A stretch of DNA of 47,636 bases. Origin: Plebeiibacterium marinum (lineage in GTDB: Bacteria > Bacteroidota > Bacteroidia > Bacteroidales > Marinilabiliaceae). Both the position numbers and the translations under genes were made by a program. Shown here in pieces: positions 1 through 47,636 of this stretch (its first letter is position 1; every line of letters begins with the position of its first letter). The stretch lies in assembly GCF_026013615.1 (NCBI RefSeq), contig NZ_JAPDPI010000044.1, positions 1 through 47,636 of the forward strand. Reading direction: 5' to 3'. The notes beneath the pieces were generated by a model. It saw only the letters and a list, made by a program, of their open reading frames with translations. It was not told the origin of the DNA and did no database searches.

Positions 1-209
1 ATTAGTAGCTAACATTTAAGCTAAAGCGCAGCGTCCTAAAGGCGTAGCCGTCCTATTAGCTAATAGCTATTTCTAAGGATCCGATCTTATTTACAGGGCG
101 CTTATAAAGAACGGATCCAGGAATGTTGTTCCCATGCAAAAGTTGTATTAGTAGCTAACATTTAAGCTAAAGCGCAGCGTCCTAAAGGCGTAGCCGTCCT
201 ATCAGCTAA
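1..209. repeat. Direct repeat, two copies of about 63 bp, 146 bp apart
   Basis: Bases 1-63 and 147-209 are the same sequence except for one base (t57 versus c203). Each copy carries an internal near-duplication of a GC-rich block (gcgcagcgtccta followed by ggcgtagccgtccta), and copy one ends in the perfect palindrome attagctaat (55-64). The spacers after each copy also share a degraded 'gatc..ttatttaca' stretch, so the real period is about 146 bp. The GC-rich core stands out in AT-rich surroundings. This looks like a dispersed intergenic repeat family; no gene overlaps it. It begins at the window edge, so more copies may lie to the left. Confidence 0.8.
77..118. repeat. Inverted repeat between the two direct-repeat copies
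   Basis: The arms ggatccg (77-83) and cggatcc (112-118) are perfect inverted repeats separated by 28 bases. They sit in the spacer of the direct repeat and may be part of the same repeat unit. The function is unknown. Confidence 0.5.
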
Positions 210-265
210 CTGTTTTTTCTCCTGATCCCTTATTTACATTACTAATGTCGCAAGCCGACATGCTT

Positions 266-658
266 TTACTTTCTCATTCCTTCAATATCAAAAAACCTCA
301 TAAAACTACCTTCGAGTTCATTGATATTGTTTTCTTTCAGTTTAACCCTAAAACCTACATTATGTCCTCCCCATTCATATTTTGTATTTAAATACTCATC
401 ATCCAGTTCAATTTTATTAAAAAATACGGTATCACCATTCAGCTCTACAAAATACCCGCTATAAACGGAGTCGTTTTTCAGAATACTCATTTCAAAACTA
501 ACATCCCCCACTTTAGGCATTTCCTTTATCCTTATATTCCAAACCCCTACATAATTACTGTTTATTTCACGGGTTGTTTTGTTACCCGTGCAACCTATAA
601 CCATATAAAAACTCACTAGCAGGATTAATGTTGATAAAAATTTAGTTGGTTGTTTCAT
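266..658 (-). CDS. Small lipoprotein, lipocalin-like fold predicted, unknown function
   Basis: This 130-residue protein has a signal peptide ending in a lipobox-like site (VIGC, Cys23), so it is probably an outer-membrane or periplasmic lipoprotein. The rest is beta-strand rich: GVWNIRI, then P..GDVSFEM, and a terminal EGSFMRFFD block. It is clearly homologous to the secreted protein at 21868-22251 (shared G.W, P.GD, FN..E and EGS.M..FD positions), which sits next to the TonB-dependent receptor at the other end of the cluster. It is the last gene of the minus-strand run, 100 bp after the GH35-like gene. The family is not one I can name. A glycan-binding or lipocalin-like accessory role is inference. 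Confidence 0.7.
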   Translation of the reverse strand: MKQPTKFLSTLILLVSFYMVIGCTGNKTTREINSNYVGVWNIRIKEMPKVGDVSFEMSILKNDSVYSGYFVELNGDTVFFNKIELDDEYLNTKYEWGGHNVGFRVKLKENNINELEGSFMRFFDIEGMRK

Positions 659-758
659 ATACTCTATAATTTGATTTTTATGGTCGCATGAAACTCGCCA
701 AAAAAATAATCATTCTCGTATGTGATACATTATTTTCATGGCTCATTTCATTATATGT

Positions 759-2462
759 TTAATACGTATACATCTTAATCTTAAAGGCCTTTACTTCTCC
801 CGGCCTAATTATAGCTCCACCCAAAGCCGTTTCGTCTCCGTTAAGGCGATGCAATTTCATCTTTCCTTTATCATCAAAAGTAATCTCATCAACCGAGGCA
901 TAACCGGCATTAACAGCCTTATTTGATTTAGATACCCCTACTGAAATTTGAATACCTCCAACTCCTCCGGCTACAATAAACTCATCGTTACTAAGCTTAA
1001 TAATAATTAGCCCTGCAGGACTGCGGTCTTCTTCTCCTTCAATACCAAAACGCCCTCCGGTTTGCTTAAACAGGCCAGCCGATGAAAACCTTGACATATA
1101 AACAATATAGTCTCCCATATCCACATCAGTAGCCTTTTCTCCTTCTCCAATATAAAGGGCAGTCATATTATCAGTATTCCTGTTTTCGTTGATATATTTT
1201 TTAATATCATTTAAACAGCCATATACCTTTTTCAATGATTCATCATTTACATCAGCAGTATTAAATAACCCATATCCATCAATCCCAAAAGGAGCATAAC
1301 AAAGTGCATCATATTTTCCAAAAGCATACAATGCCCGGGCAGCACCTCCTACAGTAGGGGTTGTTTCCGGGATAAAAACCGGGTTTTCAGATCTTGAGAA
1401 TTCCTCACATACCCAGTCAAACTCTTCAACAGCATATATATCACATGCTATAAAATCAATGGCAGGAGCAGCAGCCCTCCATATATCAATTACATGGGGT
1501 AATGGACCTCCAGAAGGATATTTTCCAGGATTGACAGCCCTTGGTTGCTTAATCCATGCGTTGGCAAACATAGGCAATGCATATTCATCCTTTCCTTTTT
1601 GGGTTACCTCTCCAATATATTTTGCCAGGTTCCAGGCCATAAACAACTCTTCAGTGTAATAGCCAAAATTTGTTTTCCATTCTTCACCCCTGTACTTTTC
1701 TCCTTTACCAAAAACTTCTTCCCATGTACCGGTAGTTTTAAAACCATTGGTTTTCCATGCCGTTAGCAAAGCCGGATACAAGCTTTCTTTGTTATTTTGC
1801 AAATATGTCATTAATTCGGCAGGAACCGGACCATTAAAGGCTTCTGTTGCCTGCTCACTATAATCTCTTGGTGATCCCAGGATGCCGACTTCGTTTTGAA
1901 CCTGAACCATAACCACAGTCTGCTCTTTGCTGTCTATTTTTTTGATATGGTTCATTAGTTTACCAAAAGCTTTTTTATCTGCTTCCAGTGAATTGTTGCC
2001 AAAGGTGTTTAAAGTATTAAGCGTCCTTCGGCTTTTAGAAACCATCAAAGGATATTTGTCGGTATTCGTTTTCACCCATTCCGGCACGTAGGTAGATTTA
2101 CCATTTTTCCAGCTGCCAAACCACAATATTACCAGTTTCAAATCCTGCTCACGGGCACCAATAACCATGCTATCAACCAGTGAAAAATCAAATTTACCCT
2201 CTACAGGTTCTATTAACTCCCAGCAAACTGGTGCAATAACCGTATTAAGATTATTTTCCTTCATCCGCTTCCATATCGGCCTCATATAATGCGCACTTCC
2301 GGCACTTGAATTATGAAGTTCTCCGGAAAACATCAGGAATGGTTCTTTATTGACTATTAATTCTGTTTTACCATTTACATTTTCAAGATATGGTAATACT
2401 TGTTTTTGCCCAGCAACATTAAGGACAACAATACAACACAATATAACTAGTAAACTCTTCAT
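759..2462 (-). CDS. GH35-like beta-galactosidase with DUF5597-type C-terminus
   Basis: This 567-residue exported enzyme (signal peptide about 1-18) is predicted to remove terminal beta-galactose from oligosaccharides in the periplasm. The N-terminal TIM barrel has the GH35/GH42-clan features FSGELHNSSAGS, NTVIAPVCWELIEP, the acid/base motif VQVQNEVG (Glu191) and the nucleophile motif FIPETT (Glu366). The C-terminal region from about 430 matches the beta-sandwich found in DUF5597 proteins, where characterised members are GH35 beta-galactosidases. The length is normal for this short GH35 group. It lies 21 bp downstream of the acetyltransferase gene, so the two are probably co-transcribed. Substrate specificity beyond galactose is not readable from the sequence. 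Confidence 0.85.
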   Translation of the reverse strand: MKSLLVILCCIVVLNVAGQKQVLPYLENVNGKTELIVNKEPFLMFSGELHNSSAGSAHYMRPIWKRMKENNLNTVIAPVCWELIEPVEGKFDFSLVDSMVIGAREQDLKLVILWFGSWKNGKSTYVPEWVKTNTDKYPLMVSKSRRTLNTLNTFGNNSLEADKKAFGKLMNHIKKIDSKEQTVVMVQVQNEVGILGSPRDYSEQATEAFNGPVPAELMTYLQNNKESLYPALLTAWKTNGFKTTGTWEEVFGKGEKYRGEEWKTNFGYYTEELFMAWNLAKYIGEVTQKGKDEYALPMFANAWIKQPRAVNPGKYPSGGPLPHVIDIWRAAAPAIDFIACDIYAVEEFDWVCEEFSRSENPVFIPETTPTVGGAARALYAFGKYDALCYAPFGIDGYGLFNTADVNDESLKKVYGCLNDIKKYINENRNTDNMTALYIGEGEKATDVDMGDYIVYMSRFSSAGLFKQTGGRFGIEGEEDRSPAGLIIIKLSNDEFIVAGGVGGIQISVGVSKSNKAVNAGYASVDEITFDDKGKMKLHRLNGDETALGGAIIRPGEVKAFKIKMYTY

Positions 2463-2483
2463 TTAAATATGATTTAATTTTTA

Positions 2484-3047
2484 TTAATCTTGATTTATTT
2501 CCCTGATTACCCTGCAAGGATTACCCCCTGCAAAAACATCAGAAGGTATATCCTTTGTGACTACACTTCCCGCTCCTATTACGGTTCTATCTCCAATAGA
2601 AACACCAGGGCATATAACTACACTTCCTCCTATCCAAACATCTTCACCAATTGTAATAGGTTTTGCCGATTCCAGACCGGATGATCTTTCTTTATAATGT
2701 AAAGGATGGGTGGCCGTATAAATCTGAACATTAGGCCCGAATAAAGTCCTGTCGCCAATTTCAACAGGCATTACATCCAACACTACACAATTGAAATTAA
2801 AAAATACATTTTCACCTGTTTTTATATTTGACCCATAATCGCAATAAAATGGGGGTTGAACAGATAAATTATCACCTGCATTGGGGATTAATTTCTTTAA
2901 TATGCTTTGTCTGTTTTCAAGTTCATCCTCTCTGGAATCATTTAACTCTTTCAGAAGTAACCTGGCATTTGTTCTTTCTTTTGTTAGTTCACAATCTGAA
3001 GCGTTATATAATTCGCCCGACAGCATTTTTTGTTTTTCAGTTTTCAT
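2484..3047 (-). CDS. Maltose/galactoside O-acetyltransferase family
   Basis: This 187-residue cytoplasmic enzyme (no signal peptide) is predicted to transfer acetyl from acetyl-CoA to a sugar hydroxyl. It has the Maa N-terminal helical region (MLSGELYNASDCELTKER, residues 9-26), a left-handed beta-helix of hexapeptide repeats (about 65-180), and the catalytic His in YTATHPLHYKER. The C-terminal GAGSVVTKDIP and GNPCRVI blocks are typical of Maa/LacA/NodL proteins. It sits between a GH43 and a GH35-like gene in the cluster, suggesting that it modifies a released mono- or disaccharide, possibly as detoxification as proposed for LacA. That role is inference. Confidence 0.88.
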   Translation of the reverse strand: MKTEKQKMLSGELYNASDCELTKERTNARLLLKELNDSREDELENRQSILKKLIPNAGDNLSVQPPFYCDYGSNIKTGENVFFNFNCVVLDVMPVEIGDRTLFGPNVQIYTATHPLHYKERSSGLESAKPITIGEDVWIGGSVVICPGVSIGDRTVIGAGSVVTKDIPSDVFAGGNPCRVIREINQD

Positions 3048-3188
3048 ATGCCTATTATTTATCTCAATACCAATTTATCATCCTACAAATATCCTTTAAA
3101 CAAATAACTGACTAAAATTTCAAATGATCAATTTCGTAGAACTTGACGGGTTATGTTCTTGCTTAGTAGTCAATCAGAAAATTATTTC

Positions 3189-4901
3189 TTATTCTACCTT
3201 AATAATATTCGAACCCTTGGTTATGCCTGTCTCACTAAATGCATCAATGCTGAAATAATAGGTAACCCCTTTATTTAATCCTGTAAGTTCTACAGAATCC
3301 TGACCATAAAGCATTACTGACGTATATAATTTATTGCTCTCTGTTCCATAATTAATAACAAAGCCAGTTGCAGAACCATCATTAGTCCATGTTACCGATG
3401 CTTTCCTGGAGTCCGTTGCGTTCCGCATCACTTTGAATTCATTAACTCTATTGGGCTTTTTACCTTTTTGAGTTCCAAAAATCCTTAAATCGAAAATTGA
3501 GAATTTGCCACCACCTGGCACTTCGTTCATATTTTCTATTTTGACGTATTTTGCTTTTACGGGTTTTTCAAGTTCAATATAATCATGACAAGCATCCTTA
3601 GTATTGTTACTTCTGTCAGCCACTATATTCCATGTCTCCCCATCAAGCGATCCCCAAACCCGATAATCGTATATATTGGCAGTATCTGCGTTTAACAATG
3701 CATCCTGATCGGCAAAATTGAATTGTATGGCATGGATCGCTTTTACATTGTCATCCAATTCTACACTAAGCCATTCCCCTTTATTTCCGGTTTGGGCCGA
3801 CCACCAAGTCTTTACATTCTCATCGAAAGCATTTTGTACAGGATATTGATCCAACACCGAAGATGCAGTTGCTTTTTTATTATAGGATAACAGCATCCAT
3901 CCTGCAAAAAGGCTTTCCTGTTTGGCTTTCATCTTAGAAAGCGGCATCCTCATCGGATAATCTCCAAAACCAGTGTACGTTCGCAAAACACCATCGTTGT
4001 CGAAACTGGCTGGAAATAAACCTAAACGCCGTTCAAAATTACCGCGTTCACCAATATGTAAACTGGTCACATGCCAATAATTTCCATACTCATCCTCAAA
4101 TGTGGAGCTATGTCCCGCTCCTCCAATAAAACCTCCCGGTTTATACGAGAATGGACTGTAATTTTCATATACAAAGGGACCCGTGGGTGAGGATGAAGTA
4201 TAGACTCCATCTGCATAGGTCTTAAACTCCGTTCCATTAGATGCATATTGAAGATAATATTTCCCCTTGTATTTTGTCATCCATGCCCCTTCATTAAAAC
4301 CATTTTCGCCTGTCTCATTCTGTGCTCCCAGCACTTCCCACCCATGTTCATCGGGTTTGTGCGTAATACATACGATTGGCTCAGTTTTAGGCTGCATATT
4401 TTCGTCTAATTCCACCACCCGTATTGGCTCTGTCTCCAGATTGGAACAACCCCAATACAAATAAACCTTACCGTCATCGTCTTGAAAAAATTGAGGATCC
4501 CATACAGCCATAGGCAGTTTTTTATCCATTCGCTTCCAATCATCTTTAAATGGATTAGTTGAATAATAGATGTAATCTTTCATACGAGATGAAGCCATAT
4601 AATATACTGTATCGCCAATAGCAATAACTCCCGGAGCAAATTTTCGAATCGCCGGAAAACTTTTAACTGGCAAAAAAGTCCAGTCCATTAAATCATCAGA
4701 ATACCAATATCCTCCACTATGAGAAGCAAATAACAGGTATTTATCATGATAGCGGATTATAGCCGGGTCGGCTGCCTCCCGGTAACTTGACTGAAACCGG
4801 TAGTTCAGATTCATCGGGTTACTGAATGTACTGCCCTTTTGCGCAGTACATGATAAGCAGACTAAAACAATCAAGACTGTTATCATTAATATTTTATTCA
4901 T
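3189..4901 (-). CDS. GH43 family glycosidase lipoprotein with discoidin-like and FN3 domains
   Basis: This 570-residue lipoprotein (lipobox CLSC, Cys18) is predicted to act on alpha-L-arabinofuranosyl or beta-xylosyl/galactosyl linkages at the cell surface or in the periplasm. The N-terminal five-bladed propeller (about 25-320) shows the GH43 triad: base Asp45 in EAADPAII, the pKa-modulating Asp in WDPQFFQDDDG, and acid Glu in NEGAWMTK. An F5/8 type C (CBM32-like) domain follows at about 340-475 (ENVKTWWSAQTGNKGEWLSVEL), then a fibronectin III-like domain (about 485-570). It is a paralogue of 19903-21621 with the same domain order. The neighbours are the sugar-binding protein upstream and the acetyltransferase downstream. 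Confidence 0.88.
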   Translation of the reverse strand: MNKILMITVLIVLVCLSCTAQKGSTFSNPMNLNYRFQSSYREAADPAIIRYHDKYLLFASHSGGYWYSDDLMDWTFLPVKSFPAIRKFAPGVIAIGDTVYYMASSRMKDYIYYSTNPFKDDWKRMDKKLPMAVWDPQFFQDDDGKVYLYWGCSNLETEPIRVVELDENMQPKTEPIVCITHKPDEHGWEVLGAQNETGENGFNEGAWMTKYKGKYYLQYASNGTEFKTYADGVYTSSSPTGPFVYENYSPFSYKPGGFIGGAGHSSTFEDEYGNYWHVTSLHIGERGNFERRLGLFPASFDNDGVLRTYTGFGDYPMRMPLSKMKAKQESLFAGWMLLSYNKKATASSVLDQYPVQNAFDENVKTWWSAQTGNKGEWLSVELDDNVKAIHAIQFNFADQDALLNADTANIYDYRVWGSLDGETWNIVADRSNNTKDACHDYIELEKPVKAKYVKIENMNEVPGGGKFSIFDLRIFGTQKGKKPNRVNEFKVMRNATDSRKASVTWTNDGSATGFVINYGTESNKLYTSVMLYGQDSVELTGLNKGVTYYFSIDAFSETGITKGSNIIKVE

Positions 4902-5033
4902 ATCTCTATTTTTTTAAGTTAATGAAACAATACGATTATAGTTATTACTAAACTCTTCATCTTTATCACATTATATAGTATACCTATCCTTTATTATGAA
5001 GAATACCCATTGCCTATTGGCAATAACAACATT

Positions 5034-6020
5034 CTACTCTTTTAAACTTTTCTCAGAATAAATACCCTTTGACACAAGTACTTCTACCAGATTTTCCTTT
5101 GTAATCAACTCTGGTTCCTCAAAAATTGCCGGCACTTGCATAAACTGTGTATTGGCTTCCTCGTTAAATTCTAAAATGTTTCCTTTTAACATATTTAAAA
5201 TAGCATCTACCGAAGCATATGCTAATTTTTTATTAGACTTATACACTGTCATTAAAACATCATCTTTTAAAATGCTCTTACAAACTTCAATTGTAGCATC
5301 CTGACCCGTAAGTAATACTTTACCTAAGTATCCTTTTTCTTCTACTGCCAGTAAAGCTCCCTTTGTCAGATCATCTGATGCGCATATTATAGCATCCGGA
5401 AAACTGCCATTTTCATCAAAATAGTTTTGCACTTCAATAAATGCACTTATTTCACTCCAATCTGTAGCATGTTTTATACTTAACTTATAGTTATTTCTTT
5501 TGTCTTTCAGCGAAGAAACCACCCCTTTTCTGACCAAAGTACTGTTAAAATCACTCTTAGGCCCACCTAAGAAGAATATCTCTCCAGATTCTAATTTTGA
5601 CATAACTTGCTCAGCCATCATCTCCCCTACCTTTACACTATTAAATGAAATACATAGCTTTACATCAGAATCAAACAGAAACCTATCGTAAGTCACCAGC
5701 GGAATATTGGCATTTTTTGCTATTGATACAACTTGCTTATCGTGAGAATCAATAGGTACTAGAACAATACAATCAACACCTATATTCGCAAGTTTAATTG
5801 CTGCTTCCTTCTGCTTTTCTATTTGATCGTAACAATCAATAAAAGTTACTTTTACACCCTTTTCTAATGCCCGTTCTTTAAAAAATATCATATCATTATA
5901 CCAGCGTGCGCTATACAAATCCGAAAGGATAAATCCTATATGAATAGAATCTTGCTGACTAAATACTAAATTGTTTCCTACAACCAAACCTATTAACAAT
6001 GCAATAATTCTCTTTTTCAT
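5034..6020 (-). CDS. Periplasmic sugar-binding protein (Peripla_BP_4/xylose-ribose type), orphan
   Basis: This 328-residue protein has a signal peptide (about 1-21, ending NLVFSQ) and the two-lobed type I periplasmic-binding fold: IHIGFILSDLYSARWYNDM at the N-terminus, DCIVLVPIDSHDK, IPLVTYDRFLFD, PDAIICASDDLTKGALLAVEEKG, GQDATIE and TVYKSNKKLAYASV. These are the markers of ribose/xylose/galactose-binding proteins. No ABC permease or ATPase gene lies anywhere in the window, so it is not a classical importer component here. It may deliver sugar to a sensor or to a transporter encoded elsewhere. It is 30 bp downstream of the SDR gene and shares its operon. Confidence 0.85.
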   Translation of the reverse strand: MKKRIIALLIGLVVGNNLVFSQQDSIHIGFILSDLYSARWYNDMIFFKERALEKGVKVTFIDCYDQIEKQKEAAIKLANIGVDCIVLVPIDSHDKQVVSIAKNANIPLVTYDRFLFDSDVKLCISFNSVKVGEMMAEQVMSKLESGEIFFLGGPKSDFNSTLVRKGVVSSLKDKRNNYKLSIKHATDWSEISAFIEVQNYFDENGSFPDAIICASDDLTKGALLAVEEKGYLGKVLLTGQDATIEVCKSILKDDVLMTVYKSNKKLAYASVDAILNMLKGNILEFNEEANTQFMQVPAIFEEPELITKENLVEVLVSKGIYSEKSLKE

Positions 6021-6050
6021 AAGCTTATATCTCTAATTTTACCCCAAATT

Positions 6051-6854
6051 TTACTCAAGTAACTTTTTCATTTGTTTGCCAACTAAATTGGATGCAAAGC
6101 CGGAACTAATCCGGTATAGACAATCCATAATTTTCGAGTCCTTCCCTACAAAATTCCGGGCCTTGTTCTTTTCTATTCCTTTGATTATTTGTGCTGCTGC
6201 TCTGTGAGGGGACAAAACCATTGAAGCTTTTCCTGAATTTTCCATTTTTGGCGCATTGTCAATACCTGAGTTTTTCATAATATTGGTACCTACAGCACCA
6301 GGAAAAACCACACTCACCTTTACGTTTGTATCTTTAAGCTCCTGCGCCAGTCCTTCGGTCATTAATTTAACTGAGGCTTTAGCTGCTCCATAAATAGTTT
6401 GACCCGGAACGGGTAAAAATCCTCCCATACTTGAAACGTTGACCAAATGAGCTTCTTCTTGCTTTACCAGATCAGGAAGAAATGCCTTTGTGATATTGAG
6501 GCAACCCCAGAAGTTAACATTCATAACCTTTTCAATCACCTCGTAACTAAGTTCATTTAACTTGACAAAAGGTTGAATGATTCCGGCATTATTTATCACT
6601 CCATCAACAGACTGGAACTTTTGTATTATTTTATTGCGGGTTTGCCCGATAGCTTCCCTGTCTGTAATATCAACCACATAGGTGGTTAAATTACTTCCTT
6701 TCTCTGCTGCGACATCAACCAGTTCATCAAGAGCTTTCATGCTTATATCTAATGCTATTACATGTGCACCCTTATTTAGTAATTGCAAGGTTATTTCACG
6801 ACCAATTCCGTTTGCTGCTCCTGTTACTATTATTTTCTTATCATATACTTTCAT
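6051..6854 (-). CDS. Short-chain dehydrogenase/reductase (SDR)
   Basis: This 267-residue cytoplasmic NAD(P)-dependent oxidoreductase has the Rossmann glycine motif TGAANGIG (residues 11-18), NNAG, a catalytic Ser in VNVSSMGG, and the YxxxK pair Tyr155/Lys159 (YGAAK). The segment after about 190 carries the substrate-binding loop. Classical SDRs act on alcohols, ketones, sugars or acyl groups. Its place between GH2 and the sugar-binding protein (gaps 28 and 30 bp) suggests a sugar or sugar-derived ketone, but the substrate cannot be read from the sequence. Confidence 0.88.
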   Translation of the reverse strand: MKVYDKKIIVTGAANGIGREITLQLLNKGAHVIALDISMKALDELVDVAAEKGSNLTTYVVDITDREAIGQTRNKIIQKFQSVDGVINNAGIIQPFVKLNELSYEVIEKVMNVNFWGCLNITKAFLPDLVKQEEAHLVNVSSMGGFLPVPGQTIYGAAKASVKLMTEGLAQELKDTNVKVSVVFPGAVGTNIMKNSGIDNAPKMENSGKASMVLSPHRAAAQIIKGIEKNKARNFVGKDSKIMDCLYRISSGFASNLVGKQMKKLLE

Positions 6855-6882
6855 GTGTCTGATTTTTTCTATTAGCTAAGTT

Positions 6883-9345
6883 TTATTGCACTTGTATAGT
6901 AATTGAGTCACTTCCTAGTTCTTCTGCACTAGCCTCAAGAATCATTCTTCCCTTCTTGCTATTGGAACGTAAAATAACAAGGCCTTTTCCTTGGTAAACT
7001 TTTTTCTTTAGCTGCTGAAAACTTGATATATCTGTTGGATTTCCATTTCCAACTCCAGCCAAAACTCCTTCTCCTTTTATACTATAATTAACCTCAATAT
7101 CATTCACGTAAGGAACAACGTTACCTTCCTCATCAACAATTTCAACAGCCACATAAAATAATTCATTACCATTTGCTTTAACATTACTCTTATCTGCTTT
7201 TAGCCTTATTGCAACAGGTTTTCCAACCGTTTTAATGGTTGTACTGGCTACTTCTTTTCCATTAATATAACCTTTAGCTACCAATGTACCCGGCACATAC
7301 GGCAATTGAAAACCAGCGGTAATCGAACTATCCGGTATTTCCTGTGCATCAATCACTTTCCCATTAAGCTCAAGCTTTACATTCTCAACTTTGGAATATA
7401 CCCTAACCAACAAAGTATCTCCTTCCGATCCTGGCCAACTCCAGCTTCTTTGTTCATCAGGCCATCCCCAATCGCTCACATAATATTTCATACCTTCAGG
7501 AATGGAAAGTTTCTGTACCATCATCTCCATAGGACTATTGTCCCATACAACATCACGGTAATATGATTGTGGTTTTTTATTGCCAATAAAATCCAAATCA
7601 CCACAAAAGGCATTAAACCAAGGCCATTTTACAAATATCTTTTTTTGCTTACCTGAGATAAATGAAGTAACACCTATTCCTGCTTCTCCCCTATAATCCA
7701 TTGCTGTCCAAACAAAATCACCAATAATATATGGATTCTCTTCTACTGCTGTCCAATTCTCATATGACTTTGCAGGATATGACTCTGTTCCCAGCATTAT
7801 ACGATTAGGATATTTTTTATGATCAGATTCATATTTTTTAAACATATAGTTATAGCCACCAATATCTAATAAATCAAAAATTGCAGGAGTATGTTCTTCC
7901 CAGTTATAAGTTCTACGAGCATCCCAAAAATCACAGACAGCTTCTGTAACAAAACGAGTACTATCCAATTTCTTAACTTTTTTAGCAAGCATATCTGTTA
8001 TTTCAAGACCTCTTTCCGACGCACGTTCTCGTATCTCATTTCCTATACTCCATAAAATTACAGACGGGTGATTTCGATCTCTTAAAATCATAGATGTAAG
8101 ATCCCGCTCCCAACAATCTTTAAAGTACAAGTGATAATCATCTATAAATTTGGTTTTTTCCCATGCGTCAAATGCTTCATCAACAACATACATTCCTAAA
8201 CGGTCACAAACCTCAAGTAATATCTCAGAAGGGGGATTATGACTAATTCTTATTGCATTGAATCCATTTTCTTTTAATAGACGGACTTTTCTTTCTTCTG
8301 CTTGTTTAATTGAAATCGCTCCTAAAGGTCCATTATCATGATGAATACAACCTCCTTTCAACAAAACGGATTTTCCATTTACCAACAATCCATTTTGCGC
8401 ATCTATCTTAATCTTTCTAACTCCAAATGGAATCGACACATTATCAACCTCTTCTGTTTTACGTATGATGTTTAATTTTGCAGTATACAAATTTGGAGTT
8501 TCTGCCGACCATAATAAAGGACTCTTGATTGTAATCTCTTGTCTAATTTCCATTTTCCCATAAGTGCTGGTGTTTACTTTACTTTTACTTTTTCCAACTA
8601 CTTTACCTTTTGCATCTAGAATTTCGGTATGTAAAACAAAGCCTGCCGCATTAACATAACCATTTGTAATTGTAGTCGTCAAATGTACATTTGCTAAGGA
8701 TTCATTCACTTCAGGAGTGGTAATATTAACGCCCCAAATATCTATGTGTAAAGGATCTACTGCAGTTAACTTAACATGCCTGTAAATTCCGGATCCCGCA
8801 TACCAACGACTATTTTTGCCTGTATTTTCAACTCTAACAGTTATTACATTTTTGGTTCCATCAGTATTCAAATATGGTGTCAACTCATAATTGAATGGAG
8901 TATAACCATATGGGTGAACTCCTAGATAGTGACCATTAATCCACACTTTTGAATTCATGTATACTCCATCAAACTGGATAAATAATTTTTTCCCTACATC
9001 CTCACTTCTTAAATCAAAAGACTTTCGATACCAACCTATACCTCCATAAGTAAATCCATCAAATATAGTTCCGGAAGAATTTCTAAAAAAAGGTCCTACA
9101 ATAGAATCCTCTTTTTGAATAGATACATCTTCAACACTCCAATCATGGGGTAAATCAACAATTCTCCAATCTGATACATCATAATTTAATTGCTCAGGCC
9201 CTGTTGAAATTGTATCAAGTTTAAACCTCCAATCAGAATCAAATGATCGGGTACGAGCATCTAGATTACTCTGAGCCATCAACACTATATTCGATAGCAT
9301 AATAAATATAAAGACTACACTTCCTTTTTTCAATTTAGTTTTCAT
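6883..9345 (-). CDS. GH2 family glycosidase (beta-galactosidase-like), DUF4982-type C-terminus
   Basis: This 820-residue exported enzyme (signal peptide about 1-25) has the full GH2 layout: sugar-binding jelly roll (about 35-210, with WRIVDLPHDWS and GIGWYRKSFDL), immunoglobulin-like domain (about 215-320), TIM barrel (about 325-615), then two further beta domains. Both catalytic glutamates are present: acid/base in HPSVILWSIGNEI and nucleophile in MLGTESYP. The C-terminal domains (SWSWPGSEGDTLLVRVYSK.., then a domain ending SDSITIQVQ) resemble DUF4982 and a GH2 C5-type module found in Bacteroidota beta-galactosidases. It opens a sub-block with SDR and the binding protein; 182 bp separate it from the upstream isomerase-like gene. 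Confidence 0.9.
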   Translation of the reverse strand: MKTKLKKGSVVFIFIMLSNIVLMAQSNLDARTRSFDSDWRFKLDTISTGPEQLNYDVSDWRIVDLPHDWSVEDVSIQKEDSIVGPFFRNSSGTIFDGFTYGGIGWYRKSFDLRSEDVGKKLFIQFDGVYMNSKVWINGHYLGVHPYGYTPFNYELTPYLNTDGTKNVITVRVENTGKNSRWYAGSGIYRHVKLTAVDPLHIDIWGVNITTPEVNESLANVHLTTTITNGYVNAAGFVLHTEILDAKGKVVGKSKSKVNTSTYGKMEIRQEITIKSPLLWSAETPNLYTAKLNIIRKTEEVDNVSIPFGVRKIKIDAQNGLLVNGKSVLLKGGCIHHDNGPLGAISIKQAEERKVRLLKENGFNAIRISHNPPSEILLEVCDRLGMYVVDEAFDAWEKTKFIDDYHLYFKDCWERDLTSMILRDRNHPSVILWSIGNEIRERASERGLEITDMLAKKVKKLDSTRFVTEAVCDFWDARRTYNWEEHTPAIFDLLDIGGYNYMFKKYESDHKKYPNRIMLGTESYPAKSYENWTAVEENPYIIGDFVWTAMDYRGEAGIGVTSFISGKQKKIFVKWPWFNAFCGDLDFIGNKKPQSYYRDVVWDNSPMEMMVQKLSIPEGMKYYVSDWGWPDEQRSWSWPGSEGDTLLVRVYSKVENVKLELNGKVIDAQEIPDSSITAGFQLPYVPGTLVAKGYINGKEVASTTIKTVGKPVAIRLKADKSNVKANGNELFYVAVEIVDEEGNVVPYVNDIEVNYSIKGEGVLAGVGNGNPTDISSFQQLKKKVYQGKGLVILRSNSKKGRMILEASAEELGSDSITIQVQ

Positions 9346-9527
9346 AATTTTTCATTTTTTTGTATAGCATAACGCCTGTCGTATATATTTCTATAGCTTA
9401 ACTTACACCCTATTAAAATTTACAATTATATTAACCATGTAGTATTTATTTAAGACAATGAAATTACAACCTACTATAACCAACACAGACCTTTATACAT
9501 ATCCCTAATAACCAATAGAATAACTTA

Positions 9528-10556
9528 TTAAATATGCTTTTTAAGATATTCGGAACTTATTTGAAATGACTTTACAGGAGAATCGTCAATCCAGTTTTTA
9601 TGCGTTTCTAATATGATGGCTTTTACGCCATGCTTTTTGGCAGTGGAAATCAAACCTTCAAGGTTCATGTTTCCCATGCCCAATTCCATACCATCAGACT
9701 CAATAATAGAGCCCATATTCCCTTTTTCTCTATTTCCTCTGTCGTTGATATGGTATAGCTTCATCCGGGAACCCAATTTTTCCATCCATTCAATAGCATC
9801 ACAACCAGCCTCAGCTGCCCAAAAAGAATCAAACTCAAAATTGACATAATCCGGATTTGTTTTCTCCAGCAACAAATCAAAGGCTGTTTCTCCTGTTTCA
9901 ACCCTACGGAATTCACAGTTATGGTTATGGTATAAAAAGTTTATGCCGCCTTGTTTCAATAATTTCCCGGCTTTATTTAAATCCTCCGCCAATTGCAATA
10001 CCGCTTGCCTATCAGAATAATCATACCGAAACATGCCAGTTACAACAATATAATTTGTTCCAAAGGCTTTTGCCTCATTAATAATTTCTTCCGTGTTTTT
10101 AAGAATACTTCCCAGGTCTTCATGGATACTCACTACCTTAAGGCCTGATTCCTTTATTAAATCGAGCCAGTTTAGTTTGCCACTGTTTCCGGTTGGCATA
10201 CCAGCCATCCAGGTTAAAACAGGAACAATAAAAGGCACTTTTTTAATCATAAAACCATTTAACTCAATCCCCTCATATCCTGAGGCTTTTACTAACTGCA
10301 AAGCCAACCTGGCATCTTCCTCTGTTTGGATAATCTTACGCAGTTGGAATTGCTGTATGGCCTGAATTGGCTTATCTTCTGCCATTGAAGCAGGCTGCGA
10401 TGAAGATTTCAAGATACTGTCGATCTCAGCATCTGTAATCTTAAACCCATTGGCTCCATACACATTCTGGTAAACTACAGCTACCAGTACAAATAACACT
10501 CCCAACAGGATAGCCAATATTTTAAATCGTTTTGGTTTTTTAATTTTCCCTGACAT
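9528..10556 (-). CDS. Membrane-anchored sugar phosphate isomerase/epimerase-like TIM barrel
   Basis: This 342-residue protein has an N-terminal transmembrane anchor (about 12-30, ILAILLGVLFVLVAVVYQ) and a xylose isomerase-like TIM barrel (AP_endonuc_2 superfamily). Visible metal and active-site blocks are GYEGIELNGF, VVSIHEDLG, NFLYHNHNCEF, NFEFDSFWAAEAG, KLYHINDRG and AIILETHKNW. An exported member cannot use sugar phosphates, so it more likely acts on free sugars or on oxidised (3-keto) glycosides, as described for some Bacteroidota relatives; that is inference. The start codon lies 1 bp before the preceding gene's stop-codon boundary (10556 versus 10558), so it is tightly coupled to the GH78 rhamnosidase. 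Confidence 0.8.
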   Translation of the reverse strand: MSGKIKKPKRFKILAILLGVLFVLVAVVYQNVYGANGFKITDAEIDSILKSSSQPASMAEDKPIQAIQQFQLRKIIQTEEDARLALQLVKASGYEGIELNGFMIKKVPFIVPVLTWMAGMPTGNSGKLNWLDLIKESGLKVVSIHEDLGSILKNTEEIINEAKAFGTNYIVVTGMFRYDYSDRQAVLQLAEDLNKAGKLLKQGGINFLYHNHNCEFRRVETGETAFDLLLEKTNPDYVNFEFDSFWAAEAGCDAIEWMEKLGSRMKLYHINDRGNREKGNMGSIIESDGMELGMGNMNLEGLISTAKKHGVKAIILETHKNWIDDSPVKSFQISSEYLKKHI

Positions 10557-10557
10557 A

Positions 10558-13500
10558 CTAAAATTCTATTTTAAATTCATGCATACCCGAACCCACTTCA
10601 ATTTTCTCAGCATCTACCACCTTATTATCCTTTACAAAGTTTTTAGCCATCTGAGGCTTTATTATTGTTGCGGTTGTATTAGCAGGGATGTTTACTTTTA
10701 ATGTCACTGTATTATCAGCATTCAATTGCCATTCTGAAACTATCTCTCCATATACAGAATTATAACTTCCCTTGGCATGGGATACTTTTCCTGACAGATC
10801 AAATTCCGGTGAAATAACGATCTTCTTAAATCCTGATGAATTAGTATCCACATTAATTCCTAACATTGCACGGTAAACCCACTCTACCACAGAACCAAAT
10901 GCATAGTGGTTAAAAGAATTCATTTTAGCATCACCTTTATTGCTATCCCAATGTTCCCACCAGGTTGTCGCACCATTTTTAATCATATATCCCCATGAAG
11001 GGAATGTTTCATTTAGTAACAGTCGATAGGCCACATCAGACCTGCCATTGTCAGACAATGCAAAAAGCAAATATGGCGTACCTAAAAATCCGGTTGACAC
11101 GTGCCAATCCCTTTCTTTAATGGCATTTACCAGATTGTTTACTACCATATCTTTTAATGACTCAGGAATCATTTGAGCTTTTAAAGCCATTACATATGAA
11201 GTCTGGCTTCCAGAACCAACAACGCCTTCAGGGCTAATAAATTTTTCTTGAAAGGCAGCTTTAATTTTCTTTTGTAGCTGGACGAATTTTTCAGCTTCTT
11301 CATGGTTGCCAATAGCTTCAGCCATTTCTGCCATCATTTGGGCAGTCATTGCAAAATAACATGTGCTGATTAAATTGTTAGGAGTTGAAGTATCCGGCGC
11401 CAACCAATCGCCTAAGAATCCTCCCGGTCGAATATAGTTCTGACTATTATTCTCCACATATTTCATATACCGAACCATAGCCTGCCAGTTTTCGAGGATT
11501 ATCCCTTTATCACCATATTGTTTCCATGATGACCAAGGCACAATTACACCAGCATCTTCCCATCCGGGAGCCCCACTTTTACGGTTACTTTTAGGTACCG
11601 CAGGGGCAGTATTGGTAAAACCACCTTCTTCTGTTTGTTCGTCAACAATATCGTATAACCATTTATGTGTAAAAGCAGCAATATCAAAGTTATAGGTTCC
11701 TGTCCGCCAAAAAACCTGACCGTCTCCTGTATAACCTAGGCGTTCATCCCTTTGCGGACAATCAGTTGGCACACTAATAAAATTACTTCTTTGTCCCCAA
11801 ATGCCCAACGAGTACATTTTATTCACTAAATCACTTGATGTTTCAATTACTCCTGTAGGTGTTTCAACAGAACTAATCACCTCTACAACCACATCATCCT
11901 GAGTCAGTTCGCCAGGATAACCGGATATCTCAACATAACGGAAGCCATGGAAAGTAAAATAAGGAGCATACTCTTCTTGTCCGTTACCCTTTAATACATA
12001 GCTATTAGTTGCCGTAGCACCCCTTAAGTTTTCAACATAAATACTATCCTTTGATTTTAGAATCTCAGCATAACGCATTTTAACTACCTGTCCGGCATTT
12101 CCGCTTACCTTAATTTTTAACCATCCCACAAGGTTCTGCCCCATGTCTAAGAGCCATTTTTGCTCCCCTATTTTTCGTATTTCTATGGGCTTAACACGTT
12201 GGGTTATTTTAACAGCTTCTGTTACCTGCGGAAATAAGCGACCATATCCTGTCCGGGTATGTTTAACACTTTCCCAATTGGTATCATCAAATTTTACTGT
12301 ATTCCAGCCTTCTTGTTCCAACCGCGCATCATAAAACTCACCAGAGTAAATTTCTGATTTTAGAATTTGAGAGCGACTGGATTTCCAATTTTCATTAGTG
12401 ACAATTTTTTCAACAGAGCCATCTTTATACTCAACGCATACTTCTGCTAACAATTGATTAGGCACATTTCCATATACATCGTGTTCGCCATTCCAGCCCA
12501 GGGGACTTCCATGCCATCCATCTGCCAACATAGCACCTACCACATTTTTACCTTTTTTAAGCAGAGAGGTAACATCATAGATTTGATAGGTAATTCTTTT
12601 ATTATAATTGGTAAACTCGGGAGTTAAGATATCCTTCCCTACTCTGCTACCATTAAAAAACAACCTGTAACTTCCTAAAGCTGTAACATATAAACGGGCA
12701 GATTTAACACCTTTTTTTAATTTAAACTGGTTACGCAACAAAGAAACAGGCTCTGACAATGGCCCCGGATCCAAACCAAAGTCAGGTTCATTTAATTCTC
12801 CAACCACTTTAGCCGTGTTCCATTCATTATCATTTTGAGATTTGGCCATCCATTCACCACAAGAAGTTGGAAACTTCTGAATTTTTCCATCTTGTTCTTC
12901 TATAGTTAGTATACCTGCAAAAGTGCCATACCTTCCGGACAGGGCTCGGCCGTCACTTTGTTTAAAAGAAGCAGTCCTTTGAACAGCTACAACAACCTCA
13001 ACTTCATTTTCTCCCGGCACCAAATAACCAATGATATCCTGACGTTCAAAACACTGCCATGCTTTTTCTTTTCTGTCTACAAACTTACCATTCACATATA
13101 AATCATAATCACCACGAGCTACGGTTTGCATAGAAGCCACCTTGGGAAGATCTTTAACATTGAATTTTAGTTTGAAAGAAGCCACCGTATTTCTTGGGAC
13201 TTTTTTGGCATCCTGATTTGGCAACCAAATCCATTTTATGTTATCCAAATCTTCCTGATTGGAGTGAGCTGGTGAAATCCATCTTGCAGTCCATTCATTT
13301 TTATTAAGGATAGCTGTTTCCCAGTATGCTACATCCGACCATTCTGAAACTTGCCCACCATTACCCCAAACTCTAACTTTCCAGTAGTAACGTTTTCTAC
13401 TTTCCAATGCAGGACCTTTATAAAGTACACTAACTGACTCTCCTCTTTCAATCTTTTTACTATTCCAGATATCACAATCACTTTCTGTCAGCAATTCGGG

Positions 13501-13728
13501 AGTTGAGGCAACCACAATCTGATAGGCTGACTGCAACCAGTTATTTTTTTCTGTGTGTATTTGCCATGACAACTGAGGTTGCATTGAACCCACACTTATT
13601 GGGTTAACCCTGTATTCGCACTTTAACCCAACCGGCTTACTTTTAATTTCATTTGCATAGGCAAATACATGGCCTAAAACAAACAAAACAAACACACATA
13701 ATCTAATGTTACTTTTTCTAATCATCAT
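10558..13728 (-). CDS. GH78 alpha-L-rhamnosidase
   Basis: This 1056-residue exported enzyme (signal peptide about 1-25) is predicted to hydrolyse terminal alpha-L-rhamnose. The domain order is a fibronectin-like N-domain (about 35-145), a CBM67-like/Bac_rhamnosid_N beta-sandwich region (about 180-510), the (alpha/alpha)6 barrel (about 625-960) and a C-terminal beta-sandwich. The general-acid motif PTDCPQRDERLGYTGD lies near residue 655 and the base motif GATTWWEHWDS near 920; both are intact. The length is typical for multi-domain GH78. It is followed at once by the isomerase-like gene and preceded by GH3 with an inverted repeat between them. Confidence 0.93.
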   Translation of the reverse strand: MMIRKSNIRLCVFVLFVLGHVFAYANEIKSKPVGLKCEYRVNPISVGSMQPQLSWQIHTEKNNWLQSAYQIVVASTPELLTESDCDIWNSKKIERGESVSVLYKGPALESRKRYYWKVRVWGNGGQVSEWSDVAYWETAILNKNEWTARWISPAHSNQEDLDNIKWIWLPNQDAKKVPRNTVASFKLKFNVKDLPKVASMQTVARGDYDLYVNGKFVDRKEKAWQCFERQDIIGYLVPGENEVEVVVAVQRTASFKQSDGRALSGRYGTFAGILTIEEQDGKIQKFPTSCGEWMAKSQNDNEWNTAKVVGELNEPDFGLDPGPLSEPVSLLRNQFKLKKGVKSARLYVTALGSYRLFFNGSRVGKDILTPEFTNYNKRITYQIYDVTSLLKKGKNVVGAMLADGWHGSPLGWNGEHDVYGNVPNQLLAEVCVEYKDGSVEKIVTNENWKSSRSQILKSEIYSGEFYDARLEQEGWNTVKFDDTNWESVKHTRTGYGRLFPQVTEAVKITQRVKPIEIRKIGEQKWLLDMGQNLVGWLKIKVSGNAGQVVKMRYAEILKSKDSIYVENLRGATATNSYVLKGNGQEEYAPYFTFHGFRYVEISGYPGELTQDDVVVEVISSVETPTGVIETSSDLVNKMYSLGIWGQRSNFISVPTDCPQRDERLGYTGDGQVFWRTGTYNFDIAAFTHKWLYDIVDEQTEEGGFTNTAPAVPKSNRKSGAPGWEDAGVIVPWSSWKQYGDKGIILENWQAMVRYMKYVENNSQNYIRPGGFLGDWLAPDTSTPNNLISTCYFAMTAQMMAEMAEAIGNHEEAEKFVQLQKKIKAAFQEKFISPEGVVGSGSQTSYVMALKAQMIPESLKDMVVNNLVNAIKERDWHVSTGFLGTPYLLFALSDNGRSDVAYRLLLNETFPSWGYMIKNGATTWWEHWDSNKGDAKMNSFNHYAFGSVVEWVYRAMLGINVDTNSSGFKKIVISPEFDLSGKVSHAKGSYNSVYGEIVSEWQLNADNTVTLKVNIPANTTATIIKPQMAKNFVKDNKVVDAEKIEVGSGMHEFKIEF

Positions 13729-13755
13729 GGCTTTGTATTTTGATATTCTGATAAC

Positions 13756-13819
13756 TGAGGCTGTCCTAAAAGTTAATATCTAATTTTTAAAGGATATCTT
13801 CTGTTTTTGAACAGCCTCA
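13756..13819 (-). repeat. Inverted repeat between GH3 and GH78 genes, possible attenuator
   Basis: The arms tgaggctgt (13756-13764) and acagcctca (13811-13819) pair perfectly around a 46-base loop. On the minus strand it lies only 5 bases after the GH3 stop codon. It lacks a T-run, so it is not a clear intrinsic terminator. The same gaggctgtc core occurs in the terminator at 41264-41296. Confidence 0.5.
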
Positions 13820-13824
13820 ACTAT

Positions 13825-16098
13825 TTACTTTTTCCAAACAAAATCAGCTCCTTTTACATCTGCCGAATTTGTTCCAACATACACATTAAACTTTCCCGAC
13901 TCCCAATCCCACTGAAGATCATTATTATAGAATTTCAAGTCTTCGTGAGATAATGAAAATGCTACTTTTTGAGATTCCCCTGGCTGTAAGAATACTTTTT
14001 TAAATTTCTTCAATTCTTTAACAGGGCGAGCGATTGAAGCTACCGGATCATTTAAATATAACTGAACTGTTTCCTCCCCGGCGTAAGATCCTGAATTGGT
14101 TATGTTGATACTTACACTTAATCTTTTATCTGCTCCAATTAACAAAGTGTCACTCAATTCAACATCTCCATATTTAAATGTGGTATAACTTAAGCCATAT
14201 CCAAATGGGAAAAGTGGCGCATTGGTTTCATCCAGATAACGTGATTTAAAAGCTCCACGCTCTCCATCTTTAAATGGTCGTCCGGTATTTTTATAGTTAT
14301 AATAAATAGGCACCTGACCTAAAGATCTTGGGAAAGTCATTGTCAGCTTTCCTGAAGGATTATAGTTTCCAAACAAGACATCAGCAATACCTGCTCCAGC
14401 CATTGTTCCCGGACGCCAGGCTACCAATGCAGCATCTGTATAATCCAGGTTGTCTTCTAAAGTAAGCGGACGCCCATTTAGCAATACCAACACAACAGGT
14501 TTGCCTGTTGCCTTTAGTTTCTTTAATAACTGCAGCTGACAATTCGGTAAAGTGATATCACTCATTGATTTGGCTTCGCCAGATATATTCCGCGATTCTC
14601 CTAAAACTGCTACAATTACATCTGCATTTTTAGAAATCTTTAGTGCTTTATCCACTAACTGCGCCTGTTTTTCCTCATCAAACTTTCCAAAGTTCTTCAA
14701 ATAACCCGGGTTATCAGTTACCTGCGTTCCTTCAGTAAACTCCACATTGGGATTGATGTTTTTTATACCCTCTAAAATACTAACCACACTATCTTTTTGA
14801 CCATCCGGCGACCACATACTCATCATTTCATATTGATCTTCTACCAAAGGGCCAACCAAAGCAATTTTGCTATCTTTTTTTAAGGGCAACACCTGATTGT
14901 CATTCTTTAACAGAACAATTGATTTACTCACAGCCAGTTTGGCAACCTCTTTATTCTCCTGAGTCAGAATTACCTTCTTATACCTATCCGGATCGTAATT
15001 TCTATAAGGATCAGCAAAAAGTCCCAGGTCATATTTTCCTTCCAAAACCCTGCGACAAGCTTTGTCAACCTGTTGCATACTTACTTTACCCTCATCAACC
15101 AATTCTTTTAGGTAAGTAGCATATCCTTCACTGGCCATGTCCATATCCAATCCGGCATCAATGGATTTTTGCACAGCTTCTTTATAATCTTCAGCCACCC
15201 CATGAGGTATCAATTCCGATACACAACTGTAATCACTAACCACAATACCATTAAATCCCCAGTCATCTCTCAGTAAATCAGTTAACAACCATTTATTTGC
15301 TGTAGCAGGAATACCTTCAATATCGTTAAAGGATGTCATAATACTTCCAGCCCCGGCATCTACCGCGGCTTTATATGGAGGCAGATAATTTTGATATAAA
15401 GTAATCCTGCTCATATCTGTAGTATTATAATCCCTACCGGCCTCAGCAGCACCATATGCCGCAAAGTGTTTAATACAGGCCATTAATGAGGTTGGGTCAC
15501 TCAAATCATCTCCCTGATACCCTTTGACCATGGCTCTTGCAATCAAACTGCCCAAATACGCATCTTCACCAGATCCTTCCATAACCCTTCCCCATCTGGG
15601 ATCACGAGTGATATCAACCATTGGCGAATAAGTTTGATGATATCCCATTGAAGTAGCCTCAACAGCTGCAATACGAGCTGTTTTTTCAATAAGAACGGTA
15701 TCCCAGGTACAAGATAAACCCAAAGGAATAGGGAAAATAGTACGATACCCATGTATAATATCTAAAGCATTTAATATAGGAATGCGTAATCGGGTACTAT
15801 CCGCAAAAGCTAACTTATCATGAATTCTCTTGGGCGTTCCCCTTAACGACAATACATTACCTGCATCCCCTTCCTGCAGTTTTACAATAGCTCTTTTGGT
15901 TTTAAAAGGCCCGGTTCCTGCTGTGGGAGTAATCAAATTCAATTGGGCAATTTTCTCCTCCAGTGTCATTTTTTGCATCAAATCAGAAATAAACTGATCC
16001 TTCTTGATATCTTTTTTATCTCTTTGAATACAACTTGCCATTAAACAAGTTATTACAAACACATAAAATATCTTCATTATTCCGTCTTTTATTTTCAT
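13825..16098 (-). CDS. GH3 beta-glucosidase/beta-xylosidase-like lipoprotein (BglX type)
   Basis: This 757-residue enzyme is predicted to release terminal beta-linked glucose, xylose or similar from oligosaccharides. Residues about 8-23 (MKIFYVFVITCLMASC) form a lipoprotein signal, so the second ATG at 16077 is an equally plausible start. The GH3 N-domain (about 35-385) includes MTLEEKIAQLNL, WGRVMEGSGEDAYL, KHFAAYGA and the nucleophile Asp in GIVVSDYSCVSE (near residue 288). The C-domain holds the acid/base region GESRNISGEAKSMSDI and ends in an FN3-like module (from about 660). The active site looks intact. It lies 13 bp after the pseudo-GH2 gene in the same operon. Confidence 0.92.
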   Translation of the reverse strand: MKIKDGIMKIFYVFVITCLMASCIQRDKKDIKKDQFISDLMQKMTLEEKIAQLNLITPTAGTGPFKTKRAIVKLQEGDAGNVLSLRGTPKRIHDKLAFADSTRLRIPILNALDIIHGYRTIFPIPLGLSCTWDTVLIEKTARIAAVEATSMGYHQTYSPMVDITRDPRWGRVMEGSGEDAYLGSLIARAMVKGYQGDDLSDPTSLMACIKHFAAYGAAEAGRDYNTTDMSRITLYQNYLPPYKAAVDAGAGSIMTSFNDIEGIPATANKWLLTDLLRDDWGFNGIVVSDYSCVSELIPHGVAEDYKEAVQKSIDAGLDMDMASEGYATYLKELVDEGKVSMQQVDKACRRVLEGKYDLGLFADPYRNYDPDRYKKVILTQENKEVAKLAVSKSIVLLKNDNQVLPLKKDSKIALVGPLVEDQYEMMSMWSPDGQKDSVVSILEGIKNINPNVEFTEGTQVTDNPGYLKNFGKFDEEKQAQLVDKALKISKNADVIVAVLGESRNISGEAKSMSDITLPNCQLQLLKKLKATGKPVVLVLLNGRPLTLEDNLDYTDAALVAWRPGTMAGAGIADVLFGNYNPSGKLTMTFPRSLGQVPIYYNYKNTGRPFKDGERGAFKSRYLDETNAPLFPFGYGLSYTTFKYGDVELSDTLLIGADKRLSVSINITNSGSYAGEETVQLYLNDPVASIARPVKELKKFKKVFLQPGESQKVAFSLSHEDLKFYNNDLQWDWESGKFNVYVGTNSADVKGADFVWKK

Positions 16099-16111
16099 GA
16101 TCTAATTATTA

Positions 16112-17965
16112 CTAATACTTTGTTTTATCAAGGTTCCATCTTTCACGAATAATCTGGGCTGCAGCTTTAGGTCTCCGGTCCCTGGTAAAAACACCTTTTG
16201 TATTGTATCCTCTTAACCTGATAATGCTTTGGGGTGTTTTATAATCGGCAAAATTTGAAATGATCATACCTGAAATATAATCTTTGGTATTGGCCATATC
16301 CAAATATGCCTTGATCAGACTCTTTTGATACTCCTCTGAATACATCTCAGGTTGCAGAGCATGTTCGCCTGCTATAGAGCTCGCCCCAAATTGGGTTAGC
16401 AAACATGGTTTATTAAATGTTTTATGCAAGTTATCCAATTCTTTGCAAACATTTTTAACTCCTTCTGCAATCTGACCATTGCTTTTGCTCCATCCCTCAA
16501 ACCTATTGATACAGATAACATCTGATAAACCAAACCAATCTGTAAAACCATCTTCATCACCCATAAACATTACCAAACGGGTAGGATCTATTTCTTTTGC
16601 TTTGTTGATATATTTTGCAAACAAGTCATAAGCAATTTCTTGTCCCTGACCTTCCGCATTATTTAATATCGTGTTTTTTGGTCCATTGGCCAAACTCCAC
16701 ATAATAACTGAAGGATGGTTTTTATCTCTCAATATCATTTCAGTAAGATATTGATAAGATATATTCTCAATTTTCTTTAGCGCTGTAGTATCAATCGTAC
16801 TAAACAACCCTATTGCAGGCGTTTCATCAATAATTAAAATACCTTCTTTGTCTGCAATATGATAGTTCATCTCGTCATGAGGGTAGTCTGATGTCCTGAA
16901 TGTATTAGCTCCCATCCATTTTAATAATTCAATATCCTTTACCATTGCAGGCAAAGTGCTGCCCCTGCCATATATCGGAAAATCCTGCTGCTTGCCAAAC
17001 CCTCTCAATTTAATCGGCTTGCCGTTTAAAAGGATGTTTTTATTATCCGTTGTAATGGTGCGAATACCGGTTTCTAAAGAATAAACATCTATAGTTTTCT
17101 TCTTTCCACCAATACGAACCGCTACAGTATATAAAAATGGATTATCCGGAGACCACAATTTTGCATTCGGAATTTTAATGGAAACTTGGGCATGGCCATC
17201 TTCAAACTTTATGTTTTTTTCAATCTGTTTGCCATCGCCTGAAACAACTAGTTGACCACCAATATTATTATTCCGGCTCAACTCAACCATAATATTTAAT
17301 ATACCGTCCTTTTCTTTAATATCAGGTCTTATGGTAATATCTTTAATTGAGACTTCGGAAGGGACTGAATACAGCCACACATCCCTGTTTAAACCTGCAT
17401 AAGGGAAAATATCATATTCGCTAACCGCAATATTATTGACCCCATCACCAGGCAAGCGGTTGGGTTTAATTGAGTTTTCAACCTGAATAGATATCCGGTT
17501 ACTCCCATCCCAATTGACAAAAGGAGTAACATCGAAAGCAAAAGGCACAAAGCCTCCTTCGTGCATACCAACCGGATGTCCGTTTACCCATACTTTTGCA
17601 GCGTAAGAAGCCTCTCCAATTCGTAAATAAACCTGTTCCCCTTTCCATGATCCGGGAATATTGTATTCAGTTTCGTACCATACCCAATCCCTGTAATCGC
17701 GCATATCTGTAAATTGATCATTCCAACTTCCAGGTACGGCAATGCTTTTAAATCCGGTTAATCCATTATACCATTTCTCGGAGATTCCTATATTGTTTTC
17801 GTCTTTCTTAAACTTCCATATACCTGATAATTTTCTCATATCTCTGGTTTCATTCCTTTGCGGAAACAAAGCCATATCCTTTGGGTTTGCATATTTAAAC
17901 TCCTGTGCCTGTGCATTTATAACAAAGCAAATGAGTAGCAGAAAGATTATATATTTAGTTTTCAT
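16112..17965 (-). CDS. GH2 family pseudoenzyme: both catalytic glutamates replaced
   Basis: This 617-residue exported protein (signal peptide about 1-20, INAQAQ) has the complete GH2 layout: jelly roll (about 25-195), Ig-like domain and TIM barrel. It is a close paralogue of the gene immediately upstream (17973-19853). The acid/base motif, NEP in the paralogue, reads ANGPK here (Gly428, codon gga at 16682-16684). The nucleophile motif, TEFG in the paralogue, reads TQFG (Gln525, codon caa at 16391-16393). Each change is one base away from a Glu codon. The reading frame, signal peptide and fold residues are otherwise intact, which argues for a retained non-hydrolytic role such as glycan binding rather than random decay. 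It lies 7 bp after its paralogue and 13 bp before GH3. Confidence 0.88.
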   Translation of the reverse strand: MKTKYIIFLLLICFVINAQAQEFKYANPKDMALFPQRNETRDMRKLSGIWKFKKDENNIGISEKWYNGLTGFKSIAVPGSWNDQFTDMRDYRDWVWYETEYNIPGSWKGEQVYLRIGEASYAAKVWVNGHPVGMHEGGFVPFAFDVTPFVNWDGSNRISIQVENSIKPNRLPGDGVNNIAVSEYDIFPYAGLNRDVWLYSVPSEVSIKDITIRPDIKEKDGILNIMVELSRNNNIGGQLVVSGDGKQIEKNIKFEDGHAQVSIKIPNAKLWSPDNPFLYTVAVRIGGKKKTIDVYSLETGIRTITTDNKNILLNGKPIKLRGFGKQQDFPIYGRGSTLPAMVKDIELLKWMGANTFRTSDYPHDEMNYHIADKEGILIIDETPAIGLFSTIDTTALKKIENISYQYLTEMILRDKNHPSVIMWSLANGPKNTILNNAEGQGQEIAYDLFAKYINKAKEIDPTRLVMFMGDEDGFTDWFGLSDVICINRFEGWSKSNGQIAEGVKNVCKELDNLHKTFNKPCLLTQFGASSIAGEHALQPEMYSEEYQKSLIKAYLDMANTKDYISGMIISNFADYKTPQSIIRLRGYNTKGVFTRDRRPKAAAQIIRERWNLDKTKY

Positions 17966-17972
17966 TGGTAGT

Positions 17973-19853
17973 CTATTTTTTGTTCCCTTTATTATTAAAC
18001 CATCTCTCCCTTAGGTAATGGGCTGCCATTTTAGGCTTTCTTTCGCGTGTAAAAACCCCCTTTAAATTATAACCCCCAAGGCGTATAATCGATTGGCTTG
18101 TTTTAAAATCAGCAAAATTCCAAATGTGCATTCCTACTACATAATCCTTTGATTCTGCTACATCCAAATAGGCTTTAATAAAATCTACCTGATACTCTTC
18201 AGTAAACATTTCAGGCTCCTCGGCATGCATACCGGCGTAAGTATCGCACCCAAACTCTGTAACCATACATGGTTTTTTATGCTTTCGATGCAAACGGTCG
18301 AGCTCACTGCTCAATACTGAAGATCCATTTTCGATACTCCCCGGCGATGTGTACCATCCCCAATACCGGTTAATTGCAATAACATCGGTTAATTCAAACC
18401 AATACCTGGGTCCCATCATGGGGCCTACATAAATTACCAATCGCGTAGGGTCTAGTTCCTTAGTCAGGTCAAAATGCTCTTTAAACAAAGAATATGCTCT
18501 TTCTTTTGTAGCTTTTGAGGTAGGACCTGCCATGCCCAATTGAGCTTTGTCGTTGGGTTCATTGGCCACACACCACATAATTACAGAAGGATGGTTCTTG
18601 TCCCTGTAGATAACCTCGTGTAAGTATTGTTTACATACCCTTTGCCTTTCGGCTAGTTGTAATGAATCACCTCCCATGATTAACCCAACACTTGGCGTTT
18701 CGGCAATAACCATAAAACCATGCTGATCTGCCATATCATAAAAACCTTCATCATAAGGATAATGGGTAGTCCGGAATGAATTGGCACCTGTCCATTTCAT
18801 CAATTCAAAATCCTTCACCATCACCGGATCTGCAGTTCCCCTTCCTATTACCGGAAAGTCGATGTGTTTTCCGAAACCATTTAAAAATATTTCCTCACCA
18901 TTGAGGTATATATGTTTTTCGTCCACAGAAACTATCCTGACTCCTGTTTTTAGGGAATATTTATCCACATTGGCTCCCTTTTCTTCCAACACCACTTCAA
19001 CCTCATATAAATTTGGAGAATCAGGGCTCCATAATTTTGCTTCAGGGATCTGGATGCTTGTTGTTGCATAATGGTTACTAAACCTTATGTCTTTGGCTAT
19101 CTGTTGTCCGTGCCCTTTAACAATTACTTTTCCGGACTGAATACTTCCGTTTTTTTCTACCTCAACATTTAATATTCCGGTAGTATTATTAATATCGGGT
19201 CGAACCGTAATATCTTTAATATGTCCTTTTGCCGGCAGACTATATAATACCACATTCCTGTTTAAACCCGAATAAGGGAAAAAATCGTAGTTGGCATTGG
19301 GGTAATTTCCAAACGAACTTCCCTCCACTGCTCCTGTTGGAACTCTGGATGGAGACTGAATATTTTCAACCTGAATAGAAATTTTGTTTTCTTTTCCCCA
19401 TTGTAAATACTCATTCAGTTTAAATGCAAATGGCACATGACAACCTTCATGTTGCCCTACGGCTTTACCGTTTACCCATACTTTGGCAAAATAAGTAGCA
19501 TCATTTATCCTGATATAGATATCTTCACCTTGCCACGAGGCAGGAATATAAAAATCTTTCTCATACCAACACCAATTCAGATAGTCTCTTAGATCTGTAT
19601 ATTGCTCATTCCAGCTGCCCGGCACAGCAATCTGCCGGCATTCAGTCACTCCGTTATACCACTCTTTTTGAATCCCTTCATTTAAGGAGTCTACTTTAAA
19701 CTTCCATATTCCTGAAAGATCAATACTATTCCTGAATTGGTTTTGGATAGGCACCAAAGCAATATCTTTTGGGATAGCCTCTTTAAACTTTTGGGAATGT
19801 AATCCCAAACTAATTATTAAGAGTAAATATATTATTGCATATTTCTTTTTCAT
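17973..19853 (-). CDS. GH2 family glycosidase (beta-glucuronidase/beta-galactosidase-like)
   Basis: This 626-residue exported enzyme (signal peptide about 1-20) resembles beta-glucuronidase-type GH2 proteins: LSGIWKFKVDS, IAVPGSWNEQYTDLRDYLNWCWYEKDFYIP and KVWVNGKAVGQHEGCHVPF in the jelly roll, then an Ig-like domain, then the TIM barrel. Both catalytic residues are present: acid/base Glu432 in MWCVANEPN and nucleophile Glu533 in MVTEFGCDTYAG. Specificity (glucuronide, galactoside or arabinoside) is not certain. It is the active half of a tandem duplication with 16112-17965. Confidence 0.9.
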   Translation of the reverse strand: MKKKYAIIYLLLIISLGLHSQKFKEAIPKDIALVPIQNQFRNSIDLSGIWKFKVDSLNEGIQKEWYNGVTECRQIAVPGSWNEQYTDLRDYLNWCWYEKDFYIPASWQGEDIYIRINDATYFAKVWVNGKAVGQHEGCHVPFAFKLNEYLQWGKENKISIQVENIQSPSRVPTGAVEGSSFGNYPNANYDFFPYSGLNRNVVLYSLPAKGHIKDITVRPDINNTTGILNVEVEKNGSIQSGKVIVKGHGQQIAKDIRFSNHYATTSIQIPEAKLWSPDSPNLYEVEVVLEEKGANVDKYSLKTGVRIVSVDEKHIYLNGEEIFLNGFGKHIDFPVIGRGTADPVMVKDFELMKWTGANSFRTTHYPYDEGFYDMADQHGFMVIAETPSVGLIMGGDSLQLAERQRVCKQYLHEVIYRDKNHPSVIMWCVANEPNDKAQLGMAGPTSKATKERAYSLFKEHFDLTKELDPTRLVIYVGPMMGPRYWFELTDVIAINRYWGWYTSPGSIENGSSVLSSELDRLHRKHKKPCMVTEFGCDTYAGMHAEEPEMFTEEYQVDFIKAYLDVAESKDYVVGMHIWNFADFKTSQSIIRLGGYNLKGVFTRERKPKMAAHYLRERWFNNKGNKK

Positions 19854-19902
19854 AAATAAAACTAACTTTCACTGTTACCATACATTATTAAATTGTTCCT
19901 GC

Positions 19903-21621
19903 TTATTCTATATTCTTTGCTGATTTAAGCACATCCTCTCCCATTGTTATCCCATTTTCGTTGAAAGCATCAATTGTAAAATAATAGTCTTGCTTACTAT
20001 TTAAACTTCTGATAGATAAGGAATCACAATCATATACCTGATAATTTAAATACAGCTTCTCTGGATTAGTTCCATAACGAATATTGTATCCTATGGCCTT
20101 TGGATTCTTATTCCATTTTAAATCCACAACACAACCGTCATCCGGATTTCTTTTTACGGTCAACTGATCCACAATGCCCGGTTTCTTTCCATTTCCAAAA
20201 CCAAATACACGGAACCCTGAAATCGCAAATTTTCCATCAGGAACCTTATAATTAGTAATTCGTATGTATCTTCCATTTACAGATGAATCCAGTTCGATAT
20301 AATCATGTGGAGCATCTTGAATGTTATTTGTTTTATCAATTAGAACAGTCCAGTTCTTTTTATCATTAGAGTATTCAATTAAATACTGATAATAAATATC
20401 TTGAGGCCGACCCAAAATCTTTGTATCAACATCGGCAAAATTTATTTGCAAGGCATGAACATCTTTCTCTTCCTCAAGATCTATCATTAGCCACTCTCCT
20501 TTTCTACCTGATAATGCACTCCATGAGGTTTTTATATTTTCATCTACACAGTTCTCTTTTTGATGGTCGTTAAATGATGAAGAAACTTCAACAGGCTTAT
20601 TATAGGAAAGCAACATATATTGAGGCTGGTAATCCTTATAGCTATTCATTTTACCCTGAGGTTTAGCATGCGGATAATCTCCAAAACCAGTATAGGCGTA
20701 AAAACATCCATCTTCATCAAAAAAGGCAGGAAACATCCCTATTCTTCGTTCCAACCTGTGTTTTACGGCAACAGTCATGGTACCTGCATACCAGTAATTA
20801 CCAAATTCATCGTTAAATACAGAACCATGGCCGGCTCCGGCAATAAAACCTTCCGGCTTATACGAAAACGGGTTGATTTCGGCAAGGTTAAATGGCCCTA
20901 GTGGGTTTTCGCTCACATACATCCCATCTCCATAGCTTTTAAATTGGGTTCCTGGTACTGAATAATGTAAATAATATTTGTTGTTATGCTTTGTTACAAA
21001 AGCACCTTCCACCCAGGCTCTTTTTTTTGTATCAGTGTTATAATCCCCGCGTCTCTCCCAACCATAATACTTCCTGTTCGATACAAGAAGATCTGCCTCT
21101 TCTCCTATTGGCTGTAACGATTCTCGATCCAACTCAATTCCTTTAATTGGGGTACGCGCAGACAAGCCATGATATAAGTACATTCGGCCATCTTCATCCC
21201 TGAAAATAGTTGGATCAAACGTTCTGGCATATATTGAATCGTTTTTAATATCCCATTTACCACTTATGGGATTAGAACTTTGATATATCTTTTGATTTAA
21301 GGCCATAAAATAAACAGTGTCGTTTATATTGATAGCCGTAGGGGCATATTCCTCAACAGGGAGGTCTTTTGTTTCGATCAATTCCCAATCGATCATATTA
21401 TTTGAATGATAATATCCTCCTGATTTGGATAAGAACATAAAATAGTCGCCATTGTAGCAAACAACAGAAGGATCGGCGGCTTCACGCCTGGAGGGTTCAT
21501 CTAGTTGAAAGCGATAGCTTAAATTAACCGGATTACAAAAAGTTTCATTTTTAAAGGAAGTAAACTTACATCCACTTAAAACCAATACAATAAATAATAT
21601 TGAAGGCAAAAATATTTTCAT
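19903..21621 (-). CDS. GH43 family glycosidase lipoprotein with discoidin-like and FN3 domains
   Basis: This 572-residue lipoprotein (lipobox LSGC, Cys18) is built like its paralogue at 3189-4901: GH43 propeller (about 30-325), F5/8 type C/CBM32-like domain (about 350-480, ENIKTSWSALSGRKGEWLMIDL) and an FN3-like C-terminus. The triad is intact: Asp50 in EAADPSVV, Asp in FDPTIFRDEDG and Glu in WVEGAFVTK. It probably acts on arabinofuranosyl or related side chains at the cell surface. It is the first glycosidase after the receptor and small-protein genes, separated from them by a repeat element, so it may have its own promoter. Confidence 0.88.
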   Translation of the reverse strand: MKIFLPSILFIVLVLSGCKFTSFKNETFCNPVNLSYRFQLDEPSRREAADPSVVCYNGDYFMFLSKSGGYYHSNNMIDWELIETKDLPVEEYAPTAININDTVYFMALNQKIYQSSNPISGKWDIKNDSIYARTFDPTIFRDEDGRMYLYHGLSARTPIKGIELDRESLQPIGEEADLLVSNRKYYGWERRGDYNTDTKKRAWVEGAFVTKHNNKYYLHYSVPGTQFKSYGDGMYVSENPLGPFNLAEINPFSYKPEGFIAGAGHGSVFNDEFGNYWYAGTMTVAVKHRLERRIGMFPAFFDEDGCFYAYTGFGDYPHAKPQGKMNSYKDYQPQYMLLSYNKPVEVSSSFNDHQKENCVDENIKTSWSALSGRKGEWLMIDLEEEKDVHALQINFADVDTKILGRPQDIYYQYLIEYSNDKKNWTVLIDKTNNIQDAPHDYIELDSSVNGRYIRITNYKVPDGKFAISGFRVFGFGNGKKPGIVDQLTVKRNPDDGCVVDLKWNKNPKAIGYNIRYGTNPEKLYLNYQVYDCDSLSIRSLNSKQDYYFTIDAFNENGITMGEDVLKSAKNIE

Positions 21622-21667
21622 AAGATAACAAGATTATAACAAAGAGATTTTTAAGGAAGGTAAAAGA

Positions 21668-21852
21668 GGTTGTCTCAAAAGATATTTTATGAATATAGCA
21701 ACTAACAAATCGGTTATAACTGAGGCTTGATCCCCATCCCCACACCGGAGGTGTAGTACTTCCCCTTTTGCTTAGGCAAAAGGGGAAGAGTTATTCCCAA
21801 AACCCCTACAATTTGCAGGGTGCCAGATTAATATTATAATCTTTGAGACACC
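21668..21852. repeat. MITE-like element with imperfect terminal inverted repeats
   Basis: The ends, ggttgtctcaaaagata (21668-21684) and tataatctttgagacacc (21835-21852), are imperfect inverted repeats enclosing about 185 bp without a reading frame. Inside are a small stem (acacc/ggtgt, 21742-21754), a strong hairpin and a C-rich stretch unlike the neighbouring AT-rich DNA. The structure fits a non-autonomous mobile element or a dispersed terminator-bearing repeat inserted between the small-protein gene and GH43. No clear target-site duplication was seen. Confidence 0.5.
21759..21788. terminator. Strong 12-bp hairpin, possible terminator or processing site
   Basis: The arms cttccccttttg (21759-21770) and caaaaggggaag (21777-21788) pair perfectly around a 6-base loop. 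There is no clean T-run on either side. On the minus strand it would follow the receptor and small-protein genes, where it could reduce read-through into the glycosidase genes or stabilise the upstream mRNA. Confidence 0.5.
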
Positions 21853-21867
21853 AAATTTAGTACAGTA

Positions 21868-22251
21868 CTATTCTTCAACAACCCTTGATCCGGATGCATC
21901 GAACATATCCATCAAAGAACCCTCAACGCTATTGTCGTCTATTTTTTCAAGGAAAATATAAACATCATAACCTTGAGCTACCCAATAAGCAGTTACTGAA
22001 TCATCTGTAACTTCAACACGGTTAAATTTTACTGCCGGAGTTTCTCCCGCTGCATCGCCCGAAGTTCCAATCATTTCGCCTTTTTCGTTTCTCTCAAAAG
22101 TTACCAGCATTTCACTATCTCCGTTCGGAGTACCTTCCACTAACAACTTCCATTTTCCAACAAAATAATCACCTTCCTTTTCGCCTGCCTGAGCTGTAAG
22201 TACAAACACAAACATGGTAATAATTGTAACTAAAATGCTAACTCTTTTCAT
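21868..22251 (-). CDS. Small secreted protein, lipocalin-like fold predicted, unknown function
   Basis: This 127-residue protein has a cleavable signal peptide (ending LTAQAG, about residue 22) and a beta-rich mature part: FVGKWKLLVEGTPNGDSEM, LVTFERNEKG, VKFNRVEV, then DNSVEGSLMDMFDASG. It is homologous to the lipoprotein at 266-658 but lacks the lipid Cys. It lies 79 bp downstream of the TonB-dependent receptor gene, so the two are probably co-expressed, and it may work with the receptor in place of a SusD-like protein. That partnership is inference; the family is not one I recognise. Confidence 0.78.
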   Translation of the reverse strand: MKRVSILVTIITMFVFVLTAQAGEKEGDYFVGKWKLLVEGTPNGDSEMLVTFERNEKGEMIGTSGDAAGETPAVKFNRVEVTDDSVTAYWVAQGYDVYIFLEKIDDNSVEGSLMDMFDASGSRVVEE

Positions 22252-22330
22252 AACCTGATTTTTTTAATTTGTTATTCTTGTTTTTAATAGATCGTTAGAT
22301 AAAACTAATCGATGTACTATTGCTTAATTT

Positions 22331-24703
22331 CTAAAATTTAAAATTAACTGTCAACTCAAAAGTTCTTGGACGCAAAGCACTTGCCACAATCGGATGCCCA
22401 ACATAATTCTGTGCAACTTCTTCCTTGGTAGTTTGTGCTGCCCCCTGTACTTCTCCTTTTATCCCTCTTTGATTCAAGAAATTCACAACCTGTAGTTTAA
22501 TTGCAACATTGCGACTCATTGTATAATCCAATCCACCAAAGTTTTCCCACCAACCATTGTATTCAAATGCGTTGGTACGATTTCCATACTGCTTACCGAA
22601 GTAACGTAAGCTAAACCATGCTTTCATTTTTCTTTTCATGAAAGAATAGCTCGGATCAATTTCCATCAACACTTTAGATAATCCTGGATAAATCTTACCG
22701 TTGTAATCGTAACTTTCCACATCTTCTTCTCCACTAGTCGGATCAGAGAAACGTGTTGTAAATGCATAATCTTTATATTCCGGACTTTGAAGCGTCAAGA
22801 GAAAATGTATATTAAAATTCTTAAATGGAGAGGAAACAATATCAGTTGACCAACCAGTTGTTGACAGACCATAGAATAAAGGTCCCACATCCTGTTTTTG
22901 TGTTGGATCCTTTTTATAAGTAATCAACGAACCAGAGTCGTAAATCCCATTTTTCTCGATATGTGTAAGCTTTGAAACAATGTTCAACTTTTCACCCAAA
23001 TTCAGGAAAATACCACCATCATAGTAAATAACATCTTGTCTGTATGACTTTGATTCGGTTGTTCTTGGATAAGGTTCGCCAGGTGCTGCAACAGGCACAT
23101 TGTTTTCGTCTTTATATGCATAATCCCAGTAAGTGTCCATCCATGAGTTATAAGTAAAGCTACCTAACAATCCGAAATTCTTTGTCAATTTAACTACGGC
23201 ATTTCCAAGACCCACATAATTCCAGTCATTCAATTCGCCATCCACATATCCACCTGCAGTAACTACTTCATTTCCTGAAACTGCAGTATAATGCCTGTCC
23301 TTTTTACTCAATCTTTCGATACGTCCGCCTAAACCTAAATCCAACCACGGTGCCGGGCTGAAATCGTCGGAAACATATAACGCTGTCTTATTGAACGAAT
23401 CATCAGTCAGGCCGCCATAACCTCCTGCACCAGCCAGCAGACCGTTTTCTGAACTGGTAAGATCAAACGGATAGCCATAATAACTTCCCTGAACATAAAG
23501 TACACTCGGATTTGGTTCAACAGAGATAACATAAAGTCCTCCTAAAGATTCGTATTCTCTTTTATTATATTGGTTAGTAAGTCCCAGGCGCAAAGCATGG
23601 CCATTCGCTTTCTTTGTTAACTCTGCCCTGGTCATCCAGGTTGTAATGTCACTTTGAGGAATAAGCTGATTCGTAACCAACTGAGCATATTCTCCTTCAT
23701 ACTCCCTGTTTGAACCTAAATAATAGGCAGTGGTAGTTTGACCTAAGATTGATTGTTTATTATATATATTCGCACTGATTGGATAAGTAAGTCCTATAGG
23801 AGTATTCATTTTTTGGAACATTGTGCTATAGGTTAATTTCATTCCATTTTTGAACTTATGGTTCCCCGACAAATATAAATTGTGTGATTCTGAATGCCTG
23901 AACTTATCACTTCCTAAATCTGCATATCCGACTTCACCTGTGCGAGGATCTGTATAAGGTACAATCCCGCTGCCTACGATATACGAATCTGTTCCCGGAT
24001 CAAAATTATCAAGGGCTTCTGTTTCCCCATCACCTAAATACATCAATGGAGCGTTGTTATTAAAAACGCTTTTTGAATCTACCATCTTATACATCAAGCG
24101 TACCGAACCTTTGGAGTATTTCTTTTCAATCAATGCTTTAAGCTGCGAAGTTTTTGATCCCCATGATGTAAACTGGTAATTAGTTCCATTGGTTTTGTTG
24201 TTGTGCTGGTATGCATTCAACATATAGCCCCAGCCCTTTTTACCAAGTGGACCAGTCAAAGTCACATCAAATTTTGATGATCCAAAATTGTCTGTAAATA
24301 CAGAAGCATATCCACGAAACTTCCTGGACGCGCCCCTATCTTCAGACTTAACCGCAAAACCAACCTTACCCCAGGTAAGTGCACCCTCAGAGAAAGAAAG
24401 TAAGCCCATTGCTCCAAAACTATTACTCATACGCCAGGCATAAGTTGGAATGGTAGGCCAAAAATAAGCCACTACGGGTACATCATTTTCCAAAATAACA
24501 ATATCTCCTCTGTAAGGCAGTCCAATATTCACTTCCCTCGGGCCGGTGTTGCTTTCAGCATTCAACATGACATTTCTATTGCCTTCTTCTTTAGAAGAAA
24601 ACTTCTTCACTTTAATGCTATCATTCTCCTCCTGCCCAAATGAAGGTGCTGATATTAGTGTTGCAAACACAATACCCAATACAATAATTAGATTTTTTTT
24701 CAT
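22331..24703 (-). CDS. TonB-dependent outer-membrane receptor without SusD partner
   Basis: This 790-residue outer-membrane protein has a signal peptide (MKKNLIIVLGIVFATLISAPSFGQ). The start at 24703 is preferred over an in-frame ATG 23 codons upstream because the signal peptide begins there. The mature N-terminus (about 30-110: GPREVNIGLPYRGDIVILENDVPVVAYFW) looks like a short plug domain. The rest alternates beta-strands and loops and ends in an aromatic C-terminus (FELTVNFKF) typical of 22-strand barrels. There is no carboxypeptidase-like N-extension as in SusC and no SusD gene beside it. It heads the minus-strand cluster and probably imports the glycan or glycoside degraded by the following enzymes. 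Confidence 0.85.
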   Translation of the reverse strand: MKKNLIIVLGIVFATLISAPSFGQEENDSIKVKKFSSKEEGNRNVMLNAESNTGPREVNIGLPYRGDIVILENDVPVVAYFWPTIPTYAWRMSNSFGAMGLLSFSEGALTWGKVGFAVKSEDRGASRKFRGYASVFTDNFGSSKFDVTLTGPLGKKGWGYMLNAYQHNNKTNGTNYQFTSWGSKTSQLKALIEKKYSKGSVRLMYKMVDSKSVFNNNAPLMYLGDGETEALDNFDPGTDSYIVGSGIVPYTDPRTGEVGYADLGSDKFRHSESHNLYLSGNHKFKNGMKLTYSTMFQKMNTPIGLTYPISANIYNKQSILGQTTTAYYLGSNREYEGEYAQLVTNQLIPQSDITTWMTRAELTKKANGHALRLGLTNQYNKREYESLGGLYVISVEPNPSVLYVQGSYYGYPFDLTSSENGLLAGAGGYGGLTDDSFNKTALYVSDDFSPAPWLDLGLGGRIERLSKKDRHYTAVSGNEVVTAGGYVDGELNDWNYVGLGNAVVKLTKNFGLLGSFTYNSWMDTYWDYAYKDENNVPVAAPGEPYPRTTESKSYRQDVIYYDGGIFLNLGEKLNIVSKLTHIEKNGIYDSGSLITYKKDPTQKQDVGPLFYGLSTTGWSTDIVSSPFKNFNIHFLLTLQSPEYKDYAFTTRFSDPTSGEEDVESYDYNGKIYPGLSKVLMEIDPSYSFMKRKMKAWFSLRYFGKQYGNRTNAFEYNGWWENFGGLDYTMSRNVAIKLQVVNFLNQRGIKGEVQGAAQTTKEEVAQNYVGHPIVASALRPRTFELTVNFKF

Positions 24704-25400
24704 ACTTACTACATTTTTTAAATCGCATTTCCCACTTGGAAATACAATCGTTTTTTGTTTAGTTTTTTTCACACTTTTTAAATTGTTATAGCAAAACTAC
24801 ATTGGGCAAATTCAAAAAGCTTTCTGCTCGCTAATTATGTATTAGATAGACCTCCCGGTAATGTATAAAGCACCGTCCACCTTTTCTATTTAATTACAGT
24901 ACTGCTACTTATACCACTCGTAATATAAAAACAAAAAACGAAAAATACCCTTATCACCAAAGCAAAAAAATGTATACCAAACGCAAATCAGAAGAAAAAC
25001 ACCATGTGTGTATTTTTATTTTTTTAACTATTTAAAGGGGAAACACATCACTTTCCATAAAATCTGCATGATGAAAAACAAACAGGTTTATCCTCTTATC
25101 TCAGTAGGAAAACCTGGAGTTATTATGAAAAGACAAAATTGAAGAAAGCGTAAAGCATGAACGGCATTAAAAGTTTACTAACGAGATAAAAAGAGGGGAG
25201 TATTGTAGCTCTTGTAATGATAAAACTTTTGTTTTAAGAGCAGAAACCTTTAATATATATGTGTGTTTTTTACCAACACTTACCATATCACACCCCTCTT
25301 CTGGATAAACCGGAAGAGAATTAATATATAAGTATCGATATTATTAACTTCTTTTTTTTATCCCATATTCTGCTAATAAAAATTCTTGTTTAGTTACTAA
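24704..25400. other. Intergenic region, 697 bp, no gene recognised
   Basis: This AT-rich stretch lies between the receptor gene and the AraC-type regulator, both on the minus strand. It should contain the promoter of the receptor-led cluster and the end of the regulator transcript. A 9-bp stem with one G-U pair (ctcttctgg/ccggaagag, near 25288-25310) is visible but has no T-run. No tRNA, small RNA or convincing reading frame was seen. Confidence 0.5.
24792..24799 (-). promoter_or_regulatory. Candidate Bacteroidota -7 box (TAGTTTTG) upstream of the receptor gene
   Basis: On the minus strand the sequence reads TAGTTTTG, matching the Bacteroidota consensus TAnnTTTG, 89 bases before the receptor start codon. 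No convincing -33 TTTG element was found at the expected spacing, so this is a weak call. Confidence 0.25.
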
Positions 25401-26522
25401 TCAGGCATTTTTATATTCTGTAGGAGTCATGCCTGTATGCTTTTTAAAAAAATTATAAAATGCAGACTTTGAATTAAAGCCACTTTCGTAGGCTATTGCC
25501 ACAAATGACCAGGCCTGATGTTCTGGTGACTTAATTAAATTCTTTGCACACTCAACCCTGTACTCATTAATAAAGTTGTAAAAATTCTTTTGGATATTTT
25601 CGTTGAGTACCTGGGTAATATAATGTTTAGGTATACCTGTTTGTGAAGACAGTTTAGATACAGTCAATTCATTATCCTTCCAAATTTGCGAATGGTTCAT
25701 AAAATCAATTAACTTATCCATATAATCTTTTGCCTGATTTTCTTTTAAGGACGAAGTCTGGTACTTTCCTGATGCACTATCATTTGTACCCGCAGATTTA
25801 TTTAACCGGATAGGTTCAATATCCACATTCAATTGATTTTGCCTGTACCCCCAAACACTAATAACATAAACCAAAGTTAATAAAGCACCGCTTCTAAACA
25901 ATTCTATATGTGCAATAAAGGAAGATGTATGAAATGCACTAATTAATATTATAAAATTATATATTACCAGTGTAATCACAATCACAGCTAACAGCCAGGT
26001 GAGGCTAATTTTATCTGATTCATAAGAGTAGGTACTGGAAATCTGCTTTTGATATCGAAATATGATATTTAACGATAAAACTGCATATATCCACAAACTG
26101 AAAATAAAAGACCAACCTATAATCTTCCTCAATTGTAGATGTGAATAAAAATAATCTGTCAATGATTCTAAGTCTTTATACTCACTATTATAGTAGTGAA
26201 ATAATACAATAAAAAATACGATAACTGCTGGACTAAACAAAAACAAATCTGATTTTGAGAAGCGCTCATATTCTTTTATAACATATTTCGAATATAGATA
26301 AAACAATGGATGCCATGTTAAGGAAATCATGATGGAAACAGGCCAAAGATCAATCTCTATTGAATAATGCTGCTTAAAAACATTAAGTGCAAACATACTT
26401 GCCATTACAAACAACCATGCGCTCAATATTTTATCTGAAATACTTGAAGGCCGTTTTAGTAATACGATTAATCCTGCAAATAAGGAGTGCGCCAATCCAA
26501 TATGTATAAATGCCAGTTCCAT
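25401..26522 (-). CDS. Membrane-embedded AraC-family transcription regulator
   Basis: This 373-residue protein has about seven hydrophobic segments in residues 1-225 (for example SLFAGLIVLLK, LFLFSPAVIVFFIVLFHYY, ISLTWLLAVIVITLVIY). A cytoplasmic linker follows, then a C-terminal AraC double helix-turn-helix (about 275-372: ELTVSKLSSQTGIPKHYITQVLNE, FVAIAYESGFNSKSAFYNFFKKHTGMTPTEY). This 7TM-plus-AraC design is common in Bacteroidota and suggests that a signal sensed in the inner membrane is passed directly to DNA. It lies between the glycan cluster (same strand) and the divergent efflux operon, so either could be its target. A long inverted repeat precedes its start codon. Confidence 0.9.
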   Translation of the reverse strand: MELAFIHIGLAHSLFAGLIVLLKRPSSISDKILSAWLFVMASMFALNVFKQHYSIEIDLWPVSIMISLTWHPLFYLYSKYVIKEYERFSKSDLFLFSPAVIVFFIVLFHYYNSEYKDLESLTDYFYSHLQLRKIIGWSFIFSLWIYAVLSLNIIFRYQKQISSTYSYESDKISLTWLLAVIVITLVIYNFIILISAFHTSSFIAHIELFRSGALLTLVYVISVWGYRQNQLNVDIEPIRLNKSAGTNDSASGKYQTSSLKENQAKDYMDKLIDFMNHSQIWKDNELTVSKLSSQTGIPKHYITQVLNENIQKNFYNFINEYRVECAKNLIKSPEHQAWSFVAIAYESGFNSKSAFYNFFKKHTGMTPTEYKNA

Positions 26523-26955
26523 ACTAAATAAAATATAGGTCTAATAATCATGTCCTTGAAATATGCTTTTACAAAAGCTTCAAGGAACAATAAAAATTTA
26601 GCTAATTGAGTTCAAACTAAACCACTACGGATAATATTAACATTCATAAACACTTTTTGATGTAAACTATCCATATAATTTATTGAACAAATATATCACT
26701 TTTTTGCTATGTTGGCTCTTTCGTGCTAAAGCTAAATATTCACAACCATCACAACCAACAAACCTACAACACTCTTTTTCTGCCCCTTACACAATCAGGA
26801 ATATTGCCAATACATTAAAAGGATGTCCTTTTAAACTTCTAATAATTAGATAAACACTTTTAATATTCTACATACATAAATTTACACAGTTTATACATTA
26901 TAGATCATTTAATAATACATTTTAACATATAGGTACAATAACTAAAACAAAAGAA
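26523..26955. other. Divergent intergenic region, 433 bp, between regulator and efflux operon
   Basis: It must hold divergent promoters for the AraC-type gene and the TolC-like gene. Besides the inverted repeat at 26553-26586, a TATATTTG box (minus strand, 26688-26695) fits the Bacteroidota -7 consensus without a clear -33 partner. No reading frame or RNA gene was recognised. Confidence 0.45.
26553..26586 (-). promoter_or_regulatory. 34-bp interrupted inverted repeat before the AraC-type gene
   Basis: The outer arms tccttgaa (26553-26560) and ttcaagga (26579-26586) enclose the inner arms gctttt (26565-26570) and aaaagc (26573-26578); only a 4-base bulge (atat) breaks the symmetry. It starts 31 bases upstream of the regulator's start codon. 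It could be an operator for autoregulation or a 5' untranslated hairpin. Confidence 0.5.
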
Positions 26956-28326
26956 ATGACCATACGAAGCACGTATTTATTATCGATTCTTTTTATGATC
27001 AATATATTTTCCACTAATGCACAGGAAAAATATATTATGAATCTAAAGCAAATGTTGGAATTTGCCGAGCAAAACAATTATGAAATCAGAAGCGCCGAAA
27101 TTGAAAAGCTGAAAAGTGAGCAATTGATAAAGGATGTCAGGGGGAACGGACTTCCAAAAATAGAATCTTCTTTAGAATATAAAGATTACGTTAAAAAGGC
27201 CACTATGATCCTACCAGGTGCTCTTACCGGTGTACCCGGGGCTCCTGATATTGTTGCGCAATTTGGAAAAAAATACAATCTGGATGCAGGGGTTCAGGCA
27301 TCGCAGCTACTTTTTTCACTCGGATATATCAGGGGGGTACAAATTGCTAAAAAAGCAAGCGAAATTAAAAGCCTGCAAAAGGACAAAGCTAAAATTGAGG
27401 TCATTCAATTGTTGGCGACAGAATATTATAATTTAATGGCTATCTATAAAAACCTTGAAATTATAGATAACAATTTAAAATCACTGGAACAAACCCGAAA
27501 GAGAACTAAAAACCTGGTAGACGGAGGATTAGCTTTACATACTGATTTAAACCGGATTGAGGTAAATTATGCCAGTCTTCAATCTCAAAGGGAACAGATA
27601 ATAGCAGGCATTGATGTGCAGACCAACAACCTAAAATACATTATTGGATTAGATACACAAACGGAATTACTTGTTGATACAAGCAACATTTCAAATTTGT
27701 TTTCATACCAACCATCAAATCTTCCAATACGAAAAAAGGAAGAATTAAATTTTGAAAACCTAAATGAAATTAAACTTATCAATCAAAATATTGAATTAAA
27801 TAAACTACAAATAAAACAAGCCAAATCTCAGGTAACTCCAACATTAGCAGCATTTGCCAGTCATACCTATCAGGCACAACGCGATGAATTTAACTTTACA
27901 AACCCCGATAAAGACTGGTTTAAAGTATCTGTAGTAGGATTTAACGCTACGATACCAATACTGTCAGGTTTTTCGAACCGGGCTAAAATAAAAACTGCTA
28001 AACTCGAATTGCAAAACTCACAAATATTGAAAGATCAGTCTTATTCCGGACTCGAAATTCAATACCTGAATGCCTTGATGCAATATAATACATGCATTAA
28101 AAACTGCCTTGTACAACAAAAAAGCATTGAACTCGCTAAAGATGTTAAAAACCAGACAGAGCTGAAATATAACCAGGGACTATCAACCTTAACTGACCTT
28201 TTAATAGCAGAACAGGAATTAAGAAGTGCTGAAGTAAACTACGTAAAAAACTGTATTTCTATGAATCAGGCAGAAGTTGACCTGTTAAAATCACAAGGAA
28301 CTCTGGAGTTCCACGATTTTAAATAA
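26956..28326 (+). CDS. TolC-family outer-membrane efflux protein
   Basis: This 456-residue protein has a signal peptide (about 1-22, FSTNAQ) and two repeats of the outer-membrane efflux fold. The long coiled-coil helices are visible at about 30-60, 130-215, 270-300 and 355-450, and the typical NYEIRSAEIEKLKSEQLIKDVRGNGLP and KDVKNQTELKYNQGLSTLTDLL blocks mark the two TolC repeats. It forms the outer-membrane channel of the tripartite pump encoded by the two following genes (57 bp and then 164 bp spacing). Confidence 0.92.
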   Translation: MTIRSTYLLSILFMINIFSTNAQEKYIMNLKQMLEFAEQNNYEIRSAEIEKLKSEQLIKDVRGNGLPKIESSLEYKDYVKKATMILPGALTGVPGAPDIVAQFGKKYNLDAGVQASQLLFSLGYIRGVQIAKKASEIKSLQKDKAKIEVIQLLATEYYNLMAIYKNLEIIDNNLKSLEQTRKRTKNLVDGGLALHTDLNRIEVNYASLQSQREQIIAGIDVQTNNLKYIIGLDTQTELLVDTSNISNLFSYQPSNLPIRKKEELNFENLNEIKLINQNIELNKLQIKQAKSQVTPTLAAFASHTYQAQRDEFNFTNPDKDWFKVSVVGFNATIPILSGFSNRAKIKTAKLELQNSQILKDQSYSGLEIQYLNALMQYNTCIKNCLVQQKSIELAKDVKNQTELKYNQGLSTLTDLLIAEQELRSAEVNYVKNCISMNQAEVDLLKSQGTLEFHDFK

Positions 28327-28383
28327 GAGGGAGCGATACTTGAACTACATACCATCTATATATGAATTTTAAAAACAATAGTA

Positions 28384-29451
28384 ATGAAAAAAATAATTAG
28401 GACCTCTACTTCCATTACAATCATAGCTGTAATTTGTTTGCTTATATTTTTGCAACTAAAAGGGAATAAGGAAAACAATCAAAACATCACCGAGTTAGCA
28501 AACATCAAAGGGCAACACTACCCTGTAAAAATCATTACAGCAAAACCTTCAATGTTTGCCTCATCAATAAACACGAATGGTTTTCTGCAATCTTATACTG
28601 ATTTAAATCTGGTGGCCGAAACCAACGGTAGAATTGTTAAGATTTACAAGAGAAAAGGGGAACATATTCAAGTTGGCGATACCATAGCCAAAGTTGACGA
28701 TGAAATGCTTAGAGCGCAACTAAATGCCACCAAGGCAAGCTACGACCAATTACACAAGGAGGTTGAACGCTTTACAAAATTAGCAAATCAAAATGCTGTT
28801 ACCAGTCAACAGTTAGATGAAATCAAGCTCAATTACGAAACCACAAAAGCACAATATATTTCAGCTAAAAAACAATTGAACAACACCTGTATTACATCTC
28901 CTGTAGATGGATATATTGAACAGGATTTTATTGAAATCGGTCAGTTTGTTGGCAACGGAAGTGTTGTGTGTAATATTATCGATTCAAAAAACTTAAAACT
29001 GCAGATTGAGATAGCTGAAGAGAATTATAAAAATATAGGGAAAGGTATGGAAGTAGAAATAAGCACCTCTACATTTCCGGACAGGGACTTTACCGGAACC
29101 ATTTCTTACATTGGTAAAAAGGCAGGTTATGGAAATAGCTTTAATGCTGAAGTTAAAATCAATAACAACAACGAGGGATTGCTAAAAGCAGGTATGTATG
29201 TAACTGCAAAAATTGAGATAACCGGCAACACAGAGGAATACTACATCCCAAGAAAAGCAATATCCGGTTCTCTAAAAGATGCTTCTATTTATTTGATAGT
29301 GGATAACAAAGCTGTTTTATCAAATGTTACAACCGGTAAAGTAATTAACGACCAGGTTCAAATCATCAATGGCTTAAAATCTGGCGATAAAGTGGTTATT
29401 GAGGGTAATTATAGCATTTACAACAATGCCAATGTGAAAATTCTGAACTAG
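28384..29451 (+). CDS. RND efflux periplasmic adaptor (membrane-fusion protein)
   Basis: This 355-residue protein has an N-terminal membrane segment (about 8-25), a split lipoyl domain (NGRIVKIYKRKGEHIQVGDTIAKVDD and ITSPVDGYIEQDFIEIGQFVGNG), a coiled-coil hairpin between them (about 105-160), and beta-barrel and membrane-proximal domains (KIEITGNTEEYYIPRKAISG..., VQIINGLKSGDKVVIEGN). This is the HlyD/AcrA family layout at normal length. It links the inner-membrane pump to the TolC-like channel. Confidence 0.93.
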   Translation: MKKIIRTSTSITIIAVICLLIFLQLKGNKENNQNITELANIKGQHYPVKIITAKPSMFASSINTNGFLQSYTDLNLVAETNGRIVKIYKRKGEHIQVGDTIAKVDDEMLRAQLNATKASYDQLHKEVERFTKLANQNAVTSQQLDEIKLNYETTKAQYISAKKQLNNTCITSPVDGYIEQDFIEIGQFVGNGSVVCNIIDSKNLKLQIEIAEENYKNIGKGMEVEISTSTFPDRDFTGTISYIGKKAGYGNSFNAEVKINNNNEGLLKAGMYVTAKIEITGNTEEYYIPRKAISGSLKDASIYLIVDNKAVLSNVTTGKVINDQVQIINGLKSGDKVVIEGNYSIYNNANVKILN

Positions 29452-29615
29452 TATCACTTTGACTATAAACTCACCTAAAAAAACAGATAAAACTATCATG
29501 ATTAAGTATTAAACACACAGGAGGATGATTAAAAAGAAAAACTCTGCGTCTCAGCATCTCGGTGTTCGTAGTCTATCATCTCTTATCCATCAGACTCTTG
29601 TATAATTTTAAACAC

Positions 29616-32600
29616 ATGAAAATTGTAAGCACATCCATAAAACGAGGCACAGTACCTATTGTACTGTTTACCATCCTGATTTTGCTGGGATTGTTTTCTG
29701 CCTCAAAAATTAAATACGCACTTATACCGGAAATATCTTCTCCTACTGTAATGGTCTCGACTATTTACCCGGGAGCTAGCCCTAAAGAAGTTGAGCAATC
29801 GGTCACTGTTCCCATTGAGGATGCAGTTTCCTCTCTTGAAGGGATTGAAGAAATGACATCTTCTTCCATCGAAAATCTTTCCGTTGTTACCTTATCGTTA
29901 GATTTTGATGCCGACGTAAATATCGCAGTGCAGGAAGTAACCCAAAAAGTGAATAGCATTGTCAGCACATTGCCAAAAGAAATTAAGGCTCCTTCGGTTG
30001 AAAAGTTTGATTTAAGCTCATTGCCCATCTTTATTGCCGGGGTAAACTCTTCTCTTTCCGACAGTAAGTTTTTTCAGTTTGTTGACGACAGAATCAAACC
30101 TGATTTAGCCAGTATACAAGGAGTAGCTACTGTAAACCTGGTGGGAGGTGTAGAAAGGGAAATCAAAATCATGATTGATCCTTTAAAACTTAAGGCCAAT
30201 AAGCTCAACCTGCTTAATGTGACTCAAATGATTCAATATGCAAACCTTGAGCTACCAACTGGGAAATTACAAACCCCAACAAATGAAATGACCGTACGTC
30301 TCTCGGGTAAAATCAGGACTATTGATCAGCTTAAGAATATTATTGTAGGAGCCAATAAAACCGGTTCGATACTACGTTTAGGTGATATTGCAGATATTTA
30401 TGATGGTATTGCCGACCAGGAAAAAATAACGCGTTTAAATGGCCTTGAAACAATTGGTATTGAAATCAGTAAGCAAAAAGATGCCAACTCGGTAGAAGTA
30501 ATACGACTGATCCGTCAGAAATTTAAAGAACTGGAGGCTCAATACACCGAAGAAAACATCAAATTCACAATAGCTGAAGACCAATCTCAATTTACCATCC
30601 AGGCTGCAACTGCAGTAGAACATGATTTAATCATGGCCATTATCCTGGTATCCGTAATTATGGTGTTGTTTTTACATAGTCTGCGGAATTCTATCTTCGT
30701 TCTTGTTGCCATACCAACCTCGCTAATCTCGACATTTACCGCCATGTATTTGCTTGATTTTTCTTTCGACCTCATCAGTTTAACTTCATTATCGCTGGTT
30801 GTGGGTTCGCTGGTTGATGATGCCATTGTTGTGATTGAAAATATTTACAGGCATATGGAAATGGGCAAAAATAAAGTCCAGGCATCATACGATGGTCTTA
30901 AAGAATTAGGGATGACCGTAACTGCTATTACTCTTGTACTGGTAGCGGTATTCCTGCCTATTGCATTTGTAACCGGAGTGGTTGGAGATATACTTAGGGA
31001 GTATGCTGTTACAATCGTTATTTCAATGTTGTTCAGTTTACTGGTTTCCTTTACTTTAGTTCCCTGGATGACCTCAAAGTGGGCCAAATTATCCACTCCT
31101 AAAAACAAAGCAATCAGTAGTTTCCTAAATGGGTTCGAAAAATCGATCAATGCAGTAAATAAAAACATTGTTTCAGCAATGCACTGGTCGTTAAAGCACA
31201 AAACGGTCACTTTGCTGGCTACTGCCATACTGTTTTTTGGTACTTTTATGTTATTCCCTGCTGGTTTTATCGGAGGTGAATTCGCTTCTTCCGGAGACCG
31301 TGGTGTATTTATGTTACGACTTGAGTATGCGCACGACGTAAGCCTGCAGGAGAACAATAACAAAACAAGGGAAATTGAGCAATATTTACTTAATCAACCT
31401 GAGATAGACATGGTATATGCTACCGTGGGAAAAAGATCAGGTATGATTAGTACAACTTCAACTCCATATTATAGTGATATCAACGTTTATCTGGTTCCCA
31501 AAGACAAACGTGCACAATCAACTAATGTGTATGCAAGGAAGATAAAGGCACATCTGGAAGAAACCACTATAGGTGCAAAAATAAAAGCCGTTTCTGTAAA
31601 TATTATGGGTAGTGAGGATGTTCCGTTAAGTTATTTTATTGTAGGGTATAATATGGACAGTGTAATGCACTATGCTCACCAGGTAAAAGATTGCCTATCT
31701 TCTGTAGAAGGAACTTTGGAAACAGAACTCAGTGTTGACAAAAACAATCCTGAATATGTGATTGATGTTGACAGGGACAAGATGACAAAACTAGGCCTGG
31801 ATCTTGCTTCTGTTGCCGGAATACTCAGAACTTCCTTTGCAGGCAACACCGACAACAAATTTAGGGATGCTACCAAAGAATATGATATCAATATCCAGTT
31901 GAACGAGGCAGATAGAAGAACAAAGGAGGATTTAGCTGATATCTCCTTCCCTTCGATGGCAACTAACGAATTGATCAAACTGTCACAGTTCGCTCAGATA
32001 CACGAGGGGGTTGCTCCTTCAAATTTAGAGAGATACAACAGAAGCCCTTCAACTAAGTTGACAAGCCAGATTATTGGTGCATCACAGGCTTCGGTTCAAA
32101 CTTCTTTTGAAGAGAAATTAAAAGAAATAAAAGCACCTGCAGGAACAAAGGTGACAACATCCAAGCAAACAAGAATGATGGCAGAGTCTTTTATTTCATT
32201 AGGATTAGCATTGTTGGCTGCTATTATTTCTGTTTATCTGATTATGGTCGTTTTATACGATAGCTGGGCAGACCCTTTTGTAGTGATGTTTTCCATTCCT
32301 TTGTCGATTATAGGTGCCATATGGGCATTGGCTCTTGCTAACCAAAATTTAAATATATTCTCTATCCTGGGTATAGTTATGTTGGTTGGCCTCGTTGCTA
32401 AAAACGCTATTCTTATTGTGGATTTTGCAAACGAACTGCTTAATGAAGGTAAATCATTAGTTCAGGCAATTGAAACCGCGGTAGAACTTCGCTTTCGCCC
32501 AATTTTGATGACGAATATTTCCATGATCATCGGACTTTTCCCATTGGCCTTTTCTCAAAGTGAAGGTGCAGAATGGAAAAATGGTATTGGTTGGACATTA

Positions 32601-32726
32601 ATAGGAGGATTAACGGTTTCCATGTTCCTATCCATGATTATAGTACCCATCGTATTTTATTTAATCAAAAGAGTACAGCAAAAATGGGGACTTAGCTCTC
32701 ATAGTAAAATAGATTTTAAAGAATAA
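29616..32726 (+). CDS. RND multidrug efflux transporter (HAE type, AcrB-like)
   Basis: This inner-membrane proton-driven pump has 1036 residues from the ATG at 29616. That start is preferred over an ATG 18 codons upstream because MKIVSTSIKRGTVPIVLFTILI is the standard RND N-terminus. Two repeats each have a large periplasmic loop; TM4 carries the proton-relay pair Asp401-Asp402 (LVVGSLVDDAIVVIEN) and TM10 the Lys929 (LVGLVAKNAILIVDF). These residues place it among drug or small-molecule exporters rather than heavy-metal pumps. The substrate is unknown; export of toxic aglycones or phenolics released by the adjacent glycosidases is possible but speculative. Confidence 0.94.
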   Translation: MKIVSTSIKRGTVPIVLFTILILLGLFSASKIKYALIPEISSPTVMVSTIYPGASPKEVEQSVTVPIEDAVSSLEGIEEMTSSSIENLSVVTLSLDFDADVNIAVQEVTQKVNSIVSTLPKEIKAPSVEKFDLSSLPIFIAGVNSSLSDSKFFQFVDDRIKPDLASIQGVATVNLVGGVEREIKIMIDPLKLKANKLNLLNVTQMIQYANLELPTGKLQTPTNEMTVRLSGKIRTIDQLKNIIVGANKTGSILRLGDIADIYDGIADQEKITRLNGLETIGIEISKQKDANSVEVIRLIRQKFKELEAQYTEENIKFTIAEDQSQFTIQAATAVEHDLIMAIILVSVIMVLFLHSLRNSIFVLVAIPTSLISTFTAMYLLDFSFDLISLTSLSLVVGSLVDDAIVVIENIYRHMEMGKNKVQASYDGLKELGMTVTAITLVLVAVFLPIAFVTGVVGDILREYAVTIVISMLFSLLVSFTLVPWMTSKWAKLSTPKNKAISSFLNGFEKSINAVNKNIVSAMHWSLKHKTVTLLATAILFFGTFMLFPAGFIGGEFASSGDRGVFMLRLEYAHDVSLQENNNKTREIEQYLLNQPEIDMVYATVGKRSGMISTTSTPYYSDINVYLVPKDKRAQSTNVYARKIKAHLEETTIGAKIKAVSVNIMGSEDVPLSYFIVGYNMDSVMHYAHQVKDCLSSVEGTLETELSVDKNNPEYVIDVDRDKMTKLGLDLASVAGILRTSFAGNTDNKFRDATKEYDINIQLNEADRRTKEDLADISFPSMATNELIKLSQFAQIHEGVAPSNLERYNRSPSTKLTSQIIGASQASVQTSFEEKLKEIKAPAGTKVTTSKQTRMMAESFISLGLALLAAIISVYLIMVVLYDSWADPFVVMFSIPLSIIGAIWALALANQNLNIFSILGIVMLVGLVAKNAILIVDFANELLNEGKSLVQAIETAVELRFRPILMTNISMIIGLFPLAFSQSEGAEWKNGIGWTLIGGLTVSMFLSMIIVPIVFYLIKRVQQKWGLSSHSKIDFKE

Positions 32727-32751
32727 CTTTCGTAATATTAATCCAAATAAT

Positions 32752-32788
32752 AAAGAGGGCTGCAAACAATGGTTTCAGCCCTCTTTTT
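32752..32788 (+). terminator. Rho-independent terminator of the efflux operon
   Basis: A perfect 11-bp stem, aaagagggctg (32752-32762) with cagccctcttt (32776-32786), has a 13-base loop and a T-run (32784-32788), 25 bases after the RND stop codon. Confidence 0.9.
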
Positions 32789-32894
32789 GTACCTGTTCCT
32801 ATTTATCTAATTCTTCATTTCCCTTTTATAAACTTTTCAATTAGAAGATGTATGGAGTTACCAGATAAAATCTATTGCTGAAATAAAATAATAA

Positions 32895-32926
32895 TTGTAA
32901 TTTTACAACTATAGAATTATATAATT
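32895..32926 (+). promoter_or_regulatory. Palindromic operator candidates of the toxin-antitoxin pair
   Basis: Two palindromes lie within 40 bases of the antitoxin start: ttgtaa-tt-ttacaa (32895-32908) and aattatataatt (32915-32926), followed by attaca. TGTAA half-sites recur three times (32896 forward, 32903 and 32925 reverse). Such sites are expected for an Xre-type antitoxin that represses its own operon. Confidence 0.5.
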
Positions 32927-32932
32927 ACATTT

Positions 32933-33442
32933 ATGGGTGCAAAAATAATTTCTAATGATTCTAACAAATTAGTTTCTAATCAATCACGCAAGGCAAATAT
33001 TTCAAAGAGGGTGCAACAAGATTATACTATATCAAAATTTTCGCCTGCATGGGTTGTTCTTCATGCCAAAGACGCTCCTGGCTTCAAATTAGAACTTATT
33101 GATCGTATTCGAGATGGAGTTAAGAAAGCTGATTGGAAACAGTTAATAAAAAAAATAGGAGCCACAGAAAAAGAATTTGAAAATATCTTACCAACCTCTA
33201 TAAGCAGTATGCAAAAAAAGTCCGTATACGGTAAAGAAACTTCTGAAAGGATTTATGAATTGGCCAGGTTATTCGGACTTGGATATAAAGTATTCGACTC
33301 TCATACTGATTTCAGAAATTGGCTTATGACACCATCCAGAGCATTAGGCAAAAAAAAACCTTTTGAACTACTCGATAGTAGTTTTGGATTTGAATTAGTA
33401 GAAAATGAAATCATTAGAATTCAATATAACGTATATGGCTAA
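32933..33442 (+). CDS. Xre/MbcA/ParS-family antitoxin (DUF2384)
   Basis: This 169-residue cytoplasmic protein has a helical N-terminal part (about 60-110) resembling a degenerate Xre helix-turn-helix, and a C-terminal toxin-binding region (about 100-169) with GKETSERIYELARLFGLGYKVF, FRNWLMTPSRALGKKKPFELLDSSFGFELV. This is the DUF2384/MbcA-ParS-Xre signature. It is predicted to neutralise the downstream RES toxin and to repress the operon. The stop codon overlaps the toxin start by one base (TAATG), the usual arrangement for this pair. Confidence 0.9.
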   Translation: MGAKIISNDSNKLVSNQSRKANISKRVQQDYTISKFSPAWVVLHAKDAPGFKLELIDRIRDGVKKADWKQLIKKIGATEKEFENILPTSISSMQKKSVYGKETSERIYELARLFGLGYKVFDSHTDFRNWLMTPSRALGKKKPFELLDSSFGFELVENEIIRIQYNVYG

Positions 33443-33912
33443 TGTTTGTTTATAGAGTTGCGAATACGAAATATCGAGAATTTACATTAATTGGTATTGG
33501 AGCTGAAAAAGTTGGAGGACGATGGAATGAGATTGGCACACGGGCGGTATATTGTTCTGAAAATATATCATTAGCATTACTGGAATACTATGTTCACTCT
33601 GAAAATATTGCTTACTTACCAAAAGAGATTCTAGTTGCAAAAATTGAATTTCCGGATAACTTTATTATTGAGGAAATTAAAGAACTGCCTGAGAGATGGA
33701 ATCAGTACCCTTATTCATCAAAAACAACGATGCTTTTCACTCAATTGGCAAAAAATAGAGATTTTTTTGCACTGAAGGTTCCTTCAACAATTGTAAGTTT
33801 AGAATCTAACTATATATTAAATCCCCTGTATAAGGAATTTGGCAAAGTTGAGATTATCGATTTTATAAAATTACCTATTGATGAGCGTTTAAAATCAAGC
33901 ACCCACGAATAA
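33442..33912 (+). CDS. RES-domain toxin
   Basis: This 156-residue protein carries the three residues that name the family: Arg27 (GGRWNEIGTRAVYCS), Glu48 (ALLEYYVH) and Ser115 (VPSTIVSLESNYILNP). Characterised RES toxins of Xre-RES systems degrade or ADP-ribosylate using NAD+, halting growth when the antitoxin is lost. The length is normal and the frame intact. It is translationally coupled to the antitoxin. Confidence 0.93.
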   Translation: MFVYRVANTKYREFTLIGIGAEKVGGRWNEIGTRAVYCSENISLALLEYYVHSENIAYLPKEILVAKIEFPDNFIIEEIKELPERWNQYPYSSKTTMLFTQLAKNRDFFALKVPSTIVSLESNYILNPLYKEFGKVEIIDFIKLPIDERLKSSTHE

Positions 33913-33929
33913 AATTCTATTAACTTAAA

Positions 33930-33949
33930 AAGGAGGCATTCACCTCCTT
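33930..33949. terminator. Bidirectional terminator between RES toxin and MFS gene
   Basis: The stem aaggagg (33930-33936) with cctcctt (33943-33949) has a 6-base loop and lies between two convergent genes. The minus strand has a five-T run directly after the stem, so it is best as the MFS terminator; the plus-strand T content is weaker. Confidence 0.7.
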
Positions 33950-33972
33950 CTATGTTTAGTTATTTGCGTCAT

Positions 33973-35157
33973 TTAATGTTTTCCTGTTTCCACCTTTATC
34001 GCAAAGGAAGCAAACGCCAAATACAGTGCTCCAACCAGGATAATGATGATGCCACCTAGCTGCGACCCCATCAGGTCCGACAATATCCCCATCAAAAATG
34101 GCAGAACGGCACCTCCAAACACGCCCGTGATCATCAGTCCCGAAATCTCATTCCCTTTATCCGGGCGGGCCTGTATGCCCATACTGTATATGATGGAAAA
34201 GATGTTGGCTATGGTAAAGCCGATAACCCCATAGAGTATAAAAATTGGGAGCTTCCCGTTTGTAAAGGTGAGCAATACCAATGCCACGACTGCAATAATG
34301 ATATTAATCCGGAAAAACTTCTTAGAGGAGTATTTTGCAAGGATAATGGCTCCTAAAAAGGCACCAAGGGTACGCAAGGCAAAATATACGCTTGGCCCAT
34401 AACCTGCCTGTATGGAACCCAGGCCACAGCGCTCCATCAAAATCTTGGGCGCCGCGGTATTCATCCCCACATCTACCCCAACAACAAACACGATACCCAG
34501 GAATAACAAGAATATGGTTTTATCTTTTAATATCCCGAACACGCTTGCAAAAGTCCCTGAATTTCCTTTTACTGGTTCTTCTTCAATTTTTGTAACCATT
34601 AACCAAAGTGTGGAAACCAGGGTTATTACTGCATAAATGGGGAAAATATATTGCCAGTTGTTTAGCTGGGCAGCGGCAAATGCAGCAATAAAAGGCGCAC
34701 TAAACGATGAAATAGCCTTTACAAACTGCCCTGCCGTCAGGCTGCTGGTGAGCTTATCGCCTTGTACCACATTGGTAAGCAACGGGTTTAGGGATACCTG
34801 CAGGATCGTGTTGGCGATCCCCAATAAAGCAAAGGCTACCAACGACATAATAAAGGAATACTCTATCAAGGGAATAAACATAGCTATTATGGTAATCACA
34901 TTGCTTAACACCACCGTTTTCTTCCTTCCTATTTTGTTCATCAACATCCCGGTGGGGACAGAGAATATCAGAAACATGGAGAACAGTGCAACCGGGATCA
35001 GGTTGGACAATGTATCCCTGAAATCAGGACTATAACTTCCCAATAAATCTTCTTTTACATGTGATGCCGTAATCCCTACCACATCACAAAATCCCATTAC
35101 AAAGAAACCGAACAATACGGGCAATACCTTTGTAATACTTGTGTTATTGTTTTGCAT
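33973..35157 (-). CDS. MFS sugar permease, FucP-like
   Basis: This 394-residue inner-membrane transporter has about 12 hydrophobic segments. N-terminal FGFFVMGFCDVVG, the MFS loop GMLMNKIGRKKTV and SLNPLLTNVVQGDK in the TM4-5 region match the FucP/NagP-type sugar:proton symporters of Bacteroidota PULs. It would import the monosaccharide released by the GH28/GH97 and GH78 enzymes encoded just upstream. Its G+C content is visibly higher than that of the PUL core, a property shared with the GH97 half of the next gene. Confidence 0.88.
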   Translation of the reverse strand: MQNNNTSITKVLPVLFGFFVMGFCDVVGITASHVKEDLLGSYSPDFRDTLSNLIPVALFSMFLIFSVPTGMLMNKIGRKKTVVLSNVITIIAMFIPLIEYSFIMSLVAFALLGIANTILQVSLNPLLTNVVQGDKLTSSLTAGQFVKAISSFSAPFIAAFAAAQLNNWQYIFPIYAVITLVSTLWLMVTKIEEEPVKGNSGTFASVFGILKDKTIFLLFLGIVFVVGVDVGMNTAAPKILMERCGLGSIQAGYGPSVYFALRTLGAFLGAIILAKYSSKKFFRINIIIAVVALVLLTFTNGKLPIFILYGVIGFTIANIFSIIYSMGIQARPDKGNEISGLMITGVFGGAVLPFLMGILSDLMGSQLGGIIIILVGALYLAFASFAIKVETGKH

Positions 35158-35262
35158 ATAAAATACTATTATTTTTTACAAAAGTATGTAGCAATGAAGA
35201 CTATTTAACCTGTGCCTTTAAACTGCCATTCATTTACTACATACTACTTTATAAACCCCGTT

Positions 35263-38145
35263 TTATTTTACTGGCTCAATTTTAATCGCAACACCTCCTG
35301 AGGGCTGCAGACTATACTTCAACTCCTTTTTAGAATCCACCTTATGTGTCTCTATACCAACATTGGTCCGGGTATCCAACTTTGGATCGTCATAATATAT
35401 GGTTGCCTGATATTTTCGTCCCCCATCCAAAAATGATAAGGGAACAACAACCTCACGAGCATCATTATTTGTAATAGCCCCAACAAACCACGCGTCTCCC
35501 GATTTACGGGCAACGGTTATATGTTCGCCTATTTCCCCACTTATTACTTTTGTATCGTCCCAAACCGTGGGTACAGCGTCGAAAAAGGCGATTTCTTTTT
35601 CGCCACGGTAAAATGAAGGTTTATCATACCAATAAAGGAACTGGATTGGGCTGTAATATACTACCGACAAGGCCAGCTGGTGTGCATGTGTGGTTTTGAT
35701 ACGGTTGTTATAATAGCAAATGGTGTAATCACCTGCCCCTGCCAAAAAACGTGTAAACGGCAAGGTCGTGTTATGGGTGGCGTCCGGCATTTCCTCATTG
35801 CCCCTGATGCCTTCCTGAGTCATCAGGTTGGGATAGGTACGGCTAAACCCCGTTGGGCGGTATTCGTCATGGATATCCACCAGCAACTGGTATTCAGCGG
35901 CTTTTTTCACTGCCTCATGCATCCAGGTTGTCCAGCGGTTGGAACCGATCTGAACAAAACCGAACTTAACCCCTTTTATCCCCCACTTCCGGCACTGGGA
36001 AAACACTTTATCCAGATTGCCATAAAGTGCACGTTGGTTGATATACACAAAGATACCTATCCCCTTTGAGGCACCATAGTTTACGATTTGCTGCATGTCA
36101 ATATCCCGATCTCCAGAAATAGTGGTTGCATCACTTGCCACCTTCATCTCCGGACCGTACCAGCCGGCATCCAGGTGCACATACTGAAGGTTTCTTTCTG
36201 CGGCAAAATCAATGCATTCCCTGGCATCTTTTGTTGTCAGGTTCGACCGGATCACCTTTCCCGGCTTTATCCATGAGACATCCTCAATTTGGTTCGGGGC
36301 ATTAAGGTTTAAAACCATATCATTGTTTTCCAATAAGCCACCGGGTGTTTCTGCCACCATTATTACGCGCCATGGGGTTGAATAAGGTGTAATCACATCC
36401 ACTTTGTCATACATGGATAAATCGATGGTATTGGCCTTGTTATCATTCAACTTAAACTTACCCCGGCTATAGTCTACCATTTGTGCTTCCAGCAAAGCCA
36501 CCCTTAACCCATTCTCCAGGTTCAAGGTCAGGGGACGTTCACATTCGTCGGGCCAGTTTTTCAAGGGCAGGTAATGGTATTCGCCCTGCGCCCACCTTTC
36601 GTAGAATGCCATGGTGCCTTCGGGCATGGTAAACTGGGTTTGTTCTCCTTCTATGTGCAGGAACAGACCGTTTGATGTTTCAGGGAAATGGTAACGGAAC
36701 GCTACCCCCTGGTTATAAACCCTCACTACCAAATCCATCTGGTAGCTGCGGCGCTTATCGTAGCTGGTACCGGCATGTCCTTCAACCATCATTCCGGCGT
36801 CGTCAAACTTTGAAAAATGGAGTACCAGCTCATTGTATTTGTTTTGAACCTGGTTGCGTTCACCATATATGGGTTTCCAGGTTTTATCCATAGAGTTTCT
36901 GTCAACCGATTTCAGTTGCAGGTTTTCGCACCACTGATGGCTTGGGTCGTTTTCGATACCCAGAGCCGATTCAAAAAGGTTGTTCTCGATCAACACCCCA
37001 AGCTCTGACTCCAGCACAACAGGCTTTCCCTTAAAATCGAGGTGGTAGTACATCTGTGTTTTACCCTTGCCTGTTTCTTTTTGGTAAAACTGGAAAGCCA
37101 TTTTGCCATCTGGAGAAAAGACTGTATGCCCAGTTCCTTTAATTGTTTTACCTGCCGATTCGCTTCCACAACTAATGCCGGCATGTCCTTTTAATAGTGC
37201 ATTATAGCGTACAATAATGTTTTTTGCAGGTTTGTTCACCCGAATACCATCATAAGAACGACCGGACTTGATGGCGATACAGTCATCCCCCACACGCACC
37301 GTGTTGTATTCAATTAAAACCTCTTCGCTGGAACTGGGGTCAATACCATCACTTCGGGGAACATCAAGTGCTGTGATATTGCAACCCCGAATAACTACAT
37401 TGTGGCAATATATGGGTACGATATTCCAAAAAATGGTGTGATTTAAGGTTAATCCTTCAATAAATACATTCTGGCAATTGATAGGGGAAATAAACATTGG
37501 CGGTAAAACCTGATTATTTTCCCTTCCTTTTAGATATCTATCAGAGACAGGTTGCTCCTGATTAAGTTCATTTTCTACAATAATTGAAGGGTCAATATTC
37601 TTCTTAATGCTTCCATCATATGGGCCAATGAGTGTCCCTTTTCCGGTAAGGGCGATATTTTTTGCTCCATTGGCATAAATACAAGCTCCATTACCCATTA
37701 TTTCGATTCCCTCAAAACGTGTAAAAACGGCGGGATGGAAATCTTCATATTCTCCACTGAATTTTAAAATGGCACCGTCTTCAAAATGCAGGTTAATGTT
37801 GCTTTTTAATTCAATCCTTCCAGTAAACCATTTACCTTCCGGAACAACAATTACACCACCTCCTTTTAAGCTAAGTGTATTAATCGTCTCTTGAATAATA
37901 GGGGTATTCTTCTCATTTGGATTTAAATAAAGAGAAATAGTATCTGCAGGAAATGCAGGTCTCGAAAATTGAATAGTCTTAAAAGGCGCATTGACTTTTG
38001 CTATCTCATCAGGCATTACATCTGCTCCAACTTCATCTTTAGTGGGAATATGTATTTCTTTATTCTGAGAAGTATCTTTAATTGGCGTACATGAAATTGC
38101 AGCAACTAATAACGATGAAAGAAAAATATAATATCTATAAAACAT
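35263..38145 (-). CDS. GH28 (truncated)::GH97 fusion glycosidase, lipoprotein
   Basis: This 960-residue lipoprotein (lipobox AISC, Cys19) has two catalytic families in one chain. Residues about 45-332 are the N-terminal part of a GH28 beta-helix (polygalacturonase/rhamnogalacturonase family) with SDGID, GDDCIAIKSG and the catalytic His321 in GHAGISCGSE. The chain leaves GH28 right after that motif (Gly332), so the last beta-helix turns and the usual RIK substrate motif are missing. From about 342 (SPDGKMAFQFY) a full GH97 follows, ending VAIKIEPVK. At the site of the retaining-type nucleophile (KVDF) it reads KFGF, and it has HDEYRPTG and QEGIRGNEE, which fits an inverting or atypical GH97 subgroup. 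Whether the GH28 part is active is doubtful. Confidence 0.85.
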   Translation of the reverse strand: MFYRYYIFLSSLLVAAISCTPIKDTSQNKEIHIPTKDEVGADVMPDEIAKVNAPFKTIQFSRPAFPADTISLYLNPNEKNTPIIQETINTLSLKGGGVIVVPEGKWFTGRIELKSNINLHFEDGAILKFSGEYEDFHPAVFTRFEGIEIMGNGACIYANGAKNIALTGKGTLIGPYDGSIKKNIDPSIIVENELNQEQPVSDRYLKGRENNQVLPPMFISPINCQNVFIEGLTLNHTIFWNIVPIYCHNVVIRGCNITALDVPRSDGIDPSSSEEVLIEYNTVRVGDDCIAIKSGRSYDGIRVNKPAKNIIVRYNALLKGHAGISCGSESAGKTIKGTGHTVFSPDGKMAFQFYQKETGKGKTQMYYHLDFKGKPVVLESELGVLIENNLFESALGIENDPSHQWCENLQLKSVDRNSMDKTWKPIYGERNQVQNKYNELVLHFSKFDDAGMMVEGHAGTSYDKRRSYQMDLVVRVYNQGVAFRYHFPETSNGLFLHIEGEQTQFTMPEGTMAFYERWAQGEYHYLPLKNWPDECERPLTLNLENGLRVALLEAQMVDYSRGKFKLNDNKANTIDLSMYDKVDVITPYSTPWRVIMVAETPGGLLENNDMVLNLNAPNQIEDVSWIKPGKVIRSNLTTKDARECIDFAAERNLQYVHLDAGWYGPEMKVASDATTISGDRDIDMQQIVNYGASKGIGIFVYINQRALYGNLDKVFSQCRKWGIKGVKFGFVQIGSNRWTTWMHEAVKKAAEYQLLVDIHDEYRPTGFSRTYPNLMTQEGIRGNEEMPDATHNTTLPFTRFLAGAGDYTICYYNNRIKTTHAHQLALSVVYYSPIQFLYWYDKPSFYRGEKEIAFFDAVPTVWDDTKVISGEIGEHITVARKSGDAWFVGAITNNDAREVVVPLSFLDGGRKYQATIYYDDPKLDTRTNVGIETHKVDSKKELKYSLQPSGGVAIKIEPVK

Positions 38146-38197
38146 CTTGTAAATAAGTCTAAAATCTATTATCTAAAATCTAACGATCTATTTTGAG

Positions 38198-39289
38198 TTA
38201 TTTCTCCCATGCTATTACACATTTACCTATGGCATAAAAGTTATTACCCTCTTTTTTCATCATAGCAGTATAAAGAACAGTAAAAGTGCCATCCTCTTCT
38301 TCAATAGCGCAAAGAGGAGTTCGCATCGCATGGTCGCCATCTTTAGCCCATATCTGATCATTTGATTGTGCCTTTATTCGTTTCTCTTTGCTCCAATGAA
38401 CTCCATCCATAGAAATACTATAAGCAATTTCCTGATCTCCAAACGAATCAAAAACAGCAAGATAACGACCATCTTTCAACTCAGTAACCTGAGCGTTTTC
38501 AAGAAATTCAAGGGCTATTGGTAGTGGATTTATTCCAACAGGTAAACGTTCCCATGGCCCTGATAATTGGGGAGCTTTAGCCAAACCTACCGGCCAACCG
38601 CCTTTGGGCTTATGATTATGCCCATCGTAAAATGCATACCATTGTTTTCCTACTTTATAAGGATTAAAAGTAGCAACTGCTTGTTGTCCTTCCCAATATT
38701 GCGAATGTTCATCAGGTTCCATAACAATTCCCATATCTGCATAAGGTCCGGCAATACCATCAACTCCTGGTTTTACAGATTTGGCACGCCAGATACGACC
38801 TTCATAATCAAAATTTGCAATCTCTCCTTTTGACTTGTCACCGGCCCGGTAGGCTACGTAAAATATATTCCAGGCATTCTCTTCCTCATTAAATTCCACT
38901 CCTGTAACCCAAACTTCTGATCTTGGGTTGGTTGCTGAACGACCGGGAATGCTCTCCACTATAGTGGATTGACGTTGCCATGCTTCTGTATCTGTGCTGG
39001 TCCAATAAGCAATCCGTAAATCACGATGAGAACGCTCAAACATTTCATTAACAAACATGTGATACACCCCATTAACTTTAACAACTTGTCCTGTTTCAAA
39101 ACCTGAGCGATTATTACTTTGAATTACATCCGTATGATCAAATGAAACCACAGGTTTTGGAGTTTCAGATACAGGCACTAACGTTTCTTGCGCATTAGCA
39201 CTGCTAACTAAAATAAAAATCAAATTCAGACAGATATACAGAACCCATTTTTTGGCTAAAATAAAATTATTCATAATCAAATTTCTCAT
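38198..39289 (-). CDS. Five-bladed beta-propeller glycosidase-like protein (GH43/GH117-like fold)
   Basis: This 363-residue exported protein has a signal peptide ending SANAQ (about residue 34; a start at the second Met, residue 6, is also possible). Repeated propeller-blade signatures are visible: NGVYHMFVNEMFERSHRDLRIAYW, NAWNIFYVAYRAG, KQWYAFYDGHNHK, DGRYLAVFDSFGDQEIAYSIS and DGTFTVLYTAM. These resemble GH43, GH117 and GH130-type propellers, but I cannot assign a family or a confident catalytic triad. It sits between the GH78-like and GH28::GH97 genes and probably removes a side-chain sugar in the same PUL. Confidence 0.68.
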   Translation of the reverse strand: MRNLIMNNFILAKKWVLYICLNLIFILVSSANAQETLVPVSETPKPVVSFDHTDVIQSNNRSGFETGQVVKVNGVYHMFVNEMFERSHRDLRIAYWTSTDTEAWQRQSTIVESIPGRSATNPRSEVWVTGVEFNEEENAWNIFYVAYRAGDKSKGEIANFDYEGRIWRAKSVKPGVDGIAGPYADMGIVMEPDEHSQYWEGQQAVATFNPYKVGKQWYAFYDGHNHKPKGGWPVGLAKAPQLSGPWERLPVGINPLPIALEFLENAQVTELKDGRYLAVFDSFGDQEIAYSISMDGVHWSKEKRIKAQSNDQIWAKDGDHAMRTPLCAIEEEDGTFTVLYTAMMKKEGNNFYAIGKCVIAWEK

Positions 39290-39355
39290 TTGTGTTTATT
39301 AATACTACGTCAAGTTCAAAGTCCTTTATCCTTGTTCCCTGTTCCTTGTGACATT

Positions 39356-41179
39356 TTATTTAACATCCACCTCAACACCTTCCGGAACTTTAAACTCTGT
39401 TTTTATTCTACCATTTTCACCTTTTGTATGTTTTACATAGATAACACCTTGCGGAGTTGGGAAAGTACCTTCTACCCAATTTAAATCACCTAAATGAGGT
39501 TCAATTTTTATCTTTTTACATCCAGGCTCCAGTACTTGTATACCAAGAACATGCTCACTTAACCAGGCTGTTGGTCCTGATGCCCATCCGTGACAAAGAC
39601 TCCTTCTCAATCCGATATAACAGGATGTACCTGTTGAACGATGATAATCCAGTTTACCCTCCGGAATAAATGAATCGATGGGAGCAGCATTTTGAGCTTC
39701 TTCAAGATTAAATTCCTCCCAAAAGGTAGTAGCTCCTAAATCCAACATTGCACCCCAAAATTCACGAATATTATTTAAGGCTCCTGTATAGTTACCTGCC
39801 TCAGCTTGTGCGAGTAACATATAATATCCCATGTAAGCTGAGAAATCCTTAGCTCCATCTTTGGAAATAATTTCTGAATCAGCATCTGTAGCATCCATCA
39901 TACCTGAAAGAGAAAGAAGTGAAGCAGCTTGTTTTGTATCAACATCTTTAATTTCCTCTTTTCGCATTTTATTTGCCAGGTTATGATAGGTAACAGACTT
40001 CTCTCCTTCACCTAAAACATCACATAGTTTTGCTCCCTTTTCAAAAGCCATAACCATTAGTGCTTGCAAACCGGCGTGTGTAGTTTTACTATTACGATAA
40101 GTTGGCCAATCGATAAAACGCATTCCTACCTTATAAAGGTTTTCATTGCCTTCCGGTGTCACATATTCACTTAGAGTATCTAATAATTTTACCAGATAAT
40201 CCTTTTGTTCCTTTAAGTAATCTAATTTTCCATGGTATTTATACCAATCGTATTGCATTAAGATCCACCACAATGAATAGGATGGAATTTTGTTTATGAA
40301 CTTAGGAAGAGGTGTTGTTTCTTTTAGAAAATCAAGAGATTTAGGAACAACCTCATTAAATCCAAATACAGAGTTAATGGTCATCATTTCAGGGTGCATA
40401 TCACCCGACCACACCATACGGTCACGTTTAATGCCATCCAATAAATAATCCTGCATACATAAATGAACGGTGTAAGCTCCAGTCTCCCATATTTTATTCA
40501 ATTTATCATCATCCGATTTAAATGAACCCAAATAAGGAAGGTCTCTGACAACCGAAACGGCACGTATTGATTTTAACACCAATGAAGCATTTTTACCTAA
40601 CAAATCTATACGAACAAAACGGAATCCTGTATTACCAACAGTAATTGCCCCATATCCAGGCAGTGTCAAATTAAGATCACGCATAGCATGATGATTGGTC
40701 GCCTTTCCTCCACCATATCCTGATTTTCCGGTATGTAATTCACCACAAGCCTCACTCACTGACTCTCCAAAACGCAATCTGATTTCAGGGCTTACATTGT
40801 TACTCTGCGAAGTTATTATTTCAATTCCTCCATGCGTTTCAACACCAAAATCAAGAATAATTGAAGAAGTATCTTTTCCTGCATTTTTTATTTTACACAA
40901 ATTTTGTTTTCCAAAAAATGGCTGTGTTCCATTGTTTTTCAGAAGCACCTCTGGTTGCACAAACAAAGAATCTGAGGAAATCCACACAATTCGTTGTGGG
41001 ATAATATAAAACCGTGATAATTGATCCTTTATTATACGGGCATTCAGTTCATTGGGAAAGTTATTTGCACACCGGGATAACCCGTCTGATGTAATAGCAC
41101 TTCTCCTATTTACAGGTGTAGTGCAAGACAATAGTAAACAAAATGAAACAATCAGTAGTGTATATATCTTCTTAATCAT
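39356..41179 (-). CDS. GH78-like alpha-L-rhamnosidase-family lipoprotein
   Basis: This 607-residue lipoprotein (lipobox LLSC, Cys19) has a beta-sandwich N-domain and an (alpha/alpha)6 barrel of the GH78 type. The general-acid region reads LLDGIKRDRMVWSGDMHPE, where classical GH78 has CPQRDERLGWTGD, so Asp replaces Glu at the aligned acid position; the base region is GATTFWEEFNLEE. It lacks the extra N-terminal domains of the 1056-residue GH78 in the other cluster. Proteins of this shorter form are common in Bacteroidota PULs and may have a different sugar specificity. It is the first gene after the SusD terminator. Confidence 0.82.
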   Translation of the reverse strand: MIKKIYTLLIVSFCLLLSCTTPVNRRSAITSDGLSRCANNFPNELNARIIKDQLSRFYIIPQRIVWISSDSLFVQPEVLLKNNGTQPFFGKQNLCKIKNAGKDTSSIILDFGVETHGGIEIITSQSNNVSPEIRLRFGESVSEACGELHTGKSGYGGGKATNHHAMRDLNLTLPGYGAITVGNTGFRFVRIDLLGKNASLVLKSIRAVSVVRDLPYLGSFKSDDDKLNKIWETGAYTVHLCMQDYLLDGIKRDRMVWSGDMHPEMMTINSVFGFNEVVPKSLDFLKETTPLPKFINKIPSYSLWWILMQYDWYKYHGKLDYLKEQKDYLVKLLDTLSEYVTPEGNENLYKVGMRFIDWPTYRNSKTTHAGLQALMVMAFEKGAKLCDVLGEGEKSVTYHNLANKMRKEEIKDVDTKQAASLLSLSGMMDATDADSEIISKDGAKDFSAYMGYYMLLAQAEAGNYTGALNNIREFWGAMLDLGATTFWEEFNLEEAQNAAPIDSFIPEGKLDYHRSTGTSCYIGLRRSLCHGWASGPTAWLSEHVLGIQVLEPGCKKIKIEPHLGDLNWVEGTFPTPQGVIYVKHTKGENGRIKTEFKVPEGVEVDVK

Positions 41180-41263
41180 ATAAATATTTTATAGCTTAAC
41201 AATTTTAATCTACTAGCACAACAACTCTGTAAAACTAAAAATGAATAAATTTAATGCAGAAAA

Positions 41264-41296
41264 CATGAGGCTGTCAGATACCCGGACAACCTCATG
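41264..41296 (-). terminator. Rho-independent terminator after susD
   Basis: The minus-strand stem catgaggttgtc/gacagcctcatg (12 bp with one G-U pair, 9-base loop) lies 23 bases after the SusD stop and is followed by TTTTCTGCATT. It probably lowers expression of the downstream enzymes relative to SusC/SusD. Confidence 0.75.
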
Positions 41297-41319
41297 CAAA
41301 TAACTATATTATAAAAAAT

Positions 41320-43389
41320 TTAGTATCCATAATTCTGCATTTCTGATTTCTCTTCGTCGGATAGTGATTTTCCGTTAGCGTTTGTAATCCCATCAAGAAA
41401 TGACTGAGGAATTGGACGTCTGATGTGTTGCTTCGCATCGAAACTGGTTTGCTGAAGCGAACCATCATTAAATGCATTCCATCGTGATCCTAAAAGATTT
41501 GTTCTGGCTAAGTCCTCCCATCGATACATCTCACCACAAAGTTCTCTCGTGCGCTCATTCATTAAAAACGCCATGTATAAATCATCACCTGACACTCCAA
41601 GTTCATCGTAAATAGGTTTATCTATCTCTGAATTTATGATGTCGTCAATACCACTTAAAGTTATGTTTGTTGCTGCGGTTGTTTCTGCTATATTATTTGA
41701 CTCATAATAAGTATTGTAATCCCAATATGCTGCACCATCCAAATAGCCGGCCTTATGACCACCCATACCATCTGTAATATTCGAATTAGTTCTATATGCC
41801 ACACCCCCGTCAATATTCACACTTCTATCTTCTCCATCTTTGTATGCAGCTCTGGTTCTCAATGCATTAAAATAAGGAATAGCGTTTACAACCTCTCCTT
41901 TTCTAATATATGCCTCTGCAATCATCAGATAATCTTCAGCAGACCGGGCAAGTGTCAGGTCGCGGGTTCCTTTCTCATCGTTATAGGTTTCTCTTGAACC
42001 GTCTCTGAATTTAGACAATCCTATAAACTTTCTAAATGAAGACATACTTCCTGAGTTTCCAATCTCTCCGATCCATAAATGACTCTCGCCTGCAAAATAG
42101 CGCACATAGGTCCAGGGAGCTTCCAGTTTTCCATCTTTAAGCGTATTTCCAAGATCATCCCTATATTGTGTATAAGTGTCATCTCCAGCATCGTTTACTA
42201 TAAACTTCATTCCCAGTTCACCGCCAACAAATCTTTTTTCTCCAACAGTATATCCATCGGCAAGAACCATATCGTCAAATTGGTCACTAGTCCATGTCGG
42301 AGCATACCTTGAGTAATTACATCCAAATGTAGTCGTAAATGATTTCCAGAATCTGGAGTCGTTTACACGATCAAATACCTCAATGGTGTAGTTTGAAGGC
42401 CTAAGGGAAGCAAGGCCTCTACCCCCGGAAATATCCCTTTTAAGACCCGCATAACCTGTTCCTCCATCATATTGGGTAGTATATGCGGTATGAAATCTAT
42501 TTCCAAATCGTCCGGCTGTTGTACGATCGTCTGAAAACTGTGCTGATAATATAATTTCACTCTCTAATTCATTAGGACCATCAGGCGTAGTAAAGTTCCA
42601 CAAATCAACATAGTTATTTGCTAATGGGTGTTGTGCAATTACTTCATTAGCATATTTAATCACGTCATCAAGGTCTGTGCTAACATATTCACTGTTCCAG
42701 TCATCATTTATTTCACTTGCTCTAAACAACTTTGCTTTAGCTAAAAAGTGAGCTGATACAGATTGAGTAATACGTCCTAATTCATCCGTAATTGTTGGTA
42801 ACAGATCGTATGCCTCCTCAAAATCAGAAATAATTTGAGCGTAACACTCCTCTGCTGAATTTCTTGTAAAATAAGTTTCAACTGAATTGGAAGGATACAA
42901 TTTAAGTGGTACACCTCCAAATTGGCGAACTAATGCGAAATAATAATAGGCCCTAAAGAAATAGCCTTCCCCAAGTCGGGTATTGTAATTCGAATTGGTA
43001 TTATCATAGTATACTGGTACATTTTTAATCATCACATTACATGACTCAATAACACCATACATGGCATCCCACAATTCATCTTCTGGTCCATCAGTAGAAT
43101 TTAAAGATGAATTATAATCATTGTAAGGTGTAACCCCTCCATCTTTTCCCCGGGTAAACTCATCTGTACCAATATTGTATAGTCTTGCGGCCCAACTGTA
43201 GCCAACCGGCCACTGAAGCATGGTGTAAATACCAATCGACATTTCATCCAGACCTTCCTGCGTTTTAAAATGATCTGTATCTAACGCTGTTGTTTTAACC
43301 TCATCCAGAAAACTATCAGAACAGGAAAACATGATTCCTATTGTTAATAAAAGAATACTTGTTTTAAAAAAAATATTTGAGATTTTCAT
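41320..43389 (-). CDS. SusD/RagB-family surface glycan-binding lipoprotein
   Basis: This lipoprotein (lipobox MFSC, Cys21) has 689 residues from the ATG at 43389. That start is chosen because an ATG 19 codons upstream would overlap SusC and bury the signal peptide. It has the SusD hallmarks: an N-terminal DSFLDE after the lipid Cys, TPR-like helices (GEGYFFRAYYYFALVRQFGGVPL), LARSAEDYLMIAEAYIRKGE, NALRTRAAY and a C-terminal ERTRELCGEMYRWEDLARTN. It binds the glycan at the cell surface and forms the lid of the adjacent SusC channel. It lies 28 bp downstream of SusC. Confidence 0.95.
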   Translation of the reverse strand: MKISNIFFKTSILLLTIGIMFSCSDSFLDEVKTTALDTDHFKTQEGLDEMSIGIYTMLQWPVGYSWAARLYNIGTDEFTRGKDGGVTPYNDYNSSLNSTDGPEDELWDAMYGVIESCNVMIKNVPVYYDNTNSNYNTRLGEGYFFRAYYYFALVRQFGGVPLKLYPSNSVETYFTRNSAEECYAQIISDFEEAYDLLPTITDELGRITQSVSAHFLAKAKLFRASEINDDWNSEYVSTDLDDVIKYANEVIAQHPLANNYVDLWNFTTPDGPNELESEIILSAQFSDDRTTAGRFGNRFHTAYTTQYDGGTGYAGLKRDISGGRGLASLRPSNYTIEVFDRVNDSRFWKSFTTTFGCNYSRYAPTWTSDQFDDMVLADGYTVGEKRFVGGELGMKFIVNDAGDDTYTQYRDDLGNTLKDGKLEAPWTYVRYFAGESHLWIGEIGNSGSMSSFRKFIGLSKFRDGSRETYNDEKGTRDLTLARSAEDYLMIAEAYIRKGEVVNAIPYFNALRTRAAYKDGEDRSVNIDGGVAYRTNSNITDGMGGHKAGYLDGAAYWDYNTYYESNNIAETTAATNITLSGIDDIINSEIDKPIYDELGVSGDDLYMAFLMNERTRELCGEMYRWEDLARTNLLGSRWNAFNDGSLQQTSFDAKQHIRRPIPQSFLDGITNANGKSLSDEEKSEMQNYGY

Positions 43390-43417
43390 ATCTGTTTCAA
43401 TTATATTTTTGTTCAAA

Positions 43418-46400
43418 TTAAAAAGAAGCTTTAACTCCAAATACATAACTACGAATAGTTACTGAAGAACCAGATCTGGCACTACCTCCTGTATAATCTC
43501 TTAAATCCGGATCTAACCAATCAATTGCACTATAAACAGTACATGGGTTAACGCATTGCATATAAACATTTAAAGAGCCGATACCTATCTTTTTTAATTG
43601 TCTATTATTAAAAGTATATCCCAAATTAATATTTCTAAGCTTTATAAAAGAACCATCCTGATAACCTTGTGAAGATTTGTATGTATCTACAATACCAGGC
43701 TTATAATATTCAGCATCTTCATTTACTCCTTCCACCCAATAGTCTATCTTTCTGGATGCATACCTACCGTTTAAGCTAACTGAACCAACAGGCAATGTTT
43801 GTCCCCATCTGGAGAACAAGAAGAATGATAAGTCCCAGTTTTTATATTTGAAGGAGTTGGTCATACCTGCTGTCCAATCCGGACGACCATTTCCTATAAT
43901 CTTTTTATCATTAGTTGCATCGATTGCATCATCTTCATTTAAATCTTTTACACGTATTTGTCCAGGCTCTCTATCATATTTAGCAGCTTCTGCAGCTTCT
44001 TCTGTTTTCCAAACTCCATCATAAACATAATCGTAATACACGCTAATCTCTTCTCCTACAAACCAGCCATTATCAAGCATCTCTTCTCTTCCATTAGCCA
44101 GTTTTACAATTTCACTTTTATCCTTTGACCAGGTTAAATTTGTACTCCATTCAAAATTGCTGCTTTTAATATTGGAGGTGTTTATTTGCAGATCAATACC
44201 CCATCCTTTTGTTTCTCCCACATTTGCATAAGTTGAAGTATAACCAGTAAGAGATGGAATTGACATTACCATTAACAGATCATTTGTGTTTGTAGTGTAA
44301 TAATCGACAGAACCACTTACTCTGCGTAAAAATGAATAGTCAATACCGAAGTTAACCTGTGTTGTTCTTTCCCAGCCCAAGTCCTTGTTTGCCATTTTAG
44401 GAGGATTGCTTGATGTAGGATCAGAAGGAAGGTATCCTTGAATCGTATTACCATTCCAATTATAATAAGTGGTAGAAATGTTACCTTTAGTTGCGTATGC
44501 GCTAATTGCAGCATTTCCTGTAACTCCGTAACCAACACGTAGTTTTAACTGATCAATAGCGTCTATACTTTGCATGAAACGTTCCTGATCAAGTCTCCAT
44601 CCTAAAGCCAACGAAGGGAAAGTTGCCCATTTATGACCTTCTGCAAGCTGAGAGGCTCCGTCCATACGAACAGATGCAGTCAGCAGGTATCTATCCTTAA
44701 GACCATAGTTAGCTCTGACCATATACGATTCCATCTGTTTTTCGGTTAATGATGTACCATAGCCCTGTATATCCGCAGCTGAACCTATGCTATTCCATAA
44801 TTCTTCTGAAGTTGCAACATTTGCCATTACATCTGTACCATCAGACTTATATTTTTGAGTTGATTGCATAAGGGTTAAACCTATTTTATGCATATCACTG
44901 ACCGTTTTATTATAACTAACAATGTTATCAAGAGTCCAGGCAATATTGCGGGTTGTAATTTTACGAGCAACATTTAAACCAGCACCTATCTGACCTCTTG
45001 CATCATTAAATTTCCCATTCAAATAATCTTTGTATTCAGGACCAAACTGAATTCTGTAGCTAAGTCCATCCAAAGGCTTCCAAATATTTCCAAAATTGAT
45101 TTGGGAATAAATGCTCCCTGTAAATCTAAAAGTCTGACGAGAATTGGTGTTATATATCAATTCTTCAATAGGATTTATGATGTTTGAATCAGCATTAGGT
45201 TCTCGTATAAGTTCTCCTGTACTATCATAAGGAACAGTCCATGGTAACATACCTCTCAATGCTCCATAATAATCTCCTGCTCCACCAGACCCACTCCCTG
45301 TGTAGCCATAATTCTGATCCTGAAATGAAATATTAGCCGTGGCACCCATGGTAAACCAATCAACAGGGTTAGCTTCAAAAGACAACTTAGATGAATACCT
45401 GTCATAATCTTGTCCTTTAACTGTTCCTGTTTGAGTATAGTACCCCATTGAGGCATACCCCTTGAATTTTTCATTACCTCCGGAAACACTAATTGTATGA
45501 TCCTGTGTTATCCCAACTTGTTTTCCCAGAGAAGTCCAATCGTAATTTCCTACTAAAGAAGGATCAAAAACGGTATGATCACTATTCCACGCTTGTTCAA
45601 CATTAGCCCAGGATTCTGCAACTCCACCAAATAAAGCAAGATCATTACTATACGTAGCAACATCAGCGCCATATGAACCTGCATTAATATAAGCCTGACG
45701 AGAATATTCAATCCATTCACTTCCGTCCATCATTTCAGTTACGTCATGCATAGTACTCACAGTGTAGCTACCATTATAATTTACGGTTACTTTACCATCT
45801 TTACCCTGCTTGGTTGTCACCAATACTACACCATTGGCACCTCTTGACCCATAAACTGCTGTAGCTGATGCGTCTTTAAGAATATCAATAGACTCTATGT
45901 CACTGGGATTAATATTCTCAATACCACCGCTCTGCTGAATCATACCATCTACTACAAACAATGGCGAATTACTGGCTGAAAGCGAACGTACACCTCGAAT
46001 AGTAATACTACCGGTTTCACCAGGGCGTTGATTATTTACAATATCAACTCCGGATGCCTTACCTTGCATACCTTGTAAGGCATCTTTAACAGGCATTTCC
46101 TGTAAATCATCTGCACTTACCCGTGTAAGAGCTCCCGTTACATCAGACTTCTTTTGGATACCATACCCAACGGCAACAACCTCATCCAATCCAATAGAAC
46201 CTGATGATAAAACAACATCAATTTTAGTTTTATTCTCTACCTGTATTTCTTGAGTTTCCATACCAATGAATGAAAACACTAAAATATCTGTGGACTTTAT
46301 ACCTGCAATTGAGAATTTACCATCAATATCAGTAATAGTTCCTGATGTACTTCCCTTTTTGAAAACGGTAACGCCAGGCAAAGCTTCACCAATATCATCC

Positions 46401-46564
46401 TTAACAGTACCTTGAACAGTCACTCCATTTGTTTGAGCAAATACATCAGTTGAACATATTAGCAAGACTGCAATAAATAGTGTAGAAAAACATCTTCTAA
46501 AGTGTTGCGCCATTAAAAATCGTTTTAGTGATCCAAAATCGGCCTTTTGTGATTTTTTTTTCAT
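43418..46564 (-). CDS. SusC/RagA-family TonB-linked outer-membrane transporter
   Basis: This 1048-residue protein has a long signal region (about 1-43, ending DVFAQ), a carboxypeptidase-D-like beta-sandwich (about 48-130, VQGTVKDDIGEALPGVTVFKKGSTSGTITD), the SusC motif VAVGYGIQKKSDVTGALTRV, the plug (to about 255, with SITIRGVRSLSASNSPLFVVDGM and DASATAVYGSRGANGVVLVTT), and a 22-strand barrel ending VFGVKASF. It imports oligosaccharides in a TonB-dependent way with the SusD lipoprotein encoded next. There is no STN domain, so control by an ECF sigma/anti-sigma pair is not indicated; no regulator gene lies in the kilobase upstream. Confidence 0.96.
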   Translation of the reverse strand: MKKKSQKADFGSLKRFLMAQHFRRCFSTLFIAVLLICSTDVFAQTNGVTVQGTVKDDIGEALPGVTVFKKGSTSGTITDIDGKFSIAGIKSTDILVFSFIGMETQEIQVENKTKIDVVLSSGSIGLDEVVAVGYGIQKKSDVTGALTRVSADDLQEMPVKDALQGMQGKASGVDIVNNQRPGETGSITIRGVRSLSASNSPLFVVDGMIQQSGGIENINPSDIESIDILKDASATAVYGSRGANGVVLVTTKQGKDGKVTVNYNGSYTVSTMHDVTEMMDGSEWIEYSRQAYINAGSYGADVATYSNDLALFGGVAESWANVEQAWNSDHTVFDPSLVGNYDWTSLGKQVGITQDHTISVSGGNEKFKGYASMGYYTQTGTVKGQDYDRYSSKLSFEANPVDWFTMGATANISFQDQNYGYTGSGSGGAGDYYGALRGMLPWTVPYDSTGELIREPNADSNIINPIEELIYNTNSRQTFRFTGSIYSQINFGNIWKPLDGLSYRIQFGPEYKDYLNGKFNDARGQIGAGLNVARKITTRNIAWTLDNIVSYNKTVSDMHKIGLTLMQSTQKYKSDGTDVMANVATSEELWNSIGSAADIQGYGTSLTEKQMESYMVRANYGLKDRYLLTASVRMDGASQLAEGHKWATFPSLALGWRLDQERFMQSIDAIDQLKLRVGYGVTGNAAISAYATKGNISTTYYNWNGNTIQGYLPSDPTSSNPPKMANKDLGWERTTQVNFGIDYSFLRRVSGSVDYYTTNTNDLLMVMSIPSLTGYTSTYANVGETKGWGIDLQINTSNIKSSNFEWSTNLTWSKDKSEIVKLANGREEMLDNGWFVGEEISVYYDYVYDGVWKTEEAAEAAKYDREPGQIRVKDLNEDDAIDATNDKKIIGNGRPDWTAGMTNSFKYKNWDLSFFLFSRWGQTLPVGSVSLNGRYASRKIDYWVEGVNEDAEYYKPGIVDTYKSSQGYQDGSFIKLRNINLGYTFNNRQLKKIGIGSLNVYMQCVNPCTVYSAIDWLDPDLRDYTGGSARSGSSVTIRSYVFGVKASF

Positions 46565-47138
46565 GAAATTTGTATTATTATAATTTGACTATCAAGTGAA
46601 AAAGGCTATACATTTTTTAGACAACCTTATTATTTGAAATTCTTTTTTGTAAAAGTATTCCCTAATGATCAATCCCAGACTATCACGTCAAGCCATTTAC
46701 TATCTCCAAAAGACGTTGCTTTAGTTTTTACCTTATTCAACGTCAGATGCGAAGTCTCAGCTCATATTTCTGCTCATTATTATCCGGTACAATCAACAAC
46801 AGAAGTCTTAAGTCTGGAACTTTAAAATCATAAAAGAAGATATCCACAGAAAGGAATCGTACTAAAGGAAAGTTTGTAGAGGTAAAAGAAAATATGGATT
46901 CTTAATAAAAAAAGTAATGATTGTTTAATCGCTGAATATGCCTGTAAATACAATCTAAAAATATTACATTCAGATAGAGACTTTGATTTAATCACACAAA
47001 ACTATTAGTATGGGAATCTAATATCTGAATAGATAAACACACATCTTAACAAACCTCAGCAGGCCCAACTCCCAGAAAGAGTCGGGACAGATGCAGGTTA
47101 ACTATGGATTGGTTTTGGCCATTATTCGGATACCCTGT

Positions 47139-47209
47139 CCGAAGCCTATCCGAACAAAACCCGAACAAACCCGAGCGCTACCCGAACAATTCCCGAAGCC
47201 GTATCGAAA
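47139..47209. repeat. Short imperfect tandem repeat, CCCGAACAA-type units
   Basis: Six units of 10-12 bases built on cccgaacaa/cccgaagcc start at 47139, 47150, 47160, 47170, 47181 and 47192. The C/G-rich units contrast with the AT-rich flanks. Directly next to it on the right is a second repeat type with 31-bp period. Confidence 0.75.
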
Positions 47210-47221
47210 AAGTCTCAAAAA

Positions 47222-47332
47222 CGCCATTTTTTTGAATAATTTTTGCCGATTTCGGCCATTTTCTGAATAATTTTCGCCGTTTTTGGGCTTTTTTTGAATA
47301 ATGGATGCTTTTTTAAGATTTTTTAGAATGAT
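47222..47332. repeat. 31-bp period imperfect tandem repeat, about four copies
   Basis: The core tgaataat starts at 47233, 47264 and 47295, exactly 31 bases apart, and a degraded copy (agaatgat) appears near 47325. Each core is preceded by a T-run after gcc/ggc, and the first two are followed by tttt(t/c)gccg. A 31-base period is not a multiple of three, so the repeat is not protein-coding in origin. Confidence 0.75.
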
Positions 47333-47388
47333 GGCAATACTGACTGAATTATTAATCAACTATTAAACAAAGGATTACTAACTAAAAT

Positions 47389-47412
47389 AGTCACGATAAT
47401 ATTATCATGACT
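47389..47412. promoter_or_regulatory. 24-bp near-perfect palindrome upstream of the PUL
   Basis: The arms agtcacgataat (47389-47400) and attatcatgact (47401-47412) are inverted repeats with one mismatch and no spacer. The flanks aaaat on the left and tttt on the right could make it a bidirectional terminator. Otherwise it could be a regulator-binding site. Confidence 0.45.
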
Positions 47413-47636
47413 TTTGAACCTAAAACCATACAAAATAAATGGACTACAATAATTACTTCACATCTAAATTAGATAATCCTTTGCGTATAAAAATGCTCCT
47501 TTTCTTTAAATAATTTCATACTCTCTACTGATCCATTATCTTAATTCAGAACGAGAAGATATACACCGGTTTGTTGAAAATACATAGTCAGTTGTTCACG
47601 TAAACTGTTCATAACACATTTACCTGTCATTGAGAA

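Follow-up and report, generated by a model that had tools for sequence, protein, structure and literature searches.

Glycosidase paralogues that are dead as enzymes but functional are already known, heparanase 2 and inactive GH28 proteins of leaf beetles being two examples. Heparanase 2, like heparanase 1, is a GH79 protein. In passages of one report (PMC12406646), it is described as a dead paralogue kept for another role, which binds substrate tightly and inhibits its active paralogue. The abstract of a leaf-beetle study (PMC6549527) likewise describes inactive GH28 members that take part in the degradation pathway in which the active ones work. Within GH2, passages of a third paper (PMC12243196) describe GH2_21 beta-glucuronidases that lack the classical acid/base glutamate and are active, another Glu being thought to substitute for it.

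The gene analysed here, termed PSI, probably adds a GH2 case. It lies in a contig of Plebeiibacterium marinum (NZ_JAPDPI010000044.1, assembly GCF_026013615.1) that was analysed over its whole length of 47,636 nucleotides and is called the window below. Like E. coli beta-glucuronidase (GUS; model NF007538), PSI is homologous over the three GH2 domains and keeps the NxKG motif, Arg562, Asp163, and Asn412 (E. coli GUS numbering), but unlike bacterial GUS, it lacks both catalytic glutamates, Tyr468, Tyr472, Trp549, and two histidines, and scores below the NF007538 cut-off. It also differs from each of the systems above. Heparanase 2 is an animal protein of a different family that keeps its acid/base Glu, whereas PSI has neither Glu; the beetle GH28 proteins belong to another family, another kingdom, and an expanded multigene family, whereas PSI is part of a two-gene tandem; and the GH2_21 enzymes, in the passages of PMC12243196, are active, whereas PSI lacks the nucleophile as well. 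The best feature of the PSI case is an apparent preserved intermediate, the sister protein C121B described below. A limited open-access search, covering titles and abstract openings and few subscription journals, found no GH2 or glucuronidase pseudoenzyme of this type among the papers listed.

Two tandem pairs of beta-glucuronidase-like genes

PSI (16112..17965, minus strand) encodes a GH2 beta-glucuronidase-like protein of 617 residues with three GH2 domains. The frame begins with ATG and stays open over 617 codons with no internal stop, and the N-terminus, MKTKYIIFLLLICFVINAQAQ, is an apparent type I signal peptide as judged by eye, which agrees with the first-pass annotation of an intact gene with a signal peptide. 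The Pfam sugar-binding (PF02837), middle (PF00703), and TIM-barrel (PF02836) domains all score above their gathering cut-offs, and residues 32-611 match solved GUS structures with an E value of 3e-111; the fold assignment is based on this homology. AlphaFold gave a mean pLDDT of 42.5 from the single sequence, too poor for work on the pocket or interfaces, and 51.9 from 3 rows (PSI, its tandem neighbour, and an Anaerolineae protein), in which pocket and interfaces were still unreadable. On the NCBIfam beta-glucuronidase model NF007538, PSI reaches 496.6 bits, below the cut-off of 544; with such a score, a dead glycosidase of this kind is readily annotated as an enzyme. Because no canonical lipobox was seen by eye in the signal peptide, in which Cys13 comes after LLI, display of PSI at the cell surface appears unlikely. 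A role in binding glycans at the surface, as in Sus-like loci, was considered unlikely on the same grounds.

On the 5' side of PSI, separated by 7 bp, lies its tandem paralogue copy A (17973..19853, minus strand; 626 residues), a beta-glucuronidase-like protein with an intact active site: all 12 of the active-site residues considered below are present, including Glu432 and Glu533, and its NF007538 score of 554.6 bits is above the cut-off of 544. The two proteins align over their full length, as had been noted at first sight, with 52-53% identity. A second tandem pair, C121A and C121B, is present in the same genome on contig C121, in the same gene order and with a gap of 10 bp. C121A has a complete active site, and C121B (L053:15310-17151), which keeps both catalytic glutamates, is the closest homologue of PSI found (55-56% identity). 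In a maximum-likelihood tree, PSI and C121B split from the other sequences with a support of 100. Contig C117 carries a lone copy A, again with an intact active site.

Relatives outside this genome are distant. At an E value of 1e-90, none was found in 70 other genomes of the same family (up to 18 candidates scored per genome), and at 1e-100, none was found beyond the genome itself in samples of 393 genomes of the order and 395 of the class (up to 3 candidates per genome). The phylum sample (395 genomes, again with up to 3 candidates scored per genome) yielded relatives in 11 other genomes, with 35-39% identity; the order, class, and phylum counts all include the genome itself. A scan of genome contigs returned 2 relatives, an Anaerolineae protein with 44% identity, which was used, and a partial Prevotellaceae sequence with 32%, which was left out. 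A scan of viral contigs with the alignment gave a single relative (26%). In a plasmid search, all 1891 records were below 60% identity, the best ten of the 1891 lying at 32.5-34.0%, and from these matches, only E. coli uidA entered the analysis. The Anaerolineae protein (L040:7998-9782), from a metagenome-assembled genome and 44% identical to PSI, is the nearest relative found outside the genome; that it is closer than the 11 phylum matches hints at transfer between phyla.

Active-site losses and their likely order

Active-site residues were compared in an alignment of 18 proteins, comprising PSI, 4 close paralogues from its own genome, E. coli GUS, the Anaerolineae protein, and the 11 proteins with 35-39% identity, which come from the same phylum but from different families. 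Leaving out PSI and C121B gives a reference set of 16 (3 A copies, the Anaerolineae protein, the 11 phylum proteins, and E. coli GUS). The 15 positions inspected are those that we take to form the active site of E. coli GUS, several of which are named in literature passages. Because 3 of them (162, 466, and 503) vary among the 16 reference proteins, the comparison was restricted to the 12 that do not. PSI lacks 7 of these 12 residues (H296Q, H330D, E413G, Y468F, Y472S, E504Q, and W549S) and keeps 5 (D163, N412, which is Asn427 in PSI, R562, N566, and K568).

The acid/base Glu413 is replaced by Gly428 (GGA, 16682..16684) and the nucleophile Glu504 by Gln525 (CAA, 16391..16393), all coordinates in this section referring to the minus strand. 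The alignment thus places both residues of the first-pass annotation at the catalytic columns, and both catalytic residues are indeed lost, but 5 further losses had been overlooked. Gln326 (CAG, 16988..16990) takes the place of His296, and C121B has Gln with the same codon; His330 is replaced by Asp360 (GAC, 16886..16888), a new carboxylate in the active site, and by Tyr in C121B. Phe489 (16499..16501) replaces Tyr468, Ser493 (AGC, 16487..16489) replaces Tyr472, and Ser570 (TCA, 16256..16258) replaces Trp549. The catalytic substitutions had also been described as single-base changes. For each codon, there is indeed a Glu codon one base away, but whether the actual difference is a single base depends on the sequence used for comparison: GGA differs by 1 base from GAA in copy A and by 2 from GAG in C121B, while CAA differs by 2 bases from GAG in copy A and by 1 from GAA in C121B. 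At 2 further sites, the changes span several bases (TGG to TCA at Trp549, and TAT or TAC to AGC at Tyr472).

Asn-Glu occupies the acid/base column in 57 of 58 distinct GH2 frames, PSI being the sole exception. Half of these frames (29) come from the same genome, where 29 of 30 matching loci were counted and the weakest, C121:206768, was left out; the other 29 come from loci L011-L039, which are best hits to PSI and as such a non-random sample of relatives. Of 61 ORF rows at the start, 1 was removed as a duplicate and 2 because the acid/base column is empty in them. The count skips the nucleophile column, where the alignment of distant members is unreliable.

According to passages of a GH2 paper (PMC12243196), an Arg, an Asn, and a Lys together with a loop-6 Tyr bind the carboxylate of the uronate. 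PSI retains 3 of these 4 residues, Arg583 (R562), Asn588 (N566), and Lys590 (K568), in a clamp at 16196..16219 that includes the NxK motif and, with Gly591, the whole NxKG sequence. The fourth is gone; it is taken to be Tyr472, a match that is our own reading. Passages of another paper (PMC6712278) name conserved N and Y motifs of the active site as criteria for a functional GUS. By our choice of residues, PSI has the Asn (Asn427) and neither of the tyrosines equivalent to Tyr468 and Tyr472. Next to these 2 tyrosine positions in the sequence is a loop with Glu490 and Lys494 (16484..16498), followed just downstream by Asn496. All three residues are among 25 that PSI and C121B have in common and that none of the 16 reference proteins carries.

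Of the residues lost in PSI, C121B lacks only the 2 histidines (H296Q and H330Y); the glutamates, the tyrosines, and the tryptophan are all in place. It also has Ile instead of Thr directly before the nucleophile and could be a glucuronidase with impaired activity or a new specialisation. C121B is apparently an intermediate in a stepwise loss of residues. Since both B copies carry the codon CAG at this position, the simplest reading is that His296 was lost before they diverged; His330 is missing from both with different replacements, perhaps as a result of 2 events. The glutamates, tyrosines, and tryptophan would, again on the simplest reading, have been lost later and in the window copy only. 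From one tandem duplication, the genome thus preserves A copies with a complete active site, a B copy part of the way through the losses, and a B copy that is fully stripped, and with these 5 natural proteins, an order of loss from histidines to glutamates becomes testable.

Candidate roles for PSI

We favour the reading that PSI is a non-hydrolysing, uronide-holding partner or pseudo-subunit of copy A, and give it a probability of about 0.5. The sequences support a tandem duplication of a beta-glucuronidase-type GH2 gene into copies A and B, found together in 2 glycosidase clusters. In copy A, the active site is complete. The 2 pocket histidines are absent from copy B of either cluster, and the catalytic glutamates, 2 tyrosines, and the tryptophan are additionally missing from the window copy B, which overall has changed about as much as its sister. 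PSI would be secreted to the periplasm and fold as a GUS subunit. Because both residues of the double displacement are absent, it is expected to be unable to hydrolyse by the GH2 mechanism; with GH2_21 enzymes active in the absence of the acid/base residue, the missing nucleophile is the stronger argument for inactivity. The E. coli enzyme is tetrameric, and passages of PMC12943147 describe some GUS proteins in which the N-terminal loops of adjacent subunits form shared architecture. PSI may join copy A in mixed oligomers, in which the kept Arg/Asn/Lys clamp and the altered loop could hold or present a uronide without cutting it. A partner role is favoured because the A and B genes are tightly spaced in both clusters; the question that follows is whether a dead subunit can be of use in an oligomer of bacterial GUS. 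Against it, Tyr472, His330, and Trp549 are gone, which could weaken or alter the binding of glucuronate; the clamp residues could have been kept for folding instead.

The glycan-binding, scaffolding, or sensing function proposed in the first-pass annotation is plausible in general terms, and the reading ranked next is of this kind. PSI could be a free-standing periplasmic uronide-binding protein, in effect a lectin derived from GUS, that acts without copy A to buffer, retain, or sense its ligands. The combination of a kept Arg/Asn/Lys clamp and kept equivalents of Asp163 and Asn412 with the loss of both catalytic glutamates fits such a protein, and heparanase 2, a dead paralogue with high substrate affinity in passages of PMC12406646, provides a precedent. 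However, the equivalents of Tyr472, His330, and Trp549 are missing from the same pocket, and besides the AraC-type regulators of the window, C121, and C117 clusters, no partner for a sensor was identified. We regard this reading as possible but distinctly less likely than a partner subunit.

Both of these roles presuppose that PSI is maintained, and a third possibility is that it is an incipient pseudogene, i.e., a redundant copy B that lost catalysis, is drifting, and is open by chance. A drifting PSI should evolve faster than C121B. The relative-rate test gave 60:63, 70:62, and 69:57 unique changes in PSI and C121B with 3 outgroups and thus no acceleration against the sister, although the PSI branch also spans the time before the losses, so that the counts are not specific to the period that followed. 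Where all 3 A copies agree, 32 sites are changed only in PSI and 30 only in C121B. The maximum-likelihood branch is longer for PSI (0.49 versus 0.40 for C121B), and the B copies are less similar to each other (55-56% identity) than the A copies (65%), both of which would agree with drift. In all, 94 columns are invariant in the 16 reference proteins. Outside the 12 active-site columns, PSI retains 75 of 82 invariant positions and C121B 77 of 82, so that the changes in invariant columns are concentrated in the active site of PSI (7/12 versus 7/82; Fisher p = 1.8e-4). The counts for C121B are 2/12 versus 5/82 (p = 0.22); these p-values are descriptive only, the residue list having been settled after some of the changes were already known. 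All 617 codons are still open, and the multi-step codon changes at Tyr472 and Trp549 suggest that substantial time has elapsed.

The distribution of the catalytic pair is the remaining point in favour of a pseudogene. No orthologue with the Gly/Gln pair, for which the first-pass annotation had proposed to look, was found in the family, order, class, and phylum genome samples, and both glutamates are present in the closest homologue found, C121B of the same genome; the case for long-term maintenance of the pair itself rests on a single sequence. Orthologues that keep both glutamates had been put forward as a sign of sequencing error or very recent decay, but the 7 losses and the multi-step codon changes argue otherwise. 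An incipient pseudogene is, in our view, rather unlikely. With fold positions mostly kept, no acceleration, an intact gene, and tight spacing, PSI looks maintained, in keeping with the original proposal of a maintained GH2 pseudoenzyme in a degradation operon, and these comparisons make it quite probable that it is some form of maintained, non-hydrolytic pseudoenzyme.

For dN/dS, which the first-pass annotation had suggested, a home-made codon likelihood was computed for 5 paralogues of the genome over 583 codon columns, excluding gapped columns and the first 33 columns of the alignment. The result was set aside: synonymous substitutions have reached saturation, with most dS estimates per branch lying between 4 and 34, the richer model scored below the simpler one, indicating an unconverged optimiser, and omega exceeded 1 on 2 internal branches in the free-ratio fit. 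Comparing omega fixed at 1 on the PSI branch with omega left free gave a 2 delta lnL of approximately 30, which, with an unreliable codon model, is weak support at most.

It is improbable that PSI is a re-armed enzyme with chemistry switched to Asp360 and Glu490. The active GH2_21 enzymes of PMC12243196 indicate, in the passages concerned, that loss of the classical acid/base alone proves no inactivity; H330D adds a carboxylate to the active site, and Glu490 is common to both B copies. However, the nucleophile Glu, both tyrosines, and the tryptophan are also absent from PSI, and Asp360 is Tyr in C121B, hence no conserved residue of the B copies. Slightly more improbable still is the specific version in which the uronate clamp together with Asp360 and Glu490 would form a re-armed pocket for a non-Koshland reaction on uronides released from or presented by copy A. 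A sequencing error, assembly error, or chimeric assembly is hardly credible: the genome is a draft of 187 contigs, with the window being one whole contig, but 7 separate active-site changes, 2 of them multi-base, an open frame, and a GC content of 0.372 (0.343-0.391 in the paralogues) speak against it, and the multi-step codon changes led us to reject sequencing error.

Gene neighbourhood and sister clusters

A GH3 beta-glucosidase-like gene (BglX model; 13825..16098, minus strand) begins 13 bp downstream of PSI and is 65-66% identical to the GH3 genes in 2 sister clusters. Because the gaps are 7 and 13 bases, copy A, PSI, and the GH3 gene look like one operon. Between 13700 and 22400, promoter-like sites are at chance level (34 versus 31.8 in shuffles), and terminator-like sites number 13 versus 6.0 in shuffles. 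Upstream of PSI and copy A, also on the minus strand, are a GH43 gene with an F5/8 type C domain (19903..21621; 65% identical to the C121 copy), a gene for a putative outer-membrane barrel protein of approximately 800 residues as we read its sequence (22331..24772), and an AraC-type regulator (25401..26522). These are followed on the plus strand by TolC-like, HlyD-like, and AcrB-like RND efflux genes (26956..32726).

The clusters in the window and on contigs C121 and C117 have in common a GUS-type GH2, a GH3, the barrel protein, AraC-type regulators, and TolC/HlyD-type efflux genes. GH43 and GH78-like genes are present in the window and C121 clusters. The same two have an AcrB-type gene, with 78% identity between them; in C117, the first 2 efflux genes were seen. 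The full efflux set, which in the window is transcribed away from the AraC and glycosidase genes, recurs in the C121 cluster and suggests that export of the aglycone is coupled to deglycosylation. From these gene contents, we infer that the cluster could take up and strip small glycosides, for example plant phenolics or saponins carrying uronic acid, and export the aglycone.

The barrel protein has no Pfam match in the 3 copies scanned and no sequence match in the PDB. Four copies are present in the genome, one in the window and one each on C117, C121, and C141 (L081, L082, and L083), those in the 3 clusters being 47-51% identical by BLASTP. The fourth, on C141, adjoins genes resembling GH3 and other glycosidases, and at least 3 copies adjoin glycosidases, AraC regulators, and efflux genes. 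Among 8 other genomes of the same genus, the protein was found in 1, in 2 copies with 33-34% identity. No SusC/SusD pair adjoins the window barrel gene, one lying approximately 17 kb away (41320-46564), and the barrel protein may mark a SusCD-independent type of uptake for small glycosides. Adjoining the efflux genes is a probable toxin-antitoxin pair (32933-33912), with an Xre/MbcA/ParS antitoxin and a RES toxin. Further along, 35263-38145 is a single frame of 960 residues with a GH28 match at residues 211-333 and a GH97 match from residue 342 onward, an apparent fusion that, to our knowledge, is unusual.
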